From a virus, in the IMG/VR virus record IMGVR_UViG_3300047408_000298, positions 1-40,714 of that record: a stretch of DNA of 40,714 nt, one strand, 5' to 3'. The notes under the pieces were generated by a model. It saw only the letters and a list, made by a program, of their open reading frames with translations, had not been told where the DNA came from and did not search any database. The translations under genes and the position numbers were made by a program. Positions 1 to 40,714 of this stretch are shown one piece after another. Position 1 is the stretch's first letter; each line of letters starts with the position of its first letter.

Positions 1-419
1 GGGCGCTTCACCTTGAACTCATAGCCGGCAAATTTGAGGATCGCGGAGAGGGGCGTGTAGAGCTCGCGGTTGCGCGTCTGTGCCGTGCCCTTGGGAAAGA
101 GCGCGACCGCCGCATCTCGGATCGCGTCATTGTCGATCTCGCTGCAAAGATCGTCGCCGAAATGGGCGGCGAGCTTGGCGATGCGGGGCTCGTCCTTGTG
201 GTGGTTGATGTAGTCGAGCGCGGCTTGCGCGAAGGTCTTTACGTCGCCGTCGTCGTCGAGGGAAAGCTCACCACGTTCGATCCAGCCATCGAGGACGGCT
301 TGCGCGTCTTTGCGCGACAGCGCGCCAGTACTTCGGTCAATGCGCTCCCCTTTGAGAGTGCCGCGGACGTACCAGTATTTCGTTTTGCCTTGGCGCGGTG
401 CTTGAAGCTTGATCGGCAT
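1..419 (-). CDS. int: Tyrosine integrase, N-terminal part (gene continues at right edge)
   Basis: Site-specific recombinase expected to join attP with a host tRNA gene. This is the first 139 codons, starting with ATG at 419 (MPIKLQAPRQGKTKYWYVRG); they hold the arm-type DNA-binding region and the start of the SAM-like core-binding domain (AILKFAGYEFKVKR). The frame is open to the window edge. The right-edge fragment begins PKGWRGEQKTDW, the normal continuation in this family. If the two ends share the 4-base GGGC, the gene is 1011 nt, exactly 337 codons including the stop. The start overlaps the upstream excisionase-like gene by 181 nt, which is unusually long. The integrase role is certain from the C-terminal half; the joining of the two fragments is inference. 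Confidence 0.9.
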   Translation of the reverse strand, partial: MPIKLQAPRQGKTKYWYVRGTLKGERIDRSTGALSRKDAQAVLDGWIERGELSLDDDGDVKTFAQAALDYINHHKDEPRIAKLAAHFGDDLCSEIDNDAIRDAAVALFPKGTAQTRNRELYTPLSAILKFAGYEFKVKR

Positions 420-598
420 GTCGTCTTCTCCCCCTCCCGGCGCATCGCGTCGATGAGCCGGGAAATATCCGTTTCGGTAAATAGCTTACGATTACCGTTT
501 CGGATAAAAAAGGGATATTTTTCTACCAATTCGTCAAGTTTGCTGCGGCTGATGCGCAGCCGCGCGGCGGCCTCCTTGACGGTCAGAATCTCGGTCAT
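239..598 (-). CDS. Excisionase-like helix-turn-helix protein
   Basis: A 119-residue protein whose first 60 residues form a winged-helix/MerR-type DNA-binding domain (TVKEAAARLRISRSKLDELV, then ETDISRLIDAMRR), as in phage excisionases. The probable job is to bend attP DNA and steer the integrase towards excision. The ATG at 598 overlaps the stop of the Gp49-family gene (ATGA), which suggests translational coupling. The last 60 codons are read from DNA that also encodes the integrase N-terminus in another frame, and they look low-complexity and basic. Either the C-terminus is a genuine overlap or a frame error has removed an earlier stop. The excisionase role is inferred from the fold and the position next to int. 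Confidence 0.7.
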   Translation of the reverse strand: MTEILTVKEAAARLRISRSKLDELVEKYPFFIRNGNRKLFTETDISRLIDAMRREGEKTTCRSSFKHRAKAKRNTGTSAALSKGSALTEVLARCRAKTRKPSSMAGSNVVSFPSTTTAT

Positions 599-987
599 GC
601 GTCGCCCTCGGGAGGTTCTTTGACGGTGGCTTCGCTGAACAGGCGTTCGCGCAAGGCGTAGCCCATCAGCGGCCACATCTGCCGCACGGCATCCTCATAG
701 GCCAGCTTGCAGCCAAGTTCGGGATTGAAATTCTCGGGCGCTGCGGGCGCGGATTTGCCGATCACGGTGAAGCCGTTGCGCATCACCAGAATGCAGATCG
801 TGAGCACCTGTAACGTGGCGACATCCTGCGTGAAGCCGTGCAACAGCGTCGTGCTGTCGAAGGCGAGGGCGGCCTGGTCGCCGGTGAAGAAGAACCGGCG
901 GATCACCGCGCCCTCGATGTCGGAGAGCGCGATCCGGGGAGCCTTCGCGACGGCGGCGCAGTCCTGTTCGGTGGCGGTAAGCGTCAT
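595..987 (-). CDS. Gp49 / Sf6 gene 66 family phage protein
   Basis: A 130-residue protein that matches from memory the N4 Gp49 / Sf6 gene 66 family: a cysteine-containing strand (LTICILVMRNGFTVIGKSA), then ENFNPELGCKLAYEDAVRQM and the ending WPLMGYALRERL. The biochemical function of the family is unknown; it is common in early or lysogeny regions of temperate phages. The start is ATG 987, chosen because AGGAGG stands 8 nt upstream; longer in-frame starts have no such site. The stop overlaps the start of the excisionase-like gene, so both are probably on one leftward transcript. Confidence 0.75.
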   Translation of the reverse strand: MTLTATEQDCAAVAKAPRIALSDIEGAVIRRFFFTGDQAALAFDSTTLLHGFTQDVATLQVLTICILVMRNGFTVIGKSAPAAPENFNPELGCKLAYEDAVRQMWPLMGYALRERLFSEATVKEPPEGDA

Positions 988-1100
988 AGGGAAACCTCCT
1001 TTTGGTTGGGGCGCGCGAGCCCAAGCCCCATGCGGGGGGCGAAGGGCTTGGGCTCTGCGCTTTCCGCCCGGCTGCGAAGCCCGGACGAAACTCGAAAAAA

Positions 1101-1529
1101 TCACATGCGCCAGTCGGCGCCGGTCAGTCTCTTGTAGGCGGCCATGGCGTTCTCAACCTCGCCCCGCTCCCGGCTCTGACGAATGATGGCGTCGAGCCGC
1201 TCGATCATGGCGGCGCGCAAAGCGGGGTCGCGTTCCCAGGACGGCCGGTTGTCCGGGGCCGGCGATGCTGCCGCCGCTGCCGCCGCGGCTTCCTTCGCCT
1301 GGAACGCCGCGATCAGGGTGTCGAGGTCCTGCCCCATCTGGTGCGCCGTCAGATCGTAGCGCGCGGTCGAGCCTAGGGCGTCGCGCGAGCCGCCGTGCCG
1401 GTGGTGCTCGATCCAGTAAGAGCGCTTGCCGTTGAAGGTGGTGACGCAGAAGCGCCATTCGCCCGGACGCTGCCGCTCAGGCGGTGCCTGCGTCACGGGC
1501 GGGGTGATGCACCAAGCGGCGTCAGGCAT
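1101..1529 (-). CDS. Hypothetical protein, 142 aa
   Basis: I do not recognise the family. The start is ATG 1529 (MPDAAWCITPP) with GGGAG upstream, overlapping the end of the preceding gene by 8 nt. The N-terminal half contains a compact beta-rich stretch (WRFCVTTFNGKRSYWIEHH). The middle has an alanine run, and the C-terminal third is charged and helical (RAAMIERLDAIIRQSRERGE). It lies in the leftward lysogeny operon between the small proteins and the Gp49-family gene. There is a gap of about 110 nt to the next gene, which has its own strong ribosome-binding site. Confidence 0.6.
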   Translation of the reverse strand: MPDAAWCITPPVTQAPPERQRPGEWRFCVTTFNGKRSYWIEHHRHGGSRDALGSTARYDLTAHQMGQDLDTLIAAFQAKEAAAAAAAASPAPDNRPSWERDPALRAAMIERLDAIIRQSRERGEVENAMAAYKRLTGADWRM

Positions 1530-1752
1530 CGTCGCGCTCCCGCTCTTGCAGGTGCCGGATGGCCTCGGTCGCGAGCGCATAGGAGCGATAGGTCAATTCC
1601 TGAAAGCGCCGCGCGCGGCCATGGGCGAGCTTGAGCGCATCGTCCTGTTCGGTGACGAGGCGGATGAGGGCGAGGATCGTGCGGTAGGCGGCGCGCTCGC
1701 GCTCGCTGCCCTGGGCAAGCTGGTGCAACAGGCTGTCGGCGGCGGGCTTCAT
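1522..1752 (-). CDS. Hypothetical helical protein, 76 aa
   Basis: A short, mostly alpha-helical, charged protein (MKPAADSLLHQLAQGSERER onward) ending in HLQERERDDA. No family recognised. I chose ATG 1752, which lies 4 nt after the stop of the upstream gene; the longer reading in this frame is proline/serine-rich and overlaps that gene. The tight packing with both neighbours is typical of a co-translated phage operon. Confidence 0.55.
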   Translation of the reverse strand: MKPAADSLLHQLAQGSERERAAYRTILALIRLVTEQDDALKLAHGRARRFQELTYRSYALATEAIRHLQERERDDA

Positions 1753-1756
1753 GGCG

Positions 1757-2086
1757 TCATAGGTCGTCGAGGACGATGGCGGGGGCGTTGAGGTCGTTGG
1801 CCTCGAAAATCCGCCGGCTGATCTCGTTCGTGACGAAGCTGGCAAAGAGTTTGGGATTGGGATGCCGGCGCCCGCCATGGGCCATGGCTTCGACATGGAG
1901 GGTCAGCATGAGGGCTCGGGCCGCGCGCGGGGGGATGCCGCGCGCGCTCATTTCCAGACGCAAGGCGTTGAGTTCGGCGACGAGGCGGGTGTGTTCGGTC
2001 TGGAACGCGGGGCTGGCGAGCCAATCCTCGGCTTCGCGGATTTCATGTGAAACAACCGGATCGGTAAATTTGGGATGGGTTTTCAC
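1757..2086 (-). CDS. Hypothetical protein, 109 aa
   Basis: The protein begins at a GTG (2086) with AAGGAG 9 nt upstream; there is no better ATG. It is helical and charged, with no recognised domain (PVVSHEIREAEDWLASPAF, then LMLTLHVEAMAHGGRRHPNP). It is the first gene after the repressor on the leftward strand. Two repressor-type palindromes (2143-2155 and 2175-2187) lie between it and the repressor gene, and one more (2054-2066) lies in its first codons. This suggests its transcription can be controlled separately by the repressor or the Cro-like protein. Confidence 0.6.
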   Translation of the reverse strand: MKTHPKFTDPVVSHEIREAEDWLASPAFQTEHTRLVAELNALRLEMSARGIPPRAARALMLTLHVEAMAHGGRRHPNPKLFASFVTNEISRRIFEANDLNAPAIVLDDL

Positions 2087-2187
2087 GGGCGCGCGCTCCT
2101 TGAGGAAGGCGCGCCATTAACCTTCAGAGGTTCGGGCGTGTCAACCGAAATGGTTAAATTAGGCGAGGGATATTTTCCGGAACGGTT
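2054..2187. promoter_or_regulatory. Cluster of AACC-N5-GGTT operators
   Basis: Three 13-bp imperfect palindromes share the pattern AACC-N5-GGTW: 2054-2066 (AACCGGATCGGTA), 2143-2155 (AACCGAAATGGTT) and 2175-2187 (TTCCGGAACGGTT). A related 14-bp inverted repeat with a 6-base spacer is at 2119-2132. They surround the start of the 109-aa gene and resemble the sites beside the repressor gene and the early promoter. Binding by the phage repressor is inferred. Confidence 0.55.
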
Positions 2188-2578
2188 ATTCGGTGGCGGT
2201 CCTCGCCGTGATCTCCTGTTCAAACATCAAGCTGGCGCGGGCGGCTTCGCGATGCTTGAGCCAAAGCTTTGCCATCCGCACGATGTCCTCTTCAGTGAGG
2301 GTCATGCCCCGTCCCTCATTGAACTGGATGGTGAGATTCCCGGTGAAGTCGAGGGCGAGTGACGAGCGCGGTGCCACATCCTCATCGGGCAAGAGCTCGG
2401 AGACTCGCACCTTAAGCGCGGCGGCGATGCGGCGCATCCAGGCGAGCGTCAGGCGCCGGTCCTCGGATTCGAGCCGGCTGATCTGAACGTCGCTGGTCTT
2501 GGGCTTCAAGCGGCGGGCGAGGTCTTTCTGTGTCATGCCGCGTTCCTTGCGCAGGGCGGCGATTTTCGTGGTGCTCAT
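2186..2578 (-). CDS. XRE-family phage repressor (CI-like)
   Basis: A DNA-binding protein of 130 residues. Residues about 5-60 form an HTH_XRE domain (IAALRKERGMTQKDLARRL, the recognition-helix region SDVQISRLE, then a hydrophobic core ending VRVSELL). The C-terminal 70 residues carry no recognisable LexA-type protease motif. It is transcribed divergently from the Cro-like gene at 2975, and matching palindromes lie on both sides, which is the usual lysogeny-switch arrangement. I chose ATG 2578; an in-frame ATG at 2593 would add five residues. Neither has a strong Shine-Dalgarno sequence, so the message may be leaderless or weakly translated. Confidence 0.8.
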   Translation of the reverse strand: MSTTKIAALRKERGMTQKDLARRLKPKTSDVQISRLESEDRRLTLAWMRRIAAALKVRVSELLPDEDVAPRSSLALDFTGNLTIQFNEGRGMTLTEEDIVRMAKLWLKHREAARASLMFEQEITARTATE

Positions 2579-2620
2579 GGCGACGGGCGACATCCGGTTC
2601 GATGGTGCGGCTATAGAAAT

Positions 2621-2633
2621 AACCGAAACGGTA
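2621..2633. promoter_or_regulatory. Operator upstream of repressor gene
   Basis: The 13-bp palindrome AACCGAAACGGTA lies about 43-55 bp upstream of the repressor ATG. Reading leftward, a CTATAG that could serve as a -10 follows it. It matches the other operator-like sites in the control region and is probably an autoregulatory site. Confidence 0.55.
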
Positions 2634-2673
2634 ATTTGGTGCATGACAAATCTGAGACTTTGCGCGTCCGGAA

Positions 2674-2747
2674 TTTTGGTGGAGAATTGGTGGTATAGCG
2701 GCTAAGCCGTTGAAATCATTAGGCTAGGCACTCCCTACACAAGGGAT
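2674..2747 (-). repeat. Composite att-like site A (core plus arms), inverted to site B
   Basis: On the plus strand 2731-2747 reads CTCCC-TACACAA-GGGAT, the shape of the tRNA anticodon stem-loop used as core in attP. On the other side, 2674-2693 holds two CCACCA-type arm motifs 11 bp apart. The core centre is 46 bp from the first arm motif. Read on the minus strand, this segment is about 85% identical by eye to 15945-16015 and shares core and arm pattern with attP at 39951-40025. It is intergenic, between the repressor gene and the early control region. Its role is unknown; an integrase-binding site is the most direct explanation. Confidence 0.65.
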
Positions 2748-2864
2748 GGAATCACGGGCGGCCCGCGTTTGATCGGGCAGGCCGAAGGCGTGTCTGTTCA
2801 GAGTCGTACATGCTCACAAGGATTTCAGTGGTCTAAGTTGGGATTCCGTCCGGGGTTGGGACTA

Positions 2865-2936
2865 GACCATTATGGTAATAGCCGCTCCCAAAATTTAACC
2901 ATAATGGTTGACACTGGCGCGGGCCGCCGTCTTAAC
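2865..2936 (+). promoter_or_regulatory. Early rightward promoter with paired operators
   Basis: Two palindromes, 2865-2877 (GACCATTATGGTA) and 2897-2909 (AACCATAATGGTT, a perfect AACC...GGTT dyad), are 32 bp apart. The second overlaps the TTGACA at 2908-2913, which is followed after 17 bp by CTTAAC at 2931-2936, an acceptable alphaproteobacterial -10. Repressor bound at the second site would block the -35. The promoter drives the Cro-like gene at 2975 and the primase/helicase operon. The -10 is weak, so the exact start site is uncertain. The rest of 2645-2974 holds no gene. Confidence 0.7.
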
Positions 2937-2974
2937 TCTTTTGCGAGAGGCGCGACGGGAAGGCTTGCCGGATT

Positions 2975-3250
2975 ATGGTAAATTCCCCCCTTCACCATCC
3001 CCTGAAAATCTGGCTGCACGATCACCGCCGGCCCAATGGCTTCGCCGCCAAGCGCCTTGGGGTCAGCGTCATCACGGTGTCGCGCTGGTTCATGGGCGTG
3101 CGCGAGATGCGGGTCGAAAACCGCATCGCGGTCGAGGCCCTGACCGATGGCGCGGTGACGCGCCGGGCGATCGAAGACTGGCAGGCCGCGCATCTGACGC
3201 GCCTCAACAAGCCGGGTCCGGATGGCCTCTGCGCGGAGCCGCCGCCATGA
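2975..3250 (+). CDS. Cro-like / YdaS-type HTH regulator
   Basis: A 91-residue DNA-binding protein and the first gene of the rightward early operon. Residues about 8-40 form an HTH (LKIWLHDHRRPNGFAAKRL followed by GVSVITVSRWFMG), typical of the Cro/YdaS families that bind operators shared with the repressor. It is transcribed divergently from the XRE repressor across paired operators, which supports a Cro-type role. The start is ATG 2975. Its TGA overlaps the next ATG (ATGA at 3247), which implies coupling. Confidence 0.75.
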   Translation: MVNSPLHHPLKIWLHDHRRPNGFAAKRLGVSVITVSRWFMGVREMRVENRIAVEALTDGAVTRRAIEDWQAAHLTRLNKPGPDGLCAEPPP

Positions 3251-3549
3251 GCCGGTTCAGCCGTGGCACGCATCTGATCGTCATCGCCAAGCGCGCGGCG
3301 CGGGGGGCCAGCAGCGAGGACCGCAACGCCGCGCTCGCCGACATGGTGCTCGCCCGCCTGCCGCCGCCCGAAGTGGTCGGCGAGGTCAAGCACCTGGCCG
3401 CGCGCACCTTGCGCGAGGCAACGCTGAACCTCGCCGCGCTCGAGGGCGAAGCGCGCGCGCTCGCGGCCGACGCGGTGATGGCGCTCGTCGATGCGTTCGC
3501 GCGGCTCGAGAACGATGCTCCGTATCCGCATCGGAAGGCGGCGCGGTGA
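3247..3549 (+). CDS. Hypothetical helical protein, 100 aa
   Basis: An alanine-rich, charged, almost entirely helical protein (SRFSRGTHLIVIAKRAARGA at the start, then LREATLNLAALEGEARALAA). No family recognised. It is coupled by ATGA overlap to the Cro-like gene upstream and by TGATG to the 62-aa gene downstream, so it belongs to the early operon that leads into the primase. Confidence 0.6.
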   Translation: MSRFSRGTHLIVIAKRAARGASSEDRNAALADMVLARLPPPEVVGEVKHLAARTLREATLNLAALEGEARALAADAVMALVDAFARLENDAPYPHRKAAR

Positions 3550-3737
3550 TGAGCACCAAGCGCGACATCGAAACCTTGATGCGCGATTTCGCCAAGAAGG
3601 GCGGCACGGTGAGCGTGGTGCCGGCGGGCAAGAGCACGGTCGATTGGAGTTCGGGAGGATTCCGCAATCTCGCCTCGGTCGTCGGCAAGCTCGGCCATAA
3701 AAAGCGGCGCAAGAAAAAGCTCAAGGACGAAGCATGA
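3549..3737 (+). CDS. Small basic protein, 62 aa
   Basis: A small protein with a hydrophilic body (MSTKRDIETLMRDFAKKGGT) and a strongly basic tail (HKKRRKKKLKDEA) suited to nucleic-acid contact. No family recognised. It sits directly before the primase gene with a 4-nt overlap (ATGA at 3734), so it is translated in step with it; a role in replication is possible but unproven. Confidence 0.6.
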   Translation: MSTKRDIETLMRDFAKKGGTVSVVPAGKSTVDWSSGGFRNLASVVGKLGHKKRRKKKLKDEA

Positions 3738-4828
3738 GTGCCGTGCGCTACTACTACACGGTCGAGCAGATCGACCGTCTGCTGATTAATCAGATGGAGC
3801 GTCTGGCGCGCGAGCTCGCGCCCGATGGCGAGCGCCGCGGTCATGAATGGGTGGCGATCAATCCGGCGCGGTTCGACCGCAGCCGCGGGTCCTTCAGCAT
3901 CAATCTCGCGACCGGGGTGTGGAAGGATTTTTTTACCGGCGACGGCGCCAAGGCGCTGCCCGGCCTGTCGCTCGTCGCCTATCTCGCGACCGAAGGCGAT
4001 TTTCACCGCGCTATCCCTTGGGCGAAGCGCTGGCTCGGCATCGAGGGCGAGGCCCCGGACCCGGCCAAGGCGCGCGCCGTCGAGGAACAGGTCAAGCGCA
4101 ACCGCGCCGGCGAAAAAGCGGAACGCGACAGGAAGCGCGACATCGCCTTCGCGCTCTATCTCGAATCGAACCCGCTCGATGGGGAAGATCCGGCGAGCCT
4201 GTATTTGAAGGCGCGCGGGCTGGACCCGCGCGAACTCGAAGGCGGCGTGTTTCCGCGCAGCTTGCACTTCCATCCGCGTCTGACGCATCCGAGTCAGCCG
4301 GGGCGCTTTCCCGCGCTCGTCGCCTGCCAAAGTCTTGAAGGCCAGGGCCGGGGCTTCGGCGGCATCCATCGCATCTATCTGAAATGCGAAGGCGGGGTGT
4401 GGGTGAAGGCGTTCGGGAAGAAGGATTCGAAATGCGTGCTCGGCTATGTCGCCGGCGCGAGCATCCGCATCGCGCGGGGGCGATCGGGCAAGGCGCTGAA
4501 TCACGCGCCCAAGGGCGAGTGGGTTCACGCCACGGAAGGCATCGAAGACGGTCTGGCGCTGGCGATCGCGCTGCCCGGCGAGCGGGTGGTCGCGGCCTAT
4601 AGCCTGAACGCGCTCGGCCTGATGCGCTTTCCGGAAACCATCGGCGGCGTGGTGGTGGTCGGCGATAACGATACCGGCAATGTGGAAGCGGAACGCAATC
4701 TCGAATTGCGCTGCCTCGATCTTGCGGATCGGTACGAAGTCAAACTCGCGCGAATGCCCGATGCCTTCAAGGACGTGAACGATGTCCTGATCGGAAAGAC
4801 GCGCGGGCAAGGGCGGGGTGCCGCATGA
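3734..4828 (+). CDS. Toprim-domain primase-like protein
   Basis: A 364-residue replication protein. The N-terminal 100 residues resemble the DUF7146-type region of phage and plasmid primases (WVAINPARFDRSRGSFSINL, GVWKDFFTGD). Residues about 265-350 form a Toprim fold: the conserved Glu in TEGIEDGLALA (about 268), the DxD-type acidic pair in VVVGDNDTGN (311-313), and DVND near 350. It should make primers at the replication fork, with the P-loop protein encoded 400 bp downstream as helicase partner. No zinc-finger cysteine set is visible at the N-terminus. The stop overlaps the next start. Confidence 0.85.
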   Translation: MSAVRYYYTVEQIDRLLINQMERLARELAPDGERRGHEWVAINPARFDRSRGSFSINLATGVWKDFFTGDGAKALPGLSLVAYLATEGDFHRAIPWAKRWLGIEGEAPDPAKARAVEEQVKRNRAGEKAERDRKRDIAFALYLESNPLDGEDPASLYLKARGLDPRELEGGVFPRSLHFHPRLTHPSQPGRFPALVACQSLEGQGRGFGGIHRIYLKCEGGVWVKAFGKKDSKCVLGYVAGASIRIARGRSGKALNHAPKGEWVHATEGIEDGLALAIALPGERVVAAYSLNALGLMRFPETIGGVVVVGDNDTGNVEAERNLELRCLDLADRYEVKLARMPDAFKDVNDVLIGKTRGQGRGAA

Positions 4829-5001
4829 GCAAACTCGCGGATGCCGAATTGGAAGCGATGGCGAAGCGATTCGCCGATCATTTCGGGTGTCCGAAGAGTC
4901 TGCGCGATCTGTCTTATGCGCCGTGGGTTGAACAGTTGAAGGCCGATGCGGTGGCGCTGCTCGCCGAAGTGCGGCGGCTGCGCAGGGAGGATCAGACATG
5001 A
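4825..5001 (+). CDS. Hypothetical protein, 58 aa
   Basis: A small helical protein (MSKLADAELEAMAKRFADHF, ending AEVRRLRREDQT). It overlaps both neighbours by 4 nt (ATGA at 4825 and at 4998), which strongly supports it as a translated gene despite its size. No recognised domain. It lies between the primase and the helicase-like ATPase and is probably an accessory early protein. Confidence 0.6.
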   Translation: MSKLADAELEAMAKRFADHFGCPKSLRDLSYAPWVEQLKADAVALLAEVRRLRREDQT

Positions 5002-5231
5002 CAAGCGAGCCGGATCATGCCTGGTGGGGGATGCGCGACGCGCCTCGGGACGGCACGGTGATTACGATTCTGGTGAAGGGCGCCGGCGGCGTGCGGAAGC
5101 AGCCGCCTTTCGAGCATGAATTTCCCTATCCGGTTGTCTGGTCGGGGGGGCGCTGGTGCTTTGCGCGAAACAAGGCCCCGCTCTTTGACTGGCAACAGCC
5201 GCTCCGGTGGAAACCGGCGGCGCACCCATGA
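4998..5231 (+). CDS. DUF551-like small protein, 77 aa
   Basis: The pattern is that of DUF551-type phage proteins: a Trp followed by DAPRDGTVITILVKG, a VVWSGGRWCF strand, and a C-terminal FDWQQPLRWKP. Function is unknown in the family; members are common in early operons of temperate phages. The start ATG 4998 overlaps the previous stop and the TGA overlaps the helicase-like gene's ATG. Confidence 0.65.
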   Translation: MTSEPDHAWWGMRDAPRDGTVITILVKGAGGVRKQPPFEHEFPYPVVWSGGRWCFARNKAPLFDWQQPLRWKPAAHP

Positions 5232-7156
5232 CGGACGAAACCCCTTCCTCCGAACCCAAAAAGACGGTTCACCTTGCGGTCGTCAATGCGGAGCCGATCA
5301 AGCGGCGGCCGAAGAAAGAGAAGACGGCGGCGGGCGAAGGCCCCCCCTTCTATGCGACGGAAATTCCGGACCGTCTGCCGCCCGATGCGCCGGTCGTCGC
5401 GCTCGGGCGCAAGGGCAATGTCTGTTATTTCCTCGACAGCATCGGCCAGTTGATCGAACTCAAATGCAGCGAGGTCAACCGCCTCAACATCATCGGGTTG
5501 TTCGGCGGCGAGCAATGGCTGCGCAAGCGCTTCCCGGTCTATGACAAGGACGGCAATCTCAAGAATTGGAATCACGGCATCCTCGGCGGGATGCTGATCC
5601 GGGCCGCGACCGAGAAGGGCGTGTGGGACCCGATGACCCATGTCCGCACACAGGGCGGATGGGTGGAAGAGGGCAAGCTCATCATCCATTGCGGCGATGT
5701 GCTCTATGTCGGCAAGGAGCGCGTCGGCACGGGTTTGCGCGGCGGTCTGCTCTATCCGAAATGCGCGAGCGTGCGCGAGCCTGTGTTCGGGGCGAAGGCG
5801 GGGGCCGATGGTCCCGCCGCGAAGCTGCTCGCGCTCGCGGAAACCTGCCAATGGGCGCAGCCGGTCATGGCGAAGCTTTGGGTCGGGCTCTATGGCTGTC
5901 AATGTCTCGGGCAGGCGAATGAATGGCGCGCGCAAGCGTGGATTACCGGGGGCTTCGGCTCCGGCAAGAGCACGCTGCAATTGTTGAGCCGGTGGTTGCA
6001 CGGCAGCGACGGCATGATCGAAGCGGAGAACGCGACGACGGCGGGCATCGCGCAGACGGTCGGCTATTCCTCGCGGCCCGTCAGCCTCGATGAGCTCGAA
6101 GCCAAGGCCGACAATCGTCAGATCACCGAAACCATCGAATTGATGCGGATCGCAAGCAGCGGCGGCACGCGGTTGCGTGGCGGGCAGGACGGCACGCCGA
6201 CATCGACACAGCTTTGGAACTGCTTTGTGGCGTCGTCGGTGCTGATGCCGCCACTGCGGGCACAGGACCGTTCGCGCTTTGCCGTGTTGTCGTTGTTGCG
6301 CCGGGGTGCGCGCGAACGCGAGGCCGGCGAAGACGAAGGCGAACTCGAAGACGACATCGAAGTGCATGAGGTGTTGGGCAGACGGGAGGATTGGACCCGC
6401 ATCGGCGCGGAATTGCTCGGGCGTCTGGTCGAGCAATGGGGCCGGTACAAACGGACCCTGGGGTCCTATCGCCGGGGTTTGCGCAATGCCGGTCATACCG
6501 ATCGCATCGCCGATCAGTATGCCGCCATCGGTGCGGCCTACGATCTGATGATGTGGACCGGGTTCGATCCGGCGCGCGCCGAAGAATGGGGGCAGGCGAT
6601 GCCCTTGAGCGTGGTCGGCGAGGCCGATCAGAAAAGCGAGGAACGCCAATGCCTCGATCATCTGTTGGAATATCTGCCCGATCATTTCCGGGGCGGGTCG
6701 CGCGAATCGGTGGCGTTTTGGCTGGTCGAAGCGCGGCGCGAATTGCTCGAGGCGATGGGACAGAAGACGGCGGGCGACACGCTGGCGCGGATTGGGCTCA
6801 GGGTCTATCGCGATGCGCGCAGTTTCGCGGCGGGGGCGTCGAAGCGATTCGAAGGCAAGTCCGATTGGCAGGATGAGCAGGGCTGGTTCGTGGACATCAG
6901 CCATACCGCGCTCGAATTGCGGAAGATCTTCAACGGTACGCAATGGAAGGGCGAGGCGGGTGCGCCGGGGACCTGGGCGCAGGCGATGCAGCGGCTCGAT
7001 GGCGCGATCTTCGGCAATCGCGGCGAGGTCCGGCGGCGGCGTATCGGCGGCGTCCAGCATATCGTCACGACATTGCCGTGGGAGACGGTGTTCCCGCCGA
7101 TGCAGGCGGGCGAGGAAGACGACATCGCGCCGCCCGATCGAGCGAAAGGAAATTGA
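5228..7156 (+). CDS. P-loop helicase-like replication ATPase (DUF927-like)
   Basis: A 642-residue protein with a Walker A at 241-249 (GGFGSGKST) and a likely Walker B/acidic box in RPVSLDELEA (about 283-292). These are followed by a strand-and-helix core with LWNCFVASSVLMPPLRAQDR, probably the sensor and arginine-finger region. The architecture recalls DUF927-type phage helicases that work with a Toprim primase. The N-terminal 200 residues lack an obvious zinc finger. An acidic linker (EREAGEDEGELEDDIEVHE) separates the ATPase core from a helical C-terminal half. The start is ATG 5228 in an ATGA overlap. Replicative helicase function is inferred from the P-loop and the neighbours. Confidence 0.8.
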   Translation: MTDETPSSEPKKTVHLAVVNAEPIKRRPKKEKTAAGEGPPFYATEIPDRLPPDAPVVALGRKGNVCYFLDSIGQLIELKCSEVNRLNIIGLFGGEQWLRKRFPVYDKDGNLKNWNHGILGGMLIRAATEKGVWDPMTHVRTQGGWVEEGKLIIHCGDVLYVGKERVGTGLRGGLLYPKCASVREPVFGAKAGADGPAAKLLALAETCQWAQPVMAKLWVGLYGCQCLGQANEWRAQAWITGGFGSGKSTLQLLSRWLHGSDGMIEAENATTAGIAQTVGYSSRPVSLDELEAKADNRQITETIELMRIASSGGTRLRGGQDGTPTSTQLWNCFVASSVLMPPLRAQDRSRFAVLSLLRRGAREREAGEDEGELEDDIEVHEVLGRREDWTRIGAELLGRLVEQWGRYKRTLGSYRRGLRNAGHTDRIADQYAAIGAAYDLMMWTGFDPARAEEWGQAMPLSVVGEADQKSEERQCLDHLLEYLPDHFRGGSRESVAFWLVEARRELLEAMGQKTAGDTLARIGLRVYRDARSFAAGASKRFEGKSDWQDEQGWFVDISHTALELRKIFNGTQWKGEAGAPGTWAQAMQRLDGAIFGNRGEVRRRRIGGVQHIVTTLPWETVFPPMQAGEEDDIAPPDRAKGN

Positions 7157-7158
7157 CG

Positions 7159-7398
7159 ATGGCTTGCTTCACTCCGGCAGTCTTGCAGAGTTTTTTGATC
7201 TGGCTCGTCTTTGTCATCGCGGTCATCGCCATCGTCAATTTGGTGGTGCCTTGGGTGCTCGCGCAATTCGGCAATCCGGACGGCGGCATTGTCGTGGCGA
7301 TTCTGCGCATCATCATTTGGGCGCTGGTGGCGATCGCCATCATCGTTTTCGTTTTCGATTTGCTCTCCTGCACGGGCCTATTCGCGATCCGGCGGTGA
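7159..7398 (+). CDS. Small two-segment membrane protein (possible holin)
   Basis: 79 residues with two hydrophobic segments of about 20-25 residues (roughly 9-34 and 45-68), separated by a short GNPDGG turn and ending in a short basic tail (FAIRR). The size and topology fit a class II holin or pinholin, but no lysis gene is recognisable nearby, so this is only a suggestion. It starts 3 nt after the helicase-like gene's stop, with AAGGA upstream. Confidence 0.65.
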   Translation: MACFTPAVLQSFLIWLVFVIAVIAIVNLVVPWVLAQFGNPDGGIVVAILRIIIWALVAIAIIVFVFDLLSCTGLFAIRR

Positions 7399-7470
7399 GC
7401 GATGGGGCCGCTTTAAGGGGGCGGCTCCTGTGCTTCGAGGGTGGTGTCAACCAAAAAAGGAGATTCATTC

Positions 7471-7845
7471 ATGCAGCTTGCTTTGATCATCCCGGTCACC
7501 GGGAACTATCCCGATCAAGGGTTGCCGGGCGGCTGGCCCGGCCATCCGAGTCAAGGGTTGCCCGGTTATCCCGGCCATCCGGGCCATGGGTTGCCGGGCG
7601 GACCCGGCCATCCCGATCAAGGGTTGCCGGGCGGCGGCCAGCCGTCGCATCCCATCGCCTTGCCGCCTGGACAACCTTATCCGCCAGCGCCGGCCCATCC
7701 GATCGTGCCGCCCGATCCGCAGGGCGGTACGATCTGGCCGCCCTTGCCTCCGGGCAGCAACATCCCGCCGGGTAAGGCGCTGGTCGTGATTTGGGCGAGC
7801 GACGGTAAGCATTACGGGGTTCTCGACATCCCGCAGCCGAAATAA
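7471..7845 (+). CDS. Collagen-like Pro/Gly-rich repeat protein, 124 aa
   Basis: After a short hydrophobic start (MQLALIIPVTGNYPDQ) come repeats of the type GLPGG-PGHP-xQ at about 10-16 residue spacing, then a proline-rich stretch, and a folded-looking C-terminus (GKALVVIWASDGKHYGVLD). Proteins with PDQGLP-type repeats occur in alphaproteobacterial phages without known function; binding to a surface or partner protein is conceivable. The start is ATG 7471 with AAAGGAG upstream. A strong terminator begins at its stop codon, so it closes the early operon. Confidence 0.65.
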   Translation: MQLALIIPVTGNYPDQGLPGGWPGHPSQGLPGYPGHPGHGLPGGPGHPDQGLPGGGQPSHPIALPPGQPYPPAPAHPIVPPDPQGGTIWPPLPPGSNIPPGKALVVIWASDGKHYGVLDIPQPK

Positions 7846-7872
7846 AGGGGCGCGCGTCCGCGCGCCCCTTTT
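7844..7872 (+). terminator. Rho-independent terminator of the early operon
   Basis: A perfect 13-bp stem (AAAGGGGCGCGCG paired with CGCGCGCCCCTTT), a 2-base loop and a short T-run. It overlaps the stop codon of the collagen-like gene. The flanking A and T tracts would let it act on both strands. Confidence 0.85.
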
Positions 7873-7881
7873 AGATGCGGG

Positions 7882-7910
7882 GGCCGCGTGGATCAGATCG
7901 TCACGCGGCC
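7882..7910. repeat. 9-bp perfect inverted repeat
   Basis: GGCCGCGTG and CACGCGGCC are separated by 11 bases, just after the early terminator. There is no T-run after it. It could be a second hairpin that protects the message end, or an operator; nothing else distinguishes these. Confidence 0.5.
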
Positions 7911-7941
7911 TCCTTTCACTTTTCAGGAAAGCGACAAGTCT

Positions 7942-8098
7942 ATGGAAAAGACCGCAGGCGGACAAAAAGCTCTTTCTCGCGGTCACGCGCGCCTATTGTG
8001 ACGCGATCGAACGCGGCGACATCGAGATGCCGGAACAGATCGCGGAATTGCCGCTCGGGCACGGCAAGTTCGTGCGGATGTTCGTGATTCAGGAATAG
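7942..8098 (+). pseudogene. Small early-type protein broken by a frameshift at an A5 run
   Basis: From ATG 7942 the frame reads MEKTAGGQK. After the A5 run at 7964-7968 the coherent protein continues in the +1 frame as LFLAVTRAYCDAIERGDIEM and on to GKFVRMFVIQE with TAG at 8096. Removing one A restores a single 51-residue helical protein. The frameshift may be a sequencing error, a true mutation, or programmed slippage on the A-run. Downstream residues look like real coding sequence and have no good start of their own. Confidence 0.5.
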
Positions 8099-8107
8099 CG
8101 GACCCCC

Positions 8108-8138
8108 TTGACAGAGTGGGGCGAACCGTGGCGCTCCT
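8108..8138 (+). promoter_or_regulatory. Promoter-like motif, copy 1 (TTGACAG-N13-GTGGCGCTCCT)
   Basis: TTGACAG at 8108-8114, exactly 13 bases, then GTGGCGCTCCT at 8128-8138. The same 18 fixed bases with the same spacing occur at 18525 and 38419. A hairpin with CTCC/GGAG stem follows at about 8140-8165. Unlike the other copies, this one has no convincing gene after it; a terminator stands about 65 bp further on. Confidence 0.65.
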
Positions 8139-8202
8139 GACCCTGCTCCCCTCGGAGTACAGGTGTCGCCCCAATTTTTCCCCTCCTCCCTAGATGCCTG
8201 TG

Positions 8203-8249
8203 GAAGGCCCCCGGAACTGGTTGCGCTTTTCAGGGGGCCTTCGTTTTTT
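8203..8249 (+). terminator. Strong rho-independent terminator after motif copy 1
   Basis: The stem GAAGGCCCCC (8203-8212) pairs with GGGGGCCTTC (8233-8242) around a 20-base loop and is followed by GTTTTTT. A transcript starting at the promoter-like motif at 8108-8138 would be roughly 100 nt long and end here, so the pair could encode a small RNA or form an attenuator. Confidence 0.85.
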
Positions 8250-8270
8250 CAGGTCAGATGATCTTCGACG

Positions 8271-8606
8271 TCATTGATCTATGGTGACGTGGCAAGGATT
8301 CGATCGCCCGCCGCACGGGCCGGCGTCATAGGGCACATATCGAGAGTCGCGCATAAACTTTTCGATGATCTTCTGCCGTTCGCTCTCGGGGAAAGGTGCA
8401 GGCGTGTATTCGGGCATAGGCTCGCCAAAACGCGGGTGCGGCATCCGCGGCACGGATTCGGGTTGTTCAAAGGTGCGCTCAGCAACAAATTCGCAGCATG
8501 TGGCGCGATATGGGGTGGCGTGCGGAGGTTTGGACGGGGTGAGCGCGGCGAAAACGACAAGCACAGGCAGGGCGGCGAGCACCATAACGATGATAACGAT
8601 ACGCAT
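8271..8606 (-). CDS. Small secreted or membrane-anchored protein, 111 aa
   Basis: The first 22 residues (MRIVIIVMVLAALPVLVVFA) form a signal peptide or membrane anchor; the rest is polar and proline-rich, with Cys pairs (ATCCEF, PCGGRSNPC) that could form disulphides in the periplasm. Residues about 39-54 (EFVAERTFEQPESVPR) closely match the N-terminus of the internal virion protein at 31630 (EFVSEQTFEQPDYVPR). The start ATG 8606 has AGGAG 7 nt upstream. No family recognised; a lysis, exclusion or envelope role is possible. It is convergent with the plus-strand terminator at 8203. Confidence 0.65.
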   Translation of the reverse strand: MRIVIIVMVLAALPVLVVFAALTPSKPPHATPYRATCCEFVAERTFEQPESVPRMPHPRFGEPMPEYTPAPFPESERQKIIEKFMRDSRYVPYDAGPCGGRSNPCHVTIDQ

Positions 8607-8733
8607 ACGGAAGACTCCTTAGAAAAGGAAAAGGGTGGCGGGTTGCGCGCCCCCCGCTCCTGTGTTAGCGGGTCTTGGTCTTGACCGTCTTGGCCGGATA
8701 GGACGGTTTCTTGTGAGCGCGTTGCGCCGGGCG

Positions 8734-8919
8734 TTATACTTTCTTGCTCAGGGCGAATTTAGCGTAGCTCAGGGCAGCATTGAACTTATGTGCCTGATCC
8801 ATGAGCGATGTCCCGCCATATTGCAGGTCAGAGATTTCCTGAAGGCAGAGCCTAAGACGATCAATCTCCCAGCGCAATTCGCGCTGCATGCAGTGATCGA
8901 CTAGGCAATTCTCAATCAC
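8734..8919 (-). CDS. Hypothetical protein, 61 aa
   Basis: A small helical protein with several Cys residues (MIENCLVDHCMQRELRWEID), starting at GTG 8919 with AGGAGG 10 nt upstream. After its TAA the same frame stays open for 22 more codons (8665-8733), giving a basic tail (AHKKPSYPAKTVKTKTR) that resembles the C-terminus of the HTH protein at 11941 (ARKKPSAPTKTAKG). This suggests a recombination remnant or a stop gained within a longer gene. Function unknown. Confidence 0.5.
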   Translation of the reverse strand: MIENCLVDHCMQRELRWEIDRLRLCLQEISDLQYGGTSLMDQAHKFNAALSYAKFALSKKV

Positions 8920-8933
8920 GGTCGGGGCGCCTC

Positions 8934-9377
8934 CTAGATAGTTCCCGGCTTCATCGCACCTGGCCGGGGCAGGCTTGAAAGTGGTGGTTGCGAAACACCA
9001 GCGCGATTCTGTCTCCCCACGGGGATTGGCTGCTGCGCGGCGGTTCCTAGGCCGCCACTTATCCTACACGCCGCATCGATAGCCGGATTGCCCGATGGAA
9101 GCGGCGACGCAAGGCTTCGTCCCGGATAGGGCGCAGCAATACCATTTTTGACCAAGGCGCGGACCTGGGCAATGGCCACATCAATCCACGGTTGGCCAGC
9201 TTGGCGTTGGGCGCGGAAATCCTTGAATGTGGATGGCCATTTGGTTCGAGATGATATCTCGGAATTGCCATAGCATTCCGTCATGCGCGCCTCGTGTAGG
9301 AGGCCACCGATCTGGAACAGGGTTTCGTCGCTAATCTCCACGGCGGGCATCCTCTGTCTATTCGCGCGGTGTGCCAT
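8934..9377 (-). CDS. Hypothetical protein, 147 aa
   Basis: No family recognised. The N-terminal 80 residues look folded (AVEISDETLFQIGGLLHEAR, then PWIDVAIAQVRALVKNG); the C-terminal 60 residues are low-complexity, rich in Pro, Ser and Gln. I chose ATG 9377 because it overlaps the stop of the Acb2/Tad1-like gene (TGATG); an upstream in-frame ATG at 9410 would lie inside that gene. The two genes are probably translated from one message. Confidence 0.55.
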   Translation of the reverse strand: MAHRANRQRMPAVEISDETLFQIGGLLHEARMTECYGNSEISSRTKWPSTFKDFRAQRQAGQPWIDVAIAQVRALVKNGIAAPYPGRSLASPLPSGNPAIDAACRISGGLGTAAQQPIPVGRQNRAGVSQPPLSSLPRPGAMKPGTI

Positions 9378-9574
9378 CAGGAAGCCGCGTGATGGCCACA
9401 TTTCGCCCACATGGCATTCGAGCGATGGGCGCGGATCACGAAGGTTTTGTCCGGGCCTTCGGGCAGCTCGGCATCGAGAATATCGTTGTAAGCCTTGGCC
9501 GCAGCGCGCACGCGGGCCATCTTGGCAATCTGATCTTCGGTCGGTTTCAGGTATTCATATGTCGAAGCGTGCAT
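9377..9574 (-). CDS. Acb2/Tad1-like hairpin-domain protein (candidate anti-defence)
   Basis: 65 residues in the pattern of the Acb2/Tad1 hairpin domain (DUF7681-type): a short polar start (YEYLKPTEDQIAKM), a first helix (ARVRAAAKAYNDILDAEL), the signature PEGPDKTFVIRAHRSNAMWA, and a short end. Acb2 and Tad1 proteins are phage sponges for cyclic nucleotide or cyclic ADP-ribose signals of CBASS and Thoeris defence. The assignment is from memory of the motif; many relatives are untested. The start ATG 9574 has GGAG 6 nt upstream; longer in-frame starts at 9586 and 9595 are possible. It is divergent from the gene at 9638. Confidence 0.55.
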   Translation of the reverse strand: MHASTYEYLKPTEDQIAKMARVRAAAKAYNDILDAELPEGPDKTFVIRAHRSNAMWAKCGHHAAS

Positions 9575-9600
9575 CTGTTTCTCCATGACTCTCATTGCCG

Positions 9601-9638
9601 TTGACACTACCGCCGATCTACTGGTAATGCAAGTGTCA
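9601..9638 (+). promoter_or_regulatory. Promoter with inverted repeat, probable leaderless start
   Basis: TTGACA at 9601-9606, 17 bp, then GTAATG at 9624-9629 as -10; the start codon at 9638 is only 8 bp further, so the message would be leaderless or nearly so. The arms TGACACT (9602-9608) and AGTGTCA (9632-9638) form a dyad spanning the promoter and could be an operator for a self-regulating protein. The region also separates the divergent gene starting at 9574. Confidence 0.6.
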
Positions 9639-10210
9639 TGGAGAAAGGTTTCTGCGCCGATATCCCGTTCCTTAAGGCGTCCGAGCAAGAAGCGGCGCTC
9701 GTAGGCGCTGGCGTGAAAGCTGTGGAAATCTATATCGATGGGCGCGGCGCGCAGAATTGGGACATGCTGCTCGTGGCGTTCAAGATGCGCCGCGATAAGG
9801 TCAAGCAACTCTCGATCTGGGGCACGCTCCGGGTTCTCGGTGACAGCCGCAAGCTAATCACGAGTCGGATCAAGGAGTTGCACGATGCCGGGATTGTCGT
9901 GATCGACCGCGAAAGCAAATTGCGCAGCGATAAGGACGGCGTGGCGATGCTCGACGCAGCCCAGGCCAAGATTCAGGGATCGGCCAAAGTCAGGAATGAC
10001 CGCAAGTTCGCCCAGAAGATTGCCGCCAAGGGCGGGAAGGGAAAGCTCGACTCCATGCGCAAGAAGCGGATGCCCGAAGAGATTGCGCGCCCTATATGGC
10101 AGTGTGAGAAGCTGACGGCCAAAGAGCGGATTGCGCTGCTCAACCCGCCCGGCTTCTTCGAAGGCAAGTGGACCGAGGCGAGCGCGTACCGCCATCTCGG
10201 CAAGAAATAG
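9638..10210 (+). CDS. Derived serine-resolvase-like protein without catalytic Ser
   Basis: 190 residues. The first 110 follow the strand/helix order of a resolvase N-terminal domain: ADIPFLKASEQEAALVGAG corresponds to ARVSTxxQxxxLxxAG, then VEIYIDGRG, then KQLSIWGTLRVLGDSRKLI like the VVWRLDRLGRS helix, then LHDAGIVVID. The catalytic Ser position reads as Pro/Phe, so recombinase activity is unlikely. A basic middle and a C-terminal HTH-like tail (KWTEASAYRHLGKK) suggest DNA binding. A dyad overlaps its promoter, which would suit an autoregulator. The family link is by eye. Confidence 0.55.
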   Translation: MEKGFCADIPFLKASEQEAALVGAGVKAVEIYIDGRGAQNWDMLLVAFKMRRDKVKQLSIWGTLRVLGDSRKLITSRIKELHDAGIVVIDRESKLRSDKDGVAMLDAAQAKIQGSAKVRNDRKFAQKIAAKGGKGKLDSMRKKRMPEEIARPIWQCEKLTAKERIALLNPPGFFEGKWTEASAYRHLGKK

Positions 10211-10222
10211 GAGACGAGCGCG

Positions 10223-10399
10223 ATGCTAGCTGCGCCGACATGTGCCTTCTGTGGTCGAGAAATCCCGCTAACAGAAATGGCGACCGAGTTCATGTGCGGT
10301 GATCGGCTGCAACATCTCAGTCTGTGCTGTGAGCGGTGCCGTCACATGGTGACCAAGGAGCCGCCGTTTCAACCAATCAGTGCTTCGGCAGAGAATTGA
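10223..10399 (+). CDS. Small zinc-finger-like protein, 58 aa
   Basis: Starts at ATG 10223 with GGAG upstream. The cysteines are spaced as two CxxC pairs (PTCAFCGREI and LCCERCRHM) with an additional Cys at FMCGD, consistent with one zinc ribbon. Function unknown; it is followed after 7 nt by the next gene in a tight operon of small genes that ends with the cytosine methyltransferase. Confidence 0.55.
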   Translation: MLAAPTCAFCGREIPLTEMATEFMCGDRLQHLSLCCERCRHMVTKEPPFQPISASAEN

Positions 10400-10406
10400 G
10401 GAGCAC

Positions 10407-10646
10407 ATGACCGACGCCGAAATTGCCGAGTTCTGCGGCTTCAAGCCGACCGACAATCAGGAAGCGGTCGCGCGCTACATCGCCGGGCTGTCACCGGCGC
10501 ATCGCGCTCTGTTCGACAGCATGAAGCAGGTCGAGATGTGGGACGCGACCGGCGGGCTCGTGCCGTTGCCGGAAGGCGTCATCCTCTGCGGGCCGAAACA
10601 GGTTCGAGCGGGGCGTCGTCGTGCCGTTGCTCGGAAGAAGGATTGA
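10407..10646 (+). CDS. Hypothetical protein, 79 aa
   Basis: A small protein with a helical N-terminal half (MTDAEIAEFCGFKPTDNQ, then ARYIAGLSPAHRALFD) and a basic C-terminus (RAGRRRAVARKKD). The start ATG 10407 has GAGGAG just upstream. No family recognised. It is second in the small-gene operon upstream of the methyltransferase. Confidence 0.55.
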   Translation: MTDAEIAEFCGFKPTDNQEAVARYIAGLSPAHRALFDSMKQVEMWDATGGLVPLPEGVILCGPKQVRAGRRRAVARKKD

Positions 10647-10654
10647 GGAGCGCC

Positions 10655-10834
10655 ATGAATTCACACGAGAAGATTATCGCTGGGGTCAAGGCGCTGTGTG
10701 ATCTGGAGCATGAAGACCTGTGCGCCTACCCAGATTGTACTTGCAGTCGAACGATGAGGGCCGAGTATCTTCAGAGCGCGAAGGCTGTGCTGCGGGCAAC
10801 CGATCCAATCAATGCCTTAGACTATAAGTGGTGA
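10655..10834 (+). CDS. Hypothetical Cys-containing protein, 59 aa
   Basis: Starts at ATG 10655 with GAGGAG upstream, 8 nt after the previous stop. It has three or four Cys in a short stretch (LCDLEHEDLCAYPDCTCS), possibly metal-binding, and a helical end. No family recognised. Confidence 0.5.
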   Translation: MNSHEKIIAGVKALCDLEHEDLCAYPDCTCSRTMRAEYLQSAKAVLRATDPINALDYKW

Positions 10835-10838
10835 GCAG

Positions 10839-11015
10839 ATGAAACTCGAAATCCGCTACCACAATGCGATGCCTGGGTGGGCGAAGCTTGTCGGCTTGAA
10901 AGTCAAAGCCATTCCCGAATGCGAGGGCGGCGGATTCATGATCGAGAAGGTGCAGGCTGAAAAGATCGTGGCCGCGCTTGAGAAGGCGTGGATGTATGAC
11001 GGCATATCCAAGTGA
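10839..11015 (+). CDS. Hypothetical protein, 58 aa
   Basis: A small alpha/beta protein (MKLEIRYHNAMPGWAKLVGL, then GGGFMIEKVQAEKIVAALEK) starting 4 nt after the previous stop and ending with a TGA that overlaps the methyltransferase ATG (TGATG at 11013-11017). The close packing supports translation. No family recognised. Confidence 0.5.
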   Translation: MKLEIRYHNAMPGWAKLVGLKVKAIPECEGGGFMIEKVQAEKIVAALEKAWMYDGISK

Positions 11016-11671
11016 TGAACCAGACAATGCCTCGCGCACTCGACCTCTTCTGCGGCGCCGGCGGAGCAGCAATGGGTCTACATCGCGCCGGGTTTACTGT
11101 CACTGGCGTCGATATCGAATATCAGCCCAACTATCCGTTCGAATTTATCAAGGGCGACGCTACCGATCTTCGTATTGAGTGGCGCCGGTATGACTTCATT
11201 TGGGCGAGCCCGCCATGCCAGGCTTACACGAACGCGCAACGCATCCGCGGGAATGAACACCCTGATTTTATCGCGAGCACACGAGAGTGGCTTCAGCGCA
11301 TTTGGTATGCGACTGGCGCTCCGTGGTGCATTGAAAATGTTGTCGGTGCGCCGCTGAACAATCCCATCCTTTTGTGCGGAACGATGTTCGGGCTTCGCAC
11401 CTATCGGCACCGCCTCTTCGAATGCAGCTTCCCAATCACAGCGCCGCAGCATGGGCCGCATATGGCGCGCAATCAGAAGATGGGCCGTCCTGTCAAAGAC
11501 GGCGAATACATGCACGTCGTCGGCAACTTCTCTGGCGCGCGTCTAGCGCGTGAAATCATGGGCATAGACTGGATGACACGCGACGAACTGCGCGAAGCTA
11601 TTCCGCCTGCCTATTCCGAATTCATTGGGCGCGCGGCGCTCAAACATTGCCGCAGTTCAATTGCGGCTTAG
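11015..11671 (+). CDS. Orphan C5 cytosine DNA methyltransferase
   Basis: 218 residues with the motif order of Dcm-type enzymes: motif I DLFCGAGGAAMGLHRAGF (SAM binding, 10-27), motif II GVDIEYQP, motif IV ASPPCQAYT with the catalytic Cys at 68, motif VI ENV (108-110), motif VIII RHRLFE, and a C-terminal IPPAYSEFIG like motifs IX/X. The target-recognition region is very short, as in compact phage enzymes. No restriction endonuclease is adjacent, so it probably protects phage DNA from host restriction or marks it for regulation. The start is ATG 11015; a GTG at 11012 would add one residue. Confidence 0.85.
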   Translation: MNQTMPRALDLFCGAGGAAMGLHRAGFTVTGVDIEYQPNYPFEFIKGDATDLRIEWRRYDFIWASPPCQAYTNAQRIRGNEHPDFIASTREWLQRIWYATGAPWCIENVVGAPLNNPILLCGTMFGLRTYRHRLFECSFPITAPQHGPHMARNQKMGRPVKDGEYMHVVGNFSGARLAREIMGIDWMTRDELREAIPPAYSEFIGRAALKHCRSSIAA

Positions 11672-11760
11672 TAGGGAAGACGAGCCGATGGGCGCCGACA
11701 AAGTATTTCGCATCCTCTGGCGCAGTTACCGAGATGCCGAACAGTGGCATTGGACATCGA

Positions 11761-11886
11761 CTAGCCGGAAGACCCGGCGAGCCCGGTTGGAAGCGCCGCA
11801 TAAAGCGCGTGTTCGAGGGTGTTTCCGATCCAAAGGACAACAAGCACTAGGCCGATAGTGGCGAGCACCATAAGAGTCGTTTTCAT
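11761..11886 (-). CDS. Tiny single-span membrane protein, 41 aa
   Basis: Reads MKTTLMVLATIGLVLVVLWI followed by a short amphipathic tail. One transmembrane helix occupies residues about 5-21. GGAG stands 8 nt upstream of ATG 11886. It is the last gene of the leftward small-gene operon. A holin or membrane-stress role is possible but not shown. A competing plus-strand frame over the same bases is less convincing. Confidence 0.55.
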   Translation of the reverse strand: MKTTLMVLATIGLVLVVLWIGNTLEHALYAALPTGLAGSSG

Positions 11887-11940
11887 TTCTGATACTCCAA
11901 AGGGAAAAAGGCGACGGCGTTTCTGTCGGGTTTATTTGGT

Positions 11941-12213
11941 CTACCCTTTGGCCGTCTTGGTCGGGGCGGACGGTTTCTTGCGAGCCGTTGCATGTTCACC
12001 GATCGGCGGCAGTCCGGCGGCGAGCGCGGCGCAGGCGAGCGCGACGGTGCGCGGAATAACGATGTCGGTTGTTTTCGCGGGGTCGCCGGCGACGGGTTTT
12101 TCGCCTGCCTCGTAAAGGATAATCATCCGGCGAGAGAGGCCAAGCGCCGCGGCGGCCGCGGTGTAGGAATATCCCATGGCCTTGCGCCAGGCGGCGAAAT
12201 CGCGCGCGGTCAT
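11941..12213 (-). CDS. HTH protein with basic tail, 90 aa
   Basis: The N-terminal 40 residues form an XRE-like HTH (FAAWRKAMGYSYTAAAAALG followed by LSRRMIILYEAGEKP). The C-terminus is basic (ARKKPSAPTKTAKG). It is coupled to the upstream HTH gene by ATGA overlap at 12210-12213, so the two regulators may act as a pair, perhaps a heteromer. DNA target unknown. Confidence 0.7.
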   Translation of the reverse strand: MTARDFAAWRKAMGYSYTAAAAALGLSRRMIILYEAGEKPVAGDPAKTTDIVIPRTVALACAALAAGLPPIGEHATARKKPSAPTKTAKG

Positions 12214-12443
12214 GGGCGGGCGCTTTCAAGCTCCAAAGCGAGGGCGAGAAGCTTGTCGCCGCGGGCGCGCGCGAGCGCGGCAATCTCGAGCCATATGCCA
12301 GCCGGAATGGGATAAGAACCGGCCGCCCAACGCTGCAAGGTGCGCAAGGCGATGCCCAATTCGCGCGCAAGTTCGGATTGCCAGAGAGGCCCAAAAAGGG
12401 CCTCGCCGGCATGGCGCAGGGTGTCAGAGTCGCGGGCCTTCAT
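12210..12443 (-). CDS. HTH regulator, 77 aa
   Basis: Residues about 15-50 match the phage-type HTH seen in small regulators (GPLWQSELARELGIALRTLQ followed by RWAAGSYPIPAGIW). It starts at ATG 12443; the upstream sequence holds a shortened copy of the repeated leader (CCGCATCACTC). The stop overlaps the start of the next HTH gene. Probably a transcription regulator of the early region. Confidence 0.7.
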   Translation of the reverse strand: MKARDSDTLRHAGEALFGPLWQSELARELGIALRTLQRWAAGSYPIPAGIWLEIAALARARGDKLLALALELESARP

Positions 12444-12545
12444 CGGGCGCCTTTTTTTCTGAGTGATGCGGATGGCGCAGACTTACGCCATGGGGAAGCC
12501 GTGGCGCAAGGGTGCGACATGGGCCGCACCCTTGCGCTCTCGCGT

Positions 12546-13160
12546 TCAATGTCCCCAGCCGGATGCTGTTCTTGACGCGGCGTCGCCGATCACGACGCCG
12601 GCGACACGCTGTCCCCATGGCGACGCGGTGCGCACGTTGTCAATTCTGATGCGGTCTTGAATCAATCTGCGGATCGGTAGCCCGCGGTCGTCGCCGTCAT
12701 AGCGCGGGCTTAAGAACGCGCCGGATTGGGGCACGCAGCGCTCTGTGCCGTAGCCATTGTCAACGCCGGCGCTTTGAATCTCGCGTAGGATGGCATGTTT
12801 GCCCTTGATTTCAGTTACTTCAAAAAATTCCACGTTGGTTTGATCGTATCCCCAACAGGTCCGGTAGATGTCGCCGACCTTGGCTGTATGGACAAACGAT
12901 TTGCGCTTTTCGCGGGATTCGGTGCGATAGGTTTCACGCGCGCGTACATTTTGGAAGTAATCGCGCACCGCATTTTCGCGGCTAAGCTCGTTTCTGTATG
13001 TGTAATGAAAGGCCGGTTTGTCTGCCTTGCCAGCAAACGCAACGCAGCCAAGCCGGCCCTTGGCTGTCGTGTAAAGATAAGCAACTGCGGTAGAGAGTTT
13101 GTCAGCCACTTTCACGGCGCCCTTCGGAATGTAAAACTCGCGAGGAAATCGGTTTTTCAT
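12546..13160 (-). CDS. Conserved phage/plasmid protein of unknown function, 204 aa
   Basis: Belongs by eye to a conserved family seen in phages and plasmids of Proteobacteria. The N-terminal part has a basic/aromatic stretch (NRFPREFYIPKGAVKVADKL, then KADKPAFHYTYRN). A charged helix follows (RETYRTESREKRKSFVH), and then a small beta barrel typical of the family (VGDIYRTCWGYDQTNVEFFE, then GKHAILREI). No catalytic motif is visible. The start overlaps the preceding 68-aa gene's stop (ATGA), implying coupling. Confidence 0.65.
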   Translation of the reverse strand: MKNRFPREFYIPKGAVKVADKLSTAVAYLYTTAKGRLGCVAFAGKADKPAFHYTYRNELSRENAVRDYFQNVRARETYRTESREKRKSFVHTAKVGDIYRTCWGYDQTNVEFFEVTEIKGKHAILREIQSAGVDNGYGTERCVPQSGAFLSPRYDGDDRGLPIRRLIQDRIRIDNVRTASPWGQRVAGVVIGDAASRTASGWGH

Positions 13161-13363
13161 GCGGCACCTGTCAGAATATCAACATACTTGCGCAGACCGG
13201 CGGCGAGGGCCGCATCATCCGCGCCGGCGGTTATTAGGGCCTCGCCTGCTTTCCAAACCTTGGGCAAGTCCATAATGGGAATCTGGATATTGCAGCACGT
13301 CGCTTTGAACGCGCGATTTATGCGAGCATCCGTTTCGCGTTCGGTCTTCGTCTTTTTGGCCAT
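13157..13363 (-). CDS. Hypothetical protein, 68 aa
   Basis: A small basic-then-helical protein (MAKKTKTERETDARINRAFK, then KVWKAGEALITAGADDAAL). ATG 13363 stands directly after leader repeat R1, whose AAGGAG provides the ribosome-binding site; longer readings of the frame would be inside the leader. It ends in ATGA overlap with the 204-aa gene. No family recognised. Confidence 0.6.
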   Translation of the reverse strand: MAKKTKTERETDARINRAFKATCCNIQIPIMDLPKVWKAGEALITAGADDAALAAGLRKYVDILTGAA

Positions 13364-13459
13364 GTTCGGACTCCTTTCCGAGTGATGCGGTCTTGACCGC
13401 GTGGCGCAGGATTGCACCGGAAGGGGCGCCGATTGGGATCGGCGCCCTAACCGCTGAAA
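13361..13459 (-). repeat. Leader repeat R1 (upstream of 68-aa gene)
   Basis: On the minus strand: TTTCAGCGGTTA, a GGCGCCGAT/ATCGGCGCC hairpin, GGTGCAATCCTGCGCC, the dyad GCGGTC-AA-GACCGC, CATCACTCGG, then AAGGAG and the ATG. It starts at the previous gene's stop, so it acts as intergenic hairpin plus translation start signal. Confidence 0.8.
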
Positions 13460-14140
13460 TCAGGCGGCGACTTTTTGCTGTTCTTGCGCCTTGGGTTCCT
13501 GAATCCAATCCGGCGCGCCATTCCATGCTGGCGCGTCAATGCGCCTAGGCATCAGGATTCCAAAAGCTCGCTCCATGTTGGGGCGGCTAAACGTGACGGC
13601 GTGGGGATCTCCAAACGCCGCGTGGTTGATATGGGAATCGCCCAATGCCATCAGCTTCGCGAAGGTGCCGAAGACTGCGACTAGAGCGGGATCGAATTGC
13701 GAGGGAACGCCGTCCCAAGTTTTCGTTTTCTTGTCGTAATTGCCGATACCGGCGGGCTTGCATGGCACGACGCGGCGCCAATCCGGAAAAGATCCGTCAA
13801 CGGGGACAAAGACGGATTCGCCGAGAATGAATTGCAGCGGTGCCAATTGGCGCAGTTCGGCGATATCGCCGGCCGCCCGATCTTTGCCCTTGATCTTGAG
13901 GCTCTTAATCGTGGCATTGGGCACAATCCAATTCCCGACTAGGCGCGGTGCGGCGCCGGGCTCTAGCGCGGGCAATTCTTCTTGAGCGCACAAAAGGACA
14001 TGGCCGTTTGTCGCAACATAGGTGACGTGCGACTCGCGACATTCAATCCAAACGCCGTTTAGGTAATAGCGCGTTTCTTCTGTGCTGGCGGCCAAAGCAA
14101 CGGCCTTCAGAGTGCGGAGATTGATCTGTGTCGTGTTCAT
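13460..14140 (-). CDS. DNA sliding-clamp-like protein (DnaN-related, two domains)
   Basis: 226 residues that follow the pattern of the second and third domains of DNA polymerase III beta: RYYLNGVWIECRESHVTYVA-TNGHVLLCAQEE (the usual ATDGHRLA strand), NWIVPNATIKSLK, the loop DGSFPDWRRVVP, and near the end AFGILMPRRID like the conserved MPMR strand. DnaN has three domains of about 120 residues and dimerises; a two-domain protein would need three subunits to make a six-domain ring, as PCNA and T4 gp45 do. It could recruit the host polymerase to phage forks. The start ATG 14140 follows leader repeat R2. Homology is by eye. Confidence 0.7.
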   Translation of the reverse strand: MNTTQINLRTLKAVALAASTEETRYYLNGVWIECRESHVTYVATNGHVLLCAQEELPALEPGAAPRLVGNWIVPNATIKSLKIKGKDRAAGDIAELRQLAPLQFILGESVFVPVDGSFPDWRRVVPCKPAGIGNYDKKTKTWDGVPSQFDPALVAVFGTFAKLMALGDSHINHAAFGDPHAVTFSRPNMERAFGILMPRRIDAPAWNGAPDWIQEPKAQEQQKVAA

Positions 14141-14235
14141 GTTCGGACCTTTCCGAGTGATGCGGTCTTGACCGCGTGGCGCAAGATTGCACCGGAAGAG
14201 GCGCCGATCGGCATCGGCGCCCTAACCGCTGAAAT
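14138..14235 (-). repeat. Leader repeat R2 (upstream of clamp-like gene)
   Basis: Nearly identical to R1 over about 95 bp, including the GGCGCCGAT hairpin, the GCGGTCAAGACCGC dyad and CATCACTCGGAAAGG. The ribosome-binding site is slightly shorter (AAAGGT instead of AAAGGAGT), which may lower translation of the clamp-like protein. Confidence 0.8.
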
Positions 14236-14700
14236 CTATTGCGCCGCTATTGCCGGCGCGGATTGCGCTTTGGCCGCTTTGGCTTCCGTTGCCTCTGTCA
14301 CGGCCGCTTGGAAGAGCCGGCAAAGATTCGCGATATCGTCCAGATCGGCGTGCACGTTGTCGCCGTATCCGTCGCAAGCTTCGGACCAGACTCCATCCGG
14401 ATCATCGCGCCCCATGAGTTCAACGGCCGCGTGCAATTTCCAGCGCTTGCATAGGCCGGCCATCGCATGGAGCTCCTTTTTGTAAGCGGCCATTGCGGGC
14501 TTATCGGCCATATACGCGTCCAAGGACTCTTGCGCGCGCTTGAAAGCTTCGGCCGGATCAAAGCCGGCCTTGCAGCTCGCGTAAAGTTTCCACCCGAATC
14601 CCGCGTTGCGCAGGATCTTGCCGTCGCTCATGTAGCGCTTGGCTGACGTGGTTAAGTAAATCGTGCCGATTTCTTGGCCGTGACATTTAAGCTTTGCCAT
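14236..14700 (-). CDS. Hypothetical protein, 154 aa
   Basis: No family recognised. The N-terminus is a small beta region (MAKLKCHGQEIGTIYLTTSA, then GFGWKLYASCKAGFDPAEAF). A long helical segment follows (LCKRWKLHAAVELMGRDDPD, then DDIANLCRLFQAAV), and an Ala/Lys tail. ATG 14700 is directly behind leader repeat R3, which has a strong AAGGAG; upstream codons in this frame belong to the leader and the neighbouring gene. It precedes the clamp-like gene in the leftward operon. Confidence 0.6.
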   Translation of the reverse strand: MAKLKCHGQEIGTIYLTTSAKRYMSDGKILRNAGFGWKLYASCKAGFDPAEAFKRAQESLDAYMADKPAMAAYKKELHAMAGLCKRWKLHAAVELMGRDDPDGVWSEACDGYGDNVHADLDDIANLCRLFQAAVTEATEAKAAKAQSAPAIAAQ

Positions 14701-14790
14701 ATTCGGACTCCTTTCCGAGTGATGCGGTCTTGACCGCGTTCCAACTGTATATGATGCAATGATTTCACTAGGGTATGTGGCAGAACGCCG
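14698..14790 (-). repeat. Leader repeat R3 with promoter-sized upstream block
   Basis: The proximal 45 bp match R1 (GCGGTCAAGACCGC, CATCACTCGG, AAAGGAGTCCGA). The distal part instead carries a block of about 50 bp shared only with R5 (TGCCACATA, CTAGTGAAATCATT, TATACAG). That block is a candidate promoter, which would make R3 and R5 transcription starts and R1, R2 and R4 internal leaders. Confidence 0.75.
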
Positions 14791-14800
14791 CATTAAAAAA

Positions 14801-14995
14801 TCAGTATCCAAGCCAGCGCAAAACATGCGCCGCGTCAAAAGTATTAAAGCCGATCCCCGACCCTTTGTTGTCCGCTTCAAATTCTTCCCAGGTTGCATCG
14901 TGCTCAATTACGATCCGCATTGCCGCGGTGCGCGTAATCATGATCGGTTCGTCGCAATCGCTGGCGTCAAATGCTTCTTCGGCTGTGAATTGCAT
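14801..14995 (-). CDS. Hypothetical acidic protein, 64 aa
   Basis: A small acidic protein (MQFTAEEAFDASDCDEPIMI, then IEHDATWEEFEADN) that ends AAHVLRWLGY. The start ATG 14995 has AAGGG upstream in leader R4, which lacks the usual CCGCATCACTCGG part. Acidic, possibly DNA-mimic character is noted, but the evidence for that is weak. No family recognised. Confidence 0.55.
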   Translation of the reverse strand: MQFTAEEAFDASDCDEPIMITRTAAMRIVIEHDATWEEFEADNKGSGIGFNTFDAAHVLRWLGY

Positions 14996-15075
14996 AAAGG
15001 TTGTCCCTTTCGTTTTGGCGCAAGATTGCACCGGAAGAGGCGCCGATTTCTGAATCGGCGCCCTAACCGCTGAAA
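14993..15075 (-). repeat. Leader repeat R4 (distal half only)
   Basis: Carries the TTTCAGCGGTTA start, the GGCGCCGAT/ATCGGCGCC hairpin and GGTGCAATCTTGCGCC as in R1 and R2, but the ATG-proximal part is replaced by an unrelated AAAGGGACAACCTTT stretch. It therefore marks the breakpoint within the repeat where cassettes were joined. Confidence 0.75.
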
Positions 15076-15336
15076 TCAGGACTCCCGCGTGAAATGAAAC
15101 TTGCCGCCGGTTTCGTAGTTGATCCGGATCAATAGACCTCGCGAGGTCTTCCACGTGTCGCCACGTGACGGCCGAACTGCGTCCACCATGCGTCCCGTCT
15201 GATGCATCCAACGGCCAAGCTCAAATGCTTCCCAAGAACGAGACGAAGCAAGGTAAGGATTCGGCGCGGAAATGCCGGCGTTGTATCCATTGCGAAAAGT
15301 TTCCTGAAGTTGGGCATTGATCTGTCTCGTAGTCAT
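15076..15336 (-). CDS. Hypothetical protein, 86 aa
   Basis: The first gene of the leftward cassette array, reading MTTRQINAQLQETFRNGYNA at the start and ending with a beta-rich segment (LLIRINYETGGKFHFTRES). ATG 15336 lies immediately after leader repeat R5 with AAGGAGT. The C-terminal part resembles small phage proteins with VxPSRGDTWKT-type strands, but I cannot name a family. Confidence 0.55.
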   Translation of the reverse strand: MTTRQINAQLQETFRNGYNAGISAPNPYLASSRSWEAFELGRWMHQTGRMVDAVRPSRGDTWKTSRGLLIRINYETGGKFHFTRES

Positions 15337-15426
15337 TTTTCGGACTCCTTCCGAGTGATGCGGTCTTGACCGCGTGGCAACTGTGTATGGTGGAATGATT
15401 TCACTAGCATATGTGGCAGAACGCCG
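15334..15426 (-). repeat. Leader repeat R5 (start of the cassette array)
   Basis: The proximal part is as in R1, and the distal block of about 50 bp is shared with R3. It is the first leader of the leftward array and probably contains its main promoter; TACACA aligned with TATACA of R3 is a candidate -10. Confidence 0.75.
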
Positions 15427-15478
15427 CACGGTCGAGCAGGCTCCGGCTCGAGCACGGTCGAGCAGGCTCCGGCTCGTG
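15427..15478. repeat. 26-bp tandem repeat, two copies
   Basis: The unit begins CACGGTCGAGCAGGCTCCGG and repeats at 15453 with 25 of 26 bases identical by eye. The unit contains the dyad CGAGC...GCTCG. It lies between the cassette array promoter and the iteron region and could be part of the origin or a binding site. Confidence 0.75.
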
Positions 15479-15568
15479 TTCTGTTGCGTTTGCCCCGACC
15501 CCTGCCGATGATGACAAGAGCGCACGCGAGGCGCCTTGCGTTGTGCGGGTCCGGGTCTGTGCAGCGCC

Positions 15569-15832
15569 GTTGCACGGGCCGTTGCACAGCTAATGCATTG
15601 ATATTGCTACGAAAAGAGCGAATTTATGACGCTGTGCAACTGTGCAACGGGCGAACACGTGCGCATGTGTGCGCAGGCGAGGGCGCGCGCGCATGTGCGC
15701 GAGGATCGCGTTGCACAGTTGCACAGCGAGCGGGTCAGATAAGATAAGATATTGATATGTCTCAAGTAATTCTATTCTAAGGCTGTGCAACGGCTGTGCA
15801 ACGGCTGTGCAACGGCTGTGCAACTGTGCAAC
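15569..15832. other. Iteron-type replication origin (putative)
   Basis: Eleven copies of the 9-mer GTTGCACAG or its complement CTGTGCAAC (one with a mismatch): 15569, 15581, 15632, 15640, 15710, 15718, 15783, 15794, 15805, 15816 and 15824. The last block has an 11-bp period. Between them lies an AT-rich stretch (GATAAGATAAGATATTGATA, about 15737-15757) that could unwind. No gene is convincing in 15337-16195. Iterons plus an AT-rich element next to a replication module are typical of origins; which protein binds is unknown. Confidence 0.7.
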
Positions 15833-15944
15833 GCAATTTGCCGGATCGGATTATTTCAGGGACATTTTACTGGCTAGGGCGCGCGCTTGCCGGAGCGGTC
15901 GGCGCGGTCCGGATCTGGCGAATCTCTATGTCCAGCTTGATGTT

Positions 15945-16015
15945 CTCCCTTGTGTAGGGAGTGCCTTGCTCAATGAAATCAACGGCTTAGCCGATACTCC
16001 ACCAAATCTCCACCG
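15945..16015 (+). repeat. Composite att-like site B, inverted relative to site A
   Basis: Core-like hairpin CTCCC-TTGTGTA-GGGAG at 15945-15961, then TCAACGGCTTAGCCG at 15978-15992, then two CCACC arm motifs at 15999 and 16010 (11 bp apart). The distance from core centre to first arm is 46 bp, as in site A; attP has 47. The loop sequence equals that of site A but differs from attP. It lies between the origin and the terminase genes. Its function is not known. Confidence 0.65.
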
Positions 16016-16195
16016 ATCGGGCGCTCGAATCGCGCCAGGTCCGCGCCGGCGCGCGCGCGCTCGAGGGGGGGGGTACCCCCGGTTTCGGCCGCCGCGATCC
16101 GCCATGACCTCTGTCACCGAGTGGTAGTGGAGGTTGTGGAGTTTTCGCAAAAATGCGAATCCAGAATCCCAAACCCAAAGGGTCGGGGATTTTGC

Positions 16196-16846
16196 ATGAC
16201 TCAGCGCAAACCGCCGCTTGCCGGCGCGAGGAAAGGCGGGCGGGTGAAGTCGACGAGCGGCGAAAAGGCCGCGCTCAAGCTCGCGCTCGAAATGGCGCCG
16301 CCGCCCGAACCGCTCGATGAGGACGCGAACCAGATCGATTGGGTCGATGAGTTGATCGGCCCCGGTTCACACGGCGCCGCGGTCAAGGACATCCGCGCCC
16401 GGATTGGCCGCCCGCCCGGCGCACGCAACAAGCGCACCGTCGAGTTCGCGGAATATCTGCTGAACAAATACACCTCGCCCGCAGAGGGGCTGTTGCAGAT
16501 CGCGGCCATGTCGATTGAGGAACTGGTTGCCGCGACAGGATGCACGAGGCTCGAGGCGTTGCAAGAGAAGCGGCTGTCGATGATCCCGCTCTTGCCCTAT
16601 CTGCACAGCAAAATGCCGGTTTCCATCGACATCACAAATCGCAAGGTGATCTACTTGCACATCGGGGGCGAGCTCACCGGGGCCGCGCCGCCATCTCCCG
16701 AACCCGAAAATCTGATCGGCGTCGGCCTCACCGCAACCGTGATCGAGGGCACCGCGAATGCGTCAAGAACTGAAGCTCCAATGGTTGCCGCCGGGGCCGG
16801 TGGCGCAGGGGTTCATGTTCGCGAAGAAACGGGTTCAGATCATTAA
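16196..16846 (+). CDS. Terminase small subunit (putative)
   Basis: 216 residues directly before and overlapping the large terminase by 89 nt. The N-terminus is basic and flexible (TQRKPPLAGARKGGRVKSTS). The middle contains IRARIGRPPGARNKRTVEFA, a sequence seen in small terminases and other DNA-binding phage proteins, followed by helices (AEYLLNKYTSPAEGLLQIAA, EKRLSMIPLLPYLH). It should recognise the packaging site and load the large subunit. The start ATG 16196 was chosen for GGGGA upstream; a longer reading from 16121 is less likely. Homology is partial, so the call rests on position as well. Confidence 0.7.
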   Translation: MTQRKPPLAGARKGGRVKSTSGEKAALKLALEMAPPPEPLDEDANQIDWVDELIGPGSHGAAVKDIRARIGRPPGARNKRTVEFAEYLLNKYTSPAEGLLQIAAMSIEELVAATGCTRLEALQEKRLSMIPLLPYLHSKMPVSIDITNRKVIYLHIGGELTGAAPPSPEPENLIGVGLTATVIEGTANASRTEAPMVAAGAGGAGVHVREETGSDH

Positions 16847-18224
16847 CGGGCCGGTCGGCTCCGGAAAAACCACCGCCTGCTGCATGAAATCGATCCTCTA
16901 CGCCTCGCGCCAGCGCACCAGCAATCAGGACAACAAGACGCGCAAGACCAAGGTCTGCATCGTGCGCGACACCTATCGCCAGCTTTGGAAGACGACACTG
17001 CCCTCGTGGTGGAAGCGCATCCCGAAAGACGCGGGAGAATTTCAGGGCTCGACGGACGGTCCCGCCACGCACCGAATCCAATTCGAGCTCGAGGACAGAA
17101 CGATTTGCGATTTGCAGATGGATTTCATCGCCATCGGCGAGAACAACGTCGAGGACGTGATGCGCGGCTATGAGCCGACGCTGTGGTATCTGAACGAAGC
17201 CGATCTGCTGTCACGCGAAGTCTACACCTTCGCGAAGGGCCGGTGGGGCCGGTATCCCGACATGAGCGAGGGCGGCCCGTCATGGTGGGGCATCCTGATG
17301 GATTGCAACGCGCCCGAACTGACAAGCTGGCTGTATACGGAGATTTTCAGGAACACGCCCGATGATGTCGAGCTTTTCCGCCAGCCGGGCGGCTTGGAGC
17401 CGGGGGCGGAGAATCTGCATAATCTGCCTGCGGATTATTACATCGATCAGGCGAAGGGGCAGCCGGTCTGGTACATCAAGCGGATGATCGACAATGCGCC
17501 GGGCTTCTCCCGCGCCGGCAAGCCGATCTATCCGGAATATCAGGACACGATCCACGTCTCGAAAGTGCCGCTCGCGTTTGCGCCCTGGCGCAAGCTCATC
17601 ATCGGGCTCGATGCGGGCCTATCGCCGGCGGCGGCGTTTTTGCAGCGGATGCCCAATGGGCAATGGCGCTGCCTGCGTGAGATTGCGACGGTTGCGGGGA
17701 CGGGACCGATCCGCTTCGGCCAATTGCTCGCGCTCACGCTGAAGGAGAATTACCCGAACCTCGATGCGCAGAAGATCCTCTGCTATGCCGATCCCTCGGC
17801 GCAGCACGGCAACGACAAGGACGATGGCGAAATGTCGTGGATCGAAATCGTGTCGTTTCATGCGGGCATCACGATCCTGCCTGCGCCCACCAATGCGCTG
17901 ATCCCGCGTCTCGAAGCGGTGCGCAAGCCGCTGATGAACCTGATCGACGGCGAACCCGCCTTTCTGCTCGATCCCAATCTGTGTCCGGTGCTGCGCGAAG
18001 GGTTCAACAGCGGCTATCGCTACAAGAAGCTGCCGCTCGTGGACATCGAACGCTATTCGGAGGAACCGGAGAAGACGCCGCATAGCCATCCGCACGATGC
18101 GCTGCAATACGCCATGAGTGCCGAAGGCGAGGATCTGGAAATCCGCGGCCGCCATGCGAGCGAAGCGCAGCGCACGGCGTCGGCAACCCACGTGCATGAT
18201 TGGGACCCGTTCGCGATGTCGTGA
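16758..18224 (+). CDS. terL: Terminase large subunit (ATPase-nuclease)
   Basis: 488 residues. The ATPase domain has Walker A GPVGSGKT at 31-38 and a Walker B-like strand TLWYLNEADL at about 141-150. The RNase H-like nuclease has acidic residues in IIGLDAG (Asp 285), CYADPSA (Asp 345) and HPHDALQY (Asp 447). It pumps and cuts phage DNA at the procapsid portal. The start ATG 16758 gives the usual LKLQWLPPGPVAQGFM opening of the podoviral/prophage relatives. It is preceded by the small subunit and followed by a small zinc-type gene. Confidence 0.95.
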   Translation: MRQELKLQWLPPGPVAQGFMFAKKRVQIINGPVGSGKTTACCMKSILYASRQRTSNQDNKTRKTKVCIVRDTYRQLWKTTLPSWWKRIPKDAGEFQGSTDGPATHRIQFELEDRTICDLQMDFIAIGENNVEDVMRGYEPTLWYLNEADLLSREVYTFAKGRWGRYPDMSEGGPSWWGILMDCNAPELTSWLYTEIFRNTPDDVELFRQPGGLEPGAENLHNLPADYYIDQAKGQPVWYIKRMIDNAPGFSRAGKPIYPEYQDTIHVSKVPLAFAPWRKLIIGLDAGLSPAAAFLQRMPNGQWRCLREIATVAGTGPIRFGQLLALTLKENYPNLDAQKILCYADPSAQHGNDKDDGEMSWIEIVSFHAGITILPAPTNALIPRLEAVRKPLMNLIDGEPAFLLDPNLCPVLREGFNSGYRYKKLPLVDIERYSEEPEKTPHSHPHDALQYAMSAEGEDLEIRGRHASEAQRTASATHVHDWDPFAMS

Positions 18225-18232
18225 ATGATGAG

Positions 18233-18484
18233 ATGATCGGCAAAGTCTTGCAGCTTTTGCGGCGGAAGATCGAAGGCGCCGTGCATGGCGCTGCTCTCGA
18301 GCAGGAGGAATGGCGGCGCGACTGCGCCCCGCGCGAGGGCGTGGTGTGGAAAATCGAAACGACATCGGACGGCAAGAGCATCCTGTTCCAACCGTGCGGG
18401 ATGCGAAGCTTTCATCCGAAGGACATCGAACATCTGTATTGCGGCCGGTGTCATAGGTTCTTCGGGAGGAAATTAGGGGGATGA
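18233..18484 (+). CDS. Small protein with CxxC motif, 83 aa
   Basis: A helical N-terminus (MIGKVLQLLRRKIEGAVHGA), a central two-strand region, and a C-terminal IEHLYCGRCHRFFGRK with CxxC. A GTG at 18221 overlapping the terminase stop (GTGA) would add four residues; I prefer ATG 18233, but either is possible. The end resembles the Com-type regulators that carry a zinc-binding CxxC near a conserved aromatic, but only part of that motif is seen. Confidence 0.5.
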   Translation: MIGKVLQLLRRKIEGAVHGAALEQEEWRRDCAPREGVVWKIETTSDGKSILFQPCGMRSFHPKDIEHLYCGRCHRFFGRKLGG

Positions 18485-18524
18485 CGCGGCGAATCACCCT
18501 GGTTCCATCTTTGTTCCGTGGAAC

Positions 18525-18590
18525 TTGACAGTGATGTGACCTTTGTGGCGCTCCTAGGGCGGGTGATCCCCTCCGTGTGGAGAACACCCC
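18525..18590 (+). promoter_or_regulatory. Promoter-like motif copy 2 with SD-containing hairpin
   Basis: TTGACAG (18525-18531), 13 bases, GTGGCGCTCCT (18545-18555). Downstream GGGTG pairs with CACCC and CTCC with GGAG, so the Shine-Dalgarno GGAG of the gene at 18591 is inside the hairpin. This would be the start of the virion transcript. GTTCC/GGAAC just upstream (about 18513-18524) could be a binding site. Confidence 0.7.
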
Positions 18591-18878
18591 ATGCCCCAAC
18601 TCGGCTTCCCGATCGTTTACCGCGTGCCGCCTGAGCGCCAGATGCTCACGAAAAAGCACGACAAAACCGAAGTGCGAGGCTCGGCCTTTCACCCCGAACT
18701 GACGGATTTCGCGGGGCTCGTCGTGCGCGTGTGCGACGTTGGCCGGTACGACATCGTGATCTTCCCGCCGAACCGGGCGCCGGCGACGGTCAATGATGTG
18801 CCGGAAGAAGAACTCGAAGATCCTTCCGAAACCGCGTTTGAAGCCGCGCAAAACTCGGGCGACCGCAAGAAGGCGTGA
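18591..18878 (+). CDS. Hypothetical protein, 95 aa, first gene of virion transcript
   Basis: Starts at ATG 18591 right behind the promoter-like motif copy 2. The first 70 residues look beta-rich (MPQLGFPIVYRVPPERQMLT, then GLVVRVCDVGRYDIVIFPPN); the tail is acidic (PEEELEDPSETAFE). No family recognised. Its placement before portal and capsid genes suggests a minor structural or assembly role. Confidence 0.6.
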   Translation: MPQLGFPIVYRVPPERQMLTKKHDKTEVRGSAFHPELTDFAGLVVRVCDVGRYDIVIFPPNRAPATVNDVPEEELEDPSETAFEAAQNSGDRKKA

Positions 18879-18880
18879 CC

Positions 18881-19105
18881 ATGCCCGGATGGGATGCAAC
18901 GCGGCGCTGCGGCAATTGCCTCGCCTTCACGGAGGCGCCGCCGATCGTGGTCCGCAAAGGCGAAACCGAAGAGGCGGCCCGCACGCGGTTCATCAACGCC
19001 GGGCAGGCGTTGCCGAAGGGAACGTGCCGGCTGTTCCCGAAACCGGAGCCGAAGGCTGACGACGACTGGTGCACGGCGCATGAGAGCGATGAGGGGCACG
19101 GATGA
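18881..19105 (+). CDS. Small Cys-rich protein, 74 aa
   Basis: Four Cys are arranged as RRCGNCLAF, GTCRLFP and DDWCTAH, suggesting a zinc-binding knuckle. I chose ATG 18881, which has AAGAAGG at a good distance; a GTG at 18875 overlaps the preceding stop. Similar small Cys proteins precede portal genes in alphaproteobacterial podoviral prophages, function unknown. Confidence 0.6.
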   Translation: MPGWDATRRCGNCLAFTEAPPIVVRKGETEEAARTRFINAGQALPKGTCRLFPKPEPKADDDWCTAHESDEGHG

Positions 19106-19434
19106 GCGACGAGATGGGGACACGCATCAAGGCGACAGGTCAAAACGCCCATCAGGAAGGCGGCAGCGATACGCGCTCGCATACCCGCGATGCCGGGATG
19201 AGCAAGCGCGTGCAGGTATCGCTCACCTTCACCGCCGCCACTGGGCGCGTCACCGGCGCCAACGGCACATTCGCAAACTTCGTGCCGCAAGACCCGGTGC
19301 TGATCCAGGGCACGAATCTCAACAACGGGGCGTTTGAAATCGTTAGCACCGATGCGGTGAACGCCGCGTTCCTAAGACTCGATCCTCCGCCCAAGGATGA
19401 AGGCCCGATTGTCTGCATCGTGCGGACGCCGTGA
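19102..19434 (+). CDS. Hypothetical structural-type protein, 110 aa
   Basis: Overlaps the previous gene by 4 nt. After a polar N-terminal 30 residues the rest is a beta-sandwich-like sequence (QVSLTFTAATGRVTGANGTF, then DPVLIQGTNLNNGAFEIVST), a pattern I associate with small phage virion or fibre-associated proteins. No family assignment is possible. Confidence 0.6.
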   Translation: MSDEMGTRIKATGQNAHQEGGSDTRSHTRDAGMSKRVQVSLTFTAATGRVTGANGTFANFVPQDPVLIQGTNLNNGAFEIVSTDAVNAAFLRLDPPPKDEGPIVCIVRTP

Positions 19435-19437
19435 GCC

Positions 19438-19689
19438 ATGAGCGCTGCCCCAAATCCGTTCTACGACGTGCGCTCGGATCTCTACCGTTATGCGCCGGGC
19501 GTCGTGCCCACGCACGAAACCGACGATGCGCTGTGGGCGCAATACGCCGCCAACGGGTACACGCCGTTGACGCAGGCGCAGGTGCTCGCGATCACGGGAC
19601 CGCCGCCGCCCTTTCCGCCCTCGATGAAGCGCTTCGCGGACAGCAATCCGTGTCCGCGCGACAATTGGGCGATCGACAACCGCCCATGA
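19438..19689 (+). CDS. Hypothetical proline-rich protein, 83 aa
   Basis: A short protein (PFYDVRSDLYRYAPGVVPTH, then a PPPPFPPS run) that starts 4 nt after the previous stop and whose stop overlaps the next ATG (ATGA at 19686). It looks partly disordered. Function unknown; it is in the portal-proximal cluster of small genes. Confidence 0.55.
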   Translation: MSAAPNPFYDVRSDLYRYAPGVVPTHETDDALWAQYAANGYTPLTQAQVLAITGPPPPFPPSMKRFADSNPCPRDNWAIDNRP

Positions 19690-19913
19690 GCTTCATGTCG
19701 CCAAGCCGCGCCGCCACCCAAACGTTGGCGGCCCCCGCCGCCAGCCCGGTGCCGTCGCCGCCTTCCGTCACGGACAAGGATGTGCAGGCCGCGGGCGATG
19801 CGGCGCGCGCCTCTGCGGCGGCAGCGGCAGGGCGTGTCTCGACCATCCTGACCTCGGGCATGGGGGCGAGCGATTATCTCGGCTCGCGCAAGAAAACGCT
19901 GCTCGGTGCGTGA
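19686..19913 (+). CDS. Hypothetical Ala-rich protein, 75 aa
   Basis: A low-complexity Ala/Ser/Pro N-terminus and a C-terminal GMGASDYLGSRKKTLLGA. The ending with a TSGxGxxxx-KTLLG motif is common in small proteins preceding podoviral portal genes in prophages. The start overlaps the previous gene, and the stop overlaps the portal start (TGATG). Confidence 0.6.
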   Translation: MSFMSPSRAATQTLAAPAASPVPSPPSVTDKDVQAAGDAARASAAAAAGRVSTILTSGMGASDYLGSRKKTLLGA

Positions 19914-21589
19914 TGGAGCCGCGCGCGCAATCCATCATTCAGGATTGGGAGCGGGGTAATTCCGATCGTTCGACGTTTCTCACGCATTGGCAGGAAATCA
20001 CGCGCTACATCCAGCCCAACCGCGCGGATTACACCATGGTCCAGCCGGCGGGCGCGAAGCGGATGCAATGGGTCTATGACGCGACGCCGATCTGGGCGCT
20101 CGAACAATTCGCGGCCGGGCTCCATGCGCTGCTCACCAGCCCGACGCTGAAATGGTTCGCGCTCAAATGCGAGGATGAACGGGTCGATCAGATCCCGGCG
20201 GTGCGCGGCTGGCTCGAGACGGCGACGACGCGGCTCTATTCGGTGTTCAATTCGCCCAAGCACAATTTCGCCTCGCAGAGCCACGAGATTTATTCGGACC
20301 TCGGCGGCATCGGCAATGGCTGCATGGCGGTGCTCGAGCATCCGCGCATCGATGTGCTGTTCTCGACGCGGCACATGAAGGAGGTGGTGTGGGCGGAAAA
20401 CGACACCGATCGCATCGATACCCTGACACGCAAATGGGAGTTCACTCCGGCGCAGGCCGTCGGAGCCTTTGGCAAAGACGCGGGCGAAAAGGTCGGGAAG
20501 GCGTATGCGGACGGCAAGACGGACAAATTCGTTTTCGTGCATCAGGTGAAGCCGCGGTCCTTGCGCAACGTGCTGCGATCGGACGCCGCGCATAAGGCGT
20601 TCGCGAGCGTCTATGTGTCGGTGGCGGATGGCGCGGTGATCCGCGAAGGCGGCTTCGATGAGTTTCCCTATCTCTGCCCGCGCCTGACCAAGGCGACCGC
20701 GGAGCTCTACGGGCGCGGCAACGGCTCCATCGCGCTGCCCGACGTGAAGATGCTGAACGAGATGGCGAAGGTGGTTTTGAAGGCGAGCCAGAAGGTGCTC
20801 GATCCGCCACTCGATCTGCCCGATCAGGGCTATCTCGTTCCGATCAAGACGACGCCGGGCTCGCTCAATTTTCACCGCGCCAATGTGCGGGCCGATGACA
20901 GAATCAAGCCCATCGAAACCGGCGGCCAGCCGCAACTCGGTCAGGAGATGATCGAGGCCATCCGCAATCAAATCCTGCGCGCGTTCTATGTCGATCTGCT
21001 CAGGATGCCGACCGATCTGTCCGATCCCTCGGGCGACGGCAAGGGTTCGACCGCGACCTATTGGATGCAGCGGCGCGAAAAGGAAATGATGGCGCTGTCG
21101 CCGATGCTGGCGCGCGTCAATGCGGAATGGACGGACCCGCTGATCGATCGTGTGTTCGCGATCGAATGGCGGCGCGCGAAACTGATGCGCTTCGGTCCGG
21201 GCTCGCCCTTTCCGCCGCCGCCGCCGGAATTGTCGGGGTCGAGTTTGCGCGTCGAATACGTCTCGCCGATCGCGCTGGCGCAGCGCTCGAGCGAAACCGA
21301 CAGCCTCGACCGTCTGATGGAAAAACAGATGGTGATGAAGCAGATGGACCCGCAATCGCCATTGGTGGTCAACACCGAAGAAACGATGCGGCTCTATGGC
21401 CGCGATCTGAACGTGCCGGTCCTGGCGCTGAAGACGCGCGATCAGATGCAGGCGGAAGCGCAAGCGCAGGCTCAGGCGCAAGAACAGGCGGCGCAAGCCA
21501 AGCAGGCCGAAACGATGGCGGGTGCGGCGAAGTCGGGCGCCGACGCGCTCTCGACCGCCGCCGACATCGGGCAGAGGCAGGCGGCATGA
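19913..21589 (+). CDS. Portal / head-to-tail connector protein (podovirus type)
   Basis: 558 residues from ATG 19913 (a GTG three bases earlier is possible). It corresponds to the head-to-tail connecting protein family: WQEITRYIQPNRADY near the start, WALEQFAAGLHALLTSPTLK, GIGNGCMAVLEHP, KMLNEMAKVVLKASQKVLDP and IEAIRNQILRAFYVDLLRMP are typical. It forms the dodecameric ring at one capsid vertex through which DNA is packaged and to which the tail tubular proteins attach. The C-terminus has a Gln/Ala coiled segment (MQAEAQAQAQAQEQAAQAKQ). Confidence 0.9.
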   Translation: MEPRAQSIIQDWERGNSDRSTFLTHWQEITRYIQPNRADYTMVQPAGAKRMQWVYDATPIWALEQFAAGLHALLTSPTLKWFALKCEDERVDQIPAVRGWLETATTRLYSVFNSPKHNFASQSHEIYSDLGGIGNGCMAVLEHPRIDVLFSTRHMKEVVWAENDTDRIDTLTRKWEFTPAQAVGAFGKDAGEKVGKAYADGKTDKFVFVHQVKPRSLRNVLRSDAAHKAFASVYVSVADGAVIREGGFDEFPYLCPRLTKATAELYGRGNGSIALPDVKMLNEMAKVVLKASQKVLDPPLDLPDQGYLVPIKTTPGSLNFHRANVRADDRIKPIETGGQPQLGQEMIEAIRNQILRAFYVDLLRMPTDLSDPSGDGKGSTATYWMQRREKEMMALSPMLARVNAEWTDPLIDRVFAIEWRRAKLMRFGPGSPFPPPPPELSGSSLRVEYVSPIALAQRSSETDSLDRLMEKQMVMKQMDPQSPLVVNTEETMRLYGRDLNVPVLALKTRDQMQAEAQAQAQAQEQAAQAKQAETMAGAAKSGADALSTAADIGQRQAA

Positions 21590-21990
21590 CCCTGATCCTC
21601 CCCGACGCGCCGAAAACTCCGTACCCGGACTTTGCCATGCAATGCGATCAGGTCATGGGGATGGTGCGGACGTGCAAGAACCCGCCGTCACGCGCGCCGC
21701 GCATCATCGTGCCGTCGATGACGCCCGAAGCGCCGGACCATAAGCATCTGCGCATGATGACAACGCTGCATTTCTGCGAGTTGCACCGCATCGGATGGAA
21801 GGCGGTGGATTTTCTCTCCGGCGCGATCAAGGCGCGATTCGAGGCGACGGCGAAGATGGCGCGGCCGATCGATTTCAAGTGCAATTTCGATAAAGCGTGG
21901 ATCGATTGGGTGCTGACCACGACGCCGGAATATCGGGCCTTCATGAACGATCTCGGCTATCACGGCATCAGGGCTTTGGCGTTGCCATGA
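21586..21990 (+). CDS. Hypothetical protein, 134 aa
   Basis: A conserved-looking protein of the portal-to-scaffold interval (GMVRTCKNPPSRAPRIIVPS, then WKAVDFLSGAIKARFEATAK). It has ATGA overlaps on both sides. No named family. The position suggests a minor head or assembly protein. Confidence 0.6.
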   Translation: MTLILPDAPKTPYPDFAMQCDQVMGMVRTCKNPPSRAPRIIVPSMTPEAPDHKHLRMMTTLHFCELHRIGWKAVDFLSGAIKARFEATAKMARPIDFKCNFDKAWIDWVLTTTPEYRAFMNDLGYHGIRALALP

Positions 21991-22286
21991 CAAAAAGCGC
22001 GCGCGCCGCCATGCTGAAAGCGAGATTTGCCGATGCGCGGGCCTATGAACAGGTCTTCGCCTCGCCCGATGGCAAGCGCGTGCTCTACGATATTTTGCGC
22101 GCCGGGGGCTTGCTCACGATCAGCCATGTACCGGGCGATCCGTACTCGACGGAGTGGAACGACGGCAGGCGTTCTCTCGCGCTGCACATCGTCGATCAAT
22201 TGCGCTGGAACGAAGCCGAATTGGTGAAGCTGGCGCAGATGCAGACCGATGAAGATGTGGGGATGATGGATGCCACTTACCAATAA
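21987..22286 (+). CDS. Bbp19-like phage protein, 99 aa
   Basis: Fits the small Bbp19-type domain (named from Bordetella phage BPP-1): FASPDGKRVLYDILRAGGLL, then DPYSTEWNDGRRSLALHIVD. The family lies between portal and capsid genes in podoviruses, and its role is probably structural or in assembly. The start overlaps the preceding stop; the next small gene overlaps its end by 17 nt. Confidence 0.7.
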   Translation: MTKSARAAMLKARFADARAYEQVFASPDGKRVLYDILRAGGLLTISHVPGDPYSTEWNDGRRSLALHIVDQLRWNEAELVKLAQMQTDEDVGMMDATYQ

Positions 22287-22416
22287 GGGCCGCACGATCC
22301 TGACCGAGATGCAGAAGCAGTATGGCGACGAGAAGGGCAAAAGCGTGTTCTACGCCTCGATCAATGCGGGCAAGGTCAAGGGTGCGGAAAAGGCGAACGG
22401 GAAGGCGAAGGACTGA
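22270..22416 (+). CDS. Small conserved phage protein, 48 aa
   Basis: Reads MPLTNKGRTILTEMQKQYGD, then GKSVFYASINAGKVKG and a Lys/Ala tail. Tiny proteins with a QYGxxKGxxVFYASxNxGKI pattern are common near portal and scaffold genes in phages, function unknown. It starts inside the Bbp19-like gene and its TGA overlaps the scaffold ATG at 22416, which supports translation. Confidence 0.65.
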   Translation: MPLTNKGRTILTEMQKQYGDEKGKSVFYASINAGKVKGAEKANGKAKD

Positions 22417-23411
22417 TGTTGAGATTCACAAACGGAGTGCTGCTTTCCACCTTCATGCCTGATCCCGCTGGCGAAGGCGGCAGCGCCGGCGCGGGTGGTA
22501 GTGCCCCCGCCGCTGGCGCGACTCCTCCCGCCGGCGGCGGGGCTGCCGGTGGGGCTCCGCCCGCGGGCGGCGCTGCGCCGGGCGGCGACGCGAAGCCCTG
22601 GTCCTTCCCGACCGATAAACCGTTTGCGGAATATCTGCCCGAACGGGTGCGCACCGATCCGTCGTTTCGCGACATCAAGAGTTTCGAGAATCTGGCCGAA
22701 AGTTTCGTCAACGCGCAGCGTCTCGTCGGCGCGGATAAGGCGACCATCCTGCAAATCCCGAAGGATGACGACGCCAAGGCATGGGCCGATTTCTACGCCA
22801 AGACCGGACGGCCGGAAAAACCGGAAGGCTACAAGATCCCCAAGCGCGCCGACGGCAAGGAGTACGACGCGGATTCACAGGGCTTTCAGAAGGCGATGGT
22901 GCCGAAGCTGCACGAGGCGGGGCTGTCGCAACGCCAGATCGACATGCTGGTGCCCGCCTGGAATGCCGTGTTCGACAACGCGGACACGGCGCGCGCCGAT
23001 GCCGATGCCGCCGATCGGACGAAAGCGGAAACTGCGCTCAAGGCCGAATGGGGCACGGCCTATGACGACAAGCTGAAGCTCGCGCAATCGGCGATCAATC
23101 ACTATGCGGGTGAACTCAAGATCACCGATGCGGTGCTCGCCGAACTCGATTCGACCAAGCTCGGCAATACGCCGGGGCTGGCAAAGATGCTCGCGCATCT
23201 CGGCGCGCAGTTGAAAGAGGACGGACTGATCGGCAAGGGCGATGCGGGCTTTGCCGCCGCGCTCTCGCCTGCCGAAGCCAGGCAACAGATCAACGCGATG
23301 GCGAGCGACGAGACGGCGAAAAAAGCGCTACTCGACCCGAAACATCCGCAACATCGCGAGACGGTGGAGCGGCGCGCGAAACTTTACGAGCAGGCATATC
23401 CGCCTGCGTGA
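22416..23411 (+). CDS. Capsid scaffolding / assembly protein
   Basis: 331 residues directly before the capsid gene. A disordered Gly/Ala/Pro-rich N-terminus (residues about 15-60) is followed by a helical, charged body with FAEYLPERVRTDPSFRDIKS, SFVNAQRLVGADKATILQIP, a PEKPEGYKIPK turn, and a C-terminal charged helix with HPQHRETVERRAKLYEQAY. This is the arrangement of podoviral scaffolds, which fill the procapsid during assembly and leave before DNA packaging. The ATG 22416 overlaps the previous stop. Confidence 0.8.
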   Translation: MLRFTNGVLLSTFMPDPAGEGGSAGAGGSAPAAGATPPAGGGAAGGAPPAGGAAPGGDAKPWSFPTDKPFAEYLPERVRTDPSFRDIKSFENLAESFVNAQRLVGADKATILQIPKDDDAKAWADFYAKTGRPEKPEGYKIPKRADGKEYDADSQGFQKAMVPKLHEAGLSQRQIDMLVPAWNAVFDNADTARADADAADRTKAETALKAEWGTAYDDKLKLAQSAINHYAGELKITDAVLAELDSTKLGNTPGLAKMLAHLGAQLKEDGLIGKGDAGFAAALSPAEARQQINAMASDETAKKALLDPKHPQHRETVERRAKLYEQAYPPA

Positions 23412-23632
23412 TTGCAGAGGGCCGGGGAGCTTCGCGGCTTTCAAACGCGGGGTCCGGCCAAAGCACGGCGAAGGGGCGCCGTAAACTTCCCAGGTGCGGG
23501 TCCGGCGTGGTGGCGTTTCGCTACGGGGCCGGGGAGCTCAGCCGTCAGATATGCGGGCCGCGCGTGAAACCGTGCGCCCGCCTTGCAACCCTGACGCCGG
23601 ATGAGGACCGGCGTCACGACGGAGAGTAACCG
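23412..23632 (+). promoter_or_regulatory. Capsid-gene leader with hairpin
   Basis: Non-coding gap of 221 bp. GGGCCGGGGAGCT occurs twice (23419 and about 23526), and a perfect 9-bp stem TGACGCCGG/CCGGCGTCA with 7-base loop lies at 23592-23616. It is 4 bases from the GGAGAG ribosome-binding site of the capsid gene. I see no T-run, so it is more likely an mRNA-stabilising or processing structure that raises capsid yield than a terminator. Confidence 0.6.
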
Positions 23633-24550
23633 ATGTCCTTCACCATCACGGACGCCTTCGTGCAGCAATTCACGGGGGCCATTCATCTCGTCGCCCAACA
23701 GGAAACGTCGCGGCTCGAAGGCTGTGTCCGCGTCGATATGATGACCGGCGAAGCGGCCTATTTCGAGCAATTGGGCGCGACCGCTGCGCGCAAGGTCATG
23801 GCGCGTCATGGCGATTCGCCGATGATGAACTCGCAACATCTGAGGCGGCGGCTTGTCCCCTACGATTACGATTGGGGCGACATGATCGACAAACTCGACA
23901 AGCTGAAGATGATTGCCGATCCGACATCGCCCTACACGATGGCGGCGGCGGCGGCCCTCAATCGCGGCAAGGACGACGAAATCATCGGCGCGTTCTTCGG
24001 CACGGCCTATGCCGGACATACCGGCGGGACCGCCGTCGTCTGGCCGAACGGCAATGCCGAAAGCAATCCACCGCAGCCGGGCGGTACGGTCGTCGCCGTC
24101 AACTCATGGGCCTATGGCACGGGCTCGGGCAATGCCGGGCTCACCATCTCCAAGCTGATCGAAGCCAACGTCGCGCTCGATGCGGCCGAAGGCGACGAAA
24201 ACGAGCCGCGCTATATCGTGGTCAAAGCCAAGCATAAGGGCCAACTGCTCGCGACCACCGAAGTGACCAATGTGAACTACAATTCGGTCAAGGCGCTGGT
24301 GGACGGCAAGATCAACAGCTTCATGGGCTTCGAGTTCAAGCACAGCGAACGCCTGGGCGTGGATTCGAACGGCTTTGACCGGATTCCGGCGTGGCGCAAA
24401 GGCGGCATGGGCCTCGGCATCGTCAAGGACATTTCGGGCCGCGTCGCCGAACGGCCCGACAAGCGGTTCTCCTGGTACGTCTACGCCGATATGTCGATCG
24501 GCGCGAGCCGCCTGGAAGAAGCCAAAATCACCGAAATCAAGACGATCTGA
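23633..24550 (+). CDS. Major capsid protein
   Basis: 305 residues, following the scaffold gene and its own leader with a strong ribosome-binding site, as expected for the most abundant virion protein. The sequence fits the capsid family of podoviral prophages (VAQQETSRLEGCVRVDMMTG, then DYDWGDMIDKLDKLKMIADP, PRYIVVKAKHKGQLLATTEV). A typical C-terminal strand is RFSWYVYADMSIGASRLEEA. It most likely adopts the HK97 fold. The function is secure from position and size; the exact family is by eye. Confidence 0.85.
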   Translation: MSFTITDAFVQQFTGAIHLVAQQETSRLEGCVRVDMMTGEAAYFEQLGATAARKVMARHGDSPMMNSQHLRRRLVPYDYDWGDMIDKLDKLKMIADPTSPYTMAAAAALNRGKDDEIIGAFFGTAYAGHTGGTAVVWPNGNAESNPPQPGGTVVAVNSWAYGTGSGNAGLTISKLIEANVALDAAEGDENEPRYIVVKAKHKGQLLATTEVTNVNYNSVKALVDGKINSFMGFEFKHSERLGVDSNGFDRIPAWRKGGMGLGIVKDISGRVAERPDKRFSWYVYADMSIGASRLEEAKITEIKTI

Positions 24551-24565
24551 GAAAGGACTCTTCCG

Positions 24566-25078
24566 ATGGCGATCACTCCTGCAACCGCCTATGGCGTCAA
24601 CATGGCGAAGATCGTCGGCGCCGCCGCCGGTCAATTGCCGCAACTCCCCGAAGTCACCCTCGTCGGCGGCAAGCTTCGCTGCTTCAATGAAACCGTGACC
24701 TATGCGGCGCAAGCCGCGCCCACGGTCATCGGTGTGGCGCGTCTGCCTGTGCCGTTCGCGCTGCAATTCATCACGCTTCTCGCGAGCGCCACGTCAGGCA
24801 CCACGACGCTCGCGCTCGGCAATGCCGCGAACGGCAATTCGGCGATCTACAAAGCCGCCGCCGCGTTCACGGCGGTCGATACGCTCACCTTCTTCGCGCT
24901 CTCCGCGACCTATCAACAGATCATCTCGGTGGGTGTGGATTCGCAAGGCATCTCGCTCGGGCCGAACTCTCCCGGCCAGGGCGGCGGCGCTTACGAAGAC
25001 ATCATTCTGACGCTTGCAGCCGCGGGGGCTCCGGCGGCAGGCACCTTGAAGCTCGGTTTCTACTACACGATCGATTGA
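24566..25078 (+). CDS. Putative head decoration / minor head protein, 170 aa
   Basis: A beta-rich protein (LRCFNETVTYAAQAAPTVIG, LQFITLLASATSGTTTLALG) with Gly/Ala loops, located between capsid and tail tubular A genes and preceded by a short ribosome-binding site (AAAGGA). No enzymatic motif. Proteins in this slot decorate the capsid or stabilise it, but this is inferred from position only. Confidence 0.6.
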   Translation: MAITPATAYGVNMAKIVGAAAGQLPQLPEVTLVGGKLRCFNETVTYAAQAAPTVIGVARLPVPFALQFITLLASATSGTTTLALGNAANGNSAIYKAAAAFTAVDTLTFFALSATYQQIISVGVDSQGISLGPNSPGQGGGAYEDIILTLAAAGAPAAGTLKLGFYYTID

Positions 25079-25090
25079 GAGAAGCCGCAC

Positions 25091-25666
25091 ATGGCCGCGG
25101 GCGACAGTCAGGTTACGATCTGCAACATCGGCCTCATCGAAGGATTGGGCCAGGACCCGATCACGTCGTTCGACGATCAGACCAAGCCCGCGATCCTGTG
25201 CAAGCAACTCTATGACACCAAGCGGCGGGAGGTGTTGCGCGCCTTTCCGTGGAATTTCGCCAAGAGATTCGCGCAGCTTGCCGCCGACATGACGGTCCCG
25301 CCGTTCCACTACGCCAACGCTTTCCCGCTGCCCGCCGATTACATCACCATGTTCAACCTGCCCGATAATGATCTGGCACAATGGGAGGTTGTCGGGCATT
25401 CGCTGTATACGGATGAAGGCGCACCGCTCAATACGATCTACATCAGCGATTTCAAGGACCCGACGCGGTTCGATCCGCTGTTCTGCACCTGCCTCGGCTA
25501 TGCCGTGGGCTCCGGCCTCGCGATTGGCATTTTGCAGGACAAGAAGCTGCGCGATCAGTTGGAGCAATATTGGCGCGACAAGCTCTCGACGGCGCGTTCG
25601 ATTTCGAGCCAGGAAAATTCGCCCGTCGAATGGGATGTCGATGTCCTGTTGCGCTCGAGGCGGTAG
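25091..25666 (+). CDS. Tail tubular protein A-like (gatekeeper, T7 gp11 type)
   Basis: 191 residues in the T7 gp11 / head-tail adaptor pattern: SQVTICNIGLIEGLGQDPIT at the start, CKQLYDTKRREVLRAFPWNF, and a YANAFPLPADYITMFNL strand. It should bind the portal ring and tail tubular B to form the upper tail tube. It ends exactly one codon before tail tubular B (TAG-ATG), so the two are translated in sequence. Confidence 0.85.
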   Translation: MAAGDSQVTICNIGLIEGLGQDPITSFDDQTKPAILCKQLYDTKRREVLRAFPWNFAKRFAQLAADMTVPPFHYANAFPLPADYITMFNLPDNDLAQWEVVGHSLYTDEGAPLNTIYISDFKDPTRFDPLFCTCLGYAVGSGLAIGILQDKKLRDQLEQYWRDKLSTARSISSQENSPVEWDVDVLLRSRR

Positions 25667-28072
25667 ATGGAAAGCCAGATCGAACTTTCCAATTTCACGG
25701 CGGGAGAATTATCCCCGCGCCTGAAGGGGCGGTTCGATCAGGGCAAGTATTACAACGGCTGCGATACGCTGGTGAATTTCGTCGTGATGCCGCAAGGCGG
25801 GGCGACCAAAAGGCCGGGGACCGAATACATCGCGGATGCGCGCGATCAGAACCATGCCTGCCGTCTGCGCCGCTTCGTGTTCTCGACCGTGCAAGCCTAC
25901 ATGCTCGAATTTTCGGATTTGCATGTGCGGCCCTATGCCAATGACGCGCAGGTGTTGAATGGGGGCGTGCCCGTCGATGTCGGGGTGCCCTATACCTTCG
26001 ATGATCTGAAGCTGTTGAATTTCACGCAAAGCGCCGACACGCTCTACATCTGGCATCCGCGCCATCCGCCGGCGACGCTGACGCGGAGCTCGCATGTGAA
26101 TTGGGCCTATGCGCCGATCGTGTGGCGCGACGGGCCTTACGAGGATGTCAACACGACGGCGACGACGCTGACGCCCTCGGGCACGGCTGGGCCGATCACC
26201 ATCGACGCCTCGGCTGTCGTCGGCATCAACAAGGGGCAGGGCTTCCTTCCCGGCGATGTCGGGCGGCTGATCCGCATCCGGGTGACGGCGCTGTGGGGCT
26301 GGGTGCAGATCACGGGCGTCAATTCGCCGACGCAAGTGACGGCGAACGTCATGCCGGAAGTCATCGGCGGTGCGAAGGGAGCGGCGGGCGCGCTCGATGG
26401 GGCGGCGGCGACGCCGTTCTGGCGTCTCGGCATGTGGTCCCCGGCAACGGGCTATCCCTATACCGTGGCCTTCTGGCAGCAACGCTTGATCTCGGGCGGC
26501 TATGATGGGGCGCCCAATGCCGTCGTGGGCTCGGTGGTGGGCGATTTCACCAACATGGCGCCAAGCGAACCGGACGGCACGGTGACGGAAGCACATGCTT
26601 TCGTCTGGCGTCTCGACGATGAAGAGGTGAATGCGATCCGCTGGCTCTCTCCGGCGGGCGCCGCGCACACGCCGCAATTGGGCATCGGCACGTCGGGCAG
26701 CGAGCAGATCATGCAGGCGGCGAGTGCATCGGACGGTCTGTCGCCGATCAGCGTGCAAGCCTATCGCGAAACCGCCTATGGCTCGGCCGCCGGGGTCAAC
26801 GCGCTGCGCATCGGCAAGTCGATCCTGTTCATGGACCGCTCGGCGCGCAAGCTGCGCGATTGGTCCTTCTTCTGGCAACTCGACGGCTATGACGGTCCCG
26901 ACGCGACGCAATTCTCCGAACACATCACGCGCGGGCCTCCGGGCGCAGGGGCGGAATTGTCCGGGCTGAAGCAACTCGCCTATCAGGCCGCGCCGCATCA
27001 GGTGATCTGGGCGGCGCGCAATGATGGGATGCTGCTCGGCTTCACCTATGACAAAACGCAAACGGTGTTCGCGCCGCATCGTCATCGCCTGGGCGGCAAC
27101 TATTATGGCGGCCCGCCTTTGGTCGAAAGCCTCGATGTCATCCCCGCACCGGACGGGAGCTATGATGAGTTGTGGCTTGCGGTGCTCCGCACCATCGACG
27201 GCGTGCCCAAGCGCTTCATCGAAGTGCTGACGCGGTATTTCGACGGTGCGGCGCAGGAAGAGGCGTTCTTCAGCGATGCGGGGTTGTCGTCGGAGCTCGT
27301 CTATCCGAACGCGACGCTGACGATCACGGAGCTTGCCAACACCGCGCCGCCGACGATGCGCCCGGCCTTCACCGGCGAGGGGCTGTTCAGCGCGGATGCG
27401 GCCGTCTTTACGTCCGCCGTGATCGGCGGGTTCATTCGTGTGAATGGCGGCAAGGCCCGGATCACGGCCTATGTCTCGAGCAGCCAGGTGCGCGGTACGG
27501 TGATCGATTCCCTGTTGCGCGTTGCGCCCGCGCCGCCGAATGCCTGGTCGGCAACGCCCGTGCACACGAGTTTCGCCGGCCTCGATCATCTCAATGGAGA
27601 GAGCGTGGCGATTCTCGGTGACGGCGCGAGTTTCCGGCATCGGACGGTTGCGGGCGGCAGCGTCACGCTCGATACCGGCAAGGCGAGCCTTGCCAATATC
27701 GGGCTCCCGTATCAGCCGGTGCTCGTGACCATGCCGTGGGAGAATCCGAAAACTCCGGTCGCGAGCCAGGGCAAGGCCAAGCGCCCCGATACGCTGTGGA
27801 TTCGCTTTCACGAAACCTTGGGCTGCTCGTTCGGACGGCGTGTGAGCGATCCGATGACCTTCATCGTGACCGACAAGACGGAGCGGATGCTGACGCGCAA
27901 CGCCGCCGATGCGATGGGGCAGGCGCCGCCGCTGTTCTCCGGTATGCGCAAGGTCGCGCCGCAGGGCAACACCGATCTCGAAGGGCAAATCCTGATTACA
28001 CAGGATGAGCCCTTGCCGTTGACGGTGCTCGCGATCGTGGCGCGCGCCGAAATTCCGGAGATGCAGCGATGA
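25667..28072 (+). CDS. Tail tubular protein B-like (nozzle, T7 gp12 type)
   Basis: 801 residues. The opening NFTAGELSPRLKGRFDQGKY, then DTLVNFVVMPQGGATKRPGT, is the signature of tail tubular B-like proteins of podoviruses and prophages. The rest is beta-propeller-like with repeated YxxG/W motifs (GYPYTVAFWQQRLISGGYDG, HQVIWAARNDGMLLGFTYDK). It forms the hexameric nozzle at the tail tip, to which the tailspike attaches. The stop overlaps the following start by 4 nt. Confidence 0.85.
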   Translation: MESQIELSNFTAGELSPRLKGRFDQGKYYNGCDTLVNFVVMPQGGATKRPGTEYIADARDQNHACRLRRFVFSTVQAYMLEFSDLHVRPYANDAQVLNGGVPVDVGVPYTFDDLKLLNFTQSADTLYIWHPRHPPATLTRSSHVNWAYAPIVWRDGPYEDVNTTATTLTPSGTAGPITIDASAVVGINKGQGFLPGDVGRLIRIRVTALWGWVQITGVNSPTQVTANVMPEVIGGAKGAAGALDGAAATPFWRLGMWSPATGYPYTVAFWQQRLISGGYDGAPNAVVGSVVGDFTNMAPSEPDGTVTEAHAFVWRLDDEEVNAIRWLSPAGAAHTPQLGIGTSGSEQIMQAASASDGLSPISVQAYRETAYGSAAGVNALRIGKSILFMDRSARKLRDWSFFWQLDGYDGPDATQFSEHITRGPPGAGAELSGLKQLAYQAAPHQVIWAARNDGMLLGFTYDKTQTVFAPHRHRLGGNYYGGPPLVESLDVIPAPDGSYDELWLAVLRTIDGVPKRFIEVLTRYFDGAAQEEAFFSDAGLSSELVYPNATLTITELANTAPPTMRPAFTGEGLFSADAAVFTSAVIGGFIRVNGGKARITAYVSSSQVRGTVIDSLLRVAPAPPNAWSATPVHTSFAGLDHLNGESVAILGDGASFRHRTVAGGSVTLDTGKASLANIGLPYQPVLVTMPWENPKTPVASQGKAKRPDTLWIRFHETLGCSFGRRVSDPMTFIVTDKTERMLTRNAADAMGQAPPLFSGMRKVAPQGNTDLEGQILITQDEPLPLTVLAIVARAEIPEMQR

Positions 28073-28545
28073 GCGCGCGCCCCGGTTTCGTTCCGCGAAT
28101 CGTGCCGCTCGATGCGTTCTTGTTGCGCGAGGTGATCGCGGAGCCTGCCGATCCGCTCGCCGCGGAAATGGCATCGGGGCCGCAATTCGAGACGCGCGCC
28201 ATGCTGATACCGGGCTTGTCCTTCGCCATGATCGACGGCGCGTTTGCGGTGGCGGCGTGCGGACTGATCCCGATATTCGCAGGGAGGGCGGAATGCTGGG
28301 CGCTTCTGTCGCGCCAGGTCCGCCCGCGTCATATCGTGAGAGGCACGCGCGCGCTCAAAGACTTTCTCGATCTGCGCCAGCGCGACCCGGCTTTCCGCCG
28401 CGTCGAGATGACGGTCGTGGCATCGAATTGCTGGGCCTCGAGTTTTGCGCACGCGCTCGGCTTCGTGCGCGAAGGGCTGATGCGCGCCTACGATCCGTTG
28501 GCGCGCGATCATGTGCTGTTCGCGCGTGTGAAGGAGAGGTTCTGA
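28069..28545 (+). CDS. GNAT-fold protein of the tail cluster (T7 gp13 slot)
   Basis: 158 residues with an acetyltransferase-like order: strand pair (GLSFAMIDGAFAVAACGLIP), an arginine-rich pyrophosphate-loop region (RHIVRGTRALKDFL) and the last strand/helix pair (RRVEMTVVASNCWASSFAHA, LGFVREGLMRAY). Podoviral genomes often carry such a gene between tail tubular B and the internal virion proteins, where T7 has gp13. Whether it acetylates anything is unknown; a structural role is equally likely. The acetyl-CoA loop lacks the classical QxxGxG/A, so activity is doubtful. Confidence 0.7.
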   Translation: MSARPGFVPRIVPLDAFLLREVIAEPADPLAAEMASGPQFETRAMLIPGLSFAMIDGAFAVAACGLIPIFAGRAECWALLSRQVRPRHIVRGTRALKDFLDLRQRDPAFRRVEMTVVASNCWASSFAHALGFVREGLMRAYDPLARDHVLFARVKERF

Positions 28546-28546
28546 A

Positions 28547-29041
28547 ATGGCCTTCGCGGCTTCGGCGCTTCCCTTTATCGCGGCGGGTGCGTCCATCGGC
28601 GGAACGATCCTGGGCGCGAAGGGCGCCGCCGATGCCGGGGCGGCGACGCAATCGGCCTACAACGCCAATGCGGCGGCGATGCGGGTCAAGGCGCAGACCG
28701 ATCAGGAGGCGGCCGAAGCCGAAGCGCGCCTGACCGAACTCGCCAATGAGCGGCGCTATGGCAGCATCCGGTCGGACTATGCCGCCGCTGGCGTCGATGT
28801 GAACACCGGCTCCCCCCTCGATGTGATGGCCGATCAGCACGCGCAAGGCGCGCTGCAAGCGTCATTGCAGCGCTATCAGGGCAAGGTGCAGGCGCTTCAG
28901 GATGTGCAATCGGCCGACATCAATGTGCAACAGGGCCGCGCCGCGAAATCGGCGGGCAACATCACCGCGGGCGCAACGCTGCTGACCGGACTCGGCAAGG
29001 CGGTGTCGCCCTTCGTGCCGGTCCCGACAGGGGGCCTTTAG
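28547..29041 (+). CDS. Internal virion protein, gp14-like
   Basis: 164 residues: an N-terminal hydrophobic, glycine-rich segment (ALPFIAAGASIGGTILGAKG), a long Ala/Glu helical region (QEAAEAEARLTELANERR), the conserved patch RYGSIRSDYAAAGVDVNTGS, and a C-terminal Gly-rich hydrophobic end. This matches the gp14-type ejection proteins that enter the outer membrane during infection. AAGGAGAGG precedes the ATG. Confidence 0.8.
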   Translation: MAFAASALPFIAAGASIGGTILGAKGAADAGAATQSAYNANAAAMRVKAQTDQEAAEAEARLTELANERRYGSIRSDYAAAGVDVNTGSPLDVMADQHAQGALQASLQRYQGKVQALQDVQSADINVQQGRAAKSAGNITAGATLLTGLGKAVSPFVPVPTGGL

Positions 29042-31633
29042 GTGCCTAAGATCCCCCTCTTCACGGCGGATGCCGCGGTCGCGCGCTACACGCCGCCGAT
29101 GCAGGACCCCGGCGCGATGGCGGCCCCTGGCCGGGCGCTGGCGCAATTGGGTGGCGCGGTCGCCGACATCGGCACCGATTTCCTTCAGAAATATGCCGAA
29201 GCGCGGCAACAGGCCGATGCCGCCGACCGGGTGGCGAAGGCAAGCCGCGCGCTGTCGGAACAAGAAGACATCTATTCCAAGGCGGACGATTCGATCGCGG
29301 CGGGAAAGGGCTATGGCGAGGCGGCGGCGAAGATCAAGGCCGAAGCGCTCAAGGATGTCACCGATCTGCGCGTGTCGAATTACGTCGGGCAGCGAATCGA
29401 CACCGAGACGCTGACTCGCGGCGAGTCGGTGCGGCGCCAATCCTTCGGCAATGAATCGAGCGCCGCGCGCGGCAATCTCGAAAAACAGCTTGGCCAATAC
29501 GGGTTTCAGGCGGCGACGGGGAACACGCCGGAAATCCGCAGCCTCGCGCATGACAATGCCATGGCTGCGATCAAGGGCGCGGCGGCGAGCGGCTACATCA
29601 ACGGCGAAAAAGCAGCCGCGTATGGGCTGAATTTCAATGAGGGCGCGGCGATCGGGCGGGTGCGCTTTCACATGAACGAAGCGCTGACGACGGAAGACCC
29701 CGAACTCGCGGCCTACCGTGCGAATGCGCTGGCTCAGGACATGCAGAAAAATCCGGAGCATTACGAGGACATCAGCGCGGAACGCTTCGGCACGCTCGCC
29801 GATGAAGCGGCGCGCATGGCGCATACGCTGCAAGACCGTTACGAAAATTCCCTGGAAGCAAGCAAGGCGATCCAGAATCATCAAACCATCGAAGCCGCGC
29901 AGGACGATGCCAAATCGAAATATCATACGGGAATGGGCATCGCCGATGCGCCGACCGATCAGCAAATTCGGGACGCGCTGCCCAAAGACCCGGTAGCCGC
30001 GGAGAAGCTGATCGCGGAACGCGCGATGGCAGGGGAGTTCTACGACGCGACTCAGAACATGGCATGGACCACGCCTGCGGAAGACAATGCCCAAGCGGAG
30101 GCGTTCGCCGCGAAGCCCGGAATACTGGCAGAGCAACAAGCGCAGCAATACACCGCCTGGGTGAACGCGCAGAACAAGAAATACAAGGCGCTCACCGAAG
30201 ACCCCGCGAGTTATGTGCTGGGCAACTCGCCTGAGACGCGACAGGCGATGGAGAGTGCGCAGACGCCCGAACAGATGAAGGCGGCGCTCGCCGCGCAAGA
30301 TGGGCTCTATGACCGTCTCGAAGTGCCGTCCGACCGGCGCGCGGTGCTGACGAAAGCGCAAGCGGAGCGCAGTGTCGCGCAGCTTTTGGACAAACCCGAG
30401 AACGCGCCGGCCATCCTCGAAGGGCAGCAAAAGCTCTTTGGCGACCGCTGGCCGCGCGTGTTTCAGGATTTGACGGCGCTCGGCAAGCTGCCGCCGGCGA
30501 TGCAGGCGGTGGGCAATCTCATGGACGGAAAGGAGCCGACGCGCGATGCCGTGATCCTGGCGCGGTGGATCGCGCAAACCAAAGATAGGCAGGTCGATGA
30601 TCTGATCGGCAGCACCGCGAAAAGCGACATCGACAGGAACATCGTCGCCAATGAGGACGTGCAACGATTCAATCGGTCGATGTCATTGCAGGGCCTTCCG
30701 AACAACCAGATCGCCGGCATCAATGATGGCATCGTGGCGCTCGCCTATGCGAAAAGATTTCAGGATCAGGATGCGTCGGCGGCACAGCACGCGGCCGATG
30801 CCTTTCTCGGCAAATATCAATTTCTCGGTGCGGCGCGCATCCCGCGCGAGAATTACGATGCGGTGAACCGCGCCGCGACGGCAACGCTGAACACGCTGAA
30901 GCCTGAACAGATTCAGATCCCGCGCGAGTATGGCGGCAACCCCATACCTTCGACGCCGGTCGTGGCCGACCCGGCAACCGTCATGCCGGGCGTGCTTCAT
31001 CTCAATGAGAAGATCGCGCCCAAAGTGCCGGAGGGTGCGCCGCGGCCGCTGGCGCCGGGGGAATGGATCGACAATCCGCCCAGCATGGGCAAACAGGGGA
31101 GTTGGTCGAGCGAAATCACCAACACCGTACAAGCCGGTCAAGAGCCGCGTTTGAACAATGGCCGCGCGACGATCCTTCCCGGCATGTGGATCGTGAACGG
31201 CAAGCCGGTGCATGTCGATGAGGATACGGCCGTCGAATATGCGTTGCGGAGCGGGCTCAAGTTCAAGAGCTACAACAGCAACCAAGAGGCAGAGAAAGCG
31301 TCGCAGGATCGAGAGGACGCCTGGCAGAAGATTGCGCCGAAGGATGCCGGCCAAGTTGCGCCGTTGTGGGAGCCTGGCGCACGGGCCGCCAGCGTGTCGG
31401 GACCGCTCGGGCCGCCGGAACGATTTCTCGAGCTCGTGCAGGATTCGTCGCTATGGATCAACAACCCGCGCGCCGATGGCCTGCGGCTGATGGACATCGA
31501 CGGTAAGCTCGTCAGGACCAAGGACGGCAAGCCGCTCGAAATTCCGTTCACTGTCATGCCGCCGCCGGGACCCGCATATGGCAACCCCGGCAAGTTCGAT
31601 CCGATAAACCTGCCGGCGGGCGGCATACCATGA
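29042..31633 (+). CDS. Large internal virion protein (gp15-like), 863 aa
   Basis: Begins at a GTG immediately after the gp14-like stop, with AGGGGG upstream. The opening MPKIPLFTADAAVARYTPPM is typical for these proteins. Most of the chain is helical and charged, with coiled segments (LQKYAEARQQADAADRVAKA) and repeated helix pairs, as in ejectosome proteins that line the DNA tunnel. The C-terminal 200 residues are more proline-rich. No lytic transglycosylase motif is visible. The stop overlaps the next start by 4 nt. Confidence 0.75.
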   Translation: MPKIPLFTADAAVARYTPPMQDPGAMAAPGRALAQLGGAVADIGTDFLQKYAEARQQADAADRVAKASRALSEQEDIYSKADDSIAAGKGYGEAAAKIKAEALKDVTDLRVSNYVGQRIDTETLTRGESVRRQSFGNESSAARGNLEKQLGQYGFQAATGNTPEIRSLAHDNAMAAIKGAAASGYINGEKAAAYGLNFNEGAAIGRVRFHMNEALTTEDPELAAYRANALAQDMQKNPEHYEDISAERFGTLADEAARMAHTLQDRYENSLEASKAIQNHQTIEAAQDDAKSKYHTGMGIADAPTDQQIRDALPKDPVAAEKLIAERAMAGEFYDATQNMAWTTPAEDNAQAEAFAAKPGILAEQQAQQYTAWVNAQNKKYKALTEDPASYVLGNSPETRQAMESAQTPEQMKAALAAQDGLYDRLEVPSDRRAVLTKAQAERSVAQLLDKPENAPAILEGQQKLFGDRWPRVFQDLTALGKLPPAMQAVGNLMDGKEPTRDAVILARWIAQTKDRQVDDLIGSTAKSDIDRNIVANEDVQRFNRSMSLQGLPNNQIAGINDGIVALAYAKRFQDQDASAAQHAADAFLGKYQFLGAARIPRENYDAVNRAATATLNTLKPEQIQIPREYGGNPIPSTPVVADPATVMPGVLHLNEKIAPKVPEGAPRPLAPGEWIDNPPSMGKQGSWSSEITNTVQAGQEPRLNNGRATILPGMWIVNGKPVHVDEDTAVEYALRSGLKFKSYNSNQEAEKASQDREDAWQKIAPKDAGQVAPLWEPGARAASVSGPLGPPERFLELVQDSSLWINNPRADGLRLMDIDGKLVRTKDGKPLEIPFTVMPPPGPAYGNPGKFDPINLPAGGIP

Positions 31634-33489
31634 GCGAGTTCGTTTCCGAACAGACCTTCGAGCAGCCCGACTATGTTCCGCGCGGCGCGTACCGGGCGCG
31701 GTTCGGGCGCGAGTTCGGCGCGGCGGTCGAAGGCGCGTTCGACGAGGGAAGCGGCGCGATCGGACGGGCCACGGAGCGCGGCGCGTATGCGGGGGCGTCC
31801 ACCGTCGATCGCGCGCTGTATCTCGGCATGACCGAAGCGGGCGGCGGCCCGATGATCGGCGCGCGCGATGCGCCGCGGCCGATCGAAACGCCGCTGCTGT
31901 CGGCCGATGATGTGAACCAGCGCTATGCCCCGATCGGCCCGGACGGCAAGCCGGTCAAGCTCACCGACACGCCGATGCGGGAAGGTCTGGCGCAATTGCT
32001 GGGCGAGCAGAAGCGGCGCGAAATCGAGCGCGACAAGATCCTCAGCACCTTCCAGGCGCAAGCGCCCTGGTACACGCAATTGGGCACCTTCCTGACCGCG
32101 CCGCTGGCGGACCCGCTCAATGTCGCGGCGGGATTTCTGCCGGGCATCGGCGAGGAAGCGATTCTCTCGCGCATCGGCGGCGGCTTCCTGGCGCGCACGG
32201 TGGCACGTTTGGGCGCGGGGGCGACGGCGGGCGTGGCGGGGCAAGTGCCGCTGTCCGCGTTACGCTATGGGTTCAGCCAGGAAGAAGGCGCGGATTATTC
32301 TCTGCGCTCGGCGTTTCGCGATCTGATGTTCGGCGCGGCGTTCGGCGCGGTGTTGCACACCGGCTTCGGCACGCTTGGCGAGGCGGTGTTTGGGCCGCCT
32401 AAGCGGGCGATCGAGCCGCCGCCGCCGGGTGTGCCGCCGGGCGAACGCCCAACACTGCCGGGGGCACCGAAAGAGGCGCCGCGCGCGCCGTTCGGCGGCA
32501 CCGATGAAGAGATGGAGAATCCCTTCCTTCGTCCGCAGCCGGAGGACGAAGAACCTGTGCCGCCGCCGCATCCCTCCGTGCCCCTTGTCGGGCGCGATCT
32601 ACGCCTGACCGCCGATGAGGCGGCGTTGAGGGCGGAAGACGCCAATCTGTTGCGGCAGATTCGCGATCTGCCGCGCGGCGGGCGGCCGGCGGCGAATGCG
32701 CTCGCGCGGCTCGAAGTGGTGAATCGCGAATTGGCGAAGGAAGACCTGACGCCGGAAGCGCGCACCGAATTGCAGCGCCGGCGCGACGAATTGCTGGCCG
32801 ATACGACGCCGGAAAAGTTGAAGGAGCAAGCCGCGCCGCTCGAGGCCCGCCGCACCTTGCAGGCGCAGCGCGAAGCCATCGCGGCGAAGCTCGATGCGAT
32901 TGCCGCCGAACGCGGGCAACCGAAGATCATCTCGAGGTTTGGCGATCTTGCGGAGGCGATGGCCAGGGTGTTGTCGGCCGATGCCGAAACCAAGGCCGCC
33001 GCTGCCCGCGCCGCGGTCTCGCAAATCATCGATGGCCGTCCCGTCGATGTGCTGCATCTGTTCGATTTCAGCGGGCGCAAACCGCGCGAGACGGAAGGCT
33101 TCGCGAGCGAGCAACAGGATCTCTACGACGGCGGCTATTCGCCGGGCATTCCGCAAGAGCAGTTCGATGCGCTGCACAATGTCATGTATGGCGACGAAGC
33201 CGCGCCCGTCGAGCTCGCCGATCCGCCGCGGGAGCCGGGTGCGGAAGCGCCGAAGGCGGAATCTGCCAAGGCGGCCAAGGCGCCGGAAGGCGAAGGCAAG
33301 CCCGCGCTGAAAACCCGCATGTCCGATCTGTTGCGCCGCTTCGTCGGCAAGGATGCGGAAACGATGGATCTGAAGGCGCTCGACGATGACGGCGCGATCG
33401 CAGCCGCGCTGAAGGATGTCGAGAACACGGGTCTGATCGAAGACGCCTACGGCCAAGCGGCTGAATGCCTGACCGAAGGGGAGATGTGA
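31630..33489 (+). CDS. Internal virion protein, 619 aa
   Basis: Helical protein of the ejection-protein cluster. The N-terminus (MSEFVSEQTFEQPDYVPR) closely resembles a stretch in the secreted small protein at 8271. A hydrophobic region (about residues 150-250, including GFLPGIGEEAILSRIGGGF and LGAGATAGVAGQVPLSALRY) could insert into membranes; a proline-rich linker follows, then a long coiled region (RELAKEDLTPEARTELQRRR). The overlap with both neighbours suggests co-assembly with the 863- and 900-residue proteins. Function is inferred from context. Confidence 0.7.
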   Translation: MSEFVSEQTFEQPDYVPRGAYRARFGREFGAAVEGAFDEGSGAIGRATERGAYAGASTVDRALYLGMTEAGGGPMIGARDAPRPIETPLLSADDVNQRYAPIGPDGKPVKLTDTPMREGLAQLLGEQKRREIERDKILSTFQAQAPWYTQLGTFLTAPLADPLNVAAGFLPGIGEEAILSRIGGGFLARTVARLGAGATAGVAGQVPLSALRYGFSQEEGADYSLRSAFRDLMFGAAFGAVLHTGFGTLGEAVFGPPKRAIEPPPPGVPPGERPTLPGAPKEAPRAPFGGTDEEMENPFLRPQPEDEEPVPPPHPSVPLVGRDLRLTADEAALRAEDANLLRQIRDLPRGGRPAANALARLEVVNRELAKEDLTPEARTELQRRRDELLADTTPEKLKEQAAPLEARRTLQAQREAIAAKLDAIAAERGQPKIISRFGDLAEAMARVLSADAETKAAAARAAVSQIIDGRPVDVLHLFDFSGRKPRETEGFASEQQDLYDGGYSPGIPQEQFDALHNVMYGDEAAPVELADPPREPGAEAPKAESAKAAKAPEGEGKPALKTRMSDLLRRFVGKDAETMDLKALDDDGAIAAALKDVENTGLIEDAYGQAAECLTEGEM

Positions 33490-36191
33490 TGGCGGGCAAG
33501 CGAAAGCTGAAACCGGAAAAATGGGCCGCCTGTGTGGCGGCCATCGCGGCGAAAGGCAAGATCACATCCGGCGAGGCGCTGAAGCTGCTCGAAGAGGTCG
33601 CCAATCGCGGCGAGAAAATGCGCCTCACCGGAACCGCCGATCCGTTCGTCACTGCGGCCAAGGATCTTGTGACGAATTTGAAGGACGCGGCGGACAGGCG
33701 CGTGCTCGATGCGCTGCGCAATGCGGGCGTGCGCAAAAAGATTCTCGATGAAATCAAAGTCGCGGGCGGGCTCGCCAAGGCGGCGGACACGATTCGCAGC
33801 AATCTACACGGCACCAATGTCGGGCACCGCGACTCGGTGCAGGCGCGCTCGCGCGGCACGGCGGCGGACATGCAGGCGCCGGTCGATCGCGCCATTGAAA
33901 AAGCCGGGCTGAAGGAGGCGGCCAGATTGGGCGCGCTCGATGACGATGCGGCCAATGACATGTGGGCGATGAAGGCGGGGCCGCCGAAAGGCCCGGCCAA
34001 CAATCCGGCGCGCAAGCTCGCCGAAATCCTGGCACCCGCGCTCAGCCTGATCCGCACGCGATTGAACATGGCGGGCGCGCATATCGGCGATGTGCTCGAT
34101 CACGTCGCCCATACCAATTACGACGGCAGAAAGATGCGGATCGCGGCGGGGCGCAACAAAACCCCCGACGAGGCATTCGAGGCGTGGTGGGCGGTGACGG
34201 AGTCGCGCTGGAATCCCGAAACCTTCGCCGACAATCATGTGGAGCCCGAAGGCAAGGAGACGATGGGCGATGCGCGCCGGCGCTTCGGGCGTTCGGTGTT
34301 CGATGCGCTGGTGACGGGCGTTCACAAGCAAGGGCCGGGGCTCGAGTATTCGACCGAAGGCTTCGTGCCAGCCGCCTATGAAGGCTCGTCGAACCTGGCG
34401 CGCAAGCTGTCGGAGCCGCGGGTCATCCGTTGGAAAAGCGGCAAGGCATGGATGGAGAACATGCGCCAGTTCGGCATGGCGACGACGCTGACCCAGGCCG
34501 TCATGCAGGAAATCGAAACCGGCGCACGGCACATCGCGCTGATGGAAAAATTCGGCACGAATCCGATGGGCAATCTCAAGCAGATCATGCGGAAGGTGGA
34601 AGAGGATTACCGCTCCGATCTCGATGGGGTGCGCAAATTTCAGAACAAGAAGAACGGCATCGAAGCGGTGATGATGCAATTGGACGGCAGCGCCAACCGG
34701 CCCGCAAACCAGTTGGGCGCGGCGATCTCGTCCAGTATCCGCACCGGGCTGACCCTGGGTTTCGGCGGCGGCTTCGGCCTGACCCATTTCGCGTCGGTGT
34801 GGCCGACCGTGACTTCCGAATTGCGTCATCATGGTGTGCCGATGCTGAAGTCGTTGGGCCTGATCGTCCAGAATCTCGTGGGCGGGCGGCATTGGACTTC
34901 GGAAGAACGCAAGGAAATCCAGGCGCAACTCGGGGCCTATGCGTCGGGGCTGACGCGGGAGATGTATTCGCGCTGGCAACCCGATGTCGATGGGATTCCC
35001 GGCCGGCTCGCGGCACTCGCGAACACCTTCATGAAGTTCACGGCGCTGCCCTACATCTTCGAGAACACGCAGGCCGGGGTGCGCGAAACGCTCGCCAATC
35101 AACTCGCCCGCCACGGCGGCAAAGGCTTCGGCGAGCTCGATCCGCATCTCTCCCAGATGATGGGCAAATACGGCATCGGCGAAGCGGAATGGGATCTCCT
35201 GCGCGCGGTGCCCGATCTGCCCAAGGCCGACGGCATGACCTACCTCACCCCGGATACGGGGCGGCGGATTGATCCGGTCGAAGCCGAAAAGCTGTTGCGC
35301 GCGCGTGGCACGCTCAGTCCGGAATCGGGGCCGGCGGCGATCGCGCGCGAAGTCGAACATCTGGGCTATGAACTGTCCGACAAGCTCTCGTCCTATTACG
35401 GCGATACGGCGGCAAATTCGGTGGTGACGCCCGGCGCCAAGGAACGCGCCTTGCTGTTGGGGAGAACGCAGCGCGGCACGATACCGGGCGAGACGCTGCG
35501 CTTCATGACGCAATTCAAGATGTGGCCGGTCGCGGCGATGACGCAATTGATCGGGCGCGAAATCCATCTGTCGCTCAACAAGAAGGATATGGCCTGGGGG
35601 CTCGGCACGCTCGCCGCGATGTCAACCTTGACGGGCTATCTGCGCATGAGTGTGAACGATGTGGCGCAGGGCCGCCCGGTGCGCGATCCGGCGGACCCGC
35701 GCACGCTCATGGCCGCGATGGCGCAAGGCGGCGGCGTCGGCATCCTCGGCGATTTTCTGTTCGGCGAAGTCAACCGTTTCGAGGGCGGCATCCTCGGTTG
35801 GGCGGGCGGGCCGCTCGGCACCGATGCCGATACCTTCATCAAGATTTATCAGCGTTGGACGACCGGCAAATATGAAAGCGAGAAAAGCAAGGGGCCGTGG
35901 CCGGATCTTCTGCGCTTCGGCGTGCGGCATGTGCCCTTCGCGAACCTCGTCTATCTGAAGGGCTTTCTCGATTACCTGGTCTGGTATCACGCCTATGAGG
36001 CCATGTCGCCGGGCTGGTGGGAGCGGACCAATCGCCGCCTGATCCGCGAGCAAGGCCGCGGCATGGCGGGCTATACGCCCGGCGGCGGTGTGCCGGGGCC
36101 GGTCGAAGCCTTCAAGGACGAGTTCGGCATCGGCCGGCAACCCGCGCCGGCGCCGCCGCGCGGGACGGTGCAACAACCGACGATTCAATGA
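33489..36191 (+). CDS. Large internal virion protein (gp16-like position), 900 aa
   Basis: Starts at ATG 33489 in a TGATG overlap. It is a long helical protein with several hydrophobic, glycine-rich segments (SSSIRTGLTLGFGGGFGLTH, MAAMAQGGGVGILGDFLFGE, LKGFLDYLVWYHAYEAM) that could form a channel through the host envelope during DNA ejection, the role of T7 gp16-type proteins. No lysozyme or transglycosylase active-site motif is evident, in contrast to T7 gp16. The C-terminus is Pro-rich. The assignment is by order and character, not by detected family. Confidence 0.7.
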   Translation: MAGKRKLKPEKWAACVAAIAAKGKITSGEALKLLEEVANRGEKMRLTGTADPFVTAAKDLVTNLKDAADRRVLDALRNAGVRKKILDEIKVAGGLAKAADTIRSNLHGTNVGHRDSVQARSRGTAADMQAPVDRAIEKAGLKEAARLGALDDDAANDMWAMKAGPPKGPANNPARKLAEILAPALSLIRTRLNMAGAHIGDVLDHVAHTNYDGRKMRIAAGRNKTPDEAFEAWWAVTESRWNPETFADNHVEPEGKETMGDARRRFGRSVFDALVTGVHKQGPGLEYSTEGFVPAAYEGSSNLARKLSEPRVIRWKSGKAWMENMRQFGMATTLTQAVMQEIETGARHIALMEKFGTNPMGNLKQIMRKVEEDYRSDLDGVRKFQNKKNGIEAVMMQLDGSANRPANQLGAAISSSIRTGLTLGFGGGFGLTHFASVWPTVTSELRHHGVPMLKSLGLIVQNLVGGRHWTSEERKEIQAQLGAYASGLTREMYSRWQPDVDGIPGRLAALANTFMKFTALPYIFENTQAGVRETLANQLARHGGKGFGELDPHLSQMMGKYGIGEAEWDLLRAVPDLPKADGMTYLTPDTGRRIDPVEAEKLLRARGTLSPESGPAAIAREVEHLGYELSDKLSSYYGDTAANSVVTPGAKERALLLGRTQRGTIPGETLRFMTQFKMWPVAAMTQLIGREIHLSLNKKDMAWGLGTLAAMSTLTGYLRMSVNDVAQGRPVRDPADPRTLMAAMAQGGGVGILGDFLFGEVNRFEGGILGWAGGPLGTDADTFIKIYQRWTTGKYESEKSKGPWPDLLRFGVRHVPFANLVYLKGFLDYLVWYHAYEAMSPGWWERTNRRLIREQGRGMAGYTPGGGVPGPVEAFKDEFGIGRQPAPAPPRGTVQQPTIQ

Positions 36192-36222
36192 TGCCAGTCT
36201 GGTCAATGATGGGAGTTGGGCG

Positions 36223-38409
36223 ATGACGGTTGAATCGATTTACGGGCCGGTCTCGTATTCGGGCAATGGGGTCACGGTTGCGTTCGCGTTCCCGTTTCAG
36301 TTCTTCGCGCCTTCCGATCTGATCGTGCGGCTTTTCGACCTTTCCACCCATACCGATATTGCGCCTGTGCTGCTGCTCAATGGGGCCGCGGCCTTCGACT
36401 ATCAGGTGACGGGGACGATCGATGACGAAGGGACGGGCGAATATCTCAACGGCACGGTGACGTTCAACACCGCCCCGCCCGCGAATTATCAGATCACCAT
36501 CGAGCGGTCGGTCGCGGCTCTGCAAAGCGTGTCGCTCGCCGATGACTCTCTCTTCCCCGCGAAAAGCGTCGAAGCAGAGTTGGACCGCTTGCAAATGCAG
36601 ATTCAGCAAGGGACCGCGCTTCAGGCCCGCGCGATCACGGCTCCGGCGTCGGATGGGCCGGTCGATCTGATCTTGCCGCCGGCGGCCGCGCGCGCCGATA
36701 TGGTTTTGAGCTTCGATGATGGCGGCAATGTCGAAACCGTCATCTCCAAAGGCGCGGTGCAGGCCGCGATCGCGGCGCTCGATGCCGGGATTGCGCCCGC
36801 GCCCGCAACGGCGAGCTGGGCGACTTCGCTCGCCGCGGCGCTCGTGCTCTATGCCGCGCCCGTCATCGTCGCCGATGGCCAGGCCATGGTGGTGTCGGGG
36901 CGCAATGCGGTCCATGACGGCTATGAAGGCACCTTCATCTACAAGGCGGCCGATACCGTCAGCACGTTTCCGCAAAGCGGACGCGGCTTTGTTGACGCTT
37001 CGGGGCGGCGCTGGTTTAGGGACTATCCCAAGGGTCTCGTCAATGCGCTCTGGTATGGTGCCAGGGGCGATGGCGCGACCGACGATTGGGCGGCGCTCGA
37101 TGCCTGCTGGCAAGACGCGATCGGCCAGAACCAATCCGGCATCTTCGTTCCTACCGGCACCTATGCGTTGAGCCGCCCGCTTAACATCAACAACGCCTCG
37201 CTGATCGGCGCCTCGGAAGTGGGCACGGCGTTCATGCCGCTGGCGACGACCGCGGGCGATGCGGTGCTGTATGCCGATGCCTCCCGCGCGGGCGGCGGCG
37301 GCACCGATGCGCGCTATACGAATTTCCGCATTCTCGGCAATCGCGCTGCCCTCTCGGCCCCGGTCGCCGGGCTGAAGCTCATCGGCAATGTGCTCTACTG
37401 CACGTTCCAGAACATCCGCATCGAGGAATGCAGCGGCGCCAGCGTGCTGCTCGATGCGACGTTGCCGGGGCCGGAACGGCCGACGGCGATCACCTTCATC
37501 AACGTGCATGTAAGCGCCTGCACATCGCATGGCTGGTATTTCAAGGCCGGGCGCAACATCACCATGCTCGATTGTGCGTCGGAAGGGATCGGCGGCAACG
37601 GGGTCCATTTCAGCGGCGAAACCGAGGCGCTGTCGAAGATCGAAAACGCCCGGATGTATCTGGAGAACATCGCGGGCGACGGCATCTTCCTTGGCGATGG
37701 CGACGAATTTCGGACCATCAGCCCGCTCGTGCACGGCTATGGCTCCGAGGCTGCGCCCAATTACGGCTATCGCGTCGATGGTGCGGTCTCTACCGACCGG
37801 ACCTATCTCTATGGTGGGGATTTCACGAAGAATCCGACGCCGCTGTTGCGTGATCCGTTGCGCAGCACGAACGGCAGGGCCAATGCGGGCAGCATGGATG
37901 TCCGCTTCGCCTCTGGCGATACGCATGTGGTCGAGAATGGCTACATCGCGCCGGGGCAATTGCAGATCCTGGGCAACCGCAGCGTGCAGATCCGGGGCAA
38001 CCGTTTCGTTACGCCGGTCAGCTCGTATCCGATGACCTTTACGAATGGCGACGGCGTTCTGGCCACAAACACGACAACGTTCCTGGGGCCGTTCTCGGGG
38101 GCGCAGGATGTCGTCGAGAACAGTGTCCGCCAATGGGTCACGGGCTATGTGACGCTGGCCGCCATGCGTGCCGAAAGCGATGTTCTGCCGGGCGGCACGT
38201 TCCAGTATCAGGTCCAAATTTTCGTCGATACGCTGCCCACGGCGTTGCTCTGCACTCTGACCAATGCAGGCGGCGGCGTCAGCACCGACATCGTGAACCA
38301 AGTCTTGGTGAGCCCGAACAGTTTCATCACCTGCCGCGTGTTGACCGATAACGGCGCGGCACCAATCCCGCAGCGCGGCATTCACGTCACGGTCAGCATG
38401 AGGACATAA
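36223..38409 (+). CDS. Tailspike: T7-type fibre N-terminus plus right-handed beta-helix
   Basis: 728 residues. Residues about 1-140 follow the T7 tail-fibre N-terminal domain (YGPVSYSGNGVTVAFAFPFQ, a PPANYQITIERSV strand, AKSVEAELDRLQMQIQ), which docks to the tail. From about 270 a pectate-lyase-type start (YGARGDGATDDWAALDACW, then GIFVPTGTYALSRP) begins a beta-helix with repeated N/G turns (NITMLDCASEGIGGNGVHF). This domain should bind and probably degrade a host surface polysaccharide. The start ATG 36223 has GGGAG upstream; upstream codons of the frame belong to the previous gene. Confidence 0.85.
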   Translation: MTVESIYGPVSYSGNGVTVAFAFPFQFFAPSDLIVRLFDLSTHTDIAPVLLLNGAAAFDYQVTGTIDDEGTGEYLNGTVTFNTAPPANYQITIERSVAALQSVSLADDSLFPAKSVEAELDRLQMQIQQGTALQARAITAPASDGPVDLILPPAAARADMVLSFDDGGNVETVISKGAVQAAIAALDAGIAPAPATASWATSLAAALVLYAAPVIVADGQAMVVSGRNAVHDGYEGTFIYKAADTVSTFPQSGRGFVDASGRRWFRDYPKGLVNALWYGARGDGATDDWAALDACWQDAIGQNQSGIFVPTGTYALSRPLNINNASLIGASEVGTAFMPLATTAGDAVLYADASRAGGGGTDARYTNFRILGNRAALSAPVAGLKLIGNVLYCTFQNIRIEECSGASVLLDATLPGPERPTAITFINVHVSACTSHGWYFKAGRNITMLDCASEGIGGNGVHFSGETEALSKIENARMYLENIAGDGIFLGDGDEFRTISPLVHGYGSEAAPNYGYRVDGAVSTDRTYLYGGDFTKNPTPLLRDPLRSTNGRANAGSMDVRFASGDTHVVENGYIAPGQLQILGNRSVQIRGNRFVTPVSSYPMTFTNGDGVLATNTTTFLGPFSGAQDVVENSVRQWVTGYVTLAAMRAESDVLPGGTFQYQVQIFVDTLPTALLCTLTNAGGGVSTDIVNQVLVSPNSFITCRVLTDNGAAPIPQRGIHVTVSMRT

Positions 38410-38418
38410 CGCTCGATC

Positions 38419-38483
38419 TTGACAGGCGCCGCGATTTTGTGGCGCTCCTAGATGGCACTCCAGTTTGAAAAGGGGGTGCGCTC
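38419..38483 (+). promoter_or_regulatory. Promoter-like motif copy 3 with SD-containing hairpin
   Basis: TTGACAG (38419-38425), 13 bases, GTGGCGCTCCT (38439-38449). A hairpin follows: GCACTCC (from about 38455) pairs with GGGGTGC just before the ATG at 38484, and the Shine-Dalgarno GGGGG is in its 3' arm. It would start a separate transcript for the two host-range genes that follow. Confidence 0.7.
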
Positions 38484-38759
38484 ATGGCCGATGTCTTCCA
38501 ATGGCTCAAAGGCCATGTGCTGCGATTGATCGGCCCGGCGCCGTCCGCCGTCGCTGTCGCGCCCAATGATGCCACCATTTTCCCGCAACCGACGCGCGGG
38601 CTCTATGTCGGCGGTGCGGGCAATGTCGCGGTGCGGATGCTCGAAGGCCAGAACGCCATCACCTTCATGAACGTGCCCGCGGGCACGCTGTTGCCGATCC
38701 GGGTCGATAAGGTGTTGCTGGCGGGAACGTCGGCGACGTTCATCTTGGCGGTCTATTGA
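38484..38759 (+). CDS. Spike-base protein (RcGTA Rcc01079-like)
   Basis: 91 residues that match by eye the spike-base family named after Rcc01079 of the Rhodobacter gene transfer agent: VAVAPNDATIFPQPTRGLYV, GGAGNVAVRMLEGQNAITFM, NVPAGTLLPIRVDKVLLAGT, ending in AY-like aromatics. In the GTA this protein supports the head spikes; here it sits beside tailspike genes and could anchor a fibre. It has its own promoter-like element. Confidence 0.75.
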   Translation: MADVFQWLKGHVLRLIGPAPSAVAVAPNDATIFPQPTRGLYVGGAGNVAVRMLEGQNAITFMNVPAGTLLPIRVDKVLLAGTSATFILAVY

Positions 38760-38812
38760 GAATGATGCCCGCACCAGGCATCGGCATCGGACTCGGAATT
38801 GGAGTAGGGACC

Positions 38813-39538
38813 ATGGCCACATCCTACACGGCAAGCGGCGTCTATACCGGCCCGGCGGGCGAAGTCACGGTGCTGACGAAAGGCGCGCAGCCGATCTCGT
38901 TTTACACCAACGATACGCAGCGCGGCCTGATCGATGCCAATGGGGTCTTCGTCCTCAACAATACCGGCCCGCAATCGAATGAGCGGTTTCATCTCACCGA
39001 TACGGCAGCCGCCGGGGTCGCCGCCTGGTTCTCCAACAACAACGCGGCCCCCACGACGCCCATTATCCATAATATCGTGTTCATCGCGTCTGCTCCGAAC
39101 AATGCGTCAGCGGCGTTTACCAGATGTCACGATACGGGCGGGATTCGGAAGATGGATCTCAGCAATGGCGGCATCTCGAATTACGCCGCCAATAACGTCA
39201 ACCTGTCCGATGCGAGCGTGAAAGGCGCGGTCGAGCCCTATGACGACACGCAGCTTGATGCGCTGCAAGCCTCGTTCCTTCAGGTGAATTGGGGCCGGTT
39301 CAAATATCTGGATCAGACGCATACCGATTGGAACCACGGCTATACCGCCCAAGGGGTCGAGGAAGCGTTCGCGCTGACGGCGCCGGAGCTGGTCGATGAG
39401 ACCGAGATCGGCACGAAGGGCGATGGCGCCAAGCGTAAGGGCGTCTATGATTCCGATTTGACGCACATCGCCATGGCGCTTCTGGCGCGCGCGCTGGCGC
39501 GCATAGCGGCCCTCGAAGCGAAGACGGGGCTGTCCTAA
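38813..39538 (+). CDS. Short fibre with S74 intramolecular chaperone domain
   Basis: 241 residues from ATG 38813, chosen for GGAG 8 nt upstream; the longer frame adds a Gly/Ile-rich stretch. The N-terminal 120 residues are beta-rich (SYTASGVYTGPAGEVTVLTK, FYTNDTQRGLIDANGVFVLN). The C-terminal part follows the Peptidase_S74 pattern: SDASVKGAVEPYDD with a candidate catalytic Ser 132 and Lys 137, HGYTAQGVEEAFALTAPELV, and a final trimer-coil helix. Such domains trimerise the fibre and cleave themselves off. The Arg usual between Asp and Lys is Ser here, so cleavage is uncertain. Confidence 0.75.
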   Translation: MATSYTASGVYTGPAGEVTVLTKGAQPISFYTNDTQRGLIDANGVFVLNNTGPQSNERFHLTDTAAAGVAAWFSNNNAAPTTPIIHNIVFIASAPNNASAAFTRCHDTGGIRKMDLSNGGISNYAANNVNLSDASVKGAVEPYDDTQLDALQASFLQVNWGRFKYLDQTHTDWNHGYTAQGVEEAFALTAPELVDETEIGTKGDGAKRKGVYDSDLTHIAMALLARALARIAALEAKTGLS

Positions 39539-39723
39539 CTCTTTCGATCCGTGATCCGGATGTTGCCGTCTCGCTCGATCGTCATGCTCATGTCCATGTC
39601 CATCGCCGTTGTTAAGGCGACCAGAATTTCATCCTGGCTGAAGGCGCGCGCCGGGCCAGCCGGGGGTTCGCGCAGGGCCTCGAGTTGAAAGCGGCGTCGG
39701 TTGACTTGGAGTTTAAGCGGCAT
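39535..39723 (-). CDS. Hypothetical protein, 62 aa
   Basis: A minus-strand frame whose stop overlaps the end of the S74 fibre gene by 4 bases. The sequence looks like a small regulatory protein (MPLKLQVNRRRFQLEALREP, then AFSQDEILVALTTAMDMDMS). No good ribosome-binding site is seen. It lies between the virion genes and attP, a common place for lysogenic-conversion genes; coding status is uncertain. Confidence 0.4.
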   Translation of the reverse strand: MPLKLQVNRRRFQLEALREPPAGPARAFSQDEILVALTTAMDMDMSMTIERDGNIRITDRKS

Positions 39724-39795
39724 TCGTTTCGGCTAGACGTGGGAAGGCAGAGAACGAATGAGCATTTTAGGGGGGTGTAGGGAAGGGACAAAATT

Positions 39796-40025
39796 CCACC
39801 AATATTCCACCAAAAGGGGTCTCAAGAGGCACGTTTGTGCACGATTTGGTACGAAACTTAACCTTTCGTTCTCGTTTAAGGATGCCCCATAAGGGGCTGT
39901 TTCTATTGGCTTTTTGGTGGTGGGCGCGGGAGGGATCGAACCTCCGGCCTATCCCGTGTGAAGGGAGTCCGAAGCCCATATCCGTCAATGGGTTAGCTCA
40001 AAACTCCACCACTACTCCACCACGG
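39796..40025. other. attP: attP with tRNA-Val(CAC) 3' half and integrase arm sites
   Basis: On the minus strand 39967 to 39918 reads as the 3' half of a tRNA: anticodon stem-loop CTCCC-TTCACAC-GGGAT (anticodon CAC, Val), variable loop AGGCC, T-arm GGAGG-TTCGATC-CCTCC, acceptor CGCGCCC, A73 and CCA. No 5' half is present, so it is an attachment core and not a gene. Tandem CCACCA motifs 11 bp apart flank it on both sides (39796-39815 and 40006-40025) and are probable arm-type integrase sites. The integrase stop is about 95 bp to the right. Host target: a tRNA-Val(CAC) gene, restored on integration. Confidence 0.85.
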
Positions 40026-40118
40026 TTTCAGCGCTCACGCTTCGTTCTCAGGCGTTTTTTGCCCGTTCCGTCCGTGTAAGGACGAGTGCCGAAATTGCAT
40101 TTTTCTTATGACCCCCAT

Positions 40119-40714
40119 TCAGGCCCCCTTCGGCACCGGCATCAGATCGGCCTTCTGCGCTTCCTCGCTCGCGATGGCGTGCTCGTAGCGCCGGACCGAA
40201 CTCGCGTCTTTCCATGTCCCGGTCGCGATCTGGCCGGTGGTGTCGAGCCCGCCATAGCGGCGCCCCCAGGCCCCATAAGTGTGCCGGAAGAGATGGAAGG
40301 CTTGGCGCGGGGGGAAGGGCCGCTTCGCCTTCTGGCTGACAAGCTCCAGCAATTCGTAGAGGCGGCCGTTCTTCCTGAACCTGAACACCGTCTCGCCCGG
40401 CCGGTCGAGCCCGCGTGGGTGGCGTTGCAGGGCCGCGGCGACGAAGGGCGGGAGATGGACGCCGCGCGGCGTGCCGGGCTTGGTGTGCTGCACATAGCAG
40501 TGCCCGGCGCGCTTGCCGTCCTTGTTGTCGAAGAATTTCAGCCGGTCGATCGGGAAGCCGGTCGTGCCTTCCGACAGCCGCACCCCGGTATAGTTCAGCA
40601 CGATCAGGAAAATCGAAAACTCGACATCGATCGTCTCGGCGGCGGCGAAGATGCGGAAGGCTTGCTCGGGTTCGAGCCAGTCGGTTTTCTGTTCGCCGCG
40701 CCAGCCCTTCGGGC
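40119..40714 (-). CDS. int: Tyrosine integrase, C-terminal catalytic part
   Basis: Catalytic domain of a phage tyrosine recombinase; it enters from the right edge and ends with TGA at 40119. Visible active-site residues: the first Arg in YTGVRLSEG, the beta-hairpin Lys in TKPGTPRGVHL, the HxxR box in AFHLFRHTYG, a Trp replacing the usual second His in TGTW, and the nucleophilic Tyr in VRRYEHA. All are intact, so the enzyme should be active. attP with a tRNA 3' half lies about 150 bp beyond the stop codon, the usual int-attP order. No start codon belongs to this piece; the gene's start is at 419 at the left edge. Confidence 0.95.
   Translation of the reverse strand, partial: PKGWRGEQKTDWLEPEQAFRIFAAAETIDVEFSIFLIVLNYTGVRLSEGTTGFPIDRLKFFDNKDGKRAGHCYVQHTKPGTPRGVHLPPFVAAALQRHPRGLDRPGETVFRFRKNGRLYELLELVSQKAKRPFPPRQAFHLFRHTYGAWGRRYGGLDTTGQIATGTWKDASSVRRYEHAIASEEAQKADLMPVPKGA

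Follow-up and report, generated by a model that had tools for sequence, protein, structure and literature searches.

Leaders of a viral gene array combine three repeated modules, with cassette joints at module edges

Introduction

The early genes of phage T7 have RNase III sites between them, and in T4-like phages a promoter early stem-loop (PeSL) pairs an early promoter with a terminator stem-loop. As cited in PMC4503421, PeSLs, as repeated intergenic regulatory units, have been proposed to mediate gene shuffling (Arbiol 2010, Comeau 2014). In cluster K mycobacteriophages, the start-associated sequence (SAS), a 13-bp sequence (GGGATAGGAGCCC) with symmetric ends around AGGAG, is a phage-wide repeat that marks the ribosome-binding sites of numerous small non-structural genes and varies in sequence between subclusters; about half have an upstream inverted repeat (ESAS), for which RNA pairing was found to be unsupported (PMC3203893). 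In an Agrobacterium prophage, hammerhead ribozymes around ardA, in a triple array, cut polycistronic phage RNA (PMC3088659).

Here we analyze a gene array on the IMG/VR viral record IMGVR_UViG_3300047408_000298; the whole 40,714-nt (40.7-kb) stretch is referred to as the window. The leaders of this array are combinations of three reusable modules, P (promoter-like), H (a long hairpin) and D (which carries the Shine-Dalgarno sequence, SD). Their layout is closest to the cluster K SAS/ESAS, with T4 PeSLs and prophage hammerhead arrays also among the most similar systems. As the SAS ends surround AGGAG, so UCGGA-AAGGAG-UCCGA in the window is symmetric around the SD, and the repeat likewise occurs in a single orientation, only upstream of non-structural gene starts (four D modules and leader R0, all minus strand). 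Unlike the SAS, D ends in UCGGAAAGGAGUCCGA, which lies outside the 13-bp consensus even with two mismatches allowed; judged by eye, the two have just the AGGAG core and the symmetric layout in common. The window also differs from SAS/ESAS in adding H at the preceding stop codon. H resembles the T7 RNase III sites in being a long imperfect hairpin, interrupted by internal loops, that stands between genes in a podovirus operon (cleavage being putative here), while its copies, unlike the T7 sites, are almost letter-for-letter repeats accompanied by D. As with PeSLs, the leaders are repeated intergenic units between exchanged genes; unlike PeSLs, most have no promoter-like sequence (P is in 2 of 6) and H has no U-tract, so that the combination of promoter and terminator is absent. 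The Agrobacterium array (PMC3088659) likewise has repeated RNA elements between phage genes, and hammerheads fill the corresponding slot in loci L144, L201, L032 and L179; the window leaders differ in having neither a hammerhead core nor an Rfam match.

Results and Discussion

Array layout and genes

The array lies on the minus strand of the window, which encodes a T7-type head-tail adaptor, and is best explained as a leftward operon within a mosaic part of a podovirus genome. All of its genes and leaders are on this strand, and gene order runs from right to left.

15076..15336 (-): 86-aa gene behind leader R5, ATG at 15336-15334; no family assigned
14801..14995 (-): 64-aa gene behind R4, with its own ribosome-binding region; 88% nucleotide identity to its orthologue in a sister phage
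14236..14700 (-): 154-aa MAK-family gene behind R3; conserved in 25 viral loci
13460..14140 (-): 226-aa sliding-clamp-like gene behind R2; DNA polymerase III beta, PF02767
13157..13363 (-): 68-aa gene behind R1; ATGA overlap with the next start
12546..13160 (-): 204-aa gene, phrog_37844; hundreds of viral relatives
12210..12443 (-): 77-aa HTH gene, YdaS-like, behind R0
11941..12213 (-): 90-aa HTH gene; retained in the sister phage (87% nucleotide identity over 203 bp)

“MAK” is a name given here, from the first residues of the 154-aa protein. The genes behind R1 to R5 start at 13363, 14140, 14700, 14995 and 15336; an initial annotation of this DNA had quoted the low end of each ATG. PHROGs places the 226-aa gene (13460-14140) with RusA-like resolvases (phrog_3007), while Pfam and most tblastn matches place it with the DNA polymerase III beta clamp. 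A megablast search of window positions 8000-18000 against a phage collection returned no match, and a profile built from the MAK alignment had none in genome contigs.

Leader modules

P is a block of ~48 bp with the near-palindrome TGAAAT-N-ATTNCA, present at the array head (R5) and before the MAK gene (R3). There are exactly two copies in the window, two in the sister phage and none in the other compared loci (nhmmer, 4.5e-14), confirming the upstream block that R3 and R5 had been noted to share. H (~60 bp; R4, R2 and R1) is a long imperfect hairpin of ~20 interrupted base pairs, which begins at the stop codon of the upstream gene in 3/3 window copies and also in the sister. D (~40 bp; R5, R3, R2 and R1) is made up of a hairpin of 5 bp, CATCACTCGG and a further small hairpin that contains the SD; in 4/4 copies, 10-12 nt separate the dyad core from the ATG. 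H and D occur together only in R1 and R2. Most array genes are bracketed D-gene-H, the exception being R4, where a different ribosome-binding region follows H.

15381..15429 (-): module P in R5, at the array head (nhmmer)
15334..15375 (-): module D in R5; hairpin GCGGU-CAAG-ACCGC, linker, SD in UCGGA/UCCGA loop
15016..15078 (-): module H in R4, starting with the upstream gene's TGA stop; orthologous H in the sister
14745..14793 (-): module P in R3
14698..14739 (-): module D in R3
14177..14237 (-): module H in R2, opening at a TAG stop
14138..14177 (-): module D in R2, SD loop 2 nt shorter
13402..13462 (-): module H in R1, opening at a TGA stop
13361..13402 (-): module D in R1
12504..12537 (-): H-like 15-bp hairpin 3' of the 204-aa gene stop, arms unrelated to H
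12458..12491 (-): R0, a D remnant; its 8-bp hairpin has new arms and is accompanied by CCGCATCACTCAGA

The recurrence of near-identical leaders is real and far beyond chance: the 23-mer GCGGTCAAGACCGCATCACTCGG, the core of D, has four exact copies, all on the minus strand, vs. 0 in 100 shuffles. R1 and R2 are 96% identical over 89 bp, and R3 and R5 are 91% identical over 80 bp. The initial annotation had credited R1 to R5 with one common set of features. R1 and R2 do carry the GGCGCC hairpin, the dyad, CATCACTCGG and the SD; R3 and R5 have no GGCGCC hairpin, and the AAGGAG described for all leaders is AAGG in R2, has one A fewer before GGAG in R5 and is absent from R4. R4 is indeed a half leader, retaining only the hairpin half that adjoins the upstream gene, without the dyad, CATCACTCGG or AAGGAG. 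The short copy reported before the gene at 12443 (R0) is recognizable by CCGCATCACTCRGA (0 expected in simulated sequence), but the hairpin preceding it has arms ATGGCG..CGCCAT vs. GCGGT..ACCGC in D. A uniform translational control, as first proposed, is not supported, given that R4 and R0 have other ribosome-binding regions. Exact searches of viral and genome collections with the leaders returned no match, and the window leaders belong to no Rfam family.

The high identity within the R1/R2 and R3/R5 pairs, and the absence of copies from other collections, would be expected if the repeats were functionless debris of recent duplication or mobile palindromic elements, alike only through recent copying. 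We find this very unlikely: D is identical over 23 bp in its four copies although the adjacent bases differ, the stems hold in comparison with the sister phage, and structured repeated leaders recur in independent arrays and hardly at all in array-less terminase relatives (see below).

Predicted folding and signals

Folded as coding-strand RNA, R1, R2, R4 and R0 have z-scores of about -4, with 0 of 200 shuffles as stable; the whole R3 and R5 leaders fold no better than chance, D hairpins aside. Four array genes (86-aa, MAK, clamp and 204-aa) have a strong hairpin (about -31 to -35 kcal/mol in 58 nt) that starts at the stop codon or no more than ~10 nt from it; the stop codons of the other array genes have no such hairpin. 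In D, the SD is in the loop of UCGGA/UCCGA, the arms of which are invariant, with loops of 6, 4, 6 and 5 nt in R1, R2, R3 and R5, respectively. No sigma70-like promoter was recognized in the array.

H, placed directly after stop codons and this stable, could be read as an intrinsic terminator (attenuator) without a U-tract, with P, at the array head and before MAK, serving as restart promoter, so that the leaders set a gradient of transcription. This is quite unlikely. H is followed by CTCTTCCGG or CCCTTCCGG, neither of which has a T-run, so it lacks one of the two parts (GC stem and T-run) of an intrinsic terminator; a terminator scan found 7 terminator-like sites, with no excess over shuffles and none at H. 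The genes behind R1 and R2 would also need a promoter of their own, yet these leaders are without P.

Comparison with a sister phage

The sole close relative compared, which we call the sister, is IMG/VR 3300045242_000195 (G001; loci L025, L204 and L205). Its DNA is 94% identical to the window over 15383-20137, and the terminases are 97% identical. A covariance model built from R1, R2 and R4 has one strong match outside the window, at L025 5647-5724 (46 bits, E 1e-7), where H stands upstream of the orthologue of the 64-aa gene. Between window and sister the flanks of H are conserved and the stem has two compensatory changes (G-C to A-U and C-G to G-C), while no compensatory changes were found among the H copies within the window. 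Because the sister has H before the same 64-aa gene, the H-only leader R4 is a state common to both phages and not a swapped half.

P stands at the array head in both phages. Homology then stops at window position 15383, near the P|D border of R5; beyond P, the sister has its own hairpin, D' (ATGCCATGTTGGCGCATGGCAC), followed by a gene that, from inspection by eye, we take to be ArdC-like and that replaces the 86-aa gene. Homology restarts at the TGA stop codon (15078) that opens H. The two phages have unrelated MAK leaders, with P+D in the window and a leader of the D' type in the sister, and the MAK genes share only 69% DNA identity. D' thus occupies, in the sister, both places where the window has P+D; its two copies agree in the loop and differ by two compensatory pairs, and this count, like most compensation counts here, is over two copies. 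The sister has no clamp, 68-aa or 204-aa gene at this location, and instead carries a second P, a 25-aa frame and the 90-aa HTH gene.

The breaks in homology, which fall near the P|D border and at stop codons, coincide with differences in the genes and thus support cassette replacement at leader borders. Judged from the two sequences, gene cassettes have evidently been replaced with joints at module edges, the hairpins being kept or exchanged for other hairpins. The proposal that cassettes are swapped at leader borders is thereby borne out at two cassette positions, while the R4 leader stayed with its gene. The mechanism put forward with it, homologous recombination within the repeated leaders, is not: no breakpoint inside identical H or D stretches was seen in the window-sister comparison, and module copying with illegitimate exchange fits the joints as well as homologous recombination does. 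This sister pair resolves joints of phage mosaicism to single bases and places them at the borders of structured RNA modules.

The same comparison bears on whether the modules work as RNA or as DNA. P, D and H could be operators for a repressor, e.g., the HTH proteins at the array end, in a dispersed stoperator-like system in which the dyads are protein-binding palindromes and translation is uninvolved. D and P do contain near-palindromes, two HTH genes close the array, and the ESAS repeats of cluster K are thought to be protein sites (PMC3203893). We nevertheless consider operators unlikely, as D always has one orientation and a fixed distance from the ATG, the array has no sigma70-like promoter, the H arms change with compensation instead of keeping their sequence, and the sister has a different hairpin in place of D despite retaining the 90-aa HTH gene. 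In changing with compensation relative to the sister, the window stems differ from the ESAS repeats, and the evidence leans towards RNA pairing. A further point for operators comes from two other loci, L047 (-328, 672) and L058 (-2746, -1047; positions relative to the 204-aa homologue), with repeated promoter-like sequences in which an AGGGC..GCCCT palindrome fills a 16-18-nt spacer between TTGACA/TTGCAC-like and TATATT-like hexamers. These palindromic spacers suggest common operators; the two families, which resemble promoters whose spacer holds a palindrome, were treated separately from the leaders with RNA hairpins.

Related arrays and hammerhead ribozymes

The MAK family is found in 25 viral loci, and the MAK-clamp order recurs in several phages. 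In 17 of 47 dereplicated clamp (DnaN) loci, a leader recurs at another place in its contig with a similarity that exceeds a 1% null for leaders of one contig. At a stricter cut-off, nine terminase-related loci have almost no repeated leaders, and only the sister record among the nine has the array. Leaders of clamp genes fold more stably than control leaders (median z -1.61 vs. -0.15, p = 4e-6), while MAK leaders differ weakly from controls (p = 0.011).

In L023, L028, L195 and L198 the leader flanks are kept and the whole inner stem is exchanged. Pooled over all pairs of cousin leaders, compensated double changes amount to 45% vs. 32-41% in slid controls; this excess is modest, and because it is only slightly above the controls we do not claim it as proof of pairing. 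The closely related phages of L017, L019, L035 and L036 keep orthologous leaders with their genes in fixed order, and therefore exchange is not constant. The expectation that relatives would gain and lose cassettes at leader borders thus agrees with the sister, where genes are replaced there, and not with these four loci.

Two candidate matches were put aside. A DNA match of R1 in record G006 (L203) was judged coincidental, being short and with no array nearby, and a weak covariance-model match in L048 (22 bits, E 0.03), upstream of the 204-aa homologue, includes several non-standard pairs and was left aside. Separate leader families were also observed: those of L023, L155 and L195 share YAGURYUCGACY, a freely varying hairpin and RGGGCGCGYAUUG, are repeated within each contig and belong to no Rfam family; those of L125 and L135, located before the clamp gene or a neighbor of it, have the flanks in CACTGGCG-hairpin-CGCTATCAT in common.

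A motif scan of 2.27 Mb detected 15 type II hammerheads, and shuffled sequence gave 0; each of the 15 lies 0-41 nt before a predicted start, on the strand of the gene. Three are in L144 and two in L201, with others in L032, L141/L150/L152/L165, L156-L158 and L179; coordinates of representatives are as follows.

L144 4121-4174, 4424-4475 and 4894-4945: hammerheads
L201 4146-4199 and 4382-4433: hammerheads
L032 6373-6424: hammerhead
L179 4907-4967: hammerhead
L141 8187-8238: hammerhead
L156 4754-4807: hammerhead

The Rfam model scores L179 and one L201 copy above its cut-off and two L144 copies just below; most matches are below. The contigs are viral, with a clamp or MAK array and at most three hammerheads each, and the stems are fully changed between copies. 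In the window, the motif scan found no type II hammerhead (RF02276: CUGAUGA plus GAAA core, stems I-III); Rfam gave no match in the window at gathering score and no ribozyme in the array at E≤10.

Proposed function of the modules

We favor, with a probability of about 0.5, a reading in which the leaders are reusable spacer modules, with H as an RNA processing or protecting stem, D as an insulator that presents the ribosome-binding site, and the genes as exchangeable cassettes. The modules would act in RNA. As a stem between cistrons, H would separate neighboring messages by being processed (as an RNase III-type site) or by protecting 3' ends, and D would insulate and present the ribosome-binding site; any gene between D and H would then be expressed independently of its neighbors, so that cassettes could be exchanged without disturbing them. 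The near-identity of modules within one genome would result from copying within that genome, and joints at module edges may arise by recombination there, or survive because the genes are left intact.

It is also conceivable, though a long way from probable, that H and D together form a type of RNA element between cistrons that has not been described before and may be processed or self-processed, in the slot that hammerheads occupy in the cousin arrays. If true, phages of this group keep a “cassette socket”, the RNA part of which is homogenized within a genome and replaced wholesale between genomes. For the widespread MAK/clamp array in general, we predict that mRNA is processed at the leader slot, given that each lineage fills it with its own repeated hairpins or with ribozymes.

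Other repeats in the window

Window positions 2678-2746 and ~15942-16010, ~13 kb apart, are inverted near-copies of each other (ggcactccctacacaaggg / cccttgtgtagggagtgcc plus flanks), possibly an att-related or replication site. The divergent intergenic region before the array (15560-15840) contains CTGTGCAACG as direct and inverted repeats, which could be iterons of an origin or operator.
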